From assembly GCA_036323355.1 (NCBI GenBank), contig AP028876.1, forward strand, positions 3,100,001 through 3,164,000: a DNA stretch of 64,000 nt, given 5' to 3'. Shown here in pieces: positions 1 through 64,000 of the stretch. Position 1 is the first letter of the stretch. Every line of letters begins with the position of its first letter. A program made the translations under genes and the position numbers. This DNA comes from Gottschalkiaceae bacterium SANA (GTDB taxonomy: Bacteria; Bacillota; Clostridia; Tissierellales; GPF-1). The notes beneath the pieces are model-generated. The model saw nothing but the letters and a program-made list of their open reading frames with translations, ran no database searches and was not told the DNA's origin.

Positions 1-692
1 AGGTGAACTTCTCCTTGAAAATAAAAGGTGACCGCACGGATTGTATTGACGGATGTGGGGTGTACCTGTGCAATGTTTTTATGCTGTTTCATAAATTCTT
101 GAACAATTACATTCTTGCCCATGGTGTCTAGCACATTTTTCAATGCTTGTTGACCATCTTCTTGCTGCCAAAATTGAATGCCGTGGCCACCGCCCGTACC
201 AATGGATGGCTTGAGAATTATTGCCTCAAATTGGCGGCAAATACCCAAAACACAATCTTGATTTATCAGGTCAAAATCTGCATTCATCCAAATTCCATTG
301 ATCTTTCTAGCCAAGCTTTTTGGTTGCTTAATTTCAGGAAAGAGCAAGGGAATATAGTTCTTCTCGGAAATACCTCTTCCAAAATTTCGGTTGTTAAAGG
401 CTCTATCAAAAACCGTGAAGTGTAGATCCTCGGGAATATGCCTGGGATCTAACTCCCCGTGGTGATAACTAAAATAGTACTGCCACCGCATATCAAAGCG
501 AGTGGTGTAGGGTTTCCAGTAGGCCTTCACTTCTGCTTTAAAGGACTTGGGCATGACAAGGCTTTGCTGGCGGTAGTGCTTCGAAAGTTCATGGTTCAAT
601 TGGGCCCGATAGAAACCGCCTCCCAGTCCCAGTTCGCACCAGTCGAGGAATCCAACCCCAATCCCTTTTACTGATCGATATAACTTTTTCAT
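1..692 (-). CDS. Sugar-transfer-type ATP-grasp protein, C-terminus beyond window
   Basis: This frame is open from an ATG at 692 to the window edge, giving 230 codons. The protein begins MKKLYRSVKGIGVGF and follows its upstream neighbour (695-1804) over most of its length: both carry 'TTRFD', 'KNYI.L.FPE', an ATP-grasp glycine loop (KPSIGTGGGHG here) and 'HP.SVNT.R'. These features fit the ATPgrasp_ST family (sugar-transfer-associated ATP-grasp), which is often found among surface polysaccharide genes. The start lies 2 bases after the stop of the upstream gene, and the ribosome binding site AAGGCGGTG lies inside that gene's last codons, so translation is probably coupled. The last part of the ATP-grasp fold is outside the window. 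The substrate is unknown. Confidence 0.85.
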   Translation of the reverse strand, partial: MKKLYRSVKGIGVGFLDWCELGLGGGFYRAQLNHELSKHYRQQSLVMPKSFKAEVKAYWKPYTTRFDMRWQYYFSYHHGELDPRHIPEDLHFTVFDRAFNNRNFGRGISEKNYIPLLFPEIKQPKSLARKINGIWMNADFDLINQDCVLGICRQFEAIILKPSIGTGGGHGIQFWQQEDGQQALKNVLDTMGKNVIVQEFMKQHKNIAQVHPTSVNTIRAVTFYFQGEVH

Positions 693-694
693 TC

Positions 695-1804
695 TTACAC
701 CGCCTTAATAGACTCATGAAGATGCTTGCCAAATACTTCCTCTAAGACCTCATCTGTTAGCTCTCCAAAGAGGGGACCATTGCTAAGTTGGTGCAAATCA
801 ATCGATCCACGCCAATAATTCGGTTCCACCAAAATTGGCGACCCATCCTTGGCAATGGCGATATCCCAAGACATCAATCGAAAATGGGCGATTCTTGCAT
901 GCATGGCGCAAAGCAAATCGAGGATGTCTTGAAAATTGGGGATGATACAGTCCTCAAATCGTCCCCCTTGGGGGTGACGATCATAGGCATAACCCTCTTT
1001 TGTATATGCAATCTCTTTTAATTGACCACTAGCCAATATACCTGCAGAGATTCCACCCATCTGCGAATTATCCACACGACTATCATTGATTCCCATACGC
1101 AAAACCGAAGATAAAATATGTACCTGACCATGTTGTAAAAAACTCATGACCCTTACGGTATTAACCGAAGCGGGGTGTAAGCGGGCCAGGCTTTCATGCT
1201 GGTCAATCAAGGCTTGAACAAGCAGATCCTTACCTGGCTCATCCAATTTCTTTTCTAAGGATTTTACACCTTCTTCTGACTTCCAAAACAAAATACCCGA
1301 TCCACCACCGGTGGAAAGCGTTGGTTTGATGATGATTGCTGGCTCATTGAGAATGAATTGAATGCTCCTTTCTCGGTCCAGAATACCATAGTTTTTATCC
1401 AGCCACTCTCCGTTTACCCGCCGAACAATGGTCCTTGGTTGAGCAAGCTCTGGAAACATCAAGGCAATGTAGTTCTTGTCCCGCAATCCATAAGAAAGAT
1501 TCATGCGGTTCATATAGGGAAGTATCACTGTAAAATACAGGTCATTTGGAATGAATTTTTTGTCTTCAACACCTGTTTGATTGGCGTAAAAACGGTGCCA
1601 GTTGATATCAAAGCGAGTGGTGAAAGCATTCCAATATGCCCAAACTTCTCTCTTATAAGCCAAGTCCATTGGCGGTATTCCTTTAAGGAATTTAACATGA
1701 AGTTTTCGATTAATTTTCAGCTTTAGAATCAATCTAGCAAGCCGATCTTTTAGCCGAAATCCTAGCTTGAATCCAATGTCATTGATTTCTTTTAAAATCG
1801 TCAT
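695..1804 (-). CDS. Sugar-transfer-associated ATP-grasp protein
   Basis: A 369-residue protein with the ATPgrasp_ST pattern. It has a basic N-terminal helix region (about residues 1-45), the nucleotide-binding glycine loop IKPTLSTGGGSG near residues 159-170, HPASVNTVR near 210-218, and a C-terminal metal-binding stretch DGSPILVEPNYW near 323-334. ATP-grasp enzymes join a carboxylate to an amine or similar nucleophile through an acyl-phosphate. This subfamily is associated with capsule or exopolysaccharide loci, but its substrate is not established. The gene lies directly upstream of a paralogue (1-692) with a 2-base gap, so this is a tandem duplication in one operon. A typical promoter was not found immediately upstream; a terminator-like hairpin stands at about 1950. 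Confidence 0.85.
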   Translation of the reverse strand: MTILKEINDIGFKLGFRLKDRLARLILKLKINRKLHVKFLKGIPPMDLAYKREVWAYWNAFTTRFDINWHRFYANQTGVEDKKFIPNDLYFTVILPYMNRMNLSYGLRDKNYIALMFPELAQPRTIVRRVNGEWLDKNYGILDRERSIQFILNEPAIIIKPTLSTGGGSGILFWKSEEGVKSLEKKLDEPGKDLLVQALIDQHESLARLHPASVNTVRVMSFLQHGQVHILSSVLRMGINDSRVDNSQMGGISAGILASGQLKEIAYTKEGYAYDRHPQGGRFEDCIIPNFQDILDLLCAMHARIAHFRLMSWDIAIAKDGSPILVEPNYWRGSIDLHQLSNGPLFGELTDEVLEEVFGKHLHESIKAV

Positions 1805-1941
1805 GGCGATCCCCTTCTGCTTTACACCACTTCAATGATTGACCATAAGGCCATTGTAAAGCCGACTAAACCTTCTATCCTTCTCCTCTAAGTTTACACG
1901 AAATGGGCTTGAATTTGCAGTTTTTTCAATATTTGGGGGAA

Positions 1942-1967
1942 ATAAAAAAGTGATCAAAAATGATCAC
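1942..1967 (-). terminator. Rho-independent terminator
   Basis: A 7-bp perfect stem, GTGATCA/TGATCAC, with a 4-base loop lies at 1950-1967. On the minus strand it is followed by a run of six T residues. It overlaps the stop codon of the tiny reading frame at 1964-2053 and would also end read-through from the operon that finishes at 2196. Confidence 0.75.
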
Positions 1968-2053
1968 CTTTTTACTTGCTCACTAAGTTGCTTCTGCAAT
2001 TGCTTCTTCCGCTCTTTGAATGAAATCATGCCCAGTAGATATGCACCTCTCAT
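1964..2053 (-). CDS. Candidate tiny basic protein (21-29 residues)
   Basis: A short open frame lies between a promoter-like site (2076-2130) and a terminator (1942-1967). From ATG 2053 it encodes 29 residues beginning MRGAYLLGMISFKER; from the internal ATG at 2029 it encodes 21 residues rich in Lys, Gln and Arg. A strong AAAAAGGAGG lies directly against the ATG at 2053, which is too close for normal initiation. A GTG seven bases further on opens a 6-codon frame whose stop TGA overlaps ATG 2029 (ATGA), so a coupled start at 2029 is possible. The product is unknown. The setting (own promoter, ribosome binding site, terminator right after the stop) resembles the small membrane-protein genes at 16273 and 16473. 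A small RNA is the alternative. Confidence 0.35.
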   Translation of the reverse strand: MRGAYLLGMISFKERKKQLQKQLSEQVKR

Positions 2054-2075
2054 CCTCCTTTTTCTTACTATATCT

Positions 2076-2130
2076 AGTATATCTCAGCGAAAAGAAACTT
2101 TCATCCACAAGATAGTTACGTTTTCTTACA
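2076..2130 (-). promoter_or_regulatory. Activator-type promoter with TTACA direct repeat (copy A)
   Basis: The minus strand shows a -10 box TATACT (2076-2081). A direct repeat TTACG/TTACA (plus-strand 2116-2120 and 2126-2130, 10-bp period) lies 34 bases further upstream. About 60 bp here match the region 14103-14160 closely, including the segment that reads TTTCATCCACAAGA on the plus strand. No good -35 box is present, as expected for a promoter that needs an OmpR/PhoB-type activator. Confidence 0.55.
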
Positions 2131-2195
2131 GGTTTTGAAGAATCAAACTAGATTCGAAAATCTTCCTGTTGAATTCTTTTGCGGTGATACTGCTG

Positions 2196-4391
2196 TTATT
2201 CATTGGCATAAAGCAGAAACTGGTTGCGCAAACTTCCAATCAATTCATCCAGGCCCACTTCTCCTTTAAAATACCGTTCTGCCCCGTCTATCATAAGGGT
2301 GATTTCCTTTTGTCCACCAACCAAAGCTCGACTGCTGTTTTGGAAATAAGGGATGATTTTTTCATAGTCTTGCTCAGTCGGATCCGCCATATCCAGCATG
2401 CGTTCACCATAAGCCGTTTCCAAAACCTGGATTAGGCCAAAGAACATTTTTTCATTGGTTTTTGCAACTGCTTTTTTTGCCAAGTCCAAGGTAATCGGCA
2501 CAGCCTGCATGCTAACCTTGGATTCCTGTATTTCTTCATCCAAGGCTAGGGCTTGCAGAAACTCCACCGCCGCCGCTTTGTTTTTGCTGTCCTTTACAAT
2601 ACCGAGCATGGATGCAGAAAAGGCATAGCTTTTGCTTTCGCTTGGGTAGGGAAGAATCCAATAATCCGCTGCCTCGAAACGGGCATGGGCACCTTTCAAC
2701 TCCATAATTTCCGCTTGATTGATGGGCTCCAAAGCTATGGTTCCCTTGGGTCCATAAAAGTCGTACTTGTCTTGATCCAGTTCTTCATTAACATAGGGTG
2801 CATGGCTGAGTTTATCCGCCAAAGCCACCAAACGCTTGTACAAGTCTGCCTTGAATACCCCTTGCTCATCCACCAAATCCTGCAAATTGTTAGCGACCAA
2901 ACCCTTTAGAATAACAGTGGCAGGCAGTTTTCTTAATGGTGCCACACCTGCTGCCACCAAGTCGTCCATCATGGTTTCAAAGTCTTCAATGGTTCTTTCC
3001 GAATCCATGTAGGCCTGGTAAATGGCGTCTGTCGCTTCTGTCTTCTCTGCATACAGACCCAGCATGCGAAGATCGATTGGCAAACCGATCAATTTTCCAT
3101 CCTGCTTGATCGCCTCCAATACTCCAGCATCTGCTGTTTTTAAGGCCTCCTGATCAATAACTGCGTTCAAATCTTGGAAAAATCCTTTTTCATTCAGTTT
3201 CTTTACAGGCAGGTCCTTAAAGAATACCAAATCAATCTGCTTGCCGCCTAGAATGTCGGTGTTGATTTTTTTCAGGTAGTCCTCATTGGTCAGTTCGTTA
3301 TGGGTTTTCAACTGCACCCGCAGTTCCGGGTGCTTAGCACTATAGTTATTGACATAAAAATCTGTTGTGAAATCTGACTCCTTCGTATAGATCACCAGGG
3401 TCGTCCTGTCTGCCAAATTGGGGTCTTCCCCCTCTTTTCTTGTCAAATAATAGCTTTGACTGAAATTTTCCATGCTTTCAAAATCCAAAATCGTCATATA
3501 TATTTTATCCCCTTGGAAGTACAAAGACTGGCAGGTTTTCATGCCCACACTCAGTTCATCGAAATGCTCTTTCATGTCTTCTCGATCAACCGCCTTTCCT
3601 TCCTTGTCATAATTCAACCGGGTCCATTCCTGGTTAACAAGCGTTAAGCCTTCCGGCGTTTTCTTTCCGCCCAGTATAGCGCCCTGAAAGTTTTCAATCA
3701 CGCGCTCTTCATTGCCTGTTTCCCAGTCATAGGCAATAACACTGCTCTGAAAGCCTTCCATGCTTATCAAATAGAGGGTCTGCCCGGTCACATCCAGCAC
3801 CTGACTTACATCCTCCCTCACCATTCGCTTGACTCCCGTTTCCAGGTTCCACGCCTCCAATTGACCCTCACCATTCAAGCGGACAATCTCATTGTCCATT
3901 TGGTAAAAGAAGGCGCCAGCACCCATGACCATACCCATGCCCTCAGCTTGATTTGCAAAGTCCTTCACTTCCACCGTATCAATATGGCTTCCATCAAAGC
4001 CGTATCGGTGAATCTGATTCTGATTATCCGACACATAATGGATCAAAAGGGTGTCGGTTCCATTGGAACCCAGCAGATCTACCATTCCCTCTTTTCCCGT
4101 TTCAAATGAATTTTTGCTCCCGTCTGGCGCATAGACCCATACGGTAGAACCCGAGTCTTGTTCAATCACTGCAATGGTACCGTCTTGCAGTTGGGTCATC
4201 ACCTTGACGCCTTGGCCCTCCAAGGCCGTCTTTTCATAGTAATAGCTTTCTCCCTTTTTGCTGTCCCTTGGTGGTTGACCACCGTCTTCAACGACAGACC
4301 TAGAACTGCTTCCCTTGCCCGTGCATCCTGTTATCAATAAGACGACAAGCAAGATCATTGCTATCCACCGTTTTTTACCATTTTTTTTCAT
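2196..4391 (-). CDS. Lipoprotein: propeller-like region joined to a solute-binding domain
   Basis: A 731-residue lipoprotein. The ATG at 4391 is chosen because AAGGAGG precedes it and it overlaps the upstream stop as ATGA; a longer frame would start before the signal sequence. After KKRWIAMILLVVLLITGC (lipobox Cys), about 300 residues carry repeated short beta-strand blocks such as 'LNGEGQLEAWNLETG', 'VIAYDWETGNEE' and 'WVYAPDGS', suggesting a beta-propeller-like sensor. From about residue 330 ('TTLVIYTKESDFTTDFY') to the end it resembles family-1 extracellular solute-binding proteins of sugar ABC importers. It is the last gene of the operon that starts at 8322 with two MalF/G-type permeases, so it is probably their substrate-binding partner. 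The ligand is unknown. The fusion to a second extracellular domain is unusual. Confidence 0.75.
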   Translation of the reverse strand: MKKNGKKRWIAMILLVVLLITGCTGKGSSSRSVVEDGGQPPRDSKKGESYYYEKTALEGQGVKVMTQLQDGTIAVIEQDSGSTVWVYAPDGSKNSFETGKEGMVDLLGSNGTDTLLIHYVSDNQNQIHRYGFDGSHIDTVEVKDFANQAEGMGMVMGAGAFFYQMDNEIVRLNGEGQLEAWNLETGVKRMVREDVSQVLDVTGQTLYLISMEGFQSSVIAYDWETGNEERVIENFQGAILGGKKTPEGLTLVNQEWTRLNYDKEGKAVDREDMKEHFDELSVGMKTCQSLYFQGDKIYMTILDFESMENFSQSYYLTRKEGEDPNLADRTTLVIYTKESDFTTDFYVNNYSAKHPELRVQLKTHNELTNEDYLKKINTDILGGKQIDLVFFKDLPVKKLNEKGFFQDLNAVIDQEALKTADAGVLEAIKQDGKLIGLPIDLRMLGLYAEKTEATDAIYQAYMDSERTIEDFETMMDDLVAAGVAPLRKLPATVILKGLVANNLQDLVDEQGVFKADLYKRLVALADKLSHAPYVNEELDQDKYDFYGPKGTIALEPINQAEIMELKGAHARFEAADYWILPYPSESKSYAFSASMLGIVKDSKNKAAAVEFLQALALDEEIQESKVSMQAVPITLDLAKKAVAKTNEKMFFGLIQVLETAYGERMLDMADPTEQDYEKIIPYFQNSSRALVGGQKEITLMIDGAERYFKGEVGLDELIGSLRNQFLLYANE

Positions 4392-5347
4392 CTCTTTTTC
4401 CTCCTTAAGTCTCGCTCTATCCAGCATAAGCCCAGCCATGCAGCAAACATGCCTGTTCCCTCTAAGCGCAACAGGGTCAGTTGATGCAAATATTCCTCAC
4501 TCATCATTCGCTGATGAGCAAAAAACAAGTGCTCTCTCAAGCCCCGAATCTGATCCAAGTACCAGCTTAAACTGACCAAATTTTCATTGATCACTTCCAA
4601 AGGCAATGACGCATACTCAATTTGCGTTGCCAATATTGCAGCCGCCAAAAACCGCCAAGCTGCTGGACTTATTTGCCTGTGTCTTATCTTAAAAATTCCA
4701 CTTGCCACCAATAGCAACAAGGCGCCCACACCAAATAAACTCATCTGCCGCCTGCTTCTTTCCTGCAACTCTCCATAGCTGTTGACCTGAACCTGGTCGC
4801 CCAGGCTAGAAAACTTATTTGCAAGCATAGCGGGACGATAATCTTCTCCCTCTTGATTTTGCCCAGACAAAAGCAGTAAAGTCGGTTTCTGCACCTTCAT
4901 TTTATCCACATTGGTCAACATCTTTACCGCTTCCTTTGTATCTCGCAATCGGGCTGAAACCACCCAAGGAAGAATGGTCCCCGGTCGGTCCATCTGTGCA
5001 GCCTGCTTTTCCACTTTGGGATGAAGGCTAACACTTTTGCTTTTGTCAAATTCCACTTGTCCCACTAGGCCAGAAGTTTGGGTTTCGAATTCACTTACCA
5101 AACCCTTAACCGCTCTGGAAAATATACTTTTATCTCCAACGGTTTTCCAGCTTGCCGCATCTGCCATCAAATAGGCTTGCGGTTTTACATCTTCTATTAT
5201 TCCTTCAACTTCCTGAAAACTTGCTCTTGCATTTTCCACATGAATGTCAAAAGATGGCGCTCGTGCAGACTTATTGCCCGCAGCGCTGGCAAAGCTGGCA
5301 ATGCCAATCAATGCAATGACCACTCCCTTTGCAAGCAATCCTTTCAT
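4388..5347 (-). CDS. Unknown exported membrane protein of the permease-HlyD operon
   Basis: A 319-residue protein that I do not recognise. It has a hydrophobic N-terminal signal or anchor (VVIALIGIASFASAA), then about 170 mostly soluble residues predicted outside the cell. Membrane segments follow (around LFGVGALLLLVASGIF, 'WRFLAAAILATQI' and 'GTGMFAAWLGLCWI'), and the tail is strongly basic (RDLRRKKR). Its start follows the stop of the HlyD-type gene with no gap, and its stop overlaps the start of the lipoprotein gene (ATGA). Tight translational coupling therefore ties it to both. It may be a structural partner of the adaptor or of the binding protein; that is inference from position only. 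Confidence 0.6.
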   Translation of the reverse strand: MKGLLAKGVVIALIGIASFASAAGNKSARAPSFDIHVENARASFQEVEGIIEDVKPQAYLMADAASWKTVGDKSIFSRAVKGLVSEFETQTSGLVGQVEFDKSKSVSLHPKVEKQAAQMDRPGTILPWVVSARLRDTKEAVKMLTNVDKMKVQKPTLLLLSGQNQEGEDYRPAMLANKFSSLGDQVQVNSYGELQERSRRQMSLFGVGALLLLVASGIFKIRHRQISPAAWRFLAAAILATQIEYASLPLEVINENLVSLSWYLDQIRGLREHLFFAHQRMMSEEYLHQLTLLRLEGTGMFAAWLGLCWIERDLRRKKR

Positions 5348-6616
5348 TTATTGTTCCTCCCGTTCCCAAGTCACCTTCATGTTTTCTGCCAAACTCTTGT
5401 CATTCAAGATTTTGGATACATAGGCGTCTTCTGGTGAAAGTCCGGATGTGATAACCACATTCTTGTCATCAGACTCGCCTGTAATCACCGTTTGCCTAAC
5501 GACCGTCACCTCTGTGCCAAATCCTTTTTTCTTTTCCTTTACCACCCATACATAGGCCTTGTTTTGATATTTTCCAACGGCTGATTTTGGAACCACAAGA
5601 TCGTACACCTTTGTTCGTTTGGCATGTTTCAGCTCCACTTGGGCCCCCGCTGGAATCTCCCCTGTTGCTACTTGTATTTTCAACAAGCGATTGTCTTGAT
5701 TTTCTGGGTCTGCACGTATGCTTAAAATCTCTCCCTGCAAACTGCCATTCACACTGGCGTGCTTCACGTTCAGGGAATCACCGACTTTAAAGTGCTCTGC
5801 CTTCTTTTTTTCAATGGAATAAACGAGCTGTGACCATTCGCTTTTCTTGGCAATCTCGTACAAAAGCTGTCCTTTTTGAATCTCCCCACCCACTGTCATA
5901 GAAAACCGGGCCAAGACGCCGGTTTCCTTGGCTCTCACTTGACCATTTTCCTTTATAATCTCTTTCAGCCCTTGCAATTCCTCTTGAATTTCTTTGGATT
6001 TTTCTTCTGCTTCCCGTCGGCTGGCAAGCACTTGGGCTTCCCTTTCCTGCAAGGAGGCCCCCACTTCCATCTCTTCTGCCCGCTTTTTATCCCGCTCCAA
6101 ACGTGCGGTTTCCACGGCCTGTTTGGAAACGGTCCCAAGTTGATACAATTTTTCCTGTGTCACCAGCTTTTGTTCGGCTTCTGCCAACTCGTGGGCATAC
6201 GCCTGCTTCTTCTCAGCCCGCTCCTCTTGAAAAAAACCCGCCTCCCTCTTTTGGGCGGCTTGAAGTTTCAAGTCCCATTCACTTTGACTTTTCTCTAGCT
6301 TGGCAAGCTGCTTTTTCAGTTCTTCAAGATCCAAACGGAAAAGGACGGTTTCCGGTGTCACTTCCTCTCCCTCGGCCATCTTCACCTGGCTAACCCTACC
6401 GCCAAAATCTGAAAACACTGCATCTCGGTCTTTCCATTCCAGCTGTTCATTTCCTTGCAACTCGATACTCAAAGCGGTCTTTGCAGCATGTACGGCTTGC
6501 ACCTGCGGACGCGTATATTCGTTTAAGAAAGATGAAAACAAAGTGAATCCCCACAGGGCCAAAAAGAAGATCACCAGATTTTTCACCGCAAACCATTGTT
6601 TCCACATTTTTTTCAT
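5348..6616 (-). CDS. HlyD/RND-type membrane fusion (adaptor) protein
   Basis: A 422-residue adaptor. It has one N-terminal membrane anchor (LVIFFLALWGFTLFSSFL), then a lipoyl-like half ('GGRVSQVKMAEGEEVTPETVLFRL', about residues 72-95). A long charged coiled-coil hairpin spans about residues 95-230, followed by the second lipoyl half ('ETGVLARFSMTVGGEIQKGQLLY') and beta-barrel segments to the end. Such proteins normally bridge an inner-membrane exporter to the outside; in Gram-positives they accompany MacB-type or bacteriocin exporters. Here the neighbours are MalF/MalG-type import permeases (6629-8322) and a solute-binding lipoprotein, with no export pump in the operon, which is odd. GGGGG precedes the ATG at 6616; a second ATG three codons later is possible. 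Confidence 0.85.
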   Translation of the reverse strand: MKKMWKQWFAVKNLVIFFLALWGFTLFSSFLNEYTRPQVQAVHAAKTALSIELQGNEQLEWKDRDAVFSDFGGRVSQVKMAEGEEVTPETVLFRLDLEELKKQLAKLEKSQSEWDLKLQAAQKREAGFFQEERAEKKQAYAHELAEAEQKLVTQEKLYQLGTVSKQAVETARLERDKKRAEEMEVGASLQEREAQVLASRREAEEKSKEIQEELQGLKEIIKENGQVRAKETGVLARFSMTVGGEIQKGQLLYEIAKKSEWSQLVYSIEKKKAEHFKVGDSLNVKHASVNGSLQGEILSIRADPENQDNRLLKIQVATGEIPAGAQVELKHAKRTKVYDLVVPKSAVGKYQNKAYVWVVKEKKKGFGTEVTVVRQTVITGESDDKNVVITSGLSPEDAYVSKILNDKSLAENMKVTWEREEQ

Positions 6617-6628
6617 TGGATATTCCCC

Positions 6629-7477
6629 CTATTTCATGGCCAGGTTCTTCAATCCTGACTCCAAATCTTTTCTCGATGCAAAATACAAAAGCAATGCCGG
6701 AATCAAATACAAGACCGACGCCCCAAAAGCTATGTTAAAATCCTTGCCAGCCGAAGTGGCCAGCACCATGGACAAGGGAAACTTGGATGCATCCGACAAC
6801 ATAATCAATGGTTGTTCCACCATATTCCAGTAATCAATAAAAGACAAAACAGCCAATGAAAAAACAAATGGTTTGGCAATGGGCATGACCACCTGCCAAA
6901 AGATGCGAAGTTCGCCTGCTCCATCCACCCTAGCTGCCTCAATCAATTCATCAGGTATTTCACGCAGATACTGCTTCATGTAAAATACGGCAAAAGCGTG
7001 AAATATTCCTGGCAAGTATATGGCCGCTGCATGATCATAGGTTCCCAGTCGAATTGCCATAATAAAATTGGGCACCAGGGTCACCTGAAAGGGGATGAGC
7101 ATAGCCACCATAAAAAGATAAAAAAGCGGATCTCGAAATCGGAAGCGAAACTTGGCAAACCCATAGGCAGTTAAGGTGCCAACTACCATCTGGCCCAATA
7201 CAATCGGCAAAACCAAGCCCAAGGAATTCCAATACATTTTCAAGAAATCCAAACGGTTAATCAGTACCGTAAAATACTGGCGAAGCGAAAAGCTCTTTGG
7301 AATCAGATGCCAGAGGCTAATTCCCTTGCCACTCTCTAAAATTTGCTTAAGACTATCAAGTTCGGTTTTGCCCATGACACTCATCAAAACCGTAATAAGC
7401 AGGGGCAAGGCAAAGGCAAAAGCCAAAATCACTCCTGTGCAGTTGATCATTACTCTTATGCTGTTCCTCTGTTTCAC
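6629..7477 (-). CDS. Carbohydrate-type ABC permease, MalG/UgpE-like
   Basis: A 282-residue inner-membrane permease with six predicted helices. It carries the EAA loop typical of binding-protein-dependent importers (EAARVDGAGELRIFWQVVMP, about residues 190-209), which docks on the ABC ATPase. It starts with GTG at 7477 and overlaps the upstream permease stop (GTGA), so the two subunits are translationally coupled and should form a heterodimer. No ATPase gene is present in the operon. Sugar importers of Firmicutes often share one MsmK-type ATPase encoded elsewhere, which is the simplest explanation. The substrate cannot be read from sequence. Confidence 0.9.
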   Translation of the reverse strand: MKQRNSIRVMINCTGVILAFAFALPLLITVLMSVMGKTELDSLKQILESGKGISLWHLIPKSFSLRQYFTVLINRLDFLKMYWNSLGLVLPIVLGQMVVGTLTAYGFAKFRFRFRDPLFYLFMVAMLIPFQVTLVPNFIMAIRLGTYDHAAAIYLPGIFHAFAVFYMKQYLREIPDELIEAARVDGAGELRIFWQVVMPIAKPFVFSLAVLSFIDYWNMVEQPLIMLSDASKFPLSMVLATSAGKDFNIAFGASVLYLIPALLLYFASRKDLESGLKNLAMK

Positions 7478-8322
7478 ACCCCTTCCCCCTTTCGATCAAT
7501 TGCCAGCATTGCTCCAACAAAGAGAAGGACACCAATCAATACCGTCAATGCGGCCACCGATAATTTCTGATAGTCCAACACCAAAAATAAATTGTTCATA
7601 TAATGCTGCAATGAATAAATGCTTTGATCCGGATAGCTGCCCAAGAGCAGATAAATTTCTCGAAAGGCCTTAAAGGCATTCAACACCGAAATCATGATTA
7701 CAAAGATCAAGGTGCCTCGAATCGAGGGCAGGGTGATCAAGCGAAACTGTTGAATCTGATTTGCCCCATCAATGGATGCAGCTTCATACATAGCACGATT
7801 GACATTTTCCAGCGCTGCGGTAAGAATAATGACGTTGTAACCGATATTCTTCCATAGAAAAAGCAACAACACCGTCACCAAAGCCATTTTAGAATGATAA
7901 AATTCCACCGGACCCGACCCAAAATGCCGAAAGATGGTATTCAATACCCCGTCGTAGCGGAAGAACAAGTCAAATACCATCATGACCGAAGCTGTTGGAA
8001 TGATCATGGGAGAAAACAAAACCGACTGCACCACCGTTGGATACCAAGTCATGCGCTGCACCAGCAGAGAAATCAGCAATGAGATTACAGTAATCGATAT
8101 CACAGCCAAACTTACAAAAACCATTGTGTTGCGAAATGCCAACTGGAAAACGACATTGCTTAAAACCTCGGCAATTTTGCCAAATCCCCATTCGCCCGAT
8201 TCATTTTGCAGCGCATACATCACCATCCGTCCCATGGGAATCAAGTAAAAAACGCCCAAACCCAATAGACCTGGTGCAATCCACCCCCATCCACTAGGTA
8301 TTCTATTCCCTCTTCTTTCCAT
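7474..8322 (-). CDS. Carbohydrate-type ABC permease, MalF/UgpA-like
   Basis: A 282-residue permease with six predicted membrane segments and the EAA loop EAASIDGANQIQQFRLITLP (about residues 180-199). It is the first gene of a five-gene minus-strand operon: MalF-like, MalG-like, HlyD-type adaptor, unknown membrane protein, fused solute-binding lipoprotein. AAGGAGGAAGTC precedes the ATG at 8322. A TATACT -10 box and a TTACA-type direct repeat lie upstream (8346-8398), so the operon is probably controlled by the response regulator encoded at 10629-11285. Confidence 0.9.
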   Translation of the reverse strand: MERRGNRIPSGWGWIAPGLLGLGVFYLIPMGRMVMYALQNESGEWGFGKIAEVLSNVVFQLAFRNTMVFVSLAVISITVISLLISLLVQRMTWYPTVVQSVLFSPMIIPTASVMMVFDLFFRYDGVLNTIFRHFGSGPVEFYHSKMALVTVLLLFLWKNIGYNVIILTAALENVNRAMYEAASIDGANQIQQFRLITLPSIRGTLIFVIMISVLNAFKAFREIYLLLGSYPDQSIYSLQHYMNNLFLVLDYQKLSVAALTVLIGVLLFVGAMLAIDRKGEGV

Positions 8323-8345
8323 GACTTCCTCCTTTTCCTTGTCTT

Positions 8346-8398
8346 AGTATAAAACTGCGAAATATGAAAGTCGTGTTTAACTTGTAAAAAAGATGTGA
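8346..8398 (-). promoter_or_regulatory. Permease operon promoter with direct-repeat operator (copy F)
   Basis: The minus strand carries a TATACT box (8346-8351). TTACA (complement of 8383-8387) and TCACA (complement of 8394-8398) lie 31 bases further upstream with an 11-bp period. The pattern matches the sites at 2116, 14143, 15775 and 11384. Confidence 0.45.
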
Positions 8399-8424
8399 AA
8401 AAAACGAGGCGTTTTCACGCCTCG
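8397..8424 (-). terminator. Rho-independent terminator of the regulator operon
   Basis: A 7-bp stem CGAGGCG/CGCCTCG (8405-8411 with 8418-8424) is followed on the minus strand by a run of eight T residues (8397-8404). It lies directly after the stop of the lipoprotein gene at 8436 and separates the regulator operon from the permease operon. Confidence 0.9.
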
Positions 8425-8435
8425 CTTTTCATTCC

Positions 8436-9209
8436 TTATTCAATTTCAATTTTCTCGGCAAATCGTTCCGTTTCATTTTGTACAACCATAGCCATATAAC
8501 CACTATGAAAACTAATAAAGGCTGTTGTGTCGTTCCGCATTACCATCAAGACTTGATTCTCCGGGTGATCGGGGGCTTCATACCTAAACCAAAACCATTC
8601 CGTTTGGTCTTCTGGAACCACATAGCGGAACTGGGCTTTCAACAGGGGTTGCACATCTCCCAGCAAGTGCTTCTCCACAACATAAGCGCGTGCCTTTTCT
8701 TCCATCATCTTCCGATCCATCGGTTCGTCCACCAAGCCTTCTTCCCAAAATGGATTGCTTATCTCCAATATCCGTTGGGTGTTTCCTTCAAACTTCCCGC
8801 TGATTGTCACCTGCCTAGCCGGATCTATTTTCGCCACACGATAATAGCCCTGGTCCAAAGCAGCAGGATATTTTTCCTTGATTGCTGCCACCCATTCATC
8901 ATCCAGTCGTTCCCATTCCAGCTCCACTTGTTTGGCATTTTGATAGGCAATGGATACCATATACTCTTCTTCATTCTTGGGTACCGTTAAAAAGTTTTGA
9001 AATGCCCACTCCGCCTTGCCCAAAAGATTCTCATCATATGTCGTGCCAAATTCTACAAGTCCAATTTCTACTGGCAAGGTGGCTTGCACCATAGAAGATA
9101 CCTTCACATGATCCACCAGCACCTCTCCTTTTTTTACTTTTTGATCGGATTCGCAAGCGCTGCATAGCAGTGCGCCAACCACCAAAGCAACTAAGAGTAT
9201 TCGCTTCAT
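8436..9209 (-). CDS. Lipoprotein of a two-component operon
   Basis: A 257-residue lipoprotein with signal MKRILLVALVVGALLCSAC, lipobox LCSAC. The mature part is rich in acidic residues and beta strands, for example 'WFWFRYEAPDHPENQVLMVM' near the end. I recognise no named family. Its ATG overlaps the histidine kinase stop (ATGA), so it is made together with the sensor. In Gram-positives such membrane-anchored partners often tune or sense for the kinase; that role is inference from position. A strong terminator follows. Confidence 0.7.
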   Translation of the reverse strand: MKRILLVALVVGALLCSACESDQKVKKGEVLVDHVKVSSMVQATLPVEIGLVEFGTTYDENLLGKAEWAFQNFLTVPKNEEEYMVSIAYQNAKQVELEWERLDDEWVAAIKEKYPAALDQGYYRVAKIDPARQVTISGKFEGNTQRILEISNPFWEEGLVDEPMDRKMMEEKARAYVVEKHLLGDVQPLLKAQFRYVVPEDQTEWFWFRYEAPDHPENQVLMVMRNDTTAFISFHSGYMAMVVQNETERFAEKIEIE

Positions 9210-10627
9210 CTCTGCACCTCCTTGAAAATCATGGTGACAGATGTTCCTTCATTCAATTGACTTTTGATTTCAAACCTACCCTGGTGTATTTCCAAAACCC
9301 GCTGGCAAATGGACAAGCCCAGCCCTGCACCATGATGCTTGCGGGTACGGGCTTTATCCACCATATAAAAGGGTTCCACAATCCGCGCTATTTCCGTCTC
9401 TGCCATGCCTATGCCATTGTCTTGCACCCGAATCTGCATTTCGTGATTTGTGAAATGCAGGAAGACAGCAATTTGTCCCCTCTCTTCAACCGCCTTTACA
9501 GCATTATCTAAAATATTTTTCAACAACACTTTAAAATAATCCGCTTCCACAATCCAAAAGCCTGGCTCAAGATCCGCTTCTATATGAATATCCTTGTCTT
9601 GAAATCGCGGCACCATTGCCTGCAAAACCTCTTTAATCAGCCCATCCATAGATGTGTTTTCAAATGCAAAGTTGCCTTTGCGCAGCAGAATCAGGTCCAT
9701 TAATTTCATAGACAATCTTTCTAAATGGCGCCCTTCCTCCCAAATCACCTGCAAAGCCTCGGTACGAGTTTCTTCATCTGTTTTTGCATTGCGAAGATAC
9801 TCGGCATAGCCGATCACCGACGTTAGGGGTGTTTTCATTTCATGGGTAAAGCTTTCAATAAAGGCTTCCTTTTCACGATTCGCCGCTTCTAAACGAATCG
9901 TATTGTCTTGGATGGAAGCAGCCATCTGATTCAAGTGATGACCGAGCAGAGCAAACTCATACCCATTTTGTTCCGGTAGCCGCCTCTCCAAATTTCCATC
10001 CGTCATTTCTTGAGTCATTTGCACCATGGCTTTCAAGGGTTTTGCAATAGACTGACTGATCAAGAGCATGAAAAGGGAAAAAAGCAATAGAGCCAAAACC
10101 TCCGACTGAAAAAACAACCTCCACTGATGGTCAATCATCGTGTAAAAATCAGTGATATCCCGCGCATATGTTAAGTAAAACCATTCACCATTTAGTTGAA
10201 TCTGACTGGATACAAAAAGCAAACTGCGGTCTCCGTGATCACGGATAAGAGTTCGCCTCTCATCCCTAGAAGAAAAATTCAACTCTGGGCGTTCCTTTGG
10301 CCATTCCATGTTAAAATTTGATGCAACCTGACTTCCGTCCTGATCAAGAATCTCCACATAGACTTCTGGCAGCGTTTCAACTAAAATCTTCAAGTACCCT
10401 TGAATCAAATCACGATTAAGTATAGACAAGTCAATCCCCATGCCCGAAATCATAGGAATCTGTTCCCACAAACCATAGACAATCGTTGCTTCTTCATTAC
10501 GGCTGCGTTCCACTTCCCGCCTTAGTCCCGCATTTTTACTCTCCTCCAGGTTCACATAACCCGTTGCATTAAAAATCAGCAGGAAGAGCAAGACTGTAAA
10601 AAGATAAATTTTTAAAGCCAGTTTCAT
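9206..10627 (-). CDS. Sensor histidine kinase with extracellular domain and HAMP
   Basis: A 473-residue membrane sensor kinase. Layout: first membrane helix (LKIYLFTVLLFLLIFNATG), an extracellular domain of about 130 residues, second helix (SEVLALLLFSLFMLLISQSI) and HAMP ('KPLKAMVQMTQEMTDGN'). The HisKA phospho-acceptor is ESFTHEMKTPLTSVIGYAEY, and the ATPase has N box NILDNAVKAV, G1 DNGIGM and G2 GAGLGLSI. The ATG at 10627 is preferred (GGGAGG six bases upstream) over a start 24 bases earlier inside the regulator gene. It begins one base after the response-regulator stop, so the two form a cognate pair. The stimulus is unknown, possibly envelope-related given the neighbours. Confidence 0.92.
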   Translation of the reverse strand: MKLALKIYLFTVLLFLLIFNATGYVNLEESKNAGLRREVERSRNEEATIVYGLWEQIPMISGMGIDLSILNRDLIQGYLKILVETLPEVYVEILDQDGSQVASNFNMEWPKERPELNFSSRDERRTLIRDHGDRSLLFVSSQIQLNGEWFYLTYARDITDFYTMIDHQWRLFFQSEVLALLLFSLFMLLISQSIAKPLKAMVQMTQEMTDGNLERRLPEQNGYEFALLGHHLNQMAASIQDNTIRLEAANREKEAFIESFTHEMKTPLTSVIGYAEYLRNAKTDEETRTEALQVIWEEGRHLERLSMKLMDLILLRKGNFAFENTSMDGLIKEVLQAMVPRFQDKDIHIEADLEPGFWIVEADYFKVLLKNILDNAVKAVEERGQIAVFLHFTNHEMQIRVQDNGIGMAETEIARIVEPFYMVDKARTRKHHGAGLGLSICQRVLEIHQGRFEIKSQLNEGTSVTMIFKEVQR

Positions 10628-10628
10628 C

Positions 10629-11285
10629 TTATCCCTCCCAACGATAACCAATCTTATAGACCGTTTTTATCACATCACCCAAGTCCAGTTTTTTGCGAAG
10701 CTCCTTCACATGCACATCTACGGTGCGGGTCCCCCCTGCAAAATCCATGTCCCAAACCCGATCCAGAATCTGTTCGCGTGACAAGGCAATATTCTTATTT
10801 CGAAGGAACATGCAAAGCAACTCATATTCCTTTAGTGTCAAATCAATCACCTTGCCATTCTTTCTCACACAGCGTTCATCTTCTTGCACTTCAATGTGAC
10901 CAAACCGCATCACAGGCTCAATCTTCCCCGCCCTGCGCAGCACCGATTCTACCCGTGCCAAAAGCTCAATACCTTCAAAGGGTTTAATCATGTAATCATC
11001 AGCCCCCAACTTCAAGCCTTTAACCCGATCCAACACATTGACCTTAGCCGTTAAAAAAATTACGGGCACTCCAGAACCGCGCACCTCTTCCATCACTTGG
11101 AAACCATCGATGCCCGGCAGCATAACATCCAAAAGAACCAGGTCATATCTATCCTTTTTTATCTCCTCAACCGCAGCCAAACCGTCAAAAACGACCGAAG
11201 TCTCATACCCACTTAAATGAAGGTTCATTTCAATCAATTTGGAAATATTCACTTCGTCCTCAACAATCAAAATTCGTTTGCCCAT
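10629..11285 (-). CDS. OmpR/PhoB-family response regulator
   Basis: A 218-residue regulator. The receiver domain (1-120) has the acidic pocket 'ILIVEDE', phospho-acceptor Asp in DLVLLDVMLPG, and the conserved Thr/Lys in FLTAK and KPFEG. A winged-helix DNA-binding domain covers about 125-218 ('LTLKEYELLCMFLRN', 'RTVDVHVKELRKKL', 'YKIGYRW'). It is first in the operon regulator, kinase, lipoprotein. Members of this family bind direct repeats spaced about 10-11 bp, and such repeats lie upstream of its own gene and of four other sites in the first 16 kb, so it is the likely master of that local regulon. Confidence 0.93.
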   Translation of the reverse strand: MGKRILIVEDEVNISKLIEMNLHLSGYETSVVFDGLAAVEEIKKDRYDLVLLDVMLPGIDGFQVMEEVRGSGVPVIFLTAKVNVLDRVKGLKLGADDYMIKPFEGIELLARVESVLRRAGKIEPVMRFGHIEVQEDERCVRKNGKVIDLTLKEYELLCMFLRNKNIALSREQILDRVWDMDFAGGTRTVDVHVKELRKKLDLGDVIKTVYKIGYRWEG

Positions 11286-11304
11286 GGCGGTCTCCTTTTT
11301 TCTT

Positions 11305-11399
11305 ATTGTACCATAATCAAATCAGCCAACTTCCCGCTTCTTTTTCAAACTATCACACCATCATAGAGAAGTTGCGTAAGACTTGTAAGGAAGTTGTAA
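11305..11399 (-). promoter_or_regulatory. Promoter and direct-repeat operator of the regulator operon (copy E)
   Basis: The minus strand shows TACAAT (11305-11310) near the start, preceded by an AAGGAG ribosome binding site. Three TTAC(A/G) half-sites (complements of 11375-11379, 11384-11388 and 11395-11399) lie further upstream, with 9- and 11-bp periods. This suggests autoregulation by the encoded response regulator. Confidence 0.45.
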
Positions 11400-11436
11400 A
11401 ATCTTCAAACCACCAAGAGAAAGGAAAATCGCCTCA

Positions 11437-11470
11437 ACAAAAAAATCTATCCCAAAAGGATAGATTTTTT
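11437..11470 (-). terminator. Rho-independent terminator
   Basis: Stem AATCTATCC/GGATAGATT (11444-11452 with 11458-11466) with a 5-base loop is flanked by A and T runs on both sides. It lies 20 bases after the stop of the 819-residue surface protein and can act in both directions. Confidence 0.85.
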
Positions 11471-11489
11471 CCGCTTCGATAACGCTTTG

Positions 11490-13949
11490 CTACTTCTGTA
11501 CAGATTTACGATGTACAAGTCGTGTTATTCCATCAATCTGTTCAATAACAAAGAAATCAATGGTGTAGGTGGTCTGCCCTGCTTCATCCGTTTGCAGGTG
11601 GATCTCGAATGTCGAGTCAGTTCCAGCTGGTATGCCTTCAAGCCAGTCACCTTCAAAGCTTGTCATTGGAATATTGATTTCATGACCTTGATAGTTCAAG
11701 AGTAAATCTCTGGCTCCTTTACCCATTCTAGCAATCAAATCGGCATAAGGAATTTGTAGGCGTACATCCTTTGCTTTTGATCGAAGAGGCACTCGATAAT
11801 CGATCAAGCCATTTTCATCTTTTTGAATGATCAAACCAAAGCACAAATCATCGAACCGTGCAAGAGTCTGTCCTCCAAATGTGCGCTCCGCAACAAGATG
11901 ATGAAATCGACCGGGCACTATTTTGGCTTCTTTGTTCACGCTAACCGTATAGGTTTTTGCCAACCCATCTTCCGCTGTTACAACAATGGGGATGATTGTT
12001 GACTCTTCAAGTAACTCAATCGGCATGCTGACCGTGCCCGATGTTACAGCCAGCCCATTAACCGTCATGCTTGCTTTCTCATCTGCAAGGGTTCCTGTTA
12101 CTGTAAGGCTGGTTACACTTCTTGCCACCCTTACCGCATAACTGGTTTCTCCGGCATCAAAGCCTGGGGTCAAAGAACCTTGGCTAACCACTAATCCACT
12201 TAGGTCATTATTGCTGCTTAGGGGTGTCGGTTCTGCTTTGGTTACGGTCAGTGTATAGGTCTTATGATCCGTTTGGTACTCTGCCGTTACAACAATTTCT
12301 ATCTTGGTCTCTTTTTCAACCAGTGCAATAACTTCACTAGCACTTTTCCCATTTACCGACACGCTTGCGTTGATATCATCCACAAGTCCCGCCACGGTAA
12401 TGGCCCGCGTCTCATGGGCTACCGTAGTCGCATAGACTATTGTTTCTGGATCAAAAATTGGGTCTAGTGTGCCAAGACTCGTGGTCAAGCCACTCAATTT
12501 TACAGGCTCTGGCATCTCCGTAACAACCTTAATTGTATAACTCTTTCGGTCTCCAACCTGAGGGGTTACATCAAAGCGAAACAAGAGATCATCTGGATCT
12601 GGATGAAATTCAATTTGTATGGTTCCGTCTTGGGCCATCATGATTCCACCAATCATTGCGGCCCTCATGTTCCCTTTAATATCGGCGACCCTCACGATTG
12701 TACCCTCGCTTGCTGGTGCTGTGGTCACTTTGACTACTCTAGGAAGGGCTACTCTTCCTGAATTAGGATCAAATTCAATTTGTGGATTGGCCACAATTAA
12801 GTACTCGGTTTGATCCGGGCTAAATGCCGGATACAAAGTGCCTCCGCTAACGACTAGGCTGCCCAAGTTGTTTTTCTCAACAACGGGTGCTGGGGCTGCT
12901 TTGGTTACGGTCAAGGTATAGGTTTGGTCGCTTCCATCTTCCGCTGTTACAAGGATTGGAATAATGGTAGCAGATTCCTCGTTCAATCTAACCATTTTAC
13001 TGGCCGGTCCGCCATCAATCGACACATTCGCTTTGCTATCCGCTGGTGTTGCTGTCACGCTAATTCCCTCAGTTCCGCTGGCTACTGTTGCTGTATAGGT
13101 CTTTGTATCCGCATGGAATTCGGGAGATAGGGTTCCAGGAAGTGCCCCTTCGCTGAAGGTCAATGCACTTAAGTCCTTATTGCTGCTCAATACGACCGGA
13201 GGAGCAGCTTGTCTAAATACGGAAATAGAATAGGTGCTAATGGTTTGCCCCAATACATCAATAGTCAGTCGATTAAATCCAACGTTCAATCCTATCGGAT
13301 CAGCCCCTCCAGAACGCATATTCAAAGGCATCGGCATGGTAGGCGCGTAAATATAAACATCTAAACTAGGTTCTATGGCATTTGCAATTACGCTAATCAT
13401 ACTCACTTCATTTCCTACAACTACCGCATAATTTAAACATTCTGGGTTGAATACAGGTGTCAGTGATCCATTTCTTATTCGTAAGTTGCCCAATAGACTC
13501 ATAGGGTCTATGGTCTGATTCTCACTATTATTCACCTTTAGGGTATAAGTTTTTGTACTTCTATCCTCCGCCGTCACATCGATATCAAGTGAAGCTTCTC
13601 TAGGTAGAGGTGGAATCAATCCTTGATTAACGCCCAGCTGCACGAACTCGGGTGGACCGGTGAATGATATGGCCGCATGGGTATCTTCCGTCGTTCCCGT
13701 CACTGTAATTGGCAAGTGAGAGCCATCACCCACAACCACATACTCGGTTTGATCCGGGCTGAAAGCCGGAAGCAAAAACCCGTTTGCAATGGTCAAATTA
13801 CTCAAATTACTGTTGTCGCTAAGGCCTAAAGTGTCAATTTCACCCTCTGTGTTCAAGGGATCGGCAAATACCGGAAAACTGACTGCCTGCAACAAGAGCA
13901 AAAAGCAAAGTACATATACAATCCTTCCCATTCCTTTTTCTTTTCTCAT
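11490..13949 (-). CDS. Secreted protein with six cadherin-like beta-sandwich repeats
   Basis: An 819-residue exported protein with signal peptide MGRIVYVLCFLLLLQAVSFPVFA. Six repeats of about 90-110 residues follow. Each opens with 'LxxLxxxxGxLxPxFxPxxxxYxxxV' and closes with a 'TYTLTVTK'-like strand, the pattern of the Cadherin-like beta-sandwich domain (PF12733). The last 130 residues form a different domain that is also found at the end of the lipoprotein at 14192-15727 ('VPLRSKAKDVRLQIPYADL', then 'RLVHRKSV' at the very end). No LPXTG anchor or S-layer domain is visible, so it is either released or held through the C-terminal domain. AGGAGG precedes the ATG by six bases. A role in the cell envelope or adhesion is inference. 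Confidence 0.85.
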   Translation of the reverse strand: MRKEKGMGRIVYVLCFLLLLQAVSFPVFADPLNTEGEIDTLGLSDNSNLSNLTIANGFLLPAFSPDQTEYVVVGDGSHLPITVTGTTEDTHAAISFTGPPEFVQLGVNQGLIPPLPREASLDIDVTAEDRSTKTYTLKVNNSENQTIDPMSLLGNLRIRNGSLTPVFNPECLNYAVVVGNEVSMISVIANAIEPSLDVYIYAPTMPMPLNMRSGGADPIGLNVGFNRLTIDVLGQTISTYSISVFRQAAPPVVLSSNKDLSALTFSEGALPGTLSPEFHADTKTYTATVASGTEGISVTATPADSKANVSIDGGPASKMVRLNEESATIIPILVTAEDGSDQTYTLTVTKAAPAPVVEKNNLGSLVVSGGTLYPAFSPDQTEYLIVANPQIEFDPNSGRVALPRVVKVTTAPASEGTIVRVADIKGNMRAAMIGGIMMAQDGTIQIEFHPDPDDLLFRFDVTPQVGDRKSYTIKVVTEMPEPVKLSGLTTSLGTLDPIFDPETIVYATTVAHETRAITVAGLVDDINASVSVNGKSASEVIALVEKETKIEIVVTAEYQTDHKTYTLTVTKAEPTPLSSNNDLSGLVVSQGSLTPGFDAGETSYAVRVARSVTSLTVTGTLADEKASMTVNGLAVTSGTVSMPIELLEESTIIPIVVTAEDGLAKTYTVSVNKEAKIVPGRFHHLVAERTFGGQTLARFDDLCFGLIIQKDENGLIDYRVPLRSKAKDVRLQIPYADLIARMGKGARDLLLNYQGHEINIPMTSFEGDWLEGIPAGTDSTFEIHLQTDEAGQTTYTIDFFVIEQIDGITRLVHRKSVQK

Positions 13950-14057
13950 TCTAGTCCTCCTACTTTTTGTTTATTTGAGTCATCCTTCTTCACATATCCA
14001 TCAAATTCCAATGAGTGACAATGACTCTAAGCAAATTAAAATTAACTTGCTTATTAT

Positions 14058-14083
14058 GAAAAAAAGACGACCATAGTCGTCTT
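14058..14083 (-). terminator. Rho-independent terminator
   Basis: An 8-bp perfect stem AAGACGAC/GTCGTCTT with a 4-base loop (14064-14083) is followed on the minus strand by a run of T. It can end the transcript from 14192-15727. It also lies only about 20 bases downstream of the promoter-like site at 14103, which is discussed in the findings. Confidence 0.8.
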
Positions 14084-14102
14084 CTTTCTAATCATTATCT
14101 CC

Positions 14103-14157
14103 AGTATATCCCAGAATATAAGAAGTTTCATCCACAAGAACTTTACATTTTCTTACA
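14103..14157 (-). promoter_or_regulatory. Promoter-like element with TTACA direct repeat (copy B)
   Basis: The minus strand has TATACT at 14103-14108. A perfect TTACA pair (plus-strand 14143-14147 and 14153-14157, 10-bp period) lies exactly 34 bases upstream of it, the same distance as in copy A at 2076-2130. The two regions share most of about 60 bp. Confidence 0.5.
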
Positions 14158-14191
14158 AGAAAGAAAGAGCCTCGATGAGTTTACCAATAGG

Positions 14192-15727
14192 CTAGTAAAT
14201 ACTTTGGCGGTGTACAAGCTTTGTCTTTTCATTTACCTGCTCAATGGTCAGCACTTGTATGGAAACAAGAGTAATTTCCTCTTCATTTTGTTGTAATTGA
14301 ATTTCAAAATATGCATCGGTTTGACATGACATCTTTGCAAACACATCTGCACATTCAAACTTTGACATGGCAATCTGAATCTCTTTTCCTCCATAGCTAA
14401 TCACCATTTGGTCCAATTGATTTTCAATCCGCCTTGCAACATCTCCATAGGGAATACAGAGATTTACCTTTGCATCCTTAGTCCGGATGGGCACAAGATA
14501 TTGCTGTGCACCTGTTGCAGAATCTTGTCGTTTGACCAAACCAAATTCATTGGCTGCATAGCTTGCCATGGTTTTTCCACCTTTGCGGTGTTCTGCAATT
14601 AGTGGACGAGATGAAGAGGCTGGGCGATTTTGCACTTTCTCTTCCTCGTCTGTTTGCCATACACACTTCACGGCTTCCCACAGGAGTCTCTCTTCTACAA
14701 GCGATTGACGTAGATAAACAGTCTCTCCATTAGGACCTTCCGTGATCGCAGCTGCTGAATGATCCACAGGTGTTTGGTCAATGAATTCTCCGTTCAACGT
14801 GTATCGCTGTAAGTAGGATTCTTTCAAGGCGCCCACCTCTACCAATACCACAATGGCTTCATCCGTTGTGTAAAGTCCCTTCAGTTGCATATTGGCTTTT
14901 ACAACATCCATTTCTTCCGGTTTTGCAGGAAGCTTAAGAGAAAATTCATTGACAAGACCTTGACCCTTTTCTACAAAGTAGTCCATGACTTCGGTCCCTT
15001 CAAACCGTACGATTCGAATTTCTTCTCCCCATTCATTGTCCGACTTTAACCTGCCGCCATAGACTATCTGTTTGCCGTCAGACGTAAAATCATAACCGCT
15101 AACCTGGCTATAATCAAAACGCTTATCCCAAACATGCATGGAATTCTCTAATCTGCTTTCTATGGGAATTCCAATCTGTGCTGAAAAAATAGGGGTACCA
15201 GCATGATACTGGTAATTCATATAAAAAATATAGTCCGCTAAACTTCCGTTTTGAGCCAAGAGGCCGCTGCACCTAGAATCGTAAATTCTCCCCGACATCG
15301 CTTGCGGTGTCTCTCCGCTCAAGCGAAAGAGATGACCTCTAGTCCGATGAAGCTTTTCAATACTATAAACCTCATTGCCGTCAAACACAATCTGTCCACG
15401 ATCATATCCCATTATTTCCGGATATTGTGGCTGATTAATCTTGTCCCCATTCGAAGAATACACCCATTGCACCGGTACATGATCCCAATTATGCGTCGAG
15501 TAGTCCTTTGTTAGAATGACGTAATATGCATCTTCCATGGCAGAATAGGTCAAACTTTTTACGTTCTCTTTATTCACTTCAACACCTGTCTCGATCAACT
15601 CTTCCATGGTGAAAATATTTTCATGATCGGCTCCCATAGGATCCGCTGCTGGTTCGGCAGTCATCGCAAATCCGCAAGCCTGTAGTGATATCATTATAAG
15701 TAGTGCAAAAATACCCGTTTTTTTCAT
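14192..15727 (-). CDS. Lipoprotein sharing its C-terminal domain with the neighbouring surface protein
   Basis: A 511-residue lipoprotein. The start at 15727 (MKKTGIFALLIMISLQACG, lipobox Cys) lies six bases after GGAGGT; earlier in-frame ATGs lack a site. About 350 residues of beta-rich repeats follow ('GQIVFDGNEVYSIEKL', 'DFTSDGKQIVYGG', 'YTLNGEFIDQTPV'), suggesting a propeller-like fold. The last 130 residues align with the end of the 819-residue protein (11490-13949), including 'LIAEHRKGGKTMASY', 'VPIRTKDAKVNLCIPYGD' and 'TKLVHRQS'. I know no named family for that domain. It probably works outside the membrane, in one pathway with its neighbour. Confidence 0.65.
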   Translation of the reverse strand: MKKTGIFALLIMISLQACGFAMTAEPAADPMGADHENIFTMEELIETGVEVNKENVKSLTYSAMEDAYYVILTKDYSTHNWDHVPVQWVYSSNGDKINQPQYPEIMGYDRGQIVFDGNEVYSIEKLHRTRGHLFRLSGETPQAMSGRIYDSRCSGLLAQNGSLADYIFYMNYQYHAGTPIFSAQIGIPIESRLENSMHVWDKRFDYSQVSGYDFTSDGKQIVYGGRLKSDNEWGEEIRIVRFEGTEVMDYFVEKGQGLVNEFSLKLPAKPEEMDVVKANMQLKGLYTTDEAIVVLVEVGALKESYLQRYTLNGEFIDQTPVDHSAAAITEGPNGETVYLRQSLVEERLLWEAVKCVWQTDEEEKVQNRPASSSRPLIAEHRKGGKTMASYAANEFGLVKRQDSATGAQQYLVPIRTKDAKVNLCIPYGDVARRIENQLDQMVISYGGKEIQIAMSKFECADVFAKMSCQTDAYFEIQLQQNEEEITLVSIQVLTIEQVNEKTKLVHRQSIY

Positions 15728-15746
15728 AGTCATACCTCCACATTTC

Positions 15747-15789
15747 ATTATACTGGTAATTTCGGAATGCAAACTTACAATTTCTTACA
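15747..15789 (-). promoter_or_regulatory. Promoter with TTACA direct repeat (copy C)
   Basis: The minus strand shows TATAAT (15747-15752) 20 bases upstream of the lipoprotein start. A perfect TTACA pair (plus-strand 15775-15779 and 15785-15789) lies 22 bases further upstream, overlapping the place of a missing -35 box. The repeat is 12 bp closer to the -10 box than in copies A and B, about one helical turn. The plus-strand gene at 15905 may use the same site. Confidence 0.55.
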
Positions 15790-15904
15790 ATCCATCACTA
15801 AGTACTCATAAGTTTCATCAGATTTTCATCTTTTTTTTATTCTCACCTAACTTCCCTGCCATAAAATAGGCTTATCAAGTTATGAAAAAAAGGAGTATGA
15901 GATT

Positions 15905-16177
15905 ATGAATGAAACGATGCAAAGATTTGGGGATTTTCTTAAACGATTTCTGATTGTATTATTCGGCGGTTCTGTAGGAATCGGTTTGATAGGAGGCAGC
16001 GCCATTACCGTATTAATCGGGGTAGTCAAATCCATGGGCTATTTCCCTGAAATTGTTGTTCGCGTTGGCTTTTGGGAGCTAGCTCAGTCTTGGATTATGC
16101 CCGTAACTGGCATTGTTGGAGCTCTATTACTCGTAAGTGGCCTTTGCTGTCTTCGTAAAGCTTTCGCCCAACTTTAA
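15905..16177 (+). CDS. Small two-helix membrane protein, unknown function
   Basis: A 90-residue protein with AAAGGAG eight to ten bases before the ATG. Two strongly hydrophobic segments are visible: 'FLIVLFGGSVGIGLIGGSAITVLIGVV' and 'WIMPVTGIVGALLLVSGLCCL'. The first is rich in Gly, as in small envelope-stress or holin-like proteins, but I recognise no family. It is transcribed divergently from the lipoprotein gene, and the TTACA repeat of copy C lies between them. It leads a row of small plus-strand membrane-protein genes (16273, 16473, 16737, 16983). Confidence 0.65.
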   Translation: MNETMQRFGDFLKRFLIVLFGGSVGIGLIGGSAITVLIGVVKSMGYFPEIVVRVGFWELAQSWIMPVTGIVGALLLVSGLCCLRKAFAQL

Positions 16178-16229
16178 AAAGAGTTTATAAAATGGTTATA
16201 TTCTATTCATCTTAACTTTAAGACTTGGG

Positions 16230-16389
16230 GGTATACTAAAGTCATAATAAAAAAAGTAAGGAGGTCACATAGATGAGTATGATCATGATTCTTTCACAAG
16301 GACTACTAATGGCGATTGGGGCTGCTTACATTGCTTCAAGTTTCATGGAATTTAATTTAAAGGAATCAATGGAAGCAGTAAAGAACTAG
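16230..16389 (+). CDS. Tiny membrane peptide, 38 residues, with its promoter
   Basis: The reading frame itself is 16273-16389. It begins with MSMIMILSQGLLMAIGAAY, one hydrophobic helix, and ends with a charged tail (FNLKESMEAVKN). AAGGAGG lies eight bases before the ATG. A TATACT box stands at about 16233-16238 in GGGGGTATACTAAAG, so the gene has its own promoter, and the feature start here includes it. No homologue is known to me. Gene length, single helix and charged C-terminus are typical of small regulatory membrane proteins. Confidence 0.55.
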
Positions 16390-16472
16390 GTGAAAAGTCA
16401 AAAAAGTAGCTAATGAACCCTAGTAAGAGGTTCTAACGATATTGCAAGTCAGATGACTGGGAGGAAATGCAG

Positions 16473-16598
16473 ATGATGATTACAGTTTTAAGCCGAGTCT
16501 TTATGATGATCGGAATCGCAACCGTATCAACAAAACTAATGGAACGAAGAAGAGAACAAAAGATGCGCATGGTTCCCGTACGAATGAAAAATCAATAG
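16473..16598 (+). CDS. Tiny membrane peptide, 41 residues
   Basis: A short frame with GGGAGG eight bases before ATG 16473; the ATG at 16467 is too close to that site. The product begins with MMITVLSRVFMMIGIATVST, one hydrophobic helix, followed by a strongly basic tail (KLMERRREQKMRM). A clear terminator follows 10 bases after the stop. It lies 83 bases after the 38-residue gene with no promoter between that I can see, so the two are likely co-transcribed. The function is unknown. Confidence 0.55.
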   Translation: MMITVLSRVFMMIGIATVSTKLMERRREQKMRMVPVRMKNQ

Positions 16599-16607
16599 CG
16601 ACATATA

Positions 16608-16654
16608 AAAGCCCCGGATTCCGCGATTCCTATCATCGCAGAGTCTGGGGCTTT
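16608..16654 (+). terminator. Rho-independent terminator
   Basis: The outer stem AAAGCCCC/GGGGCTTT (16608-16615 with 16647-16654) has an inner arm GCGAT/ATCGC. It lies directly after the 41-residue gene. Confidence 0.75.
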
Positions 16655-16702
16655 AACTTTCATGAAAGCGTGATAATTCGTCCATCTTTCTCGACGTCAT
16701 GG

Positions 16703-16708
16703 TATACT
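16703..16708 (+). promoter_or_regulatory. -10 box of the SHOCT gene pair
   Basis: TATACT within GGTATACTAAAATC lies about 30 bases before the SHOCT gene. No good -35 box is seen. The same GGTATACTAAA context precedes the genes at 16273 and 39299. Confidence 0.45.
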
Positions 16709-16736
16709 AAAATCAAAGACTATCAGGAGGAAAAAA

Positions 16737-16970
16737 ATGAGTTTCCCATTTAATAACATGCTGTTTTTGGCTATACCCGTTTTCATTCAAATCGCCGTTA
16801 TTTTTGGCGTGATCCTTTTAATTAAAAAGGCCATTCAAAAGAACAATGACCATGCAGATGGTTTCCCTTCTAGTCGCGGTGCCATGCGCATTCTGGATGA
16901 ACGCTTCGCCAGGGGTGAAATCGATGAAATCGAATACTTGAGAAAAAAGGATATGCTAAAAAGACAATAG
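16737..16970 (+). CDS. Small membrane protein with SHOCT domain (copy 1)
   Basis: A 77-residue protein with AGGAGG before the ATG. It has one N-terminal membrane helix (MLFLAIPVFIQIAVIFGVILLI), a short polar linker, and a C-terminal SHOCT domain (ILDERFARGEIDEIEYLRKK). SHOCT (short C-terminal) domains are small oligomerisation modules found at the ends of many bacterial membrane proteins. It is followed after 12 bases by a second copy whose last 80 bases, including the downstream AGGAAGAAGC, are almost identical in DNA, showing a recent tandem duplication. Confidence 0.85.
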   Translation: MSFPFNNMLFLAIPVFIQIAVIFGVILLIKKAIQKNNDHADGFPSSRGAMRILDERFARGEIDEIEYLRKKDMLKRQ

Positions 16971-16982
16971 GAGGAAGAAGCA

Positions 16983-17189
16983 ATGGCTATCATGATGATT
17001 ATTCCCATAATTGCATTTGTCCTTGTTTTAGTGATGATTTTAACTGCAATGAAAAGTAAAAACAATACAGACCCGTCGCAAGCAAGATCTTCGAGCAATG
17101 CCATGAAAGTTCTTGATGAGCGCTTCGCCAGGGGTGACATCGACGAAATCGAATATTTGAGAAAAAAGGATATGCTAAAAAGACAATAA
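16983..17189 (+). CDS. Small membrane protein with SHOCT domain (copy 2)
   Basis: A 68-residue protein whose ribosome binding site, GGAGGAAGAAGCA, directly follows the first copy. It has a membrane helix near the N-terminus (MMIIPIIAFVLVLVMILTA) that differs in sequence from copy 1, and a SHOCT domain (VLDERFARGDIDEIEYLRKK) that is almost the same. The N-terminal half has diverged while the C-terminal half is near identical, which fits duplication followed by gene conversion or strong selection on SHOCT. A terminator follows at 17202. Confidence 0.85.
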   Translation: MAIMMIIPIIAFVLVLVMILTAMKSKNNTDPSQARSSSNAMKVLDERFARGDIDEIEYLRKKDMLKRQ

Positions 17190-17201
17190 GAGGAAGAAGC
17201 G

Positions 17202-17229
17202 AGAAGTTCACACTTGTGGACTTCTTTTT
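17202..17229 (+). terminator. Rho-independent terminator
   Basis: Stem AGAAGTTCAC/GTGGACTTCT (one G-T pair) with a 4-base loop is followed by TTTTTA. It ends the SHOCT pair. Confidence 0.85.
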
Positions 17230-17288
17230 ATGAGACGTCCATTCAAAAAGCATGTATAATAAAGGAAGGTATTTTACAAGGAGGACTT

Positions 17289-17717
17289 ATGAATCAATTA
17301 CGCATTAGCAAATTTACCGCCCAAGATGCTTGGGAGGTTGGTCAAGAACTTTATAAACTTGGCTTGAAACTTGAAAAGCCCATTGCCTTTGAGGTCTACG
17401 CCTATGGACAGATCCTCTTTCGCCATAGCTTTGGGGGACTTTCTCCTGACAAGGAGATCTGGATCGAGCGCAAGCGTAAAACCGCCATCCATTTTGCCAC
17501 ATCTACCCTGTCTACAGAAGAAAAGATGGCCAAGGACCAAACGACCATTAAGAAAAAATATGGTTTGCCCAATGAATCCTATGTAGCAATCGGCGGTTCC
17601 ATCCCCTTAATTTTAGAAGACGGTGGCGTCATTGGAGCAGTTACGGTTACCGGTTTAAAGCCTGAAGAAGACCACCAGATTGTTGTTAATGCCTATTTGG
17701 AAAGCTTGAAAAAATAA
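17289..17717 (+). CDS. UPF0303 / GlcG-HbpS-type (DUF336-like) protein
   Basis: A 142-residue soluble protein. The ATG at 17289 follows GGAGGACTT; an upstream in-frame start would run into the terminator. The sequence fits the UPF0303 group of the GlcG/HbpS fold (heme-binding or flavin-like alpha-beta proteins). It shows 'FEVYAYGQILFRHSFGG', 'WIERKRKTAIHFATSTL', and the conserved glycine stretch 'YVAIGGSIPLILEDGGVIGAV'. The exact biochemical role of this group is not settled. It is a single-gene unit with its own terminator. Confidence 0.8.
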   Translation: MNQLRISKFTAQDAWEVGQELYKLGLKLEKPIAFEVYAYGQILFRHSFGGLSPDKEIWIERKRKTAIHFATSTLSTEEKMAKDQTTIKKKYGLPNESYVAIGGSIPLILEDGGVIGAVTVTGLKPEEDHQIVVNAYLESLKK

Positions 17718-17733
17718 TAAATTGGTCAAATTT

Positions 17734-17759
17734 GAAGCTTCCCTTGGGAAGCTTCTTTT
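17734..17759 (+). terminator. Rho-independent terminator
   Basis: A 10-bp perfect stem GAAGCTTCCC/GGGAAGCTTC with a 2-base loop is followed by TTTTC. It ends the UPF0303-type gene. Confidence 0.85.
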
Positions 17760-17854
17760 CATCTCTGCCAATGTGCAGATTTCCGGCAACAAGTTTATCC
17801 TTAAAAAACGCTTTCCTGTGCTAGAATAAAAGTAATCAAGTAAGGAGGGATTTT

Positions 17855-19009
17855 ATGACGCATTTCTTCACACTCCCCACCAAGATCCATTTGGAAAAGG
17901 GAGCCCTAGACGATTTGCCTGCACTTGTAAAAACCTATGGCAATCGCGTATTCTTAGTGACAACAGCAAATCGCCAACCTCTCGCGGATCTATATGCCAG
18001 GATTAAGACCCAACTAACAGAAATCGACTGCACGGTTTATCATTTTGACAAAGTGCAACCGAATCCACCCGTGGACATCATCGAAATGGGAATCCAAGAA
18101 CTGCAAGCATTTAAGCCCGATTTGGTCTTATCCGTAGGTGGAGGTTCCAGTATTGATACGGCAAAAACAGTGGCACTTTTGCATGATCAAACCAATATCG
18201 ACTGGGCAGAACTTTTTGATCAATTTGGCGATCCCCACGGACAATACCCGCCCGTGGCAAAGAAACGCATGCCTCATATCGCTGTTCCAACAACGGCAGG
18301 CACCGGTTCAGAAGTCACTCAGGCGGCCGTACTTTCCATGGGACACGACAAACTAACCATTTATCATCCCCAGAATCGATCGGATCATGCGATCCTGGAC
18401 CCCATGCTGACCCTAACACTTCCGGCAAAACTCACTGCAACCACTGGATTCGATGCATTCACACACGCCTTTGAATCTTATATTCATCCCAAAGCAACCC
18501 CATTGGGAAAGCGCATGAGTTTTTCTGCTATGGAGTTGATCGTTGACGCTCTGCCAAAACTGGCCAAGCATCCCAATGATCTTGATCTTCGACAGAAGCT
18601 GATGGAAGCCCAAGTCTTAGCTGGAATTGGTCTTTCCAATGCCGGTGCAGACGCACCCCATCCCTTAAGCGAAATTATTGGTGGCATAAGCGGCATTCCC
18701 CATGGCGAATCTTTGGCGCTTATTTACCCCGAGTTTATTCATTATAAATGGAAATACGCTCAAGCCGATTTTGCAGCGGTCGCCCGGCTCTTTGATCCAA
18801 GCCTGCAAACCGAATCCATGGCCGCCCGTGCTTTAGCTGTCCATATAAAATTGTTCATTCGCAAGATCGGTCTCCCCAAGGGTTTCTCCGCCTATACAAT
18901 ACCAAAATCCCAATGGGAAGAGATCGTGAACTCCCCTATACTTGGTTTCCTCCCCTTTGGAAGCAAGGAAGATTTAACCGACATTTTAATTCAGGCAAAA
19001 GAAAGGTAA
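17855..19009 (+). CDS. Iron-containing alcohol dehydrogenase (group III)
   Basis: A 384-residue cytosolic NAD(P)H-dependent dehydrogenase that interconverts alcohols and aldehydes. Family features are the NAD-binding 'LSVGGGSSIDTAK' (about residues 92-104), 'PTTAGTGSEVTQAAV' (about 149-163), and the iron-ligand regions 'LTATTGFDAFTHAFESYI' and 'GISGIPHGESLALIYPEF' with the conserved Asp and His residues. The length is normal. AAGGAGGG precedes the ATG. It is a monocistronic gene with a strong terminator. The substrate is not predictable; in fermenting Clostridia such enzymes re-oxidise NADH by making ethanol or other alcohols. Confidence 0.92.
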   Translation: MTHFFTLPTKIHLEKGALDDLPALVKTYGNRVFLVTTANRQPLADLYARIKTQLTEIDCTVYHFDKVQPNPPVDIIEMGIQELQAFKPDLVLSVGGGSSIDTAKTVALLHDQTNIDWAELFDQFGDPHGQYPPVAKKRMPHIAVPTTAGTGSEVTQAAVLSMGHDKLTIYHPQNRSDHAILDPMLTLTLPAKLTATTGFDAFTHAFESYIHPKATPLGKRMSFSAMELIVDALPKLAKHPNDLDLRQKLMEAQVLAGIGLSNAGADAPHPLSEIIGGISGIPHGESLALIYPEFIHYKWKYAQADFAAVARLFDPSLQTESMAARALAVHIKLFIRKIGLPKGFSAYTIPKSQWEEIVNSPILGFLPFGSKEDLTDILIQAKER

Positions 19010-19020
19010 TACGAGCAGTA

Positions 19021-19056
19021 AAACACCCGGAAATTTCATTCTTTCCGGGTGTTTTG
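19021..19056 (+). terminator. Rho-independent terminator
   Basis: Stem ACACCCGGAAA/TTTCCGGGTGT with an 8-base loop and T-rich tail lies 11 bases after the alcohol dehydrogenase stop. Confidence 0.9.
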
Positions 19057-19101
19057 CTGTCTATTCGGATAAAACTGTTGGTTACGCTGAAAATTACGCA
19101 G

Positions 19102-19125
19102 CAAAAAACCCGGATTGCTCCGGGT
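19102..19125 (-). terminator. Rho-independent terminator of the tryptophanase-like gene
   Basis: Stem ACCCGGA/TCCGGGT (19108-19114 with 19119-19125) is followed on the minus strand by TTTTTT (19102-19107). It lies about 60 bases after the stop at 19185. Confidence 0.85.
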
Positions 19126-19184
19126 CTCGCCGCGCTATACAAGGGTGTGCGTCGCGCAATCTATGTTGCATTTTGCAAAAAAGC

Positions 19185-20570
19185 TTATAGAAGTTCGAAT
19201 CCTGCCGTAAAGTGACGAAGAGATGTAATGGGTCCTTCGTAGACAAGCTTCATGCCCTTATAGGTCTCTCTATTATCGTAAATATCGCCCAATGCATTGG
19301 CAATAACATCCATGTGAGAATTGGTGTATACCCGGCGAGAAATTGCAATTCGCATGGTTTCCAGTTCTGGCCAAATCGGCTCTCCGCTTTCTTTGTCTTT
19401 GGATCCGAAGGCGCAGGCTCCTAATTCAACCGCTCGCACGCCTGCCTCTTCATAAAGGGCAACGACCAAGCGTTGTGATGGAAATTCATTCTGTGGAATC
19501 TGTGGAAAGAATCGACGACCGTCTACATAAACACCATGTCCACCGGTTGGTTCGATAATTGGAATGCCCCGTTCTTTTAATTTATCGCCCAAGTACTTGA
19601 CTTGATTAATGCGATACTCCAAATACTGCTCATCGCAACCTTCTTGAAGTCCAACTGCCAAGGCTTCCATATCACGGCCGCTCATGCCACCGTAGGTAAT
19701 AAAACCTTCATGTACAATGGCCATCACATTGGCTTGCTGATAAATTTCTTTGTTTCGGGTAACAAATAGTCCACCCATATTTACCATGCCGTCTTTTTTC
19801 GAGCTCATGGTTGCTGTTTCACAATAAGAGAACATCTCTCTTGTGATTTCCTTAATGGCTTTGTCTTGGTAGCCTTCTTCCCGCTGTTGAATAAAGTAAG
19901 CATTTTCCGCCATGCGGGCTGAGTCCATAACCACAGGAATGTCGTACTTGGCTGCCAATTCCGACACCTGGCGAATATTCTCCATGGATACGGGTTGACC
20001 CCCATTGTTGTTGCAAGTGATGGTGATAATGACAACACTAATATTCTCTTTGCCCTTCTCATCAATCAATTCCTGCATTTTATTCAAATCAATATTTCCC
20101 TTGAAAGGATGAGCGGCACTAGAAGAATCCATGCCCTCGTCAATAACATAATCAACTGCCAAGGCCCCCAGCATTTCTGCATTTCCTCTAAAGGTGTCAA
20201 AATGCATATTACCAATGGCATATTTTCCTTTTTCTGCATAGATCTGCGCCATAATGAAATCAGCCGCACGTCCCTGATGTGTCGGTTGTACATATTCCAT
20301 ACCGAAAACATCCTGTACCGATGCCTCTAATTTATAAAAACTTTTGCAACCCGCGTAGGACTCGTCACCCAACATCAAGGCTGCCCATTGCTCGTTACTC
20401 ATAGCCGAAGTTCCACTGTCAGTCAGGCAGTCTATGTAAACATCCTCCGCCTTTAAACGGAATGCATTGAATTGCGCTTCCTCAAGGGATTGCTGACGTT
20501 CTGCCTTTGTTGACTTCTTGATGTGTTCGACCATTTTAATTCGAAATGGCTCTGCTGTCATATACTTCAT
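19185..20570 (-). CDS. tnaA: Tryptophanase-like PLP beta-eliminating lyase
   Basis: A 461-residue PLP enzyme of the tryptophanase / tyrosine phenol-lyase family, matching throughout ('EPFRIK' near the start, 'DCLTDSGTSAMS', 'PTHQGRAAD', 'GGQPVS', PLP lysine in MSSKKDGMVNMGG, 'LRHFTAGFELL' at the end). Residues that separate the two activities favour tryptophanase: Asp in 'NMHFDTF' (Thr in tyrosine phenol-lyase) and Val-Glu-Leu in 'RAVELGA', where tyrosine phenol-lyase has Met-Glu-Arg. It would split tryptophan to indole, pyruvate and ammonia. GAAAGGAGATCAAA precedes the ATG. No TnaC-type leader peptide with Trp is visible in the 150 bases upstream. The family call is firm, the substrate less so. 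Confidence 0.85.
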   Translation of the reverse strand: MKYMTAEPFRIKMVEHIKKSTKAERQQSLEEAQFNAFRLKAEDVYIDCLTDSGTSAMSNEQWAALMLGDESYAGCKSFYKLEASVQDVFGMEYVQPTHQGRAADFIMAQIYAEKGKYAIGNMHFDTFRGNAEMLGALAVDYVIDEGMDSSSAAHPFKGNIDLNKMQELIDEKGKENISVVIITITCNNNGGQPVSMENIRQVSELAAKYDIPVVMDSARMAENAYFIQQREEGYQDKAIKEITREMFSYCETATMSSKKDGMVNMGGLFVTRNKEIYQQANVMAIVHEGFITYGGMSGRDMEALAVGLQEGCDEQYLEYRINQVKYLGDKLKERGIPIIEPTGGHGVYVDGRRFFPQIPQNEFPSQRLVVALYEEAGVRAVELGACAFGSKDKESGEPIWPELETMRIAISRRVYTNSHMDVIANALGDIYDNRETYKGMKLVYEGPITSLRHFTAGFELL

Positions 20571-20621
20571 TTTGATCTCCTTTCAAGGGTTATACCCGTA
20601 TTTTCTTTCAATTTTGTGCAC

Positions 20622-20663
20622 ACGAAACCCCAGGAAGCCCCAAATGGGGACCCGGTTGCTTCG
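20622..20663 (-). other. Long imperfect hairpin in the tnaA leader
   Basis: Between the epimerase-like gene and the tryptophanase-like gene, the transcript can fold CCCC/GGGG around ATTT and extend outward through AACC/GGTT to CGAA/TTCG. There is no T-run, so it is not a simple terminator. A second small dyad, ATCCCATTGGGAT, lies at about 20706-20718. The function could be mRNA processing, protection or attenuation; this is inference. Confidence 0.4.
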
Positions 20664-20719
20664 TATTATTCACTTTCAGTCACGCTTTATCTGGTTTGCT
20701 CGAACATCCCAATGGGATA

Positions 20720-21436
20720 TTATTCCAGACCGTATTTTATTGCTGCCGCATCAATCGCTTCTCGGCATGCTTTGGTTCCGGCTTTAATTCCGTCTGGATG
20801 CTTGAAGATCGCTGACGAAAGAATCACAATATCCGGGTTGCAAGCAATCAATGGATCCATGTTATTGAATCGCAATCCGCCGTCAATGGCAAGCTCACAA
20901 CGAGGATTTTTCTCGTCAATCAAGGCGCGTGCACGTCTAACAAGATCCGGTGCAGATTTTCTCCAACCCCAGTTGTCGGCGCCGTCGGTTTCATCCACTC
21001 CGTGTACAACCACATGAAGTCGATCGATATCGTTAATGGATTCTTCCACAAAACTCAATGGTGTGTAGCAACCAATGGTTAAGCCGATCTTAATGCCAAA
21101 CTCTCGGCAGTAATTGATGATATAAGCCAAAGGCGCTCCAATAAAGTGCTCTGCCGGCAAGACCAGCATATTGGCACCCGCCGCTGCAATTTTCTCAATA
21201 AAAAGTCGATCCATGGTCTCTGTATAGATATGGCATTCAATTGGTTTTTCCGTAATGGGACGAATCGCCTCAACGATTTGATGACCACCCATCAATTGCA
21301 TGTTTTTCAAGTCATGCATATCGGCTGCATCGGAATGTATATAATCCGCACCCGCCTCATCTGCTTGTCGTACTACATCGGCAATATGTCCATAATTAAC
21401 ATGAGCCAAGCCCGCCGCAATTTTAATGTGTTTCAT
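20720..21436 (-). CDS. TIM-barrel protein, ribulose-phosphate 3-epimerase-like
   Basis: A 238-residue (beta/alpha)8 protein resembling the ribulose-phosphate 3-epimerase superfamily: 'GADYIHSDAADMHDLKNM' at the place of the family's HxDxMDG strand, 'PIECHIYTE' and 'GLTIGCYTPLSFVEE' for the middle strands, and 'CELAIDGGLRFNN' for the xVDGG phosphate loop. The canonical metal site is changed: the His-x-Asp of strand 2 is present (IHSDA), but the later Met-Asp-Gly is not. A sugar-phosphate epimerase or a related isomerase or aldolase is possible. It lies between a PRD-type regulator and the tryptophanase-like gene on the same strand, an unusual neighbour for amino-acid breakdown. Confidence 0.65.
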   Translation of the reverse strand: MKHIKIAAGLAHVNYGHIADVVRQADEAGADYIHSDAADMHDLKNMQLMGGHQIVEAIRPITEKPIECHIYTETMDRLFIEKIAAAGANMLVLPAEHFIGAPLAYIINYCREFGIKIGLTIGCYTPLSFVEESINDIDRLHVVVHGVDETDGADNWGWRKSAPDLVRRARALIDEKNPRCELAIDGGLRFNNMDPLIACNPDIVILSSAIFKHPDGIKAGTKACREAIDAAAIKYGLE

Positions 21437-21502
21437 AGTATCACTCCTTCCTGTCTATATCCTATCATCCCGTTTTCACCCTGTCCGATAAAGGTTTTGC
21501 CA

Positions 21503-23059
21503 CTAGTTTTGCAAACGAACAAGGCGTTTTCGGTTGACTTCTTCATAGTATTCTCGAATTAATTTGCTTACCCGATTCAAATCATGCTTCAAAAAAACCG
21601 TTGGCAGCACAAGGGAGTGAACGTCCTTTGGAACCGTCACATCTCGCGAGGAAATCACCAGATCTACCTGGCTCCAATCAATGGTTTGCATCCGATCCAC
21701 GGGATAAACCTTACCCAGTTCCAATTGATGAAATTCATTCTTTAACACCTCTTTCATCAACTTGATTTCGCCATAATTACGATAGTAAACAATCACCGTT
21801 TTCAATGGACGCTTGGACCGCTCCACTGCTGCCGCAATGTGCATGGCTATATAACCCACTTCTTCATCGGGAATGGGAGAAGAAAAAATATCTTCAAAAA
21901 TCTGTCGACTCTTCTCAGCAATTCGATAAGCGTCTGAATATGTTTTTTTAATTTCTTCCAAATGATCATTCTCAAAATTTTTATCATATTTAATCTTATT
22001 AAAAACAGACTGCAGGTGATGGCTTAAGCCCAAAAAGAAGACCTCTTCATGCTCAATTCGGTAAAATTTCTTGGCAGTTTCCACAATCTCGTTGGTTGCA
22101 ATCCGGTTGATCACCATCAACTTCTGGCTTGCATTCCATCCCGGTGTTTCCGTATGGGTTTTTGAAGCAAGTACCAAGCCCAAAAGATAGGCCCACTCCT
22201 CTTCTGGCAAAAAGACATCAAAGCGTTGCTGGGCAAATGCGTTGAGACCCTTAACTCGATCAAAGATGGGCAGGGTGGATAAATCCAACAACGTTTCCGG
22301 CCAAAGGGTCACTCGATACCCCGCCTTTAACCGCGTGATGGCAATGCCTATGCGAATCATGAGTCGAATGCGGTCCGCCGTTACAAAGGTGATGCCTAGC
22401 CGTTCTTCTATTAAATCGACCAAGTCATTCACATCCTCTTCCTCTACCGTAAAGAGATCTGTTTTCTGGCCGTAGGAAAAGAAGTTCATGGACGCGTAGG
22501 CTGTCTCTCCCTGTGCACGCTCCATCATTTCTACAAGCTTGTCATAAGACTCGCTCTGTAAAAAGAGATCTGCAATCGCTTTGCGGATCCGCTTTTCTCC
22601 TGCATGAAGCACCAGGGTTTTATCGGCGTGAAAGACCAGTTCAATCTCTCGCTTAGCCAACCACTCACGCACCTTGTCCAAATCCTTATATACGGAAGGG
22701 CGGCTTACAAACAGTTCTTCCTGCAGGCTAGTCACTGTTGGTAGCTTTCTAGCCAACAGCAATTGCTGAAGAATATAAAGACGCCGATCTCGGGATGTGT
22801 AATCCGTCTTTATTTCTTTTACATTGGCATAGTGATTGTAGATCCGAAACTTCTCGGTTTCATTACCCACCAAGGCAATGCCCACGCCCGTTTTCTTCAC
22901 CAACTTCACTTGTTTGTCGGCCAAGAGGCTTTCTACCTCTTTTAAATCATTTCGTATCGTTTTGGTGGATACAGAAAGCTCCTCTGCAATTTCCGAGATT
23001 GTCAGTACTTGATCGGCGTGGATTAAAATTTTGATAATTCTCAGGGTTCGGCTTTTCAC
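21503..23059 (-). CDS. BglG/MtlR-type PRD transcriptional regulator
   Basis: A 518-residue regulator. It has an N-terminal HTH ('LTISEIAEELSVSTKTIRNDL', about residues 19-39) and a second HTH-like region ('VTSLQEELFVSRPSVYKDL'). Two PRD domains follow from about residue 200, with candidate phosphorylated His in 'LGLSHHLQSV' and 'IAMHIAAAVERS'. A PTS EIIB-like C-terminal segment carries 'KTVIVYYRNYGEIKLMKEVL'. PRDs are normally phosphorylated by PTS proteins to link gene control to sugar uptake, yet no PTS genes are in the window. It starts with GTG at 23059 after AAAGGGGG. It probably controls the two downstream genes (epimerase-like, tryptophanase-like). Confidence 0.82.
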   Translation of the reverse strand: MKSRTLRIIKILIHADQVLTISEIAEELSVSTKTIRNDLKEVESLLADKQVKLVKKTGVGIALVGNETEKFRIYNHYANVKEIKTDYTSRDRRLYILQQLLLARKLPTVTSLQEELFVSRPSVYKDLDKVREWLAKREIELVFHADKTLVLHAGEKRIRKAIADLFLQSESYDKLVEMMERAQGETAYASMNFFSYGQKTDLFTVEEEDVNDLVDLIEERLGITFVTADRIRLMIRIGIAITRLKAGYRVTLWPETLLDLSTLPIFDRVKGLNAFAQQRFDVFLPEEEWAYLLGLVLASKTHTETPGWNASQKLMVINRIATNEIVETAKKFYRIEHEEVFFLGLSHHLQSVFNKIKYDKNFENDHLEEIKKTYSDAYRIAEKSRQIFEDIFSSPIPDEEVGYIAMHIAAAVERSKRPLKTVIVYYRNYGEIKLMKEVLKNEFHQLELGKVYPVDRMQTIDWSQVDLVISSRDVTVPKDVHSLVLPTVFLKHDLNRVSKLIREYYEEVNRKRLVRLQN

Positions 23060-23155
23060 TATATCCCCCTTTCCATTCCTCTGGAAACATTTTGATACGT
23101 TTGCTTATCGTTATTGGCTTTGTTTTTGGTTATAATCAAAGAAAGTAATCGGACC

Positions 23156-23794
23156 CTACTCCGACTTACTCAAGTATCGGTATATCGTCACCTCAGATGT
23201 ATTTAAGACGCTCGCAACATGGCCGATGGAACCCTTGATCAAAAACACGCCTTTGTTGTCGAGCTTCTTGGTGATGGTCTGTTTCTCCATTGGAGACAAA
23301 CGCTCCGCTGGCACATCGTATTCCGCCATAATATTCGAAACCACCCGGTTCATAAAGCCATCAACCGGATTTTCAAAACTCTCTAAATACTGCTCTTCCT
23401 GGTCCGCTTCATCTGCATTGTGAAAGACACTTCCATTTATAATTCGATCCAGCCTTTCTCGCACATCAATTAATTCGGTTACCCGGTAATTGATGGTCAG
23501 CATTCCCTGTAATTCCTGATTTTCATCCTTAATAAACAAAGTGGCGCTCCGTAATTTTTGGTTCTCGTCAACGAATGCGCGATAATTCATTGCATAATCC
23601 TTTTTTTCGTAAATCTTTTCATCAAGAAATTTTCGTTCAATGTTTCGAATGGGGTCACCAACATTTCGTTCTTTGTTAAATTGATTTTCTACACAAAGAA
23701 TTGTTTCCAGTTTCGTATCAAATAAAACAACTTGTGCATCCTCACCCAAAAACTTGGCAAGAAACTTTACAATGGGTTTATATTGCGCCAACAT
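23156..23794 (-). CDS. YheO-type PAS / HTH transcriptional regulator
   Basis: A 212-residue regulator. An N-terminal YheO-like PAS domain ('VVLFDTKLETILCVENQF', 'SATLFIKDENQELQGMLTIN') is followed by a linker and a C-terminal HTH ('KLDNKGVFLIKGSIGHVAS', 'LNTSEVTIYRYLS'). This architecture is shared with DauR-like regulators of amino-acid catabolism. The ATG at 23794 follows AGGAGGAGTGAGG. It is the last gene of the long peptide operon, 20 bases after the amidohydrolase stop, and is the best candidate to control it by feedback. Confidence 0.85.
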   Translation of the reverse strand: MLAQYKPIVKFLAKFLGEDAQVVLFDTKLETILCVENQFNKERNVGDPIRNIERKFLDEKIYEKKDYAMNYRAFVDENQKLRSATLFIKDENQELQGMLTINYRVTELIDVRERLDRIINGSVFHNADEADQEEQYLESFENPVDGFMNRVVSNIMAEYDVPAERLSPMEKQTITKKLDNKGVFLIKGSIGHVASVLNTSEVTIYRYLSKSE

Positions 23795-23814
23795 ATACCT
23801 CACTCCTCCTATAT

Positions 23815-24969
23815 TTAACTTGAATAAATAACCTCTCCATCGATCATGGTCATAACACATGTACTAAGTGCATCCCGAAAAGGGTGTCCATTGAATATGA
23901 CGATATCGGCATCTTTACCCGCTTGCAAACTGCCAATCCGGTCATCCAGTTTCAAAATTTCTGCCGCATTTCTTGTCACACTTAAATAGGCATCTTCTTC
24001 AGATAAGCCTTCCTTCATACAGGCACCCACCACCGTTGGCAAGGTCTCTAAATGCATGGCTGGCAGATCCGTCATAATGGCAATCTTGACCCCGGCATTG
24101 GCCAAAATGGCTGCGCTTTTTGGATGCACATTCACGGCTTCCGGTTTATGCGGGAAACCCAAAAAGGGTCCCAAGATGATGGGCCGATTGACTTTGGCCA
24201 TTTCTTGGGGAATCAAGTAGCCTTCCGACCCATGTTCCAAAGACATGTCCAATTGAAACTCATCAGCAATTCGAAGGGCGGTTAAAATATCATCCACCCG
24301 ATGGCAATGGGCTTTCACTGGCATTTCTCCCCGAATGACTTTTGCTAGAGCAGCCAGCTTTAAGTCGAATTCTTGACTTGCACCCTCGGCTTCTCTTTTT
24401 GCATACGCCCGCGCATTGATCAAATACTCCCGAATGAGGGCCGCCGTCGCCATCCGTGTAACAGGTGCTTTACCGTTTTTTCCATATACGTTCTTTGGAT
24501 TTTCTCCAAAGGCAAATTTCATGGCTAAAGGAGATTTGATAATTCGGTCTCCATAGGTTTTTCCTGCGGTTTTTAGGGCCATAAACTGACCCGCAATGGG
24601 ATTGGCACTTCCCGGGCCCGTAGCAACGGTGGTAATGCCCCCCCGTGCTGCCCGTTCAAACTCTGGATCCAAGAAATTCACCCCATCGATTGCTTGAATC
24701 TCTGGTGTAATGGGGTTGCTGGTCTCATTGCCGTCATCGCCGGGAAATCCAATACCTGTTTCAAAGATGCCAACATGACAATGGGCATCGATCAAGCCCG
24801 GCATGATGATTCCGCCCTGGGCGTCTATTCGTTGAACGTCTTTTGACACCTGTAGATTTTTTCCAACCGCCTCAATTTTGCCATCAACAACCAAAACCTG
24901 GCCACCATCCAAAATGCCTTGGTCAGACATGGTTATCACCTTTCCATTTTCTATTAAAATCTGCTTCAT
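23815..24969 (-). CDS. Metal-dependent amidohydrolase
   Basis: A 384-residue amidohydrolase (imidazolonepropionase/dihydroorotase fold). A short beta-sandwich at the N-terminus (to about residue 55) leads into the metal motif 'MPGLIDAHCHVGIFETG'. A further metal His lies in 'VKAHCHRVDDIL', and 'MTDLPAMHLETLP' carries the catalytic Asp. The C-terminal 'GSLQAGKDADIVIFNGHPF' closes the sandwich. Its ATG overlaps the M3 peptidase stop (ATGA). Within a peptide-uptake operon it may be a dipeptidase or an amidase acting on modified amino acids, as known for Xaa-Pro and N-acyl-dipeptide amidohydrolases. The substrate is inferred only from context. Confidence 0.85.
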   Translation of the reverse strand: MKQILIENGKVITMSDQGILDGGQVLVVDGKIEAVGKNLQVSKDVQRIDAQGGIIMPGLIDAHCHVGIFETGIGFPGDDGNETSNPITPEIQAIDGVNFLDPEFERAARGGITTVATGPGSANPIAGQFMALKTAGKTYGDRIIKSPLAMKFAFGENPKNVYGKNGKAPVTRMATAALIREYLINARAYAKREAEGASQEFDLKLAALAKVIRGEMPVKAHCHRVDDILTALRIADEFQLDMSLEHGSEGYLIPQEMAKVNRPIILGPFLGFPHKPEAVNVHPKSAAILANAGVKIAIMTDLPAMHLETLPTVVGACMKEGLSEEDAYLSVTRNAAEILKLDDRIGSLQAGKDADIVIFNGHPFRDALSTCVMTMIDGEVIYSS

Positions 24970-26660
24970 AGACTTTCCTCCAAGGCCAAAATCATTTCTT
25001 GTATTTCGTTCGCCACCTTCTTCATGCTCCCGGGTATAAACGGACTCTTCAGCCCAACTTCCTCAAGGGCCTCTGTAAAGGATCGGCGACCACTAATTTC
25101 GAGCAATTTCTCGTATGCTTGAAAGGCTCCCGCTTGGTCTTTTAGGCTCCACAAGAAAAATTGTAAAGCGCAAACCTGCGCCAAAACGTAATCGATGTAG
25201 TAAAACGGCCACTTATAAATATGTACCTGCCTTTGCCAGAAGCGACCTTGATCGTAAAATCCATCTTTTGTATACCGCCTCCAAGGCAAGAACTTTTCTT
25301 CCAATGCCTTCCAGGCACTTAACCGCTCCGCAGGCGTCCAATCCGGATTTTCGTAGATTTCATGTTGAAAAGCATCCACTGCTGTTCCATAGGGAATAAA
25401 GCTGAGAGCACGCTTTAAATGAAAATATTGATACTTCTTGACCCCTGTCTCACCAAATAGCGCTTCCATCCCCTCCCAAGAAAAGAACTCCATGGTCATG
25501 GAATGAATTTCAGCCAAATCTGAAGAGTTTTTTGTGTTCTCCACAAAGACTTCCTTGGAAACCAGGTAAGACTGATAGGCATGGCCACATTCATGGGCAA
25601 AGGTCTTCACGGCCCCTGCCGTTTCATTATAGGTTTCAAAGACAAAAGGCGCATGAAATAGAGGAACGAAATTCGAATATGCGCCCATAATTTTGCCCTT
25701 GCGAATGCCAAGATCATAAAACTCTTTGTCTCTCAATTCCTGATAAAAATCCTTGGTTGAGGGTGAAAGATTGGAAAAAAAGCTTTGAAAGGTATCCAAT
25801 AAAACGGGTATTCCCGCCTTTGGGCTTGGATTTCCTGTTAAAAAATCCGTGTTCTCATCAAAATTCATTAAAGATTGCAAGCCCAATCGTTTTTCTTGTG
25901 CTTTGAACAAGTCATAGACGACCGGGGTAAGAATTTCTTCCACCTCTCTGCGAAATACCGCCATATCCTCTGGCGTATAACTGGTTCTCCCCATGCGACC
26001 GTAGCCCACAGCTACAAAATTATCAAAGCCCAACTTGCTAGCAATTTGTTGTCTGACTTGCACCAAGTCATGAAAAAGGCAATCAAATTCCTTACTCTTT
26101 TTCTCATAAGCTGCTTCCATAACACCCGAGAAGATCCGTCTGGTCTCGCGGTCGTCATTCCCCGCAAGTTTCCCCAATTCCGCAATGGAATAGGTCTTCC
26201 CTGCCAATTGGCCCGTGATATTGGCTGTCATGGGGAAATACTTGCCAGACAAGGCATTCTCCTCTTCCAACAAATTTTGAATGCAAGGGTCAAAAGCCTC
26301 AGCATTCTTCTTTAGTCGATCCACCACAGCCGGGCTTAAGTATTCCCGAATTTCATCGACGTATAAACTCTTTAGAATCATTTGATTTCGTTCTTGAATC
26401 AAGCCTTCAAACTCAACCTTGGCCCTTTCAAAAAAGACTTCTTCTTGCTTATAGAAATCATCATTGGTATCCATGGTATGGCGGATTTCACTAATCACCG
26501 CCATGGATTCAAAATATCTTTGCTGTCCATCCAAGGACAAAAGTGCATAGTAGGCGTCTTCCACAGACTTTGCCTGGTTGAGTTTCTCCATGGCGATCTG
26601 CCAAGCATCGGATATTTCATTCATTTTTGGTCGTTGATAGGGAATCTGCGAAAACTTCAT
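24966..26660 (-). CDS. M3-family oligoendopeptidase
   Basis: A 564-residue zinc metallopeptidase of family M3 (PepF / thimet-like). The zinc-binding HExxH is 'FAHECGHAYQSYL', with the downstream glutamate in 'AEIHSMTMEFFSWEGME'. The length is typical. These enzymes cut imported oligopeptides of roughly 5-20 residues in the cytosol. It starts with ATGA overlap to the upstream amidohydrolase and ends with ATGA overlap to the downstream one, so three genes are tightly coupled. It completes the pathway from Opp import to free amino acids. Confidence 0.93.
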   Translation of the reverse strand: MKFSQIPYQRPKMNEISDAWQIAMEKLNQAKSVEDAYYALLSLDGQQRYFESMAVISEIRHTMDTNDDFYKQEEVFFERAKVEFEGLIQERNQMILKSLYVDEIREYLSPAVVDRLKKNAEAFDPCIQNLLEEENALSGKYFPMTANITGQLAGKTYSIAELGKLAGNDDRETRRIFSGVMEAAYEKKSKEFDCLFHDLVQVRQQIASKLGFDNFVAVGYGRMGRTSYTPEDMAVFRREVEEILTPVVYDLFKAQEKRLGLQSLMNFDENTDFLTGNPSPKAGIPVLLDTFQSFFSNLSPSTKDFYQELRDKEFYDLGIRKGKIMGAYSNFVPLFHAPFVFETYNETAGAVKTFAHECGHAYQSYLVSKEVFVENTKNSSDLAEIHSMTMEFFSWEGMEALFGETGVKKYQYFHLKRALSFIPYGTAVDAFQHEIYENPDWTPAERLSAWKALEEKFLPWRRYTKDGFYDQGRFWQRQVHIYKWPFYYIDYVLAQVCALQFFLWSLKDQAGAFQAYEKLLEISGRRSFTEALEEVGLKSPFIPGSMKKVANEIQEMILALEESL

Positions 26661-27844
26661 ATCCTCACGCCTTTGTAATAGATTTCTTTTTCTTCCACAA
26701 CCGACTCAATCGATTGCAAGGGGTTACCGGCAAAAACAAGAAAACTGGCTTCCATGCCTGGTGCCAATTGGCCTAAATGATCGTCAATGCCCAATAATTT
26801 AGCACTGTTGACCGTTGCACAGGTTAGGGCCTCAATCGGTTTAAATCCTGCTTTTCTCACCATCAGCACCAATTCATAAGCAACATTTTCATAGGTGTTG
26901 AAGGGGGTGCCTGCATCGGTGCCAAAGGCAACCATAACACCCTTTTTATGGGCGGTAATCACTGCCTTTCGATGCCTTTGCAGCACCTCTTTACTCTTGG
27001 CATGGTCTGGATTATTTGGCTCCGCTTTTAATCCTTCGTTCACCGCATAATAGGGTGCCGACAAGGTTGGTACCAGGGCAATGCCCTTTTCCGCCATGAT
27101 TTCCATCAAATCTTCCGTAAGAAAAACCCCGTGTTCAATGGAATCCACCCCGGCTTCCACACACCTTCGTATGGCCGTATTGCCGTGGGTGTGGACTGCC
27201 ACCTTTCTGCCCAGGGCATGGGCCGCATCGGTCGCCGCCTGAATCTCATCCAGGGTCAACTCTGCGGGTGCCGGTTCCGGTCCCGGTGAGTTGACCCCCC
27301 CAGACACCATGATTTTTACACAATCCGCACCGTTTTTTATAACTTGACGCGCTGCCTTTTTCATAGCAAGAGGACCATCCGCTTCAATTGATATTGTAAA
27401 TCCATGACCGCCAGTTGCGCAAAGGGCCTGGCCGGATGCCACAATCTTGGGTCCCATAATAAGGCCTGCTTCAATGGCGTCTCTTACACCCAAAGCATAT
27501 CCATGGGTCGAACCCAAATCCCGTATGGCGACAACCCCTGCTTTTAGCATGGCTTCAGCATTTTTCCCCGAACGAATCAAGGTCTCGGCAAGCCTTGCTG
27601 GCGACTCAAAATCTACACCATTTCCCAAATCGTCTTTTCCCTTAACGATATGGCAGTGGGCGTCAATCCAGCCCGGTGTCACCAGTTCTCCCTTGAGATC
27701 AATGGGGTCCGTCGATGTTAAAATCTCCTCGGGCGGATTGCCCGCCCCAATGGCCTGAATGACACCATCTTCCACTTGCATATAAAAAGGAGAGAGAATT
27801 TCTGTCCCTGTAAAACACTGTTTTCCAATATATGTCTGTTTCAT
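26657..27844 (-). CDS. Metal-dependent amidohydrolase, Xaa-Pro dipeptidase-like
   Basis: A 395-residue amidohydrolase. It shows 'VTPGWIDAHCHIVKG' (first metal pair), the metal-bridging Lys in 'GADCVKIMVSGGV', His in 'VAVHTHGNTAI' and 'DSIEHGVFL', and the catalytic Asp in 'VAFGTDAGTPFNTYE'. This set matches the Sgx9260/prolidase-like amidohydrolases that cut carboxypeptidase-like substrates such as Xaa-Pro dipeptides. ATG 27844 is preferred (GTGAGGAAAAAG upstream) over one seven codons earlier that overlaps the aminopeptidase gene. It differs clearly from the second amidohydrolase at 23815, so it is probably not a recent copy and has a different specificity. Confidence 0.88.
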   Translation of the reverse strand: MKQTYIGKQCFTGTEILSPFYMQVEDGVIQAIGAGNPPEEILTSTDPIDLKGELVTPGWIDAHCHIVKGKDDLGNGVDFESPARLAETLIRSGKNAEAMLKAGVVAIRDLGSTHGYALGVRDAIEAGLIMGPKIVASGQALCATGGHGFTISIEADGPLAMKKAARQVIKNGADCVKIMVSGGVNSPGPEPAPAELTLDEIQAATDAAHALGRKVAVHTHGNTAIRRCVEAGVDSIEHGVFLTEDLMEIMAEKGIALVPTLSAPYYAVNEGLKAEPNNPDHAKSKEVLQRHRKAVITAHKKGVMVAFGTDAGTPFNTYENVAYELVLMVRKAGFKPIEALTCATVNSAKLLGIDDHLGQLAPGMEASFLVFAGNPLQSIESVVEEKEIYYKGVRI

Positions 27845-27852
27845 CTTTTTCC

Positions 27853-29691
27853 TCACTTTTCCCAATCCAATGGCAGGTTCAAGGGTTCGGTTCCGACTAA
27901 TACAAAGCGACCATTTTGAATAATGGAAATTTCTTTGCCCGACTCTGTGACACCCGTCACCGCTTTAATCTCATTATAGGGCAAGGTAATGTCGATATGA
28001 CGATTGAAATACACCCCGTCACCCTGGTCTAACCGACAGGCGGTATGCTCATTTTCTCTTGCAACCATTTCCTTGTTGTCATAGAGGTTGTAAATTTCGG
28101 CATCCTCTCCCCTTGCAAAACAAGGATCGCCAATGGCGATATGGGGCCCCATCTTCTCTACCAATAAGATCGGCAATTTTTCAAGCAAATTATGCTTTTT
28201 GGCAACGGCAAAGGCGCGGGTATTGCTGCCAATGGCAAACTCACCCATGGTCAGGGTCTCATTTCCCCCCAGCAAATGTTGGCGCACATAGGCGCGATCC
28301 CTTTCTTCCTCACCCGTATTGCCACATCCATAACTGACAATGCGACCGTCTTTGAATTTCAGAATCAGATTCTTGTAGCCCACCTTTCGAAGATAGGTTT
28401 CCTTCACATGATAAACACCAGTAGTTCCCACTAGCTGGGGTGTTGTAAACAGTTCCCCATAAGGAATATTCAAGTCACCACCACAATTCAAAAAATTCGT
28501 CTGTTGATTGGGTTGGTCCAATGGTTTAAGCGAAACGGTTAAATCTGTAAGATTGCCGTTTTGCCCTTTTATGCGCACTTTCCTGCAGGTGTCTAGAACA
28601 TCGATTATTCGCTGTTGAATCCGTTCAAAGGGTTCTGATTCCTCGATATTCAAATCATAAAAATCTTCGAAAACAGCTTTAAAATTTTCTCCAATCCAAA
28701 TATTTGGGAAGGTAACCTTGCAAAAAGACAACTCAGAAGGTTTCAAATATTTGCCTTCCGCACGGCGTCTCAATCGCGCACGTGCCTCCATCCACTCCAA
28801 CTCCTGCTTGCTTGGCCGATAGGCCTTTTCCCCAGGAATGGCAAGCCCGGCCTCTTCACCAAATTGCCCGATTCCAATCATCCCACAGGTATCATCCAAA
28901 GGCTCGGCATATTGGTCCATGATTCTTTGGTAATTATTTATAAATAAATTCTGCGCCTCTTCATCGAAGAAGACTGCTTCATCCTGGGCGTGGTCCGTGG
29001 CCCACTGGCCAATGTCCCCCATGGACTGGGGGGCCGTAACAACGGGGGTCAAGCCTTTCGCTTTTAATGCTTTTACGGTTTCAATCGCTAGTGCCTCTTG
29101 CCCAATCTGATAATAAAAACGAACCCGACGTCGATTTCGTCGATCTCTGCTTTGACTGATAAATCCATGCATAAAACCCCCTGCAATCCGTTCCCCCATC
29201 TTCCGCAATTTCTGGGGATCATAGGCGAAAAGGAATTCAGCTAATTTCCGTTCTTCCTTGGTGACAGGTCCTTCATACCGGCTTAGGTATTCAAGATCGG
29301 CTGTCGCTGCCATCAAGATTTTTTCATAGGGATTGTCGTTTCCAATTTTTGTTAATCTTTCCATCTCCGCATGGATCTGATGAAGTAAACTCCGCTTTTG
29401 ATAGCCGATCAATTGTTGGCGCAGTTCTTCTTCCGTCAGCCCTTCGGATTGTCGACCTGCAAGGGCAGTTAATAACCAGCCTTGATCGATGAGCAAATTC
29501 TCTTGATTTTCAAGTCTTTGAAACCCTGTTTTCAAAAGAAAAGCGCCCAAAACACCCTCCATGGAAGTCACTTTAGACCAGTCTATCATGGTTTCCGGGA
29601 ATTTATTCCCCTTACATCTATGAATATAGCCGAAATTCCAAATGGATTCTCCCATCTGTAGAATTTCATTAAAAATCTGCTTGTTTTTCAT
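27853..29691 (-). CDS. M29-type aminopeptidase
   Basis: A 612-residue protein whose C-terminal two thirds match the M29 (thermophilic aminopeptidase, AmpS/PepS-like) family. It has 'GGDLNIPYGELFTTPQLVGT' with the metal-binding Glu, 'YGCGNTGEEERDRAYV', 'MGEFAIGSN', and 'HIAIGDPCF' with a metal His. M29 enzymes are cobalt- or zinc-dependent cytosolic aminopeptidases. It is longer than the usual about 410 residues: the first 190 residues are an added, mostly helical domain of unknown role. GTGAGGG precedes the ATG. It lies between the MATE gene and the amidohydrolase, 12 bases from the former. Confidence 0.85.
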   Translation of the reverse strand: MKNKQIFNEILQMGESIWNFGYIHRCKGNKFPETMIDWSKVTSMEGVLGAFLLKTGFQRLENQENLLIDQGWLLTALAGRQSEGLTEEELRQQLIGYQKRSLLHQIHAEMERLTKIGNDNPYEKILMAATADLEYLSRYEGPVTKEERKLAEFLFAYDPQKLRKMGERIAGGFMHGFISQSRDRRNRRRVRFYYQIGQEALAIETVKALKAKGLTPVVTAPQSMGDIGQWATDHAQDEAVFFDEEAQNLFINNYQRIMDQYAEPLDDTCGMIGIGQFGEEAGLAIPGEKAYRPSKQELEWMEARARLRRRAEGKYLKPSELSFCKVTFPNIWIGENFKAVFEDFYDLNIEESEPFERIQQRIIDVLDTCRKVRIKGQNGNLTDLTVSLKPLDQPNQQTNFLNCGGDLNIPYGELFTTPQLVGTTGVYHVKETYLRKVGYKNLILKFKDGRIVSYGCGNTGEEERDRAYVRQHLLGGNETLTMGEFAIGSNTRAFAVAKKHNLLEKLPILLVEKMGPHIAIGDPCFARGEDAEIYNLYDNKEMVARENEHTACRLDQGDGVYFNRHIDITLPYNEIKAVTGVTESGKEISIIQNGRFVLVGTEPLNLPLDWEK

Positions 29692-29703
29692 TTTGAAGAT
29701 CCC

Positions 29704-31023
29704 TCACTTTGTTAAAGGATGTCGTTTGCTGTAAACCATGGTGAGCAAGAATGCAATGGTCCAGCCAATGGGAATGGCCGCCCAGATTCCGCTGACACCC
29801 ATGTGTTGAGACAAGCCTGCCGCCACCAGCACACGTAGAATAATATTTCCAAAAATCATAATCCACATGGGTGTTAAGGTGTTTCCCGTTCCCTTCATGA
29901 CCCCATGCATAATGGTATAGGTGGAAGCAAAGAAATAACCCGCGCTGACATAGCGCAAATACTCCGTTGCCATAGCGACCACATCCGCATCTTCAATAAA
30001 TCGACCCGCGATGGATGCGCCAAAAAACCAAATCAAAATCATTAAACTAGCACTGAAAGCCAAACCAAGACGAATGGCGAATTTTTCACCTCGAATCACC
30101 CGCTTCCACTTTCCAGCCCCCACATTTTGACCCGTGAAAGTCGTCATTGCCAGCCCAAAGTTAACAATGGGAATGCTAGCCAAAGAGTCTAGTCGCATAC
30201 CCAGTGCATATGCTGCCGCTGCAGCACCGCCGAATCCATTGACCATTCCCTGAATGACCATGCGACCAGCACTGACAGACCCTTGTAATATAGCCGTGGG
30301 AATCGCCAATCGAATCCCTTCCCTAAGCACCCTGCCCGACCATTTTAAATGGAGGGGATGATAGCGCATTTGGGGCAATCGATGATTGGTGTAGATGACA
30401 CAAGCAAGGAAGGCAAACCCTTGAGCAAGTATTGTCGCCCATGCTGCTCCCGCAGTTCCCCACCAAAATACCAAAACAAAAATCAAATCCAAAACAATGT
30501 TAATCCCTGCTGAAATTCCCAAAAAGATCAAAGGAACCAAGGAATTTCCAGTGGCTCTAATCATGCCATTTAGCGTATGATAACCAGCCAAACCAAAGAG
30601 ACCGATAAAAATAATTTGCAGGTAACTTGTTGCATCAGCTAATACGGATGTTGGCGTTTTGAGTAAAATCAAAAGGGCTTCTGTCGACAAATACCCCGCA
30701 ATTGAAAGTACAATTGAGGCGCCAAGTATCCCCGTTAAAAGCGTATCTGTAATCAGTCGAAGCTCTTGAGTATCCTTTTTACCAATAGCCTGTGCTAACA
30801 AAATTTCCGTGCCCGATCCCAAACCAATCAGAATGGCTGCAATAAGAGTCATCACTGGAAAACTGATGCCCACAGCCGCCAAACCCGGTACACCAATGGC
30901 GTTGCCAACAATCCAGGCATCCACGGTGTTAAAACCTTGCTGAATCAAGGCGCCAACAAAAATCGGCATGCTAAATCTAAGGATTTGCTTGCCTTCATGT
31001 CCTTGAGTTAAATCGATCTGCAT
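29704..31023 (-). CDS. MATE-family efflux transporter in the peptide operon
   Basis: A 439-residue membrane protein with about 12 hydrophobic segments and MATE family features. 'ILRFSMPIFVGALIQQGFNTVDAWIVG' lies at the start, and the repeat at the middle ('FAIRLGLAFSASLMILIWFFGAS') shows the two-fold architecture. MATE pumps export cations, drugs or metabolites using Na+ or H+ gradients. It begins at ATG 31023 after GGAG. Within a peptide-degradation operon it may export a peptide breakdown product; that is inference. A 9-bp hairpin lies just upstream (31060-31081). Confidence 0.85.
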   Translation of the reverse strand: MQIDLTQGHEGKQILRFSMPIFVGALIQQGFNTVDAWIVGNAIGVPGLAAVGISFPVMTLIAAILIGLGSGTEILLAQAIGKKDTQELRLITDTLLTGILGASIVLSIAGYLSTEALLILLKTPTSVLADATSYLQIIFIGLFGLAGYHTLNGMIRATGNSLVPLIFLGISAGINIVLDLIFVLVFWWGTAGAAWATILAQGFAFLACVIYTNHRLPQMRYHPLHLKWSGRVLREGIRLAIPTAILQGSVSAGRMVIQGMVNGFGGAAAAAYALGMRLDSLASIPIVNFGLAMTTFTGQNVGAGKWKRVIRGEKFAIRLGLAFSASLMILIWFFGASIAGRFIEDADVVAMATEYLRYVSAGYFFASTYTIMHGVMKGTGNTLTPMWIMIFGNIILRVLVAAGLSQHMGVSGIWAAIPIGWTIAFLLTMVYSKRHPLTK

Positions 31024-31059
31024 GGGCGTCTCCAATCCGACTGAATGGGTAGAAGCACA

Positions 31060-31081
31060 GGCGAAGAATTTCTTCTTCGCC
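31060..31081 (-). other. Intercistronic hairpin between the binding protein and MATE genes
   Basis: A perfect 9-bp stem GGCGAAGAA/TTCTTCGCC with a TTTC loop lies between the stop of the peptide-binding protein gene and the MATE start. There is no T-run. Hairpins at this place in Opp operons commonly stabilise the abundant binding-protein mRNA or partly reduce read-through; here that is inference. Confidence 0.55.
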
Positions 31082-31094
31082 CAGCCTCAACAAC

Positions 31095-32774
31095 TTATTT
31101 AATGACTACAGAATTGAAATCATATTGTACGGCCAATGGATGCTTAACAAAACCGCTTACTTTTTCTGCAGTTACAGAGTTAGCAACGCCAAAGTTTTGC
31201 GGAATAAATACGAATTGATCCAAAACGTATTTTTCTGCTTCCATCAAGTATTGAATTCTTTCATTTCCAACAGCTTCAAATGATTTTTCCATTAAATCAA
31301 TATATACTTGGTCGTCCCATTTGCCTTCATGATAAATAAAGTCGATCATGTATGCAGGGTCCGGTGTGCCGGCTGTACGTCCGCCGCCTACCACTGAATG
31401 GAAACTTCCATCCATTAATTTTGGAATCAACATCTTCACTTGCATTGGTGTTACAATCAAATTCAAATCTAAGTTTTTCGCCCACATTTGCTGAATGGCT
31501 TGCGCATTCTTTTTTGATCCCGGGCTATCTACACACAATACTTCCAAGAAATCTTCCATGTCTTCTTTGGTCTTGCCCATTTCAGCCAAACCTTCTGCCA
31601 ATAATGCTTGTGCTTTTTCAACGGCTTTTGGGTCGTTGCCCATGTCAAATACCAAGTCACCTGCTTGTGCGCGGAAGTCTCCACCATCTAATCCGCGGAT
31701 TCCCGGTGGCATCATGCCGTATGCTGGAAGGTCGCCGTTGCCCAAAATTTGCTCTACATATGCCTTGCGGTCAAATGTTAAAGAAAGTGCCTCACGAATT
31801 TTGATATTGTTGAAGTAGTCAATGTTTGGATTGAACTCAATAAAGCTAACGCGTACTTGCGATCGTGTTTCATAGCCTGGATCGTCTTTGTACATGGAGA
31901 TAAAATCTTTATTGATTTCCATAAAGTCCAAATCGCCTACAGCATACATGCCCGCAACCGTATTGGTGTCAAGAATTAATGTAATATTAACGGTTTCCAA
32001 GCTTACATTTTCAGCGTTCCAATAGTTCTCATTTTTCTCAAGAACGATTTTCGCATCATGTTGCCATTCAACAATCTTAAATGCACCTGATGATACAATA
32101 CGCTCTGGTTCTGTTCCGTACAAGTCACCAAATTCTTGACCTGCTGCCTGTTGGATCGGCGCGAAACCAGGTTGTACCAGTTCACTTACAAAGTAATCCT
32201 TTGGTTTTTCAAGCGTAAACTCTACTGTAAACTCATCCAATGCTTTAACGCCTAATTCAGCAACTGCCATTTCACCCGATACAATCTTTTCTGCGTTCTT
32301 GATTGAATAATAATCGAAGGCTTTCTCTGAACCAAAAGCAGGGTCAACGACGCGCTTGAAGCTGTATTCTACGTCATTTGCTGTGATTGGCGTTCCATCT
32401 TGCCACTTGGCATCTTTGCGAAGAGTTACGGTAAAGACAGTTGCATCCGCACTCATTTCATAGTCTGTTGCCAAACCAGGAACATAACCATCTGCATTTT
32501 CTGCAATACGGAACAAAGGCTCCTGCAATGCATAAAGGATGCTGGTTGCATGGTCATCGCGGAATTGGAACGGATCCAAAATTTGCGGTTCCTGCGGGAT
32601 ATTAATGTTGAACACTTGCTCTACTGCCGGTGCTGCCGGCTCTTCCGTTGTAGCCGGCTCTTCTGTTGTTGCCGGTTCTTCCGTTGCTGCCGGTTCCGTA
32701 CTTGCGCAACCTGCTAGAAGGGTTGTCATCATTACGAGTAATACGATCCATAAAACAACTCTGTTCTTCTTCAT
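31095..32774 (-). CDS. oppA: Oligopeptide ABC transporter substrate-binding lipoprotein
   Basis: A 559-residue lipoprotein of solute-binding family 5 (OppA/DppA). Signal peptide KNRVVLWIVLLVMMTTLLAGC with lipobox is followed by a flexible linker of tandem 'ATTEEP' repeats. The mature domain opens with 'EPQILDPFQFRDDHAT' and carries 'DATVFTVTLRKDAKWQDGTP', the family signature region. It binds peptides outside the membrane and delivers them to OppBC. The ATG at 32774 follows GAGGGAGAAACGA. It is placed after oppF in the operon, unlike the common oppA-first order. A gap of about 210 bases before it, with no visible terminator, may carry an internal promoter. Confidence 0.92.
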   Translation of the reverse strand: MKKNRVVLWIVLLVMMTTLLAGCASTEPAATEEPATTEEPATTEEPAAPAVEQVFNINIPQEPQILDPFQFRDDHATSILYALQEPLFRIAENADGYVPGLATDYEMSADATVFTVTLRKDAKWQDGTPITANDVEYSFKRVVDPAFGSEKAFDYYSIKNAEKIVSGEMAVAELGVKALDEFTVEFTLEKPKDYFVSELVQPGFAPIQQAAGQEFGDLYGTEPERIVSSGAFKIVEWQHDAKIVLEKNENYWNAENVSLETVNITLILDTNTVAGMYAVGDLDFMEINKDFISMYKDDPGYETRSQVRVSFIEFNPNIDYFNNIKIREALSLTFDRKAYVEQILGNGDLPAYGMMPPGIRGLDGGDFRAQAGDLVFDMGNDPKAVEKAQALLAEGLAEMGKTKEDMEDFLEVLCVDSPGSKKNAQAIQQMWAKNLDLNLIVTPMQVKMLIPKLMDGSFHSVVGGGRTAGTPDPAYMIDFIYHEGKWDDQVYIDLMEKSFEAVGNERIQYLMEAEKYVLDQFVFIPQNFGVANSVTAEKVSGFVKHPLAVQYDFNSVVIK

Positions 32775-32986
32775 TCGTTTCTCCCTCTTTCTTTTTTTGG
32801 CATTGTTCATCTCTGGCTACATGTTTTTCGATTTCACCCTAAATCGAAATTATTGAACACACTTGCTCAATCAACATTTTATCCTCAGATATGAAACTTT
32901 TCCTTTTCTACAAAATGACAAACAACAAAACATCTCATTTACCGTTTCTTTACTTCTTAAATGGAAACAACTGCTAATAGCCCTTC

Positions 32987-33979
32987 TTATTTCTCTTCCT
33001 CCGTGATAAAGGTTTTTCCCTTTCCTACAAAGTGACAAGCGACATAACGCCCCTCCTCAACTTCATTTAATCCCGGCTCTGTCTTTCGACAAATATCTTG
33101 CGCATATGGACAACGAGGTGCAAATTTGCATCCAGGCGGCATATTAATGGGGCTTGGTATATCTCCCTTCAAGAGAATTTGTTTTCTTGCCCGTTCTTTT
33201 TTTGGATTATTCACCGGTGCAGCCGAAAACAAGGCTTGTGTATAGGGATGTTTAGGGGATTGACTGACATCCTTTGCGTCCCCAAATTCAACAATACAAC
33301 CTAAATACATAACCGCAATTCGATCCGAGATATATCGCACCATAGATAAATCATGGGCAATAAATAAGTAAGTTAAATTTCGTTCCTTTTGCAGGTCAAT
33401 CAAGAGATTCATAATCTGGGCCTGAATGGATACGTCTAAGGCTGAAATTGGTTCATCACAGATAATGAATTCCGGATTCATACTCAAGGCCCTTGCAATC
33501 CCGATTCGTTGCCTTTGTCCCCCAGAAAACTCATGGGGAAATCGGCTGGCATGCTCCTCGTTGAGGCCGACCAATTCCAATAACTCGATGATCTTTGCCT
33601 TTCTTTCAGCACCCGAGTACTTCTTCCTCATGTCCCACCCCTCTGCGATAATATCACCGACGGTCATGCGGGGATTCAAAGATGCGTAGGGATCCTGAAA
33701 AATCATTTGAATCTCATTGCAAATCTCTCGTTTCTGATTTCGAGTCATGGTGGATGAATCTTGGCCTTTAAATTCAATTTTTCCAGCCGTTGGCTCATAA
33801 ATCCTCATCAAGGTTCTACCCAAGGTGCTTTTTCCACAGCCTGACTCGCCCACAAGCCCCAAAGTTTCACCCTTTCTGATTTCAAAGGTAACGCCGTCAA
33901 CCGCTTTCAAGGTTTTCTTTCTTCCCAAGTAAAAGAACTTTTTCAAATCTTCTACGCGAAGGATCGTCTCTGTACTCAT
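32987..33979 (-). CDS. oppF: Oligopeptide ABC transporter ATP-binding protein
   Basis: A 330-residue ATPase. It has Walker [16 protein letters not shown] (about residues 41-55), signature FSGGQRQRIGIARALS, Walker B FIICDEPISALD, the H-loop in 'LFIAHDLSM', and the Opp-type C-terminal cysteine cluster 'PPGCKFAPRCPYAQDIC'. It pairs with OppD to power peptide import. Its start overlaps the OppD stop (ATGA). Confidence 0.94.
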   Translation of the reverse strand: MSTETILRVEDLKKFFYLGRKKTLKAVDGVTFEIRKGETLGLVGESGCGKSTLGRTLMRIYEPTAGKIEFKGQDSSTMTRNQKREICNEIQMIFQDPYASLNPRMTVGDIIAEGWDMRKKYSGAERKAKIIELLELVGLNEEHASRFPHEFSGGQRQRIGIARALSMNPEFIICDEPISALDVSIQAQIMNLLIDLQKERNLTYLFIAHDLSMVRYISDRIAVMYLGCIVEFGDAKDVSQSPKHPYTQALFSAAPVNNPKKERARKQILLKGDIPSPINMPPGCKFAPRCPYAQDICRKTEPGLNEVEEGRYVACHFVGKGKTFITEEEK

Positions 33980-35073
33980 GATCGTGCCTCCTTCGTCTCT
34001 TGCACCTTCCCATGGGAAGGCGCCGGCCTTGCAGGCTCTTCTTTGTTGAGCCGTACCGACTCTTTAGAAAACGGATTGATAACCTGTGGCGCCTGTTTAT
34101 GGTAGAGCCAGCATGAAACGCGATGCGTCTCTGAAAGCTGAGTATTGTCTGGTGTCATGGTATGACAAGCCTTCATGGCCTTTGAACAGCGGGCTGCAAA
34201 TGGACAGCCTTTTGGCGGATCAAAGAGATCTGGTGGTGTACCCTTGATGCTCACTAAGCGCTCACGTACATCGGCATCCAAATCCGGTACTGATTTTAGA
34301 AGTCCCCATGTATAAGGATGGGCCGGACTTTCGAAGATTTCATCGGCTGTGCCATACTCAATCACCTTGCCCGCATACATCACTGCGATGTTGGTTGCAA
34401 TATTGGCAACAACACCCAAATCATGGGTAATCATAATAATCGTGGTTTCATATTCTTTTTGAATTTGCTTCATTAAATCTAATATCCGTGCCTGGGTTGT
34501 TACATCCAGTGCTGTTGTCGGCTCATCGGCAATTAAAAGTTTGGGATTAACCGCCATGGCTAAAGCAATCATGGCCCGTTGGCGCATGCCGCCAGAAAAT
34601 TCATGAGGATATTGGTCATATCGTTCTTCTGGACTTGGTAATTTCACCATTCTCAGCATTTCAATGGACCTCTTTTTTGCTTGAGCCTTAGAAATTTTTT
34701 CTGCCTTTAAAATCCCTTCCTGAATCTGCTTGCCCACTTTCATGGTTGGATTTAAGCTGGTCATGGGATCTTGAAAAATCATACGAATCTCGCTCGCCCT
34801 CACCTTGGCAATCTCTTTGGTGCCTAGGCTTGCCAGATCAACCCCATCAAAAAGTATTTTCCCACTCTTTAACTCACCCGCTGGATAAATGGGATTAAGT
34901 TGAATAATTGATTTGGCTGTAACCGACTTTCCACATCCGGACTCCCCAACAATGCCCAAGGTTTCCCCCTTCTTAATGGAGAAATCCACTCCGCGCACGG
35001 CCTGCACTTCTCCCGCGTAGGTATGAAAGGAGAATGCCATATTTTCTACTTGCAATAATGTCTCGTTACTCAT
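33976..35073 (-). CDS. oppD: Oligopeptide ABC transporter ATP-binding protein
   Basis: A 365-residue ATPase. It has Walker [17 protein letters not shown], signature [16 protein letters not shown], Walker [15 protein letters not shown] and the C-terminal cysteine cluster '[17 protein letters not shown]', which can hold an iron-sulphur site in this family. The last about 35 residues form a charged, Pro-rich extension ([13 protein letters not shown]) not needed for the fold. AAGGAGG precedes the ATG. Confidence 0.94.
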
Positions 35074-35085
35074 TCTGACTCCTCC

Positions 35086-36024
35086 TTATTTCCTCAATCG
35101 CGGATCTAGTGCATCCCGAAGTCCATCTCCCATTACGTTAAAGCTCAGCATGGTCAAAGAGATCAGCAGGGCTGGAAAGAACAATTGATAGGGAAAGATC
35201 ATAATTTTTGATGCCCCATCCGAAGCCAAGGTGCCCCAACTTGCCATTGGCAAAGGAAGACCCAAGCCGATATAGCTTAAAAAGGCTTCGGCGAAAATCG
35301 CTCTTGGAATAATAAAGGCTAGGTTTGCAATAATTGGACTCATGGCATTGGGTACCAAGTGCTTGGTGATGATCCAAACATTCTTACCACCCATAGACTG
35401 GCTTGCCATGACATACTCCATCTCTTTCAATTGGAAGACCTGGCCTCTAAAAAGTCGGGCCATAGAAATCCAACCTGTTGCGGAAATGGCGATGATCACG
35501 GGCCAAATCCCTGGCTTCATGGCCAGAATCAAGAGAATCACCCAAAGCATTTGAGGTATTGCCGCAATAATTTCGCAAAAGCGCATCATAATGTTATCGA
35601 TCCCCCGGCCCAAATAACCGGCAATGCCACCGTATAAAATTCCAATGGTACTATTTAAGAAGGCAATAACAAAGGCGATAAACAAACTCACCCGCGCACC
35701 TTCCCAACACCTGACAAAAATATCTCGACCCAAATCATCGGTACCAAACCAATGGGCTGCCGATGGTTCATTGTTAACGGCGAAATAATCCTGTTCCTGA
35801 TAATCATAGGGACTTAACATGGGTGCAAATACAGCCATCAGTAAGATAAAAACCAATAGCAGTAAGGCCAGTGTTGCCGCTTTATTCTCTCTAAAACGCC
35901 GAAAGGCGTCCTTCCAATAACTTAACGATGGCCGACTGATTTTCTCAGCTGCCTCCGCATCACCCAATTGCGGTTCAAATAAATTCTGATCCATCAGGGT
36001 TTGATCCATATCCATTGTCTCCAT
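35086..36024 (-). CDS. oppC: Oligopeptide ABC transporter permease
   Basis: A 312-residue permease with an N-terminal cytoplasmic stretch of about 45 residues and six membrane helices. It has OppC-type features 'FGTDDLGRDIFVRCWEGARVSL' and the EAA-like loop 'MEYVMASQSMGGKNVWII'. A run of Gs (GGGGGGAGACAG) precedes the ATG. It forms the channel with OppB. Confidence 0.93.
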   Translation of the reverse strand: METMDMDQTLMDQNLFEPQLGDAEAAEKISRPSLSYWKDAFRRFRENKAATLALLLLVFILLMAVFAPMLSPYDYQEQDYFAVNNEPSAAHWFGTDDLGRDIFVRCWEGARVSLFIAFVIAFLNSTIGILYGGIAGYLGRGIDNIMMRFCEIIAAIPQMLWVILLILAMKPGIWPVIIAISATGWISMARLFRGQVFQLKEMEYVMASQSMGGKNVWIITKHLVPNAMSPIIANLAFIIPRAIFAEAFLSYIGLGLPLPMASWGTLASDGASKIMIFPYQLFFPALLISLTMLSFNVMGDGLRDALDPRLRK

Positions 36025-36036
36025 CTGTCTCCCCCC

Positions 36037-36957
36037 CTATTTCGCAATCCGGATTCTCGGATCAACAAGTCCATAAACAATATCCACAACAAAGTACATG
36101 ATGACTGTAATAAAGGAAAAGATAATGGTGAGCCCCATAATCATCGTATAATCCGAATTCTGAATGGCAATAATCAAGGCCTGGCCAATCCCCGGTATGT
36201 TGAAGATCTTTTCAATAACAAAGTTTCCCGTAATGGCACCTGCAAACATGGGTCCTAGGGAGGTTACCAAAGGCAAAAGCGAATTTCTTACCACATGCTT
36301 GGTAATGACTTCACCCTTTAATAAACCCTTGCTTCTTGCCGTGAAGACATAGTCCTGATTCAATACGTCCAGCATGCTGGAGCGAAGCATACGTGCATAG
36401 AAAGCCATATTCTGCATCATGGCTGCGGTAATCGGCAAAACAATAAAAACCAGGCCTCCCCAGCCTGCCACCTTGAAGATTGGGATCTTAACAGCGAAAG
36501 CATATTGCAGCAGGGAAGCAAATACAAAACTCGGCACCGATACACCAAGGATCGCTATGACAATAATCAAGTAGTCAAATCCCTTGCCGCGATTTAATGC
36601 TGCAATGATGCCAAAGACAATCCCGACAATACATCCTACCAGTATGCCGCCAAACCCGATCACTGCAGATTTTGGAATTCCATCCTGCACCTTGCCAATA
36701 ACCGACTGGCCCTTGTATTTCATGGAAATGCCAAAATCACCATGGATCAAGTTATTCATATAAATTGCGTACTGTGTCATCACAGGTTGATCAAGCCCGT
36801 ACTTGGCTTCCAAGTTCGCGCGGACCTCTTCCGGTGTTTCCCTCGGCAAGGCAAATGGATCGCCTGGCAGTGAATGCATCAAAAAAAAGGTAATGGTTGC
36901 AATGGTAAATAATGTAATAATCATGGAAATAAAGCGTTTTAGTATGTAAACTCCCAT
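36037..36957 (-). CDS. oppB: Oligopeptide ABC transporter permease
   Basis: A 306-residue permease, first gene of the long peptide operon. The start is ATG 36957 (AAAGGAGGACTTAT upstream); a longer frame would add 42 residues of leader sequence without a ribosome binding site. It has six helices, 'HSLPGDPFA' after the first helix (an OppB hallmark), and the conserved loop 'DYVFTARSKGL'. A strong promoter lies upstream at 37074-37102. Confidence 0.93.
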   Translation of the reverse strand: MGVYILKRFISMIITLFTIATITFFLMHSLPGDPFALPRETPEEVRANLEAKYGLDQPVMTQYAIYMNNLIHGDFGISMKYKGQSVIGKVQDGIPKSAVIGFGGILVGCIVGIVFGIIAALNRGKGFDYLIIVIAILGVSVPSFVFASLLQYAFAVKIPIFKVAGWGGLVFIVLPITAAMMQNMAFYARMLRSSMLDVLNQDYVFTARSKGLLKGEVITKHVVRNSLLPLVTSLGPMFAGAITGNFVIEKIFNIPGIGQALIIAIQNSDYTMIMGLTIIFSFITVIMYFVVDIVYGLVDPRIRIAK

Positions 36958-37073
36958 ATAAGTCCTCCTTTTCTGTCTAGTTCCATGGAAGAAAGCGATT
37001 TCCTCCGTCGCACAAGAAAAGCCGCTTTCCAAATTTATAACATTCGAAATACAACGACTCTTCTGATAATTTA

Positions 37074-37102
37074 ATCTTAGCACAAGATTTTTTTATCGTC
37101 AA
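37074..37102 (-). promoter_or_regulatory. Sigma-A promoter of the opp-peptidase operon
   Basis: On the minus strand, TTGACG (37097-37102) and TAAGAT (37074-37079) are separated by 17 bases. They lie about 120 bases before the oppB start. The AT-rich stretch upstream (37100-37135) may hold regulator sites. Confidence 0.7.
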
Positions 37103-37205
37103 TAAAATAATAACAAGATGATAAAATATTTTCATTTGCGAATCATTCTGTTACAATAGTGGTATCATTAGAAGATGTGAATGAAGATTGAACCGAGGAG
37201 GAAAC

Positions 37206-38294
37206 ATGAACGAACAAGAAAAGTGCGCAAAGGACATCCTATTAAAAGCTGGATTTTCACCAAAAAAAATCCACTATATTCCTGAAGGATCCAATCACGA
37301 TGTATTTTTGATCACGATGGAAGATGGAAAAGAAGAAATTCTGAAACTGCCTAGTCAGCGCTACACGGAAGACAATGGCCATACAGACACCCTGTTTGGT
37401 GGTGAACTCTCCCTGAAAAGAGAATCCTCGCTCTATCATCTGGCACGAAATGCGGGGGTCGCTGCGCCGGAGGTTTTCTCTTGGTCTCCAGCAGACCCAG
37501 CTTATATCTTAATGGAGAAGATGCCTGGCAAGTCCTATGTATCTTTCCTGGAAGACTCGAATTTCTCAAAAAAAGCATTCCTAGACTCTCTATCGGCTTT
37601 GGGCGCGGACTTTGCAAAAATCCATCAAATCCGATTTGATTTTTTTGGCGACATTCAGGGAGAAAGAGAGGTTACGCCAGCAGGCTTTACAAACTTCGCT
37701 GACCGTTTCGGCTCTATTATGGAAATGCGCATCGATAAGGCAGAAAAGAAAGGCGCCCTTGTGGCCAAGGAGGCCGCTGGCGCTCGACAATTTTTCCGTC
37801 AAAAATTTGAAAACCTTCGGCCGCTTCTGGATCGACAAGTCAAGCCGCCTACTATGGTCTTCACCGATATGCATGCCGATAATTTCTTTGTGGATGAAGA
37901 TGGCTTACCTTCTGGGTATTTTGATCTGGAATCCGCTCAAGCGGCACCAGCAGAACTCGAATTTTACGGCTTTCGCTTTTTTCTCTTCAACTATTACGAC
38001 CAAGCCACTTTTGCACAAGCTGAAGCCGCATTTTTTACCGGATACGAGGCTGCCGGTGGTCCCTTTGCCCCAAAAACAAAAGAAGATCATCAATTAATCG
38101 ACCTGCTGGCGGGTTGCAGGCTTCTTGAACTGACAGAGTCTTATTGGGGCTATATCGACGGACTACGGGACAATTGGGCCGTGGAGATCAAGTCCATTCT
38201 TCTCGATTACTTACAAACAGGTATTGTTGACTATGTGTCTTTGGCTGATGTCTTTCGCCCCAAGACCGGCCAACCTAAACAACCCAATGCATAA
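37206..38294 (+). CDS. Aminoglycoside-phosphotransferase-fold small-molecule kinase
   Basis: A 362-residue kinase of the APH / choline-kinase fold. The N-lobe has 'NHDVFLITMEDGKEEILKLP' with the ATP-binding Lys. The Brenner-type catalytic motif is 'FTDMHADNFFVDEDG', and the metal-binding Asp lies in 'GYFDLESAQ'. The ATG at 37206 follows GAGGAGGAAAC. Members phosphorylate antibiotics, choline, sugars or amino-sugar derivatives, and the target here cannot be deduced. It is transcribed divergently from the peptide operon and ends in a terminator, so it is a separate unit. Confidence 0.85.
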   Translation: MNEQEKCAKDILLKAGFSPKKIHYIPEGSNHDVFLITMEDGKEEILKLPSQRYTEDNGHTDTLFGGELSLKRESSLYHLARNAGVAAPEVFSWSPADPAYILMEKMPGKSYVSFLEDSNFSKKAFLDSLSALGADFAKIHQIRFDFFGDIQGEREVTPAGFTNFADRFGSIMEMRIDKAEKKGALVAKEAAGARQFFRQKFENLRPLLDRQVKPPTMVFTDMHADNFFVDEDGLPSGYFDLESAQAAPAELEFYGFRFFLFNYYDQATFAQAEAAFFTGYEAAGGPFAPKTKEDHQLIDLLAGCRLLELTESYWGYIDGLRDNWAVEIKSILLDYLQTGIVDYVSLADVFRPKTGQPKQPNA

Positions 38295-38343
38295 AAAAGA
38301 GCCAAATCAGTCCGAGAGTGTCCTCTCCCTGCTTTGGCTCTTT
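38293..38343 (+). terminator. Rho-independent terminator
   Basis: An 11-bp stem AAAGAGCCAAA/TTTGGCTCTTT begins in the stop region of the kinase gene and ends at 38343. Confidence 0.8.
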
Positions 38344-38402
38344 GACTTTACTTGCGAATGACATCAGCATAAAAAAAATCTGTAAAAAAACAAATGAGAG
38401 TA

Positions 38403-38450
38403 TTGACAGCTTGTATACAATGGTATACGCTTGTATTACGAACGTATACA
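38403..38450 (+). promoter_or_regulatory. Promoter with phased GTATAC operator array
   Basis: TTGACA (38403-38408) is followed by GTATAC at 38413, 38423 and 38444 and by GTATTAC at 38433, so half-sites recur every 10-11 bases. The outer ends, TTGTATAC and GTATACAA, form an inverted pair. This looks like a cooperative repressor or activator site covering the -10 region of the gene at 38471. Confidence 0.6.
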
Positions 38451-38470
38451 ATATCTTAAAGGAGATTTTT

Positions 38471-39124
38471 ATGGCTAAAACATTTAGAAATTCTAAAGCA
38501 ATAAAATTTATTGATAAACTTAGACAATTACGACAAGCAGAACTCAAACACAGCCTAATTCTTGGCAATCATTTGCAAGAACAATTCCAGGAGCTATTTG
38601 AAAACTCTGATTCCAATGAGCCAATTGATCTGTATGGTCTCATCGATGCAATTACAAATCATAGTTATAAAGAAGATGGACTTTCCTTCTCTCACTCTCA
38701 ATTTTCTTTTTTCCATGAAACGATGTATCACTTTGGATGCACGGGTGCTATTGAAACCGTTATTAAAGAGATGGGGGATTTTTTTGATTTGGATATCCCC
38801 GAACGAACCACTGGTAAAAGTGCTTTGGAAAACTATCAGATTAAATTGATTGATACAAACGATTACAGCACTACACCAAGAGAGTTCTATCTAATTATCG
38901 GAGGGATGGATGAATCCTATCCCGAGGAGGTTCGAAAGGAAATTGCTCAACACTGCACCGAAGTATTCTTGAATTTCTTTGAAGCGGATACAGTTTCCCA
39001 AACAGATAATGGTTTTATTATCCAAACTGCTCTTCAAAATATTCCCACTATATCGATGGAATTAAACAATCGGAATATCGCTATTTATGGAATGATTCCG
39101 ATTGAAACCAAGGATAAAAACTAA
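38471..39124 (+). CDS. Unknown soluble protein under a phased operator
   Basis: A 217-residue protein with no family I recognise. The ATG at 38471 follows AAAGGAG; a longer frame from 38318 would overlap the preceding terminator. The N-terminus is basic and helical (FRNSKAIKFIDKLRQLRQAE), the middle is acidic, and the C-terminal half alternates strands and helices ('REFYLIIGGMDESYPEEV', 'TISMELNNRNIAIYGMIPI'). There is no signal peptide or membrane segment. A basic head on an acidic body and a palindromic operator array in front suggest a self-regulating DNA-associated protein, but this is inference only. Confidence 0.55.
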   Translation: MAKTFRNSKAIKFIDKLRQLRQAELKHSLILGNHLQEQFQELFENSDSNEPIDLYGLIDAITNHSYKEDGLSFSHSQFSFFHETMYHFGCTGAIETVIKEMGDFFDLDIPERTTGKSALENYQIKLIDTNDYSTTPREFYLIIGGMDESYPEEVRKEIAQHCTEVFLNFFEADTVSQTDNGFIIQTALQNIPTISMELNNRNIAIYGMIPIETKDKN

Positions 39125-39264
39125 CTTAAAATCTCCAATTGCTTGCAAAAACTCACCTAACTCATCAGATACCCATTCCCTTTTTCTTTTGAGATGATTC
39201 CTTTAACTCTTAAACGAATCATGAATTTAAGATCTAGGCTAGAGACATGGCATCCGCCTTCCGG

Positions 39265-39270
39265 TATACT
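39265..39270 (+). promoter_or_regulatory. -10 box of the flavoprotein gene
   Basis: TATACT in CCGGTATACTAAAATT lies about 30 bases before the ATG at 39299. The -35 region is weak. Confidence 0.45.
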
Positions 39271-39298
39271 AAAATTACCACACTTATTGGAGGTTTAC

Positions 39299-40408
39299 AT
39301 GTACGATATTGCCATTATCGGCGCAGGACCAGCCGGCAGCAATCTGGCTCGCCTCCTTGCCCAACAAACTCAAATGAAAATCTGCCTCATCGATAAGAGA
39401 CCCTTGCAAGTCTCATCGGATGTATCCATTGGCGCTCGCCGAAAGGCTTGCGGCGGACTTTTATCGCCCGATGCCCAAAAGATGCTGGCGCGACAGGGCT
39501 TGACTATACCGGTCTCTATCCTAGAGGACCCCCAGCTATTCAGCGTGCGTACCATCGATTTTGACAACAAGCTGGAAAACCATTATCAGCGCCATTATTT
39601 AAATATGGATCGAGAAAAATTCGATCGCTTCCTTTATCATCTTGTGCCCAACTGGGTAGAGAAAAAACAAGGTGTCGTTTTTGACGTAAAAAAGCGGGAC
39701 ACCCATTGGTCCCTTCAGGTTCGCGATGACGGACAGATCCAGTCCATTCAAGCGAAAAACCTGATTGCAGCCGATGGAGCAAATTCTTTTTTAAGACGCA
39801 CCTTTGCTTCAGACTTTCCCCGTCCTAAGCGATATATCAGCATGCAAAAATGGTATCCCCTGCATGCTTCCATGCCATATTATACGGGGATTTTCGATTC
39901 TGAGGTAACCGACTACTATTCCTGGACAATCCAAAAAGATGATCAAATTATATTAGGTACAGCTTTGCCAGTAGGCGAACCCGTCCATGAACGATTTGAA
40001 ATTTTGAGAAAAAAGGTGGAAGAACATTTACAGATTCCCTTAAGAGAAGAAAACCGTACCGAGGGCGCTTTTCTAGAGCGAATCACCCATGTCAATCAAT
40101 TGCTTTGGGCAAAAGACGGAATCTTTTATGTGGGAGAAGCCGCCGGTGCTGCCAGCCCCACTTCAGCAGAGGGCTTCAGCTATGCCCTGCAATCTTCTTT
40201 GTACCTTGCCGAAGAACTTGTAAAAGGCAGAAATGGACTTGAACACCGTTACCGCAAACGATGCCGAAAGATTCAATTGAAACTCTTGGCCAAGCAAATA
40301 AAATCACCTGCCATGTACCATCTAGGGATTAGAAAACTAGCCATGCAATCCAAACTATCGGCGATTTCCATGACCAATCCATCTGGATTTTCAAATTCCT
40401 CTCAATAA
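39299..40408 (+). CDS. FAD-dependent oxidoreductase, geranylgeranyl-reductase-like
   Basis: A 369-residue flavoprotein. It has the N-terminal Rossmann FAD motif YDIAIIGAGPAGSNLARLLA, a Cys-Gly-Gly loop (RKACGGLLSPDAQ), 'LIAADGANSFLRRTF' and the second FAD motif 'FYVGEAAGAASPTSAEGFSYAL'. The layout matches geranylgeranyl reductase / PHBH-type oxidoreductases, which reduce isoprenoid double bonds or hydroxylate aromatics. The ATG at 39299 is chosen for GGAGGTTTAC; the frame is open upstream but has no ribosome binding site. It is a monogenic unit with a strong terminator. The substrate is unknown. Confidence 0.8.
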   Translation: MYDIAIIGAGPAGSNLARLLAQQTQMKICLIDKRPLQVSSDVSIGARRKACGGLLSPDAQKMLARQGLTIPVSILEDPQLFSVRTIDFDNKLENHYQRHYLNMDREKFDRFLYHLVPNWVEKKQGVVFDVKKRDTHWSLQVRDDGQIQSIQAKNLIAADGANSFLRRTFASDFPRPKRYISMQKWYPLHASMPYYTGIFDSEVTDYYSWTIQKDDQIILGTALPVGEPVHERFEILRKKVEEHLQIPLREENRTEGAFLERITHVNQLLWAKDGIFYVGEAAGAASPTSAEGFSYALQSSLYLAEELVKGRNGLEHRYRKRCRKIQLKLLAKQIKSPAMYHLGIRKLAMQSKLSAISMTNPSGFSNSSQ

Positions 40409-40417
40409 TTCAAAAAG

Positions 40418-40456
40418 GGCAAGTGCGAAACCGTTTCAGTTTCGCACTTGCCTTTT
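40418..40456 (+). terminator. Rho-independent terminator
   Basis: A 14-bp perfect stem GGCAAGTGCGAAAC/GTTTCGCACTTGCC with a 7-base loop is followed by TTTTC. Confidence 0.92.
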
Positions 40457-40582
40457 CTTGATTTCCTTTACTAACTAAAGATTAACTCTTTTTAAAACTT
40501 ATCGCACCTTGACTACTTATTCTCTTTTCATGCTTCTTCCACCTGTGGTACAATAAATTATTGACTTATGGAGGAGCGCCCA

Positions 40583-43318
40583 ATGCCTGGTATACGTAGA
40601 ACAGACATCAAATACATTCTTCGACTCTTTCTTTTGATCTATATTCCCATCGGCCTATTAAGCTTCTCTTCTTATCACCTGCGTTTTCTCAATGAATTTG
40701 AGCAAACCCATGACCTGCTCTTACAAGATCAAGATCAGTATTTATCTTCAATGGAACGCGTTATCGATCTTCAATACGAAAAACTTTACCAAGATCTTTT
40801 TGTGCTGGTCAGCGCCAATGAAATGATCACTTATAAATCCAAACAAACCCCGGAAAGCCAACAAGATCTTGAACTGCTTTTTTTACGCATCGCAAAATCA
40901 AAAAACAGTTTCGATCAAATCCGATTTCTCGATGAAAGAGGCCAAGAAATCATCCGCGTAAACAGTAGGGAAAACGAGCCTACACTCATGCCGGCCGAAC
41001 AATTGCAAAACAAGCAAACTCGGTACTATTTTCAAGAAACGAGTCTTTTAAAGGAAAATGAAATCTATGTAAGCGACATGGATTTAAATATGGAATATCA
41101 AGAGGTGGAAGTTCCTCACAAGCCCATGATTCGAGTCTCAACACCGCTGTTTGATTCTCAAGATCAATTTATGGGCATTGCAATTATCAACTATCATGCC
41201 GGCAGTCTTCTCGCCCTCTTCGAACAAGAGGTCCAGGAACATTATGATTTTCGGCTGCATGCTCATGTCTTAAATAACAATGGCTACTACCTCTTCCATC
41301 CCGATCCTCAAATGGGCTTTGGTTTTATGTTGGATGGCAAGGAAAACAATACGCTTTCCAAAGAAGACCCCTCCTTCTGGGCAGACATGCAAGAAGCCGA
41401 TCAAGGTAGTCATCAACATGATAATCAACTCTACACCTTCCATCGAATGACGCCCGGGCTCAACACCGATAAATCTGTCGTCAATAAAAGCCCTTGGATT
41501 CTTATGGCGCATACGGATCTTACACAAACCCCACTTCTAGCCAACAACATCTTTGGTGGTTTGGAGAAACGTGATTTTCTTGATCTTCTAGGCCTTGCCG
41601 TTCTCGCCTTCATACTCTCGATTTTTGTCTACTATCTAAAGAAGGACAAACGTCAATTGTTGCTTGCAGGCAAAATAATTACCAGCACCCACAATGCTGT
41701 TTTGGTGACGAATCATAAGAACCGCATCCTGAGTGTCAATGAAGCCTTTGAAAAAATAACAGGTTTTAAGAAAGAAGAAGTGATCGGCCAATCTCCAAAT
41801 ATGTTTAAGTCCGGTAAAGAAAGTCGCAGTTTTTACAGGAAAATGTGGCAAGAACTCGATCATACTGGAGAATGGGAAGGGGAACTTTGGGACCTGAAAA
41901 AAAATGGTGTTTTTTATCCCAAGACCATGCGGATCTCTGCTATCCGCGAGGGCTATACCAATCGAGCCACCATGTATATCGGAATTTTTACGGACTTAAC
42001 TTCTCTCAAGCAGGAACCAGTAATATCCAATCATTTGCAGTACCATGGTCAAGACACTCAATTGCCAAGTGAACCGCTTTTAAGCCGGCTATTAGAAAAC
42101 AACATCAAGGACAGAAAGGCAGACCTGTTTCTACTCTGCTTTCGTATTTTAAATAATAACTTTGAGTCTTTGGAAAAAACCGAATCTCGACAACTAATCG
42201 AAGGGGTTTTATCGAGAATCCGAATGACCTTAAAGCCTGAGGATCTACTTGCACAAACGGGACGGAATCAATTTGTTCTTTCGCCAGCTAACATCCATGA
42301 AAAGAAACACATGGATGCATACCTAGAGCGTTTCTTTACCCTATGCAAGCAACCCATCTCCCATAAGGGGGAGACTTTTACGCTTAAAATTAAAGGTGGA
42401 ATTACCCGATTTCCACAGGATGCCAGCAATTCCTATGACCTTTTGGTTAATGGATATCTTGCCATGACCAATGCCTTCCGCTTCCCTAATGTGGACTATC
42501 AATACTTTTCTCATGAAATCAAGAATAAGTCAGATTATGACTTTACCATTGAAAGTAACTTGCAAGCAGCCTTAAGAAAACAAGAATTCCACCTGGTCTA
42601 TCAACCTCAGATCGATCTGGAAAATAGTCAAGTAATTGGTGCTGAAGCCCTGATTCGATGGAATCACCCAAGCTTGGGGATGATTCCTCCATCAAAATTC
42701 ATTCCCATCGCCGAACGCTCTGGCTTTATTGTTACACTGGGTTATTGGATTATCAAGACGGCTTTTCGGGAACTTAGTGAAATCCATTCAGAATTGCCAG
42801 ATGATTTTAGACTCTCCATTAACCTTTCAGTTTTGCAATTTAATGATCATCACCTACTTGATTTTGTTATTCAAACGGGAGCCCTTTACCATATTGATTT
42901 TGAACAAATTGAAATTGAAATTACCGAAACTGTCCTTATGTCCGACATAGATACCATCCATCAAACCATAGAAGCCTTCCACCAGATTGGTATCTCTGTG
43001 GCCATTGATGATTTTGGCACCGGTTTTTCTTCCTTAAGTTACTTGAATAAGTTGCCCATCAATAAACTGAAGGTGGATCGCACCTTTATCCGCCACTATC
43101 CAGAAACGGATGACGGAAAAATGGTATCGATCATCGCTGATCTTGCCCGAAACCTGAATCTGAAGCTACTCATGGAAGGCGCCGAAACTCAAGATCAAAT
43201 TGAATTCTTGCGTACACTCGGCTACAACTATGTTCAAGGCTACTATTATGCCAAACCCCTAATCAAGGACGACTTCTCTTTGTATTTGGAAGAAACAAAA
43301 AAACCACCAATTGATTAA
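40583..43318 (+). CDS. dCache-PAS-(degenerate GGDEF)-EAL cyclic-di-GMP phosphodiesterase
   Basis: A 911-residue membrane signalling protein. An N-terminal helix (LFLLIYIPIGLLSF), an extracellular dCache-like sensor of about 300 residues, and a second helix (FLDLLGLAVLAFILSIFVYYL) lead to a PAS domain ('GKIITSTHNAVLVTNHKNRI'). A GGDEF-like region follows with TGRNQFVL where GGDEF should be, so it is not a cyclase. The EAL domain is intact: EALIRW, 'INLSVLQF', 'EIEITETVL', DDFGTG, 'KLKVDRTFI' and 'QGYYYAKPL'. It should degrade cyclic-di-GMP to pGpG in response to an outside ligand. ATG 40583 lies seven bases after GGAGGA and is preferred over the ATG at 40568. Confidence 0.92.
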   Translation: MPGIRRTDIKYILRLFLLIYIPIGLLSFSSYHLRFLNEFEQTHDLLLQDQDQYLSSMERVIDLQYEKLYQDLFVLVSANEMITYKSKQTPESQQDLELLFLRIAKSKNSFDQIRFLDERGQEIIRVNSRENEPTLMPAEQLQNKQTRYYFQETSLLKENEIYVSDMDLNMEYQEVEVPHKPMIRVSTPLFDSQDQFMGIAIINYHAGSLLALFEQEVQEHYDFRLHAHVLNNNGYYLFHPDPQMGFGFMLDGKENNTLSKEDPSFWADMQEADQGSHQHDNQLYTFHRMTPGLNTDKSVVNKSPWILMAHTDLTQTPLLANNIFGGLEKRDFLDLLGLAVLAFILSIFVYYLKKDKRQLLLAGKIITSTHNAVLVTNHKNRILSVNEAFEKITGFKKEEVIGQSPNMFKSGKESRSFYRKMWQELDHTGEWEGELWDLKKNGVFYPKTMRISAIREGYTNRATMYIGIFTDLTSLKQEPVISNHLQYHGQDTQLPSEPLLSRLLENNIKDRKADLFLLCFRILNNNFESLEKTESRQLIEGVLSRIRMTLKPEDLLAQTGRNQFVLSPANIHEKKHMDAYLERFFTLCKQPISHKGETFTLKIKGGITRFPQDASNSYDLLVNGYLAMTNAFRFPNVDYQYFSHEIKNKSDYDFTIESNLQAALRKQEFHLVYQPQIDLENSQVIGAEALIRWNHPSLGMIPPSKFIPIAERSGFIVTLGYWIIKTAFRELSEIHSELPDDFRLSINLSVLQFNDHHLLDFVIQTGALYHIDFEQIEIEITETVLMSDIDTIHQTIEAFHQIGISVAIDDFGTGFSSLSYLNKLPINKLKVDRTFIRHYPETDDGKMVSIIADLARNLNLKLLMEGAETQDQIEFLRTLGYNYVQGYYYAKPLIKDDFSLYLEETKKPPID

Positions 43319-43356
43319 AAAAAGGCCACAGATAATAAAAATCTGTGGCTGTTCTT
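43319..43356. terminator. Bidirectional terminator between convergent genes
   Basis: Stem GCCACAGAT/ATCTGTGGC (43325-43333 with 43341-43349) is flanked by an A-run on the left and a T-rich tail on the right. It serves the EAL gene and the convergent histidine kinase gene. Confidence 0.8.
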
Positions 43357-44876
43357 TATCCTTTTTTCACTTCAAACCAAAAATCTACACCCTGATCCAT
43401 ATTGGCTAAGCCACAATTCAAACCGACAACTTCTTGTATCGCCTTTACAATTGAAAGTCCGAGTCCAAAACTATCTTCATTCTGTGGGGACGTTTCACCG
43501 TTCTCTCCCTTATCCATTATAGTCGACTGACTAGATACTCTTGCTTGATCAGCCTTATAGAATCCTTTCCACAGATCATCCATAATTGCTTCTTCAATAG
43601 GCCGACCCGAATTATAAACATGAATCCGAATGCGATCCTCCATATCTTGCATCCATACACGTAACTTTCTGTTTTCATCGCCATATTTTACCGCATTGGA
43701 AAGAAAGTTGGCTAAGATCTGTTCAAAGCGCATGGAATCGATCTGACAATACGCATCAAACACATCGAGTTGCACGTGAAGAGCCTGATCTTCTACAAAT
43801 CCTTCATACTTATAAAAAAAGGATTCTATGGCTTCCTTCACATTTGCCGACGCCAGACTTAAGGTCATGCGCCCACTTTCCAACCTAGACAGTTCCAAAA
43901 TCTCATTAATTAAACGCTTCATCTTTCTTGACTCTTCAGCGATATAACCCACATACTCCCCTTGTTTTTCCCTATCGGGCACATATCCTGCTACGATTTC
44001 ATCCGCATAGCCCTGAATCAGGGTTAATGGGGTCCGCAGTTCGTGGGATGCATCTGAAATCAATCGTTTTTGTGACCGAATTTCCTTAGCCAATTGCTCA
44101 TTTTTTTCTTCCAGTGAAGCCAAGGTCTCTTCCAGAGCATCTGATAATCCATTAATATCGCGACTTAACTCTTCTAGCTCATCACCCGTTTGAAGCTCAA
44201 CCTTACCCGAAAAATCCAATTTGCTTAATTGCTCGACATAGGTCTGCATCTTCCGTATTGGCAGGGTAAAGCTCTTGGCAATACGGAAAGCAATCAATGA
44301 CGCAATCAACAAAAAGAATAAGGTACCTGCCATAAGAAGGATATTGGCTTGTCGAATACTTTCTAGAATAGGCTCAACGGGTTGAGTCAAATTGATTCGA
44401 ATCCCATCCTCCAAGTCTAAGCTGCAGACGTATAAGTCATTATTGTTTCTGGGTTCAGTAAAATGCCCAATTCGCACGCCATGATCCAACTCATTCCATT
44501 CTCCTTCTTCAAGAGGAGGAAAGATCGGTCTACGCTCCATTGCTCCTTCATCAGGAGATTCTGCCACTCTCCCATCGGGTTCCTTTAAACCAATTTCCTT
44601 GGAAGAAGAAAAAATCACACGCCCATTCAAGTCGATGGTGATATCAAAAGCTTTGCCACCACCAATTGTCAAAATCTGATCGACCCATTTTTCATGCTCA
44701 CCCAGGTAGTCTACCTCCCGCAAATCTTCCATGGCCGCCACCATGGCTTTTTCAACGGAAGCTTCATAAAGTGGCTTAATTAAAAGCGTATTGGCAAGCA
44801 GAATCATAGCAGAAAAGCATAGAATAAGGGCAATAATTTGCATGGATAGTCGTTTGGTTATACTTCTATTCTTCAT
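43356..44876 (-). CDS. Sensor histidine kinase with HAMP domain
   Basis: A 506-residue sensor kinase. It has helix 1 (LSMQIIALILCFSAMILLAN), an extracellular domain of about 135 residues, helix 2 (ILLMAGTLFFLLIASLIAF), HAMP, HisKA phospho-acceptor 'LISDASHELRTPLTLIQGYA', N box 'NFLSNAVKYG' and G2 'FGLGLSIV'. The G1 box is weak (HVYNSGRPI), and a polar stretch of about 25 residues is inserted before G2. The start overlaps the response regulator by 11 bases with GAGGTAGACC upstream. The pair is downstream of the VTC/DUF4956/Cthe_2159 genes and probably controls them. Confidence 0.92.
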   Translation of the reverse strand: MKNRSITKRLSMQIIALILCFSAMILLANTLLIKPLYEASVEKAMVAAMEDLREVDYLGEHEKWVDQILTIGGGKAFDITIDLNGRVIFSSSKEIGLKEPDGRVAESPDEGAMERRPIFPPLEEGEWNELDHGVRIGHFTEPRNNNDLYVCSLDLEDGIRINLTQPVEPILESIRQANILLMAGTLFFLLIASLIAFRIAKSFTLPIRKMQTYVEQLSKLDFSGKVELQTGDELEELSRDINGLSDALEETLASLEEKNEQLAKEIRSQKRLISDASHELRTPLTLIQGYADEIVAGYVPDREKQGEYVGYIAEESRKMKRLINEILELSRLESGRMTLSLASANVKEAIESFFYKYEGFVEDQALHVQLDVFDAYCQIDSMRFEQILANFLSNAVKYGDENRKLRVWMQDMEDRIRIHVYNSGRPIEEAIMDDLWKGFYKADQARVSSQSTIMDKGENGETSPQNEDSFGLGLSIVKAIQEVVGLNCGLANMDQGVDFWFEVKKG

Positions 44877-45576
44877 GGTCTACCTCAAATCGATAACCAA
44901 ATCCTCGCATGGTTTTCACACATTTGCCATAAATGCCCAGTTTCTTCCTCAAACGATTAACATGGGTATCCACCGTACTTTCCGTTCCAATATAGTCATA
45001 ACCCCAAACGGTCTCTAAAATCTGACTTCGACTTAAAGAGATCGCCTTATTCTTGCAGAAGTAGAGCAAGAGATCGTACTCTTTGCGGCTAAGATCGATA
45101 TTTTCGCCTGCAAGAGTCACCCCATGAGCATCGATATCGATGATTATTTCACCCACGCTTACCATCGATAAATCCACACCCTTAGCTCTTCGAAGAGCGG
45201 CTTCTATTCGAGCGACTAGTACCGCTGTGTTAAAGGGTTTGACGATATAGTCGTCAGCACCGCTTTCCAGCCCAAAAACCTGATCATAATCTTCACCCTT
45301 GGCTGTTAGCATGATAATGGGGCAAGCTGAGAATTTTCGAATTTGCCGGCAGCTTTCTAGCCCGTCCATGACCGGCATCATGACATCCATAAGAATTAAA
45401 TCCGGCTTGCTGCGACTCGTCTCCGCCATAGCTTCACGACCATTGGCCGCTTCTACTACTTCATAATGCCGATTTTCAAGAATCATGCGAAGCATTGCTC
45501 TTAGTTTTACTTCGTCATCCACAATCAAGATTCGCTTATTTAGCCCATTGCTTGCTTCTTTCCTTACGCTTGGCAT
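44866..45576 (-). CDS. OmpR/PhoB-family response regulator
   Basis: A 236-residue regulator. The receiver domain has 'ILIVDDEVKLR', phospho-acceptor DLILMDVMMPVMDG, and conserved residues in 'IIMLTAKGED' and KPFNTAV. The winged helix has 'IDLSRKEYDLLLYFCKN', 'ESTVDTHVNRLRKKL' and 'MRGFGYRF'. A first stretch MPSVRKEASNGLN is an unusual 13-residue extension before the receiver. AGGGGGCAGGT precedes the ATG at short distance, so initiation may be weak or shifted. It is followed by its kinase with an 11-base overlap. Confidence 0.92.
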   Translation of the reverse strand: MPSVRKEASNGLNKRILIVDDEVKLRAMLRMILENRHYEVVEAANGREAMAETSRSKPDLILMDVMMPVMDGLESCRQIRKFSACPIIMLTAKGEDYDQVFGLESGADDYIVKPFNTAVLVARIEAALRRAKGVDLSMVSVGEIIIDIDAHGVTLAGENIDLSRKEYDLLLYFCKNKAISLSRSQILETVWGYDYIGTESTVDTHVNRLRKKLGIYGKCVKTMRGFGYRFEVDHEE

Positions 45577-45654
45577 ACCTGCCCCCTAACCGTAAATTTA
45601 CGCTTGTGTTTCTATTGTTTCTACTGATCCGGCATTTGCCTGTGGACTTGTTGC

Positions 45655-47337
45655 TTAATTGCTGTCAGGTCTTTCACCTTCAAAACGATTGCCTTCAGGG
45701 CGATCGCCATTCGGCGGTGCCATCTTGTCATTCATGCCCCCACCGGGATGATTGCCAGCGCCAGGTCCTTCGCCGACTAGAGATGTTCCAACTATAGTCA
45801 TTGTATCAGAAATTACAGCGTCCTCAACAACTTCTCCATCGACTTGTACGGTTACCGTTTGACCTTGCTGCAAGTCAGCGGAAGAAAAAACTAGCACACC
45901 ATAGGTCTTGATGGAAGTATGACTCATCAGCACTTGGCCGTCTTCATCTACCACGGTGACTTGACTACCCGCTGCCTGGACCCCATTAAAGAATACCTGC
46001 AAAACATTCTGACTTGCCGCCTCACTAAAGCTTTTAGATGCACCGTCATTTCCCACTGAAATGATCAAGCCACCCTCAACAAGCAAGGGATTGTCGAAAT
46101 CCAAGCCAACATCTCCGCCATTTCCCGGACCATCGATCAACAAAATTCCGCCTCTTATTAAACCGCTACCGTTGGAATCAATACTATCACCATCGCTGCT
46201 GATTGTAATTTGACCGCCATTGATCACCAGTCCTGCTCCTTCAATCGGGATCTCATCCCCAGGCCCCATAGTCTTTTCGGCTGAAACCGAAGTATCTGCC
46301 ACATTAATCCCGTCATCACTGGCAGAAATATCTATGACACCGTCATTGATGACAATCACTAAAGATTCAAGACCTTCATAACAGACAGGGATTGTTATGT
46401 TTCCCCCGTTAACTTCCAAATATGCATCGGCACGAATCCCGTCATCTTCCGTTTGCAGATAAAAAAAGCCATCATTGATCACGATCATTCCTTCTGCATG
46501 CAAGGCATCTTCCACAGAATCAATGGTTACATGGCCACCATCGATCTGCATATGGGCTTCCGATTGAATCCCGTCTTTTCCGGCATGAATGGAAAGATCG
46601 CCATCCACCATGGCAAACAAATCATTTACCTTGATTCCGTTACGACTAGCCTCAATGATAATGTCTCCGTCTAAAACAAGAAGTGCATCTTTGGCCAAAA
46701 TACCCGTTTTTTCTTTCGCTGTAATTGTCAAGTTCCCGCTTCCAGCAAATAGTAAATCTGACTTTGTATAAATCGCACCATTCACCCGTTCTTCTTCTGA
46801 ATCATTTTCTTCCTCATAGGCACTTGTATCGACCAGACTATTCTCTGTGCCTTCCGCAAGGAGGATCACAAGACGGTCTGCATTACTGATAAAAATTGGG
46901 CTTGTCTCTTGATTGCTAAGGGCAACCTCATTAAAGACTAGAATAACATCACCTTCATCTTGCGTATCTACCAAGATTTGTCCCTCATATGTTCCTTGCA
47001 AGATATAGGTACCTGCCGATTGGATCCAAGTGATCTTGTCATCAAAGCCAAGTATCTCCCCTTCGTCTTTCCAACTTGCCAAATTTAACTCTGTATCTAC
47101 TTTTTCAAGAGCCTCTTCAAGTAGCGCCATATCCATCTCTTCAAATGCATCAACAGCAAGGTCTTCTTCCATCAGTTTTGACACGGAGATTTCCTCTAGC
47201 TTGGCCTGCTCAGCTGTTTGAGCAAGGGTCATTACAGAGTCACTGCTTGTGTCCGTACTGGCACATCCTGCTAAACTCGCCATAATTATCATCACAATTA
47301 GAATCAAAATTCCTTTTCCTTTTATCTTCTTTTTCAT
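45655..47337 (-). CDS. Cthe_2159-type carbohydrate-binding beta-helix lipoprotein
   Basis: A 560-residue lipoprotein with signal KGKGILILIVMIIMASLAGC. The body consists of right-handed beta-helix repeats of 20-25 residues ending in 'DGI': 'SIHAGKDGIQSE', 'YLQTEDDGIRAD', 'DISASDDGINVA', 'TISSDGDSIDSN'. This is the pattern of the Cthe_2159 family (PF14262, formerly DUF4353), calcium-binding proteins that bind polysaccharides. The C-terminal tail is low complexity, rich in Gly, Pro and Asp/Glu ('GEGPGAGNHPGGGMNDK'). GGAGGAGAG precedes ATG 47337. It lies 13 bases after the DUF4956 gene, its usual genomic partner. Confidence 0.88.
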   Translation of the reverse strand: MKKKIKGKGILILIVMIIMASLAGCASTDTSSDSVMTLAQTAEQAKLEEISVSKLMEEDLAVDAFEEMDMALLEEALEKVDTELNLASWKDEGEILGFDDKITWIQSAGTYILQGTYEGQILVDTQDEGDVILVFNEVALSNQETSPIFISNADRLVILLAEGTENSLVDTSAYEEENDSEEERVNGAIYTKSDLLFAGSGNLTITAKEKTGILAKDALLVLDGDIIIEASRNGIKVNDLFAMVDGDLSIHAGKDGIQSEAHMQIDGGHVTIDSVEDALHAEGMIVINDGFFYLQTEDDGIRADAYLEVNGGNITIPVCYEGLESLVIVINDGVIDISASDDGINVADTSVSAEKTMGPGDEIPIEGAGLVINGGQITISSDGDSIDSNGSGLIRGGILLIDGPGNGGDVGLDFDNPLLVEGGLIISVGNDGASKSFSEAASQNVLQVFFNGVQAAGSQVTVVDEDGQVLMSHTSIKTYGVLVFSSADLQQGQTVTVQVDGEVVEDAVISDTMTIVGTSLVGEGPGAGNHPGGGMNDKMAPPNGDRPEGNRFEGERPDSN

Positions 47338-47350
47338 TTTTTCTCTCCTC

Positions 47351-48025
47351 CTATACCACATAGTCGCCATCATAACTCAGCATGGCTACACTTTTCACAC
47401 CCATCACTTCATTCAATTCATTGACCAGACTAGATTCCTCAGCCTTCATCTTCAATTCAATGGTCAACTCAGTATTGCCGGGTAAAGTTGTCTTTGATTT
47501 TAATTTGTATTTCCCGGTCGCATTTCGAACGTTCTCATAAATTTCACTCTCATCCGTTTCTTCTCCGTAATTCATAACCAAGAGATAGGCCGACATACGA
47601 GTACTTGTCTTAGAAAAGGCGATGAGTACCGCAGAAATCATCAAAAAGGCCAAAGCCGCCAAAACGTATAGTCCAGCACCTACAATGATTCCGGATCCGA
47701 TGGCCCAAAACATGTAAACCACATCAATGGGATCTTTAATAGAGGTACGAAAGCGGACGATTGACAGGGCACCAACCATTCCCAGAGATAAAACAATATT
47801 ATTGGTGACACCGACGATAATCGTTGCCGATATCAAACTTAAAATCACCAAAGAGGTATTAAAGGTCTTTGAATACATAACGCCTTCAAAAGTGCGTCTG
47901 TAGATAAAGAAAATTCCGAGCCCGATCAACAGGGCGGCCACCAGAGTCATGGACATCTCTAAAAGAGATAAGGCACCGGTCGTCTGTTCCAAAAAATCAT
48001 TCTTAAAAATATCATTAATTGTCAT
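47351..48025 (-). CDS. DUF4956 membrane protein
   Basis: A 224-residue protein with four predicted helices in the first half ('LEMSMTLVAALLIGLGIFFIY', 'TSLVILSLISATIIVGVT', 'LSLGMVGALSIVRFRTSI', 'GIIVGAGLYVLAALAFLMIS') and a cytoplasmic ferredoxin-like domain with 'LTIELKMKAEESSLVNELN'. The sequence 'GMVGALSIVRFRT' is the hallmark of DUF4956. The family is regularly found next to VTC-type polyphosphate polymerase domain genes, as here. The function is not established; a role in polymer export or sensing is inference. Confidence 0.9.
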   Translation of the reverse strand: MTINDIFKNDFLEQTTGALSLLEMSMTLVAALLIGLGIFFIYRRTFEGVMYSKTFNTSLVILSLISATIIVGVTNNIVLSLGMVGALSIVRFRTSIKDPIDVVYMFWAIGSGIIVGAGLYVLAALAFLMISAVLIAFSKTSTRMSAYLLVMNYGEETDESEIYENVRNATGKYKLKSKTTLPGNTELTIELKMKAEESSLVNELNEVMGVKSVAMLSYDGDYVV

Positions 48026-48203
48026 AAAGTTCTCCTTACATACTTATTTTTCGCTTCGCGATCATCCGGTCTACATGACCTACGGTAGTGCGTGATCTAG
48101 GGATTTATACGATTTATGGCCCTGCTGTCTTTACGTCGACTTAATGCACACGGCCCTGCAACTTGGTTTGACTTATAGTCAAACCCTTGTTGCTTGGGCC
48201 TGG

Positions 48204-48348
48204 GCTTGGCATTGTCTTTGACAATACCCTGGGCTTGGCATTGTCTTTGACAATACCCTGGGCTTGGCATTGTCTTTGACAATACCCTAGGCTTGGCATT
48301 GTCTTTGACAATACCCTAGGCTTGGCATTGTCTTTGACAATACCCTGG
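48204..48348 (-). repeat. Array of five 29-bp tandem hairpin repeats
   Basis: Five head-to-tail copies of a 29-bp unit start at 48204, 48233, 48262, 48291 and 48320. Each contains the dyad ATTGTC-TTT-GACAAT; copies differ only at one or two bases (CTGG or CTAG at the junction). The array begins 7 bases after the VTC gene stop and lies in its transcript, so the mRNA would carry five identical stem-loops before the DUF4956 gene. There are no spacers, so it is not CRISPR. Confidence 0.95.
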
Positions 48349-48355
48349 AAATTCA

Positions 48356-49039
48356 TTACTGAATGACTTCGCCCGTTCGGCAGATCGTATATTTCGATAT
48401 GCTTTGCTGTTTCAAATTTGCTTGTTGAATCATCATTTTAATCGGACCCGGTAAAAATCCAGTAAACTTCACTTCCAAAATAACCTGGTCCGCATCTCCT
48501 GCCGGAATATACATAGCCTCCTCTTCAAACAAATCCAATTGATTACGTTCATATCGAATCCGGTGATCAAATGTAATTCGGACCGTACCATAGGGATAAA
48601 CAAAACTTTTCCGTTCATAATCCACTATCACTTTAGGCCTTAGCTTGCGGGAAGCCATGTCAATGCAAAACTCTCTAAGCAAGGACGATTGGCTGTCCCA
48701 AAGCATTTTATAGTCACCCTCTAATATCTGTTGATATTGATCACGGGTCAAAGCAAGAGAATCCTTCTTGCCTCCCTTATTAACTTTGCTTTTTTTCTCC
48801 AAACGAATATAAGAATCGCTTCTGTTATATACGCGTATTCGATATTTCTTTCTTGCAATCTGTCCAATCAAATTATCATTTAATGCGCTATCGGCAAAGT
48901 CGTCAAAATATAGACTCGAAACCTGATAAAAACCATCCGCATTTGAATGCGAATCAAGCTTGCATAATTTTTCGATTTTCCTTCCCATTATATGGGCCGT
49001 TTGTCGATTGATCATGTACTTCAACTCATTCCTGTACAT
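48356..49039 (-). CDS. VTC-domain (polyphosphate polymerase-like) protein
   Basis: A 227-residue cytosolic protein of the VTC domain family (PF09359). The basic tunnel residues expected for this fold are present: 'ELKYMIN' at the start, 'YFDDFADSAL', 'RKKYRIRVYN' and 'IRLEKKSKVNKGG', then 'KVIVDYERKSF' and 'VILEVKF'. In eukaryotic VTC4 the fold makes polyphosphate from ATP; bacterial members are often surface-polymer-associated and their product is not proven. It heads the operon VTC, DUF4956, Cthe_2159-type protein, response regulator, kinase. AGGAGG precedes the ATG. Confidence 0.88.
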   Translation of the reverse strand: MYRNELKYMINRQTAHIMGRKIEKLCKLDSHSNADGFYQVSSLYFDDFADSALNDNLIGQIARKKYRIRVYNRSDSYIRLEKKSKVNKGGKKDSLALTRDQYQQILEGDYKMLWDSQSSLLREFCIDMASRKLRPKVIVDYERKSFVYPYGTVRITFDHRIRYERNQLDLFEEEAMYIPAGDADQVILEVKFTGFLPGPIKMMIQQANLKQQSISKYTICRTGEVIQ

Positions 49040-49093
49040 ATCCGCCTCCTATTTCTTTGGTAACTACAGGATATGCCCCCCGCCTCACACCAA

Positions 49094-49119
49094 CTTTACG
49101 AAATAGTAAAGAAAGTATA
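49094..49119 (-). promoter_or_regulatory. Promoter and dyad of the VTC operon
   Basis: On the minus strand, TATACT (49114-49119) is followed directly by the dyad CTTTAC-6-GTAAAG (49094-49111), which lies at the transcription start region and could be an operator. The ribosome binding site and start follow about 55 bases later. Confidence 0.5.
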
Positions 49120-49131
49120 AACTCAAAAAAA

Positions 49132-49170
49132 CATAAAAAAAAAGCCACAACTCTTTCGAGTCGCAAGCTT
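49132..49170 (-). terminator. Rho-independent terminator
   Basis: On the minus strand, stem CGACTC/GAGTTG with a GAAA loop is followed by a run of nine T residues. It lies 23 bases after the stop of the 861-residue gene. Confidence 0.75.
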
Positions 49171-49192
49171 CTAATTTTTGCTAGGTAAAATT

Positions 49193-51778
49193 CTATTGAG
49201 GAATGGCAGCAATCATAATACAAACGCTAACAAACCAGAAAAGTATAAAGACCAAGGTTCCGCGAAAAGGTTTATTCTTGGCAAAATAGGGAAATTTGTT
49301 TCTTAAATCTACCGGATTGGTGATCAAAATCAAAGTCATTAAGAAGGTATAAACAAGAACCACCCTTGCCATGGGAACAAATTCCTCAAATGAAACCAGA
49401 GAATAAAATGTAGCGTATACAAAGGCTGCAAAAATCATCTTGAAAGGACGCAAGGTTCGAAAACCTGGCAACCAGAACAAGGGATTCTGTTTGATCAGTT
49501 TTTCGTTAATCAAGGCCTTTTGAATTTCCTTAAAATAGTTTGTTTGCTTTCTTAGCCCCTTCTTTTCAAACTCGTTTTCTGAAAGAATCAATGTATGTAA
49601 AATTTTCGAGTCGAAGTAGACGCCTTCTTCCGTACAAGCATTTATATACTCGTTGATAATCTGCGGCGCTGGATATTTATCGTGCTGCACATATAACCAT
49701 CCAATTCGATCCCATTCATTTTCTTCAATCATATAGCCAACTAACTCGGTTCCCTCATAGGTATGAATAGGCCGGTTTATCTCATACTCGCCCAACAGCA
49801 TTTTGAAATCCGCTTCATCTTTTGACAAGATCAGTTCTAAACCCGCATCCGAGAACTGCCCACCCTTACTGATAGCAAATCGAATGCGCTCCATTTGACA
49901 CGCCTCAATCGCCTGGTCAAAACGGTCGACCCATAGGTCAGCTTCTATGGGATCCACTTGATCATGATTCAACATAAGTTCCGCTGTATCCTGGGTAAAT
50001 ATTTCTACCGGTGCGGCCAGCCAATATCGCTTCAAGAGATGTTCATTAACACTTTTCTGCGTTTTAACTTCCTCCACAATAATGTGCCACCGCTCCTGAT
50101 CCATAGCTTCTTGCCATGCAAGCAACTTTTCCCTTTTTGAAAGGACAGCTTGCCCTTGAATCCAGGCAAAAACTTTGGGCAAATCTGCTTCCACAGCCAA
50201 TGCCATAAGCTCGACCAAATCCTTGGATTGCCACTCCTCTTCCCATAGGGTCAAGGCTTCAAGGCCAGCTTGGTCATCGGTCGCTTCAATCGCCTCCAGG
50301 AATGCAGCCAACATGGACTCCCAGCGAAGAGACCGTTCCAGTTCTTCCATTTGCTTGCGTAAGGCATCGCCATCTAGCAGCATCACCTTTTGACGACTTT
50401 GGGCGATTGGCATTGCGTTGGACTCAATCCAGTCGTATGCTTCCCCTTGGCGATAATCAGCTGCAAAAATATCTTTCAATTTATTTTCGAATCCATCCTC
50501 TTGAAGCATGCCGATCAACTGATCCGCTTCCGCTTGACCAAACAGATAATTCTCAGCCACTATACCAAATTGCTCTTCTACAATGGGGATAATTATATTT
50601 CGATCATCTTCGATAAACTGATCCATCACGAACTTGGTTGCACCGCCAGCTGCGCTTCCTGCCGCAACGGCTCCAAACAAACCACCTAGGAAACCACCTA
50701 CCGCAGTACCAACTCCTGGCAGAATTGCCGTTCCCCATGCTGCACCTTGTGCCGCACCCGCAGTCATACCAATGGTGCCAACACCCACATTAGCACCCGT
50801 TGTTACCAAATTTTTTGTTAATTGGCCACCAGAAATCTTGCCCTCCGTGGCATGAATCATATCCTTACTTGAAAGAACAGCCGTGGTTGCTATGGTTGTA
50901 ATCATATTGCCGCGCATCAATTTCGACACATGCTTCTTGGCAGCCGCACCAAAAATCTTTTTACCACTAACAGCCGCCGCAATTTTTGCAGCCGCCTTGG
51001 ATCCCAATTGATTGACAATGCGATCCGTCATAGGACGCATGGCTTTTTCTAGCCCAGTTCGTGCCAATTGAGAGGAAATCACCGTGCTGCCCCAAGCAAC
51101 ACCAAAGACCTTGATACCCGCTTCTAAAGAAGTCCGAAATGCTGTTTCCACATCATCTCCGCTCCACACACAGGCCGCAAAGGTCAAAACCGCAGACAAG
51201 CCAAAGGCCTGAATCCCCAATTGTATTCCTTTAACAGAGTCGTATGTCAATGATTCCACAGTGCCAGCTTTTGCGATATTTTTGGCCTGCTCATAGGTGA
51301 ACAAACCTTTTTTTACAATCTTTTCCGCATCCTTAGGATCTGTTACGCCAGGAATCTCTCCCTTATTGATTCGATCTCGCATGGCATCAAGAGCCGCATC
51401 ATACTTGTCACTCGGCACCTCGATTTTCATCGGACTCCCATCTCGGTTCACATATCGAAATCGATCTCCGTCAAAACATTCCCTAATGCAGTCTGATCCA
51501 GAACGGCAATACTTGGTTTGAATCAACTCTCCGTTCACCAGGCGGTCCGCACCATCGAGCTCATTGCCCTGGCCAACCAACTTTGCTTTTTTCCCCATCA
51601 TCTTATCCGCCAGATGATTAGCATGCTCCCCAGCATAGCCATGGCCTTGACGGGCATTAAAGACAACTTGATCCGCTACCGTATTCGACGTGTTCTTGAC
51701 ACCCAGATGCACACCGGCATCTTTTGCCAACTTCTTCCCTATTGATTCTCCCTGATTCTCTTTCCCCGTTTCTCCCAT
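49193..51778 (-). CDS. Large membrane protein with a nuclease-like N-terminal region
   Basis: An 861-residue protein that I cannot place in a named family. Residues about 40-180 hold a conserved-looking soluble domain ('GHGYAGEHANHLADKMMGKK', 'DGADRLVNGELIQTKY', 'KIEVPSDKYDAALDAMRDRI'). The spacing Glu51, Asp78, Gln87-x-Lys89 resembles a PD-(D/E)xK nuclease core. Hydrophobic helices follow near 185-205, then a glycine-zipper stretch near 330-390 ('GVGTAVGGFLGGLFGAVAAG'), a helical acidic middle region, and two or three membrane helices at the C-terminus. AGGAGGCTTC precedes the ATG. A toxin-, defence- or secretion-related effector is one possibility. It is monocistronic. Confidence 0.65.
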   Translation of the reverse strand: MGETGKENQGESIGKKLAKDAGVHLGVKNTSNTVADQVVFNARQGHGYAGEHANHLADKMMGKKAKLVGQGNELDGADRLVNGELIQTKYCRSGSDCIRECFDGDRFRYVNRDGSPMKIEVPSDKYDAALDAMRDRINKGEIPGVTDPKDAEKIVKKGLFTYEQAKNIAKAGTVESLTYDSVKGIQLGIQAFGLSAVLTFAACVWSGDDVETAFRTSLEAGIKVFGVAWGSTVISSQLARTGLEKAMRPMTDRIVNQLGSKAAAKIAAAVSGKKIFGAAAKKHVSKLMRGNMITTIATTAVLSSKDMIHATEGKISGGQLTKNLVTTGANVGVGTIGMTAGAAQGAAWGTAILPGVGTAVGGFLGGLFGAVAAGSAAGGATKFVMDQFIEDDRNIIIPIVEEQFGIVAENYLFGQAEADQLIGMLQEDGFENKLKDIFAADYRQGEAYDWIESNAMPIAQSRQKVMLLDGDALRKQMEELERSLRWESMLAAFLEAIEATDDQAGLEALTLWEEEWQSKDLVELMALAVEADLPKVFAWIQGQAVLSKREKLLAWQEAMDQERWHIIVEEVKTQKSVNEHLLKRYWLAAPVEIFTQDTAELMLNHDQVDPIEADLWVDRFDQAIEACQMERIRFAISKGGQFSDAGLELILSKDEADFKMLLGEYEINRPIHTYEGTELVGYMIEENEWDRIGWLYVQHDKYPAPQIINEYINACTEEGVYFDSKILHTLILSENEFEKKGLRKQTNYFKEIQKALINEKLIKQNPLFWLPGFRTLRPFKMIFAAFVYATFYSLVSFEEFVPMARVVLVYTFLMTLILITNPVDLRNKFPYFAKNKPFRGTLVFILFWFVSVCIMIAAIPQ

Positions 51779-51870
51779 GAAGCCTCCTAAAACTGTTAAT
51801 TATTTCTATTTTATCATGGCAGGGAGACATAACAAAGTGATTTATATTTCAGTGTTTTCCCATCGCAACA

Positions 51871-51899
51871 AAAGAGCGACCCATAGTGGATCGCTCTTT
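51871..51899. terminator. Rho-independent terminator
   Basis: Stem AAAGAGCGA/TCGCTCTTT with inner CCA/TGG is symmetrical. It lies 30 bases after the stop of the Cys-rich secreted protein gene on the minus strand. Confidence 0.8.
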
Positions 51900-51928
51900 C
51901 GTGCGTGTAGGTAAGTAGGTGTTTTTCT

Positions 51929-52339
51929 TTATGGTTCTGTTACCACTGACTCATCCGGCAATTCTGGCGGATCTGTCAAATCAGGCAATTCACAAGGCCA
52001 GCGCCATTGATGTTGGAAGAAGTACTCACAGCAACCGTCGGTGCAGATGCAGCTTCCATCCGTACAAATACAAGAGCCATCGGTACAAACATTTAGCCTG
52101 TCATAGGCATAGCCGTAGCCATATCCATACCCATAGCAATAGGTAAATGGTGCCCACTCTTCATCATCTCGAGGATTCCCTGGCATTCGTTCTTCGTCAA
52201 ATCCAGGACCCATTTGCGCCATTACCTTTGGCTCACCATTTGCTGCCTTTTGTCCACCATTTCCCTGGCCTCCAGCAAAAGCAAAGGACGAGAACAGCAG
52301 AATGATAACCAGTGCAAGCGGCAATACTCTCTTTAACAT
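51929..52339 (-). CDS. Small secreted Cys- and Tyr-Gly-rich protein
   Basis: A 136-residue protein with a clear signal peptide (LKRVLPLALVIILLFSSFAFAGG) after AAAGGAGTAGAAA. The mature part has a polar spacer, then a run of Tyr-Gly pairs (YCYGYGYGYGYAYDR). A Cys-rich tandem repeat of Cys-Thr-Asp-Gly-Ser-Cys-Ile units (CTDGSCICTDGSCICTDGCC) comes next, and the tail is Pro/Asp/Glu-rich. It holds nine cysteines in all. It is exported and could form disulphides, bind metal or be crosslinked through tyrosines. I recognise no family. It has its own terminator. Confidence 0.6.
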   Translation of the reverse strand: MLKRVLPLALVIILLFSSFAFAGGQGNGGQKAANGEPKVMAQMGPGFDEERMPGNPRDDEEWAPFTYCYGYGYGYGYAYDRLNVCTDGSCICTDGSCICTDGCCEYFFQHQWRWPCELPDLTDPPELPDESVVTEP

Positions 52340-52772
52340 TTTCTACTCCTTTCTTTCTATAGTAAATAATTGTTCTGTGATCCAGGCACTTATCGCCTAT
52401 CTCTATATATACATGCGACAAGTTCCCTTGTTTTTTTGTCAAAAACAACAAAATGTATATTATTTTTTTAATTAGCACACTTTTTAATCATCTGTTTATT
52501 TAAATGGGTCCATGCAGGGTTATTTTTACAACTATTTTCCAAAGAACCCATATATAGAAAAAGAGATACAACTTGCTGTTTTAAAACTAGCCAATAAGGT
52601 GCCTTTTCAAACAAAACATAGAGTTTTGTTTGAAAAGTGGGTATATAAAGTTTGGAACTTCTAATTGGTCATTTCAACTTGGGGTTTCATTACAAATAAT
52701 GGTATTTATGATCAAGCGATAAAGAACAATTAGTCACTTGAATCGGCAGGTTAAATGAAAGGAAGTGGTTCC
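52340..52772. other. 433-base stretch without a protein gene, holding a large hairpin
   Basis: The left end (52340-52450) is the AT-rich promoter region of the Cys-rich protein gene (minus strand). The centre holds a perfect 15-bp stem, CTTTTCAAACAAAAC with GTTTTGTTTGAAAAG, around the loop ATAGA at 52603-52637. It is not followed by a T-run on either strand. The right end (52650-52770) is AT-rich and leads into the 34-residue peptide gene. No other reading frame here has a convincing ribosome binding site. Confidence 0.6.
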
Positions 52773-52877
52773 ATGAAATGGTTCACACACATTTTTCTAA
52801 GAGATATCGACTCCTTGAATTATGGGCATGAAGACACAAATCTCGAGATCTATCAAAAAATTGAACACATCAAGTAG
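52773..52877 (+). CDS. Short peptide gene, 34 residues
   Basis: The frame starts MKWFTHIFLRDIDSLN and ends EHIK. AAAGGAAG lies eight bases before the ATG (another in-frame ATG at 52755 would add six residues), and a textbook terminator lies 10 bases after the stop. The N-terminus is aromatic and amphipathic and the rest is polar and acidic. No family is recognised. It could be a small regulatory protein or a secreted signal precursor. Independent flanking signals make it more likely a gene than chance. Confidence 0.5.
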   Translation: MKWFTHIFLRDIDSLNYGHEDTNLEIYQKIEHIK

Positions 52878-52887
52878 TTTTACTTCG

Positions 52888-52916
52888 CGCCAGCCAACCC
52901 GCTGGCGTTTTTTTTA
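52888..52916 (+). terminator. Rho-independent terminator
   Basis: A 7-bp perfect GC-rich stem CGCCAGC/GCTGGCG with a 6-base loop is followed by nine T residues. Confidence 0.93.
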
Positions 52917-53112
52917 TGATTTTTTCCCATACCATCTATTTCTCTTTCAAGTTTCTAGAAGGAATTAATCACAGAATGACCGATTTGACTTCCCAATCAG
53001 ATTCTCTTCACAAATTGTTAGAAATCCGATCATGAATTTGTCGCATTTTCAACAAATCGATTGGTTATCTTGCATTATATTACAAAATAGTGAATTTTAA
53101 GATAATATAGCG

Positions 53113-53118
53113 TATAAT
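53113..53118 (+). promoter_or_regulatory. -10 box of the HD-GYP gene
   Basis: TATAAT within GCGTATAATGTTG lies 50 bases before the start codon. A clear -35 box is not visible. The remaining bases between 52917 and 53168 are AT-rich without other features. Confidence 0.5.
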
Positions 53119-53168
53119 GTTGTTATCGTAGACTATTGTTCATTAAACTATATGGCCGAGGTAAAACA

Positions 53169-54674
53169 ATGAAACGATCTTTGATTAATAATACCTATAA
53201 ATCAACCGCAAATCGATTCGGAATCTTTCTCTTGTTTCTGGTCCTATTCTTTGGCCTGATTATTACCCTTTGCAGCCAAATCTATGTTCATCATTTTACG
53301 TCTATGTCGAAAGATTATTACACGGGAAAATTCTCAACGCTCTGCCAGGCTACAGAATTAAAAGTCGCACATTGGCATATGGATGACGATCTTTTGGATC
53401 AATACGAATTAGAAAACGTCGATGCTCTAAATACCTACTTTGAAAGCGATCTACTTCAATATGGCGCACTTGATTCTCACATCTTGCTGGCAAGAAATGG
53501 CTACGAGTCCTACTCCTATAAAGGTAAAATCATTCCTGCACCCATATTAAAAGCCGCTGAAAATCAATTGGCAGCCAACTCCTTGCCGCAATACCAATGG
53601 ATTCAAAATAAACTTTGGCTGATTCATGCGAAAAATGAAAACGATTATACATTGGCACTTGCAACACCCATCTCTGGCAATAACCTTGCCTTTTTAAATG
53701 ACTGGTGGTATGGCCAATATATTCAATCTGCAAATGTTACACAAGAAAACATACATAAGAATAGAAATCTATTCAATTGGGAACATCTTACTATGTCTTA
53801 TCTGATTGATGAGAATACCAATTCCTATTTAACCATTGAATACAAACTCGACACACTGCATGAATATTTTTACATCGGCTATGGCGTGGTTCTGCTTACA
53901 GTTCTTCTCACCTTTATGCTAGTGTGCCGCAGCTCCTTAAAAAAAAGCTTTCAGTCTGCGCTTGATCAAGTTACAATTTTTGAAACCCAGGTATCCCGCA
54001 TCGCTTCCGGCGATTATTCGAAAAGAGTGAAACACTCTGGATTTATCGAACTTATACAATTAGAAGACAATATCAATCAGCTGTCCGTTGTCATACAAGC
54101 AAAAAATGAAAAATTAAAAGAAGATGTTAAAGAGCTTTACGACATCCTAATTGAGGTCTTGGAACAAAAAGATCCCTACACCAGAGGTCATTCCGAACGG
54201 GTAGCAAAATACAGTCTTCAAATTGGCCAACGTATCGGATATCAAAATTTGGATCAACTTTACTCCTCCGCCCTATTACATGATATCGGTAAGATTTCAA
54301 TTTCTGGTTCAATCTTAAGGAAACCCGGTAAATTAACCGAGTTCGAATACGATGCAATTAAGACGCATCCGCAGAAAGGCTTTCAGCTTCTTCTTAAATC
54401 TTCCCAATTTGAAAGTATTCTAGATGGTGTCCTCTATCACCATGAACGCCTAGATGGCAGTGGATATCCATGCGGATTAGAGGACCAAGAGATCCCCATG
54501 ATGGCCAAAATTATTGCAGTTGCTGATGTATACGATGCCCTTACATCTGATCGTTCATACAGAAAAGCCATGAGTGTCCAACAAGCGGTTGCCATTATAC
54601 GCGATGGACAGGGAACGCTATTTGATTATGACATTGTCGAAAGCTTGTTCACCTGCATTGAATCTGTTTCATAG
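53169..54674 (+). CDS. Membrane HD-GYP cyclic-di-GMP phosphodiesterase
   Basis: A 501-residue protein. It has helix 1 (FGIFLLFLVLFFGLIITLCS), an extracellular domain of about 200 residues, helix 2 (YGVVLLTVLLTFMLVC), a HAMP-like linker ('RIASGDYSKRVKHSG') and a C-terminal HD-GYP domain. The catalytic signature is complete: 'TRGHSERVAKYSLQIG', 'LLHDIGKISI', 'HHERLDGSGYP', 'MAKIIAVADVYDAL'. It should degrade cyclic-di-GMP to GMP or pGpG. ATG 53169 follows GAGGT and removes 11 residues from the longest frame. The window thus holds two membrane cyclic-di-GMP phosphodiesterases and no intact GGDEF cyclase. Confidence 0.92.
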   Translation: MKRSLINNTYKSTANRFGIFLLFLVLFFGLIITLCSQIYVHHFTSMSKDYYTGKFSTLCQATELKVAHWHMDDDLLDQYELENVDALNTYFESDLLQYGALDSHILLARNGYESYSYKGKIIPAPILKAAENQLAANSLPQYQWIQNKLWLIHAKNENDYTLALATPISGNNLAFLNDWWYGQYIQSANVTQENIHKNRNLFNWEHLTMSYLIDENTNSYLTIEYKLDTLHEYFYIGYGVVLLTVLLTFMLVCRSSLKKSFQSALDQVTIFETQVSRIASGDYSKRVKHSGFIELIQLEDNINQLSVVIQAKNEKLKEDVKELYDILIEVLEQKDPYTRGHSERVAKYSLQIGQRIGYQNLDQLYSSALLHDIGKISISGSILRKPGKLTEFEYDAIKTHPQKGFQLLLKSSQFESILDGVLYHHERLDGSGYPCGLEDQEIPMMAKIIAVADVYDALTSDRSYRKAMSVQQAVAIIRDGQGTLFDYDIVESLFTCIESVS

Positions 54675-54740
54675 CTTTCATTCAATCCGCATTTTTTGAA
54701 ATTCAACCCAGTGGTTAATACTTACACGTCTATCAGAAAA

Positions 54741-54779
54741 AAAGTGGCTAGAGAATCTAACTCTCTAGCCACTTTTTTA
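54741..54779 (+). terminator. Rho-independent terminator
   Basis: A 12-bp perfect stem AGTGGCTAGAGA/TCTCTAGCCACT with a 7-base loop is followed by TTTTTT. Confidence 0.92.
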
Positions 54780-54836
54780 ATCTGCAGGTCATCCCCACAC
54801 TCAACAAATCCATTTATTCATTAGGCCAACCAATCT

Positions 54837-54868
54837 GTTTCACCGGTTTAATCCGCCAACGGTGAAAC
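54837..54868 (-). other. Hairpin after the MATE gene
   Basis: A 9-bp perfect dyad GTTTCACCG/CGGTGAAAC (54837-54845 with 54860-54868) lies 24 bases after the MATE stop. There is no T-run, so termination is uncertain. Confidence 0.5.
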
Positions 54869-54891
54869 CGCTAGATCTTAGATGATTTAAA

Positions 54892-56274
54892 TCAGTTTTC
54901 TGACAAACCCTCTTTACAGCAAACAAAACCCTCGGTGTGATTACATGACTCGGCTTCCATTAATTGCTTTCTTCCAATTCCAATGGAAAAAAATCCCACA
55001 AGGACTTGTCCTAATGCCAGACCGGCAAGCATCCAAGTAAAGGAAATTTTTGAACCTACAAATAAAAGTGGCATCATGACCATAACCGTGCCCCCTGCAT
55101 TGATTGCCAAAGTCCACATGGTTTTTCCCACGGCATTCAAGGCTTGTCCGTTCCAATTATAGAGATTCATACCGACAAAACCGATTAGAATCCAGCGCAA
55201 ATATATCAATACATAAGCGACAACTTCCGGATCTTGAGTGAACAAGGAAGTGAGGGGCCGCGCAACAACATAGATTACAGCCAAAGAACCAAGCCCTATA
55301 GCAATGGCATAGCGATTCAACAATCGTCTTACCGTATCGACCCTGTCATATAATCCAGCACCCCAGTTTTGCCCCACAATCGGCACAATACTACTGCCAA
55401 TTCCTTGAATGGCAATATTCACAAAACCTTCAATACGGCTACCCACGGCAATCGCTGCAACAGCTGCTGCACCCCCGACAGATGCTGCCAAGGCTGTCAA
55501 CACCGTCCTCAATAATTGAGGGAAAAGCATCACGCCCATACCTGGTAAACCGATCTGCAAAATTTCCTTCCACGAAGTCATCAACTGTGACAACTTGGGT
55601 CTCGACAGATCAATTAGTTTATGATGAAATCCTAGAAAATAGAGGGTTGTTAGCATGCCAAAAAATCTAGAAATAACAGTTGCGACAGCGGCCCCCTGAA
55701 TCCCCATGGCTGGAAAACCAAACCAACCAAAGATCATAATGGGATCAAGGATCACATTCAATCCCGCACAAACTAGCATGACAATAAAAGGACGCATGGT
55801 ATCCCCAATGGCCCGCATGGCCGAATCACTCATAGGTGGCATTAAAACAACCAAAATACCTGCATACCACACACTCATATAGTCCTTTACCAAAGGCAAA
55901 GTAAACTGATCTGCCCCCAAAAGAGGAAAGAGTTGGTCCATGGTAGACAAACCCAAAATTGAAAAGAATAGAACCAATACAATTGATAAAAAGAGCCCAT
56001 CTGTTGCGATACGCTTCATCTTCTTTTTGTCCTGTCTACCCGCTGCACGGGAAAGTACCGACATGGTCCCCGTTGTAATCCCCATGGAAACCGCAGAAGA
56101 GATTAGTATAATGGGAAAGGTAAACCCCATAGCGGCCAATGCCTGCGTCCCCAATTTACCAACAAAATAGGTGTCCGTTAAATTAAACAATGTAAAGGCC
56201 AAACCGCCACCAACCGTGGGGATAGCCAATGATACAATGTGATTTTTGATGCTTCCTTGCCTTAAATCCTTCAT
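54892..56274 (-). CDS. MATE-family multidrug efflux transporter
   Basis: A 460-residue pump with 12 predicted helices and MATE features ('HIVSLAIPTVGGGLAFTLFN', 'LTDTYFVGKLGTQALAAMGF', 'GTMSVLSRAAGRQDKKKMKR'). It would export cationic drugs or dyes with Na+ or H+ counterflow. ATG 56274 follows TTGGAGGAATTT; the upstream nine codons lack a ribosome binding site. Its promoter has 19-bp spacing and the adjacent upstream gene is a MerR regulator, so it is very likely drug-induced. It differs from the MATE gene at 29704. Confidence 0.9.
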   Translation of the reverse strand: MKDLRQGSIKNHIVSLAIPTVGGGLAFTLFNLTDTYFVGKLGTQALAAMGFTFPIILISSAVSMGITTGTMSVLSRAAGRQDKKKMKRIATDGLFLSIVLVLFFSILGLSTMDQLFPLLGADQFTLPLVKDYMSVWYAGILVVLMPPMSDSAMRAIGDTMRPFIVMLVCAGLNVILDPIMIFGWFGFPAMGIQGAAVATVISRFFGMLTTLYFLGFHHKLIDLSRPKLSQLMTSWKEILQIGLPGMGVMLFPQLLRTVLTALAASVGGAAAVAAIAVGSRIEGFVNIAIQGIGSSIVPIVGQNWGAGLYDRVDTVRRLLNRYAIAIGLGSLAVIYVVARPLTSLFTQDPEVVAYVLIYLRWILIGFVGMNLYNWNGQALNAVGKTMWTLAINAGGTVMVMMPLLFVGSKISFTWMLAGLALGQVLVGFFSIGIGRKQLMEAESCNHTEGFVCCKEGLSEN

Positions 56275-56316
56275 AAATTCCTCCAATACCAAGTCGAACA
56301 AATTATCTGTCCTATT

Positions 56317-56347
56317 AGTATAAACCTTGTAGTCATTATAAAGTCAA
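56317..56347 (-). promoter_or_regulatory. MerR-type promoter of the MATE gene (19-bp spacer)
   Basis: On the minus strand, TTGACT (56342-56347) and TATACT (56317-56322) are 19 bases apart instead of the usual 17. MerR-family activators recognise such over-spaced promoters and untwist them. The spacer TTATAATGACTACAAGGTT would be the operator. Confidence 0.75.
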
Positions 56348-56366
56348 GACCATTCCTTTACTCCAT

Positions 56367-56413
56367 AAAAAACACCCTTCTTCAGCTATAAATAGCTAGA
56401 AAAGAAGGGTTCC
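56367..56413 (-). terminator. Rho-independent terminator
   Basis: Stem ACCCTTCTT/AAGAAGGGT with inner AGCTAT/ATAGCT is followed on the minus strand by TTTTTT. It separates the MerR gene from the MATE promoter. Confidence 0.85.
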
Positions 56414-56418
56414 TGTCT

Positions 56419-57249
56419 CTACATTTCTTTAATTGGGACGATCATTTCCTGCAAGTACGCATCATGGTCCGAAAGAATAAAGGAACCCACAATAGACCGT
56501 ACCATAACCATACCCTTTGATTCCAAATTATTCTCCTCAATAAAGGTCAACATCCTATTAAGAGTCAAACTTTGAGCTTCTTGTCCATCTTGATGATAGG
56601 CAACCACACAAGTCCCCAAATGAAAACATTCTATATTCGGATCATCTGTCTTTGACCCATGATAGGGCATAACAATCAAATCTAAATAACTATCATCCTG
56701 CTGGAAAACGAGATCAAAACGACCTCCGAAAATCAAGCCGTGGTTGTGGCCCACCTCATAATACTCTGGGTATCGCAAGGTGAGCTCTTTAATCTTCTCT
56801 TCAAAATCTCCCCAGTCCTCCAGGTGACTGCAATCACTAACTACCCCCATCAAATCACCCATCGCCTTGATGCGGGGTTTGTTGCCAACAAGTTCAAATT
56901 CCTCGCTTGCTTGGCGGATCGATGTAACTATTTCTTCTAGGTTTTCCTTTACCAGGTTATATTGCCGAATCATTTCTTCCAAACGAACCTGCTGATTTTC
57001 AATCACCGATAGCTTGACGTCGAGGGACTTAATCTGCTTCTGTCTCAATATTTCCTCCAAGGACAGGCCCAGCAGTTTATTGAACTTGATGACATCGACT
57101 TGAATAAACTGATCCACGGTATAATATCGATAGCCAGTTTCTGCATCGACTTCGCTGGGCGTGAGCAAGCCTAAGCGATCGTAATAACGCAGGGTTTGAG
57201 CATCAATGTTCTTAATTCGTGCAAATTCTCCGATTTTATACTTTTTCAT
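56419..57249 (-). CDS. MerR-family regulator with GyrI-like effector domain
   Basis: A 276-residue regulator. It has an N-terminal MerR HTH ('YKIGEFARIKNIDAQTLRYY', 'TPSEVDAETGYRYYTVDQF'), a dimerisation coiled coil ('IENQQVRLEEMIRQYNLVKE', about 85-110), and a C-terminal effector-binding domain of the AraC-E-bind/GyrI-like type ('YYEVGHNHGLIFGGRFDLVF', 'CFHLGTCVVAYHQ'). This layout is that of BmrR-type multidrug sensors. It is next to the MATE gene, which has a promoter of MerR architecture, so it is the probable activator. The start chosen is ATG 57249. Confidence 0.9.
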   Translation of the reverse strand: MKKYKIGEFARIKNIDAQTLRYYDRLGLLTPSEVDAETGYRYYTVDQFIQVDVIKFNKLLGLSLEEILRQKQIKSLDVKLSVIENQQVRLEEMIRQYNLVKENLEEIVTSIRQASEEFELVGNKPRIKAMGDLMGVVSDCSHLEDWGDFEEKIKELTLRYPEYYEVGHNHGLIFGGRFDLVFQQDDSYLDLIVMPYHGSKTDDPNIECFHLGTCVVAYHQDGQEAQSLTLNRMLTFIEENNLESKGMVMVRSIVGSFILSDHDAYLQEMIVPIKEM

Positions 57250-57423
57250 CGTCACCACCGCCAGATTTTCTTCTTACATTTTTTATGCCTTTACCCTTAA
57301 CATCAACCGCTTCTATGGTTTATCCACATTTCTTTGCCCAAGCAATTAAACTATGCACAATTGGTCCACTTAATCCTACTTGGTCTCGTTATCTTTCATT
57401 CTGCATCTTTCACAAACGCTTCG

Positions 57424-57954
57424 CTAGGACTCCACATCCTCCAAATTTAAGACCATCATAAACTCGTCGTAATACTGCCTACCAATCTTCAAGGCATGGC
57501 GTTCTTCTCCAAATGTCTTAAAGCCAAAGAGTTCATACAAGCGAACTGCTGCTTTGTTATTGGTTACCACCCATAATTGAATCAGTTCCAACCAGTCCAT
57601 TTCCCTGGCCTGATCCAACAATTCCATTAACAAGGCCTTACCAATTCCTTGATGGTGGTATTGGCTTGACACGTACATTCCCCAAACCATGCCCTTGTGT
57701 CTCGTTTTGATCCGTTCCTCTTGCCTAAATCCAACCATACCTACCAAGCGATCATTATCAAAAGCACCCACAACAAAATGAATAGACTCTGGGACAATCA
57801 TATTAGTCAAATATCGCTCTCCCCGACTCTGCGCTGATTTATGCAGTTCCTCTTCATAGGAAGAACCAAAGGCTTCCGGATATCCCCTAAGGGCTTCCAA
57901 ACGCAAAGCCCAAAACGCCTCCATATCTTCTGGTCTTAAATTTCTAATAATCAT
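57424..57954 (-). CDS. GNAT-family N-acetyltransferase
   Basis: A 176-residue acetyl-CoA-dependent acetyltransferase. Motif A is 'WGMYVSSQYHHQGIGKALL' with the CoA-binding Gln-x-x-Gly-x-Gly/Ala. Strand elements 'LIQLWVVTNNKAAVRLYELF' and 'GFKTFGEERHALKIG' follow. Resembles acetyltransferases that modify antibiotics or amines. Start ATG 57954 follows GGGAGGTAGTAT. It is 14 bases downstream of the small membrane protein gene at 57969 on the same strand. Confidence 0.88.
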   Translation of the reverse strand: MIIRNLRPEDMEAFWALRLEALRGYPEAFGSSYEEELHKSAQSRGERYLTNMIVPESIHFVVGAFDNDRLVGMVGFRQEERIKTRHKGMVWGMYVSSQYHHQGIGKALLMELLDQAREMDWLELIQLWVVTNNKAAVRLYELFGFKTFGEERHALKIGRQYYDEFMMVLNLEDVES

Positions 57955-57968
57955 ATACTACCTCCCTC

Positions 57969-58409
57969 TTAATCGGCTGCGAGTTGACGCATTTCCCGGT
58001 CACTATAGATCGTTACAAAAATTGCATGCAGCGGCGAACAGATCATGGCCACTACCGCCAGCCATGAAGCTCGCTTTGAATACTTGCCATAAAAATCACG
58101 AAACATGATATAGGTCAGGTAGACCATAAAACCAGCAAGAACCATCAGCAGACCCATGCTTATCGGGGTTCTCCTATAGAATAAAAAGTCCGTTGCTATT
58201 GATCCCGCCAATAAATAAGCAAATAAGTGCTTGGTTTCAAATTTCCCAAACAAAATATGGGATCCCACCACTTTGCACTGTAGCCAACCATTCAAAAAGG
58301 GAATCCACGCAATCCAGTTTTTTTTGATTGCTTGGTTCTTTGCCAGGCTTTGAAGTCCCATTGCTTTTAACACAAAAAATATCACACTTATTGCCAATGA
58401 AGTATACAT
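57969..58409 (-). CDS. Small four-helix membrane protein
   Basis: A 146-residue protein with predicted helices 'LAISVIFFVLKAMGLQ', 'HLFAYLLAGSIATDFLFY', 'MGLLMVLAGFMVYLTYIMF' and 'WLAVVAMICSPLHAIFVTIY'. The start is ATG (AGGGAAAGTG upstream); a GTG just before is possible. No named family is recognised. It lies between the second MerR gene and the GNAT gene, and these three genes may be co-transcribed. Confidence 0.6.
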   Translation of the reverse strand: MYTSLAISVIFFVLKAMGLQSLAKNQAIKKNWIAWIPFLNGWLQCKVVGSHILFGKFETKHLFAYLLAGSIATDFLFYRRTPISMGLLMVLAGFMVYLTYIMFRDFYGKYSKRASWLAVVAMICSPLHAIFVTIYSDREMRQLAAD

Positions 58410-58455
58410 CACTTTCCCTACTTTCTACGATTCGTTTTGAGGGTACTAATCTCGC

Positions 58456-59277
58456 TTACCTTTCCACGGGAATTTGAATTTCAGTCATATAGTTTTCTTC
58501 CGAATCCACCGCCCAAACATCATGGATTGGCAGAATCAACCCGTCTCCCTTGATAGCAAACTGATGATCTTTACTATATGCCAGCATTCTTTTAAATGTC
58601 AAATGAGAAAAATGGTAGGGGCCGTCATGCATGCATGTCATATAGGTTCCCGCCGGTAAAACATCTAGCTGGGAACTAAGAATCTCCGTTTCCAGAAGCT
58701 CAAAGATATATTTGAAGATATAAAACTCACCGTTTAGCATGTTTTCCTCTGAGACACAAACGCCAAATTTGCTTGCCATGGCACCATAGGTTTCTGGAAA
58801 TTCATCAAGAATCGTCTTCAGCTTTCGCAAGGTCGAAGAAAAAGGCTCATCATCATTGTAATCTACACGAACTTTGCAGATTCTTCGCTCCTCCTTTTCT
58901 ACCAGACGGATCTCTGGATAGCGTTCAAATGCTTCATAGGCTTCAATATTCTCAATTCGATTTTGAATAATTTTTTTGGTTTTCATCAATTGCTCGATTT
59001 TTTCATCAACGCTTTTAACCTGCGCATCCAAAAGCCCTATGGCTTCCTCATGAGATGGGGAAGCCAAAAAATTCTTTATCTTTTCCAATTTCAAGCCGGA
59101 TTCTTTCAAGGTCAAAATTAACTCTAACTTTTCTACATCCTTATAGCTATAATATCGGTATCCATTCAACTCGACAACAGATGGTTTCAACAAATTAATC
59201 GAATCATAATAAATCAATGTCGGCCTTGTTATGCCAAATCGTTTTGCGACCTCGCCGATGATAAACTTTCCTTCCAT
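58456..59277 (-). CDS. MerR-family regulator
   Basis: A 273-residue regulator. It has the MerR HTH ('FIIGEVAKRFGITRPTLIYY', 'LNGYRYYSYKDVEKLELILT'), a long coiled coil ('LDAQVKSVDEKIEQLMKTK') and a C-terminal effector-binding domain ('GVCVSEENMLNGEFYIFKYI', 'YMTCMHDGPYHFSHLTFKRM'). It is divergent from the UvrA-like gene, whose promoter has 19-bp spacing. A direct repeat ACTATA (59291-59296 and 59302-59307) stands in its own leader. GGAGGGATAAG precedes the ATG. Only one MerR-type promoter is found between the two genes. Confidence 0.9.
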   Translation of the reverse strand: MEGKFIIGEVAKRFGITRPTLIYYDSINLLKPSVVELNGYRYYSYKDVEKLELILTLKESGLKLEKIKNFLASPSHEEAIGLLDAQVKSVDEKIEQLMKTKKIIQNRIENIEAYEAFERYPEIRLVEKEERRICKVRVDYNDDEPFSSTLRKLKTILDEFPETYGAMASKFGVCVSEENMLNGEFYIFKYIFELLETEILSSQLDVLPAGTYMTCMHDGPYHFSHLTFKRMLAYSKDHQFAIKGDGLILPIHDVWAVDSEENYMTEIQIPVER

Positions 59278-59290
59278 CTTATCCCTCCAA

Positions 59291-59307
59291 ACTATACAGT
59301 TACTATA
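59291..59307 (-). promoter_or_regulatory. Direct repeat in the leader of the second MerR gene
   Basis: ACTATA occurs twice with 11-bp period, 14-30 bases before the MerR start codon. On the minus strand each gives a TATAGT box that could be a -10 element, so the site may combine promoter and operator. Support is limited. Confidence 0.35.
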
Positions 59308-59385
59308 TGTTTCATTGTATCATAGAAGCCCGCCAAATACTGATTTCGCATCCAGTTCGCTATCAAGCAGATCGAAAAAAAGTAT

Positions 59386-59416
59386 TTGACCCTACAGCGG
59401 CTTTATCGATTACACT
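59386..59416 (+). promoter_or_regulatory. MerR-type promoter of the UvrA-like gene (19-bp spacer)
   Basis: TTGACC (59386-59391) and TACACT (59411-59416) are 19 bases apart. This is the over-spaced architecture of MerR-activated promoters, here beside a divergent MerR gene. Confidence 0.72.
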
Positions 59417-59470
59417 ATCCTTATCAGTCATTTATTCCGCACAGGGCTCTGGTTAACATGGAGGAAGCTA

Positions 59471-61960
59471 ATGTACAAATTCATTGAAATAAAAGGCGCA
59501 CGAGAGCATAATTTAAAAAATATTTCCGTTCAAATTCCCAAGAATCAATTGGTTGCTCTTACAGGGCCATCCGGTTCAGGCAAGTCCACCTTCGCCTTCG
59601 ACATCCTTCAACGAGAATGTCAACGGCAGTATATGGAATCCATGGGCATGGTTACGGACGGAATGAACAATGCGCAAGTCGACAGGATTGTGGGCCTATC
59701 GCCTTCTATCAGCATCTCTCAGGGCATCAACAACCGCAACCCAAGATCAACGGTTGGCACTTACACTGAAATTTTGACTTATCTGCGGCTTTTATACGCC
59801 AAATGCGGCCTCAGACAATGTCCCCATTGCAGTCAAATGATTCCACCTGCATTTGTGTCAGACACCCATCATGACTTGGATTCTTCAAATACAAAATCTA
59901 CACAGTGCCCCCATTGCCAAAGAGAGATCCCAACTTTGACCATGGCTCACTTTTCCTTCAACAAGGCAGAGGGATTCTGCAAGCGATGCAGCGGTCTGGG
60001 TCAAGTCAATGAAATCGACCCCATGGGAATCATCGATGACTCGCTGACCGTAGGTCAAGGTGCTGTACAGATGTGGCAAGGCATGATGGCCAAACACTAC
60101 GAACATGTTCTTCAGGCGGCGGCACGCCACTACGGTTTTCATTTTGATGTGGATCAACCCATTCGCAATTATAATAGGCTTGAAAAGTTGGTCTTCTTCA
60201 ACGGCGTGTCTAGCAAGGACTTTCTGGCCCTCTACCCCCATATAAAACCGCCCAAAAAGGTAAGCGATGGCTATTTCGAAGGGATTCTCACCTATTTAAA
60301 AAAGAAATCAGCAGAGAATATTCAAAAGGGCTCCACCAACAAGAAAATCGAGGCTTGTTTTATCCGTAAGACCTGTCCCGAATGCAAGGGAACAAGGCTC
60401 AACCATCAGGCACGGACAGTTAGCCTTGATCAAAAGTCGATTGTCGAACTTTCCACCTTCACTATCGATGACTTGAAAGCCTGGGTTGGCAAGCTGCCAA
60501 ACCATTTGGAGGACCAGAACAAGGACGTTTTAGCCGCCATCACCCAGGATATTTTAAGGCGAATCGAAAGCATTACACGCATTGGACTGGGTTATCTCAC
60601 CCTTGACCGAACCATCAAATCCTTGTCCGGCGGCGAAGCGCAACGCCTTCGCATGGCCAACCTCATGGATTCAGGACTTACAGGCGTCTTATATATTCTC
60701 GATGAACCAACAAGTGGTCTTCATCCAAAAGACACGATCAAAATCCTTAATGCCTTAAAGAAATTGCGCGATATCGGCAACACCATTCTAGTCATCGAGC
60801 ATGATATGGATTTTGTAGCCCAATGCGATTACGTGATCGATTTTGGACCACTTTCCGGGATCCAGGGTGGCCAAATCGTCGCCACTGGAAAACCAGAGGA
60901 AATATCGACCTTCGAATCCTCTGCAACAGGCAAATACCTGCACAAAAAAACAGAAATTTCCAAGGGTCAAAATAGAGAATCAAAAAAGACCTTATCGATT
61001 CACCATGCACGGCAACACAATTTGAAAAATATCAATGTTGAAATCCCATTGAACCGACTTGTCACATTTACAGGCGTCTCGGGGTCTGGTAAATCAACCC
61101 TGATTTTCGACGTGCTTGCCGGTTTCGCTTATGGGCAGACTGACCATGTCGATAAAATCACCGGCCTTGATCAAATCGATAGCATCATTCAGGTCAATCA
61201 GCAGCGAATTGGGCGTTCATCACGTTCAACCCTTGCCACCTATACAGACATCTTCACCCCGATACGCTCTCTCTTTGCCCATTTAAAAAGTGCCAAATCC
61301 CATGGCCTAAAAAGCAGTGACTTTTCCTTTAATGTGCGCGGTGGACGTTGTGAAAAATGCAAGGGACTTGGATCAATCCCCTTGAATATGCATTTTCTTG
61401 ACGATATCGAAGTTGAATGTCCCCTTTGCCATGGCAAACGATTTAACCACAAGGTTATGGATGTCACCTATGAGGGCTTCACGATCTCGGAAATTCTGGA
61501 GAAGACCGTCAAGCAGAACCTAGAAATCTTCAAAGACCACAATGAGATCTACAAACGACTGAATGTTCTGCAGGAAGTTGGTCTTGACTATCTGACTCTT
61601 GGTCAATCCACCTCAACCCTATCCGGCGGAGAATGTCAGCGAATCAAATTGTCCAAAGAACTTGGTAAAAGTGGAAAGGGGCATACCCTCTATTTGCTGG
61701 ACGAGCCAACAAGCGGTCTTCATCCCAGTGATATCAAAAAACTGCTTGTCCTCTTAAAAAAACTGGTTGACCAAGGAAACTCCATCCTCATCATTGAGCA
61801 TTCCCTAGCGGTCATTTCACAAAGCGATTGGATTATTGATTTGGGACCTGGTGGCGGCTCAGAAGGAGGAAACCTTGTCGCAGAAGGATCTCCATTTGAA
61901 ATTATGCAAAACCCCCATAGCCATACGGGCCACTTCTTAAGGCTTTCCAATCATGCTTGA
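59471..61960 (+). CDS. Short UvrA homologue (excinuclease ABC-type ATPase)
   Basis: An 829-residue cytosolic protein with two ABC ATPase modules. Module 1: Walker A ALTGPSGSGKSTFAF, signature LSGGEAQRLRMA, Walker B LYILDEPTSGLHPKD. Module 2: Walker A FTGVSGSGKSTLIF, signature LSGGECQRIKLS, Walker B LYLLDEPTSGLHPSD. Zinc-type Cys pairs are seen in CPHCSQM, CKRCSGLG, CPECKG, CEKCKGLG and CPLCHG. It is about 110 residues shorter than housekeeping UvrA (about 940), and the missing length suggests loss of the UvrB-binding region, as in UvrA2 and DrrC-type resistance proteins. Under a MerR-type promoter it probably protects DNA from an intercalating drug. GGAGGAAGCTA precedes the ATG. Confidence 0.88.
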   Translation: MYKFIEIKGAREHNLKNISVQIPKNQLVALTGPSGSGKSTFAFDILQRECQRQYMESMGMVTDGMNNAQVDRIVGLSPSISISQGINNRNPRSTVGTYTEILTYLRLLYAKCGLRQCPHCSQMIPPAFVSDTHHDLDSSNTKSTQCPHCQREIPTLTMAHFSFNKAEGFCKRCSGLGQVNEIDPMGIIDDSLTVGQGAVQMWQGMMAKHYEHVLQAAARHYGFHFDVDQPIRNYNRLEKLVFFNGVSSKDFLALYPHIKPPKKVSDGYFEGILTYLKKKSAENIQKGSTNKKIEACFIRKTCPECKGTRLNHQARTVSLDQKSIVELSTFTIDDLKAWVGKLPNHLEDQNKDVLAAITQDILRRIESITRIGLGYLTLDRTIKSLSGGEAQRLRMANLMDSGLTGVLYILDEPTSGLHPKDTIKILNALKKLRDIGNTILVIEHDMDFVAQCDYVIDFGPLSGIQGGQIVATGKPEEISTFESSATGKYLHKKTEISKGQNRESKKTLSIHHARQHNLKNINVEIPLNRLVTFTGVSGSGKSTLIFDVLAGFAYGQTDHVDKITGLDQIDSIIQVNQQRIGRSSRSTLATYTDIFTPIRSLFAHLKSAKSHGLKSSDFSFNVRGGRCEKCKGLGSIPLNMHFLDDIEVECPLCHGKRFNHKVMDVTYEGFTISEILEKTVKQNLEIFKDHNEIYKRLNVLQEVGLDYLTLGQSTSTLSGGECQRIKLSKELGKSGKGHTLYLLDEPTSGLHPSDIKKLLVLLKKLVDQGNSILIIEHSLAVISQSDWIIDLGPGGGSEGGNLVAEGSPFEIMQNPHSHTGHFLRLSNHA

Positions 61961-62020
61961 CGAAAACGTTACTGGTTCGGGTACCCTATAGATAAAGCAA
62001 GTACAAACTAGGAGGTTTCA

Positions 62021-62554
62021 ATGAGAAAAATTATTCTAAATTTGGCCATCAGTCTAGATGGTTATATCGCGGACAAAGACGGTGGTTTCGACTGGATTAT
62101 GGGGGATGGAGATCCCAATCACAACACAGACAAGCAGTTCGACTTTCCGGCATTTGTCGGCGGAGTAGACACCATTGTGATGGGCGCTAACGCCTTCCTC
62201 GATTGCGGGATCGTCAATATCGAAAATTATCAGGAGAAGAAATTCATTGTTGCGACTTCCCGAACGATGGAAAGCAATGAATATGTAGAATTTTTCAATG
62301 GAGACATCATCAAGAGGATCCAGGAATTGAGGGAAGAAGAAGGATCTGATATCTGGCTCTTTGGCGGTGCCGGACTGACCGATGCCTTTATCAAGGCCGA
62401 TATCATCGATGAATATATCATCGGGATCATCCCAATCATTCTGGGGAAAGGTCGACCCTTATTTTTAGAAAACAATCCAACCATTCCCCTTCACCTTCAA
62501 GAATCAACCGTTACAGATGGGATCGCCATGCTCAGATACACAAAAAGAAAATAA
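62021..62554 (+). CDS. DHFR/RibD C-terminal-like reductase
   Basis: A 177-residue protein of the dihydrofolate reductase superfamily (YyaP/YwjB or RibD-C group). It has 'LNLAISLDGYIADKDGGFDW' at the start, 'TIVMGANAFLDC' and 'DIWLFGGAGLTDAFIKADII' with the NADPH-binding glycine pair. The true substrate of this group is usually unknown. AGGAGGTTTC precedes the ATG. It lies 60 bases after the UvrA-like gene and may be read from the same MerR-type promoter. Confidence 0.88.
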   Translation: MRKIILNLAISLDGYIADKDGGFDWIMGDGDPNHNTDKQFDFPAFVGGVDTIVMGANAFLDCGIVNIENYQEKKFIVATSRTMESNEYVEFFNGDIIKRIQELREEEGSDIWLFGGAGLTDAFIKADIIDEYIIGIIPIILGKGRPLFLENNPTIPLHLQESTVTDGIAMLRYTKRK

Positions 62555-62556
62555 TG

Positions 62557-62596
62557 AAAAAGGCTTGAAAATCCATTTGGATTCTCAAGCCCTTCT
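62557..62596. terminator. Bidirectional terminator between convergent genes
   Basis: Stem GGCTTGA-AATCC with GGATT-TCAAGCC (62562-62574 with 62579-62591) is flanked by an A-rich left side and a T-rich right side. It serves the DHFR-like gene and the convergent reductase gene. Confidence 0.8.
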
Positions 62597-62611
62597 TCTT
62601 GCTACAAGTCA

Positions 62612-63241
62612 TTAGCGAATGAAATTCGTCATCACTTTTCTTTCCAAGTCAGGTGCAGATTCCTTTTCACCCTCCATGGATTTCAATACCCATGCCATGT
62701 TTTTACCCAAAACGCGCATAATTTGCACGCCCTCTTCATCCTGCAAAACCTCACCAGGGGCTGTGCCGTGAATCACATTCCAATAATTGGACTTGACCGT
62801 GATCATCTCTGCATAATCTAGAAATTTGTTCAATTGCTCAATGGCAGGAATGCCGCCGGACCGGCGAACCGCCGCCAGGCTTGCCCCCACTTTATGCCGA
62901 AAGAGACCATTATTTGCGCCCGACACATAAAATGCACGATCCAAGAATGATTTCATGGTGCCTGCAACACCTGCGTAATGTACGGGTGAACCCAAAATAA
63001 TGCCATCTGCTTTCTTCATGGATTGAATCCACTCGTTTGTTTTGTCATCACCGAAGACACATTTTTCATCCCGGTTTTTAAAGCACATGCCACAACCCAT
63101 GCAGCCGCGAATTTTTTGATTACCCACATGAATAATCTCTGTTTCTATGCCCTGGCCCTCCAATTCCGCCATCACCAGCTTCAACGCATGGTAGGTATTG
63201 CCTTCTTTTTTCGGACTCCCATTAATACCAACTACCTTCAT
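62612..63241 (-). CDS. Flavodoxin-fold NAD(P)H-dependent FMN reductase
   Basis: A 209-residue flavodoxin-fold oxidoreductase. The N-terminal FMN-phosphate loop 'INGSPKKEGNTYHAL', the cluster 'RGCMGCGMCFKNRDEKCVF' and 'IILGSPVHYAGVAGTMKSFL' match the iron-sulphur flavoprotein / multimeric flavodoxin group common in anaerobes. The start is ATG 63241 after GGAGGAAAAT; a TTG four codons earlier is unlikely. The four Cys could bind an iron-sulphur cluster, as known in that group. Confidence 0.88.
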   Translation of the reverse strand: MKVVGINGSPKKEGNTYHALKLVMAELEGQGIETEIIHVGNQKIRGCMGCGMCFKNRDEKCVFGDDKTNEWIQSMKKADGIILGSPVHYAGVAGTMKSFLDRAFYVSGANNGLFRHKVGASLAAVRRSGGIPAIEQLNKFLDYAEMITVKSNYWNVIHGTAPGEVLQDEEGVQIMRVLGKNMAWVLKSMEGEKESAPDLERKVMTNFIR

Positions 63242-63581
63242 ATTTTCCTCCAAATCATTAAATCAATTGATCATTTATTCATATGATTTTATATCAAACT
63301 ATTAGTCAGCGCAAGTTTACTTATAAAAACTTCCTTCTTCTCAATCTTTGAGTTCATTTCAAACATAATCTATATTTTTATTATATACTTCCCTCTCTCG
63401 TTATCATTTGTCAAAGGAAAGAAGAAAAGGAGACAGTCTCTTCATACGAAAGGACCCGGAGGTGGTAAGCTTCCGGGTCCTTCTATAGGGGGTATTCAAT
63501 TAAAGGATACTCATTTTTAGGAATCACATCTTTTCTTTAGTTCTTGTCGACTACCGCTTGTATCTCGTCACTGCAGGCAGA
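63242..63581. other. Intergenic stretch between reductase and thiolase genes
   Basis: A 340-base stretch without a coding region. The left part (63242-63440) is AT-rich and should hold the reductase promoter. A GC-rich hairpin, AAGGACCCGGA/TCCGGGTCCTT, stands at 63450-63482. I see nothing else that is supported. Confidence 0.6.
63450..63482 (-). terminator. Probable terminator of the thiolase gene
   Basis: An 11-bp stem AAGGACCCGGA/TCCGGGTCCTT with an 11-base loop is followed on the minus strand by TTTCG. It lies about 100 bases after the thiolase stop. Confidence 0.6.
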
Positions 63582-64000
63582 CTATTCTTCGATTTTTTCA
63601 AATATAGTCGACACACCCATTCCACCACCGATACAAAGTGTGGCAAGACCTCGTTTCGCATCTGGCCGTTTCATCATTTCATGTAGCAAGGTGACAACAA
63701 TACGAGCACCTGAACATCCTATTGGATGGCCTAAAGAAATTGCTCCTCCATTTACATTCACTTTCGACATGTCAAATTCCAACTCCCGAGCGACTGCGAT
63801 CGATTGAGCGGCGAAGGCTTCGTTTGCTTCCACCAAATCGATATCACCAATTGAAAGGGAAGCCTTCTCCAATGCTGTACGTGTAGCCGGAACAGGACCA
63901 ATCCCCATAATTGAAGGATCAACACCACCTTGACCCCAGCCTACAATCTTCACAATTGGTTTTAAATTGTATTTTTTCACCGCTTCACCGGAAGCAACAA
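63582..64000 (-). CDS. Acetyl-CoA acetyltransferase (thiolase), C-terminal part only
   Basis: The last about 139 residues of a thiolase; the frame is open to the window edge, so the N-terminus lies outside. Visible family features are '[15 protein letters not shown]', '[19 protein letters not shown]' with the family Asn-Glu-Ala-Phe, catalytic His in '[18 protein letters not shown]' and catalytic Cys in '[17 protein letters not shown]'. Thiolases condense two acetyl-CoA to acetoacetyl-CoA, the first step of butyrate formation in Clostridia, or run in reverse. The GTG at 63980 is internal, not a start. Confidence 0.92.

Follow-up and report, generated by a model that had tools for sequence, protein, structure and literature searches.

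The locus analysed here raises the question of what kind of transporter is formed when import-type permeases share an operon with an export-type adaptor. The window, a stretch of 64,000 nucleotides from Gottschalkiaceae bacterium SANA, carries such an operon on the minus strand from 8322 to 2196. A coupled set of five genes had been predicted at these positions from the sequence, and the observation was confirmed: the order is MalF, MalG, an HlyD-type adaptor, a membrane protein and a lipoprotein with a solute-binding half.

The first gene (7474..8322, minus strand) encodes a MalF-type permease of a system-specific subfamily (BPD_transp_1, E 3.8e-12, Pfam) that shares 30–39% identity with 17 other MalF proteins of the system. 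Its reading frame overlaps by 4 nt that of the MalG-type permease (6629..7477, minus strand; BPD_transp_1, E 3.5e-18, Pfam). The motifs EAASIDGA and EAARVDGA, which we take to be of the EAA type, were seen in these two permeases as predicted. The MacA/HlyD-type adaptor follows (5348..6616, minus strand; HlyD_3, E 2.9e-6, 28.4 bits against a Pfam cut-off of 22.2), then a 319-residue membrane protein identified by its slot (4388..5347, minus strand) and finally the 731-residue lipoprotein (2196..4391, minus strand). The last two genes overlap in ATGA, and AAGGAGG stands ahead of the lipoprotein start.

The C-terminal half of the lipoprotein was matched by SBP_bac_1 (E 4.2e-9, 37.3 against a Pfam cut-off of 26). 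In an alignment of 50 lipoproteins, 49 matched this family with E no higher than 0.1. An extracellular family-1 solute-binding protein is thus present beside two BPD_transp_1 permeases, as in type I (CUT1) importers. In the structure model (pLDDT 71.9) the solute-binding part gave Z 27.4 to CbpC (7x0o) in a fold search covering mainly residues 282–732. The N-terminus had been described as propeller-like. Nine β-strands in residues 51–142 of the AlphaFold model (pLDDT mostly 72–88) and a weak PQQ_2 match (E 0.009, below the cut-off) suggest a β-rich, propeller-like domain; the fold itself is not settled, residues ~150–288 being of low confidence. The first part of this region is predicted to be ordered, contrary to the disorder that would have spoken against a separate domain. 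The solute-binding proteins of Paenibacillaceae are of ordinary size (430–510 residues, with the exception of two fragments in locus L141), which implies that the system can do without the additional N-terminal domain.

The same gene block was present in more than 100 loci that were read, a few of which are one contig counted twice. This recurrence exceeds chance; a chance neighbourhood was rejected, and the mixture of import-type permeases with an export-type adaptor is a conserved unit, as the original prediction had supposed. For a closer count, at least 545 loci were ordered by how closely they resemble the window MalF and the best 80 were taken; the profile behind this set was built from adaptor-linked MalF proteins, and at least two of the loci (L070 and L110) share contigs with profile rows (L019 and L051). 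MalG was found in all 80. The distance rule had overlooked it in L081, where the MalG frame (286 bits) was started too early and is cut by the contig end, and in L141, where MalF and MalG are joined in a single 618-residue frame. The adaptor was found in 79 of the 80, the single miss being a locus cut by a contig end. In a class sample, the adaptor lay near this type of MalF in 25 of 27 genomes, 13 of which are rows of the MalF profile; with these left out, the figure was 12 of 14. Loci L016 and L018 are close relatives. A hybrid import-type transporter with outer parts of the export-pump type appears to be carried by many Gram-positive bacteria.

The absence of an ATPase had been put forward as a feature of the locus. 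It is true of the window operon but does not hold for the system as a whole, since many relatives encode a MalK-type ATPase within the operon; as a defining trait it was therefore rejected. The L018 operon encodes such an ATPase with ABC_tran, OB_MalK and TOBE_2 domains, and a local profile (at least 450 bits) found one in L016, L020, L050, L076, L088, L096, L150, L151, L153–L157, L159–L161, L164–L167 and L170; in L164 and L165 a single operon carries the complete set. An orphan MalK-type ATPase is encoded elsewhere in the SANA genome (59% to that of L018). It was placed among the ATPases of the system in a tree built without outside MsmK references, at a fork (87/91) that is left open. Multitask ATPases are the subject of PMC7658222. 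A shared MsmK-type ATPase acting in trans from the orphan gene is plausible from these comparisons.

The membrane protein had been called unknown. This holds for the window protein, which had no match in Pfam; most of the relatives tested have a MacB-core-domain protein in its slot (MacB_PCD above the cut-off in 12 of 15), the best matching solved structures for the relatives' slot family being 5f9q (YknZ), 3ftj (MacB) and 5lil (MacB). Most other slot proteins, including those of L160 and L161, were judged by a local profile only and not by Pfam. The window protein itself is predicted to be arranged as TM1, an outer domain, TM2, TM3 and TM4, and its structure model is of low confidence (pLDDT 58). 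Profile comparison gave no significant similarity to the MacB_PCD family, and a MacB core domain was not found in it. Against the slot-family profile its global score was 5.75, exceeded by two of 25 block-shuffled controls, and its local score was 19.57 (reversed protein, 16.09). A search of 249 genomes of the order with the window protein returned itself and seven chance-level matches. The genome carries another such system, which has MacB_PCD above the cut-off and no ATPase seen adjoining. The core-domain protein was not seen in 19 of 20 Paenibacillaceae loci and is therefore not essential everywhere. As to the earlier statement that there is no export pump, the window operon indeed lacks a MacB-type motor; in most of the relatives tested, part of an export-pump family occupies the slot, without its motor.

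The adaptor comprises an N-terminal hydrophobic segment, lipoyl-like parts, a charged hairpin-like stretch and a C-terminal membrane-proximal part, the domain names being assigned by analogy with MacA. Twenty system adaptors (that of the window and 19 others) were split from six MacA/RND adaptors in a tree (branch 99/97) in which the window adaptor and some others have long branches. An adaptor gene occurring independently of the permeases would have weakened the proposed unit; in the loci that could be judged, which took in few of the weaker adaptor matches, the system-type adaptors adjoin permeases, except in L069, where the contig ends at the adaptor and shows no permeases. In the set of 20 regions to which L069 belongs, the adaptors of L063, L066 and L067 adjoin genes recognised by eye as RND-pump-like. 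In L169 the adaptor is only a 122-residue remnant. A check for fusion of neighbouring genes was positive: MalG and the adaptor form one protein in L157, L160 and L161 (three genomes from three families).

Taken together, the gene products probably constitute a hybrid ABC transporter that has been conserved as a unit: a type I importer whose outer subunits are of the MacA/MacB type. We infer that they assemble into one complex. Its membrane core would be the MalF–MalG pair, of the carbohydrate-uptake kind, and would be powered by a MalK/MsmK-type ATPase; some lineages have the gene for this ATPase in the operon, and here the enzyme would be supplied in trans. The adaptor would sit on the outer face, held against MalG by its single transmembrane helix and membrane-proximal part, joined in most Clostridia by a MacB-type core-domain membrane protein without a motor of its own. 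The solute-binding protein, anchored by its lipid and in many cases extended by a propeller-like domain, would deliver the ligand. Transport would run inward, and the ligand would be a bulky molecule, probably an oligosaccharide or a glycopeptide. The adaptor and core-domain subunits may dock the binding protein or relay conformational changes of the MalFG core.

Upstream of the operon lies a second minus-strand unit encoding an OmpR/PhoB-type response regulator (10629..11285; Response_reg, Trans_reg_C), a histidine kinase (9206..10651; HAMP, HisKA, HATPase_c) and, as third gene, a 257-residue lipoprotein (8436..9209). An operator of 21 bp, TTTYACAWCTTYYTTACAAGT, is matched exactly on the minus strand before malF (8380..8400) and before the response regulator (11381..11401), and the rest of the genome holds no match with fewer than three mismatches. 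In the gap between the lipoprotein and malF, a terminator-like hairpin followed by a T run was seen in the minus-strand sequence (8400..8424); the computed listing gives the hairpin (~8424–8400) on the plus strand only. The hairpin and T run separate the two-component genes from the five-gene operon and indicate probably two transcription units with a common operator sequence. The operator recurs in four Paenibacillus loci with a related kinase, scoring 303–315 bits against that of the window and encoded beside the same transporter. Its core, a pattern derived from the window's own two sites, is exact at seven sites; the five loci that have this two-component system account for all of them, and the other 76 have none. 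The site at 5119 in L136 lies inside a frame whose start was probably called too early. The response regulators of L072, L082 and L115 scored 275–280 bits against the window regulator, and an equal slot in these loci encodes a protein of 254–259 residues with no detectable sequence match to the 257-residue lipoprotein. That the neighbouring system belongs to the transporter is supported by the shared operator and by the recurrence of kinase and operator in Paenibacillus; together with its lipoprotein it would switch on itself and the transporter in this genome.

BceAB-type transporters act as flux sensors. By this parallel the complex could serve sensing or signal relay, ligand on the lipoprotein altering the MalFG–adaptor–core assembly and the 257-residue lipoprotein reporting to the two-component system. 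The private operator fits such a role, as does the finding that 17 of 20 Paenibacillaceae loci have both a regulator and a kinase no more than 8 kb away. Neighbour clustering of the loci found no consistent catabolic enzymes or pathway (the output was mostly housekeeping genes and antisense artefacts, with radical SAM proteins in six loci), which is unusual for a sugar importer; a D-Ala-D-Ala carboxypeptidase gene adjoins the system in L165. MacB-type core domains work by mechanotransmission in known relatives, according to PMC5985334. Within 8 kb of the other 60 loci, however, a regulator was found in only six and a kinase in five (by local profiles built from three rows each, which may miss some), so that most loci do not seem set up for sensing through an adjacent regulator–kinase pair. 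Many lineages also retain the MalK-type ATPase and solute-binding protein, and we regard signal relay in place of nutrient import as rather unlikely.

Export is less likely still, and distinctly improbable. The MalFG core would then run outward, with the adaptor guiding a product across the wall in the manner of MacA in MacAB pumps. The adaptor profile does match RND and MacA adaptor structures, and some adaptors reach 943 residues (lengths that include L091 and L149, both cut by contig ends, and perhaps some starts set too early). The adaptor middle part is, however, missing in the fusion forms and in L120 and L135; an obligatory trans-wall tube was rejected on these grounds, and a conduit is not the conserved part. 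Upstream of the system lie a radical SAM sequence with an ABC protein of 588–592 residues in L159 and L161 and a 578-residue ABC protein in L157; these separate ABC proteins could themselves perform any export. The radical SAM part of L161 is split over two short frames. A solute-binding protein lies close by in 70 of the 80 loci, and the permeases keep importer-type motifs. The reading as an ordinary carbohydrate importer with the adaptor and membrane protein as unrelated passengers is hardly credible, its recognisable MalFG/solute-binding set notwithstanding, being contradicted by the linkage across Clostridia and Paenibacillaceae, the single adaptor group and the MalG–adaptor fusions.

The hybrid transporter preferred here resembles CUT1 importers (MalFGK2, MsmEFGK, UgpABCE) in its MalF/MalG-type permeases and family-1 sugar-type solute-binding protein and, in relatives that encode it, in a MalK-type ATPase, a subunit that importers can share in trans. 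It differs from them in having a MacA-type adaptor as constant partner, often a MacB-core-domain protein, a solute-binding protein often with an extra N-terminal domain, no linked catabolic genes found and, in some lineages, its own OmpR-type two-component system. With MacAB and the Gram-positive YknXYZ (type VII ABC) it shares an adaptor of the MacA kind, found in the window, and its relatives also have a MacB/YknZ-like core domain. Unlike them it has a MalF/MalG membrane core and a solute-binding protein, and a MacB-type ATPase domain, either within the core-domain protein or next to it, was not found in the window operon. Two gene sets in this genome resemble, by eye, conventional MacAB operons. 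BceAB-BceRS likewise places a dedicated OmpR-family two-component system beside an ABC transporter with outer domains. That system combines an FtsX-type permease with a Bce-type ATPase and an intramembrane-type kinase without an outer sensor domain; here the core is MalFG with a solute-binding protein and separate adaptor, and the kinase is not of the intramembrane type, having HAMP at 197–249 and about 190 residues before it. No description of this gene combination was found in the open-licence PMC literature; it may be published elsewhere.

It is quite possible, and offered tentatively, that the system represents a new ABC class. In it a type I importer core would be in permanent association with a type VII outer module of the MacA/MacB kind that has no motor of its own, and one MalK-type ATPase would power both substrate passage through MalFG and mechanotransmission outside the membrane. 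The fusion proteins suggest that the essential coupling piece would be the adaptor transmembrane helix and membrane-proximal part on MalG. ABC importers and MacA/MacB-type machines count as distinct architectures, which this widespread system would join. The natural fusions hint at which part of the adaptor is indispensable and would allow the coupling between outer module and importer core to be tested, and the private two-component system with its operator would give a direct route to the inducing signal. Genes of gut, rumen and soil Firmicutes that would, by their families, be labelled one by one as sugar permeases or efflux adaptors would gain a common frame.

The system is encoded on the minus strand of a single 3.49-Mb contig, which holds the window at bases 3,100,001-3,164,000. 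In order of transcription, genes for a response regulator (11285-10629), a histidine kinase (10651-9206) and, third in this two-component unit, a 257-residue lipoprotein (9209-8436) are followed by a hairpin with a T run and then by genes for the permeases MalF (8322-7474) and MalG (7477-6629), an HlyD-type adaptor (6616-5348), a 319-residue membrane protein (5347-4388) and a 731-residue lipoprotein (4391-2196). The two-component domains, both permeases, the adaptor and the solute-binding half of the 731-residue lipoprotein were supported by domain (Pfam) scans; the 319- and 257-residue proteins matched no Pfam family. Directly upstream of the two-component unit, an 819-residue protein (11490-13949) gave five cadherin-like beta-sandwich matches. 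An ATP-grasp (sugar-transfer associated) protein is encoded at 695-1804 and a similar-looking second gene adjoins it (14614-15693 of fetched region L047); the pair adjoins genes resembling those of polysaccharide biosynthesis.

An initial survey of 41 genomes, including that of the window, gave adaptor and solute-binding protein matches on shared contigs in several. On reading these contigs, MalF, MalG, adaptor and membrane protein were found grouped in five loci of four genomes, three of the five with an ATPase gene. A class-wide adaptor search covered 291 genomes; the 20 regions fetched from it widened this picture. The MalF and MalG proteins of the system form a distinct subfamily on local profiles (278-458 bits; an ordinary pair in L054 reached 81 and 89). 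A search of the MalF alignment against a species-level genome collection gave at least 545 relatives, the best 80 of which were analysed (20 from Paenibacillaceae and 60 from Clostridia-type records; contigs already used account for at least two of the loci). MalG was present in all of these best 80 and a solute-binding protein was close by in 70; the adaptor was found in 79 (59/60 Clostridia-type, 20/20 Paenibacillaceae), the search profile consisting of adaptor-linked MalF proteins, and in the sole miss (L081) the contig stops inside MalG. The membrane protein encoded between adaptor and lipoprotein (slot protein) was matched in 57 of the 60 non-Paenibacillaceae loci and in one of the 20 from Paenibacillaceae; in the three misses among the 60 (L081, L091 and L149) the contigs stop at the adaptor, inside it or just beyond it.

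Within the class sample, MalF reached at least 350 bits in 27 of 291 genomes. In 25 of these an adaptor match lay no more than 2,944 bases from MalF on its contig, and in G119 and G179 the two matches were on separate contigs; 13 of the 27 are rows of the MalF profile, and among the other 14 genomes 12 had the adaptor nearby. Weaker MalF matches (238-343 bits) occurred in five more (G280, G146, G134, G052 and G073); of the three whose loci were read, G280 and G146 had adaptors and G134 a 122-residue adaptor remnant. MalF matches were found in 9/398 genomes of the phylum sample, G832 and the weaker G828 among them; the loci read, from families f118 (G664), f166 (G674, G724) and f98 (G861, two loci), showed the full set with an ATPase. 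A MalF with 37% identity is encoded on a 305-kb Subdoligranulum variabile record of the plasmid collection (OY725868.1, 254778-255491).

In an adaptor tree of 26 sequences, the 20 system adaptors were separated by one branch (99/97) from three RND-linked and three MacA-like adaptors, two of the latter from the window's genome; several branches, including that of the window, are long, so that inner placements are unsure. Elsewhere in this genome, two sets resemble conventional MacAB operons by eye (L048, 5705-8877; L049, 7488-10639), each near an OEP/TolC-like-looking product (1713-3014 and 10617-11951, respectively). A single frame encodes MalG followed by the N-terminal transmembrane segment and C-terminal part of the adaptor in L157, L160 and L161 (three genomes, each of a different family). 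The fused part covers positions 4-55 and 341-426 of the 428-position profile and lacks the middle; the free adaptors of L120 (240 residues) and L135 (230 residues) match positions 4-60 and 264-423. Both adaptor ends are therefore the conserved part; the C-terminal end is named membrane-proximal by analogy with MacA. The longest adaptor frame elsewhere has 943 residues. MalF and MalG share one frame in L141, and in L159 the MalG-adaptor region is split into short frames. Upstream of the systems, radical SAM frames (one of 728 residues, L159 1800-3986; two short ones, L161 2440-3646) and ABC proteins of 578-592 residues (L157, L159 and L161) suggest a peptide-maturation link in these loci.

MacB_PCD passed the Pfam cut-off in 12 of the 15 slot proteins tested (L016-L020, L118, L137, L157, L162, L163, L165 and L168), was below it in L064 (19.3 bits versus 27) and was absent from L153 and L155; the best solved matches of the family profile were YknZ and MacB. 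For the 319-residue protein of the window, a low-confidence model predicted a transmembrane segment, an outer domain and three further transmembrane segments. Profile comparisons and searches gave no significant sequence match to the slot family, to which position and predicted topology would assign it. A second, diverged system in the same genome (2,258,153-2,264,683) comprises MalF, MalG, a slot protein whose MacB_PCD match exceeds the cut-off, two adaptor-like genes that score 75 and 77 bits with the local profile and give no Pfam adaptor match, and a lipoprotein without a Pfam match, with no adjoining ATPase. Both congeners gave a MalF match scoring similarly to that of the second system and none like that of the window.

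The 731-residue lipoprotein was modelled from 50 alignment rows. Its solute-binding half was confident (Z 27.4 to CbpC of C. thermocellum); the N-terminus, propeller-like in the original prediction, was beta-rich and reasonably confident at residues 51-142 only. Three of the 50 lipoproteins, including that of the window, matched PQQ_2 weakly, and Beta-prop_ACSF4, SGL and Reg_prop were matched by two, two and one, which may overlap. Solute-binding proteins of Paenibacillaceae have 430-510 residues, two L141 fragments excepted.

The operon ATPase of L018 carries ABC_tran, OB_MalK and TOBE_2. Its closest match in the window's genome (59% identity) is encoded at 1,449,181, adjoining an ftsEX-like pair (by eye) and with no permeases beside it. 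In a tree without outside MsmK references this ATPase fell among the operon ATPases (63% to that of L157; fork open, 87/91), away from two further MalK-like ATPases that the genome encodes. Sharing of MalK/MsmK-type ATPases is an established idea (PMC7658222).

The operator pattern TTTYACAWCTTYYTTACAAGT, built from the two window sites themselves, has one exact copy ahead of malF and one ahead of the response regulator gene (chance expectation in the window 0.04 at up to three mismatches). A genome scan gave no other match with fewer than three mismatches; three sites with three mismatches are at control level. As an independent check, the core precedes solute-binding protein or MalF genes in Paenibacillus loci L072, L082, L115 and L136, the same four whose kinases are close relatives of that of the window (303-315 bits, the next kinase scoring 114). 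The L072, L082 and L115 regulators are also close (275-280 bits versus 173); their third-gene lipoproteins have the size of that in the window, with no detectable sequence match to it. Over 81 sequences scanned, the exact core occurred at seven sites in five sequences and, at up to two mismatches, at 15 sites versus four and none for two control patterns. In L165 a D-Ala-D-Ala carboxypeptidase gene (5238-6215; Peptidase_S11, E 4.7e-48) separates malF from the two-component genes, a hint of a link to the cell wall; the frame at L170 9415-10485 has a similar-looking start.

The MalFG core, the ATPase and the binding protein argue for import, the adaptor and MacB_PCD-type protein for a permanent outer module, and the MalG-adaptor fusion for direct adaptor-MalG contact. 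In known pumps the membrane-proximal domain of the adaptor touches the outer domain of the transporter, and EmrA lacks this domain while its partner lacks an outer domain (PMC5985334). By this analogy, the membrane-proximal part kept here would suit an adaptor that touches the slot protein or MalG; Paenibacillaceae adaptors keep it without a slot protein. The system is classed as a type I importer variant; the missing catabolic neighbours and the private switch would also be compatible with a part in sensing.
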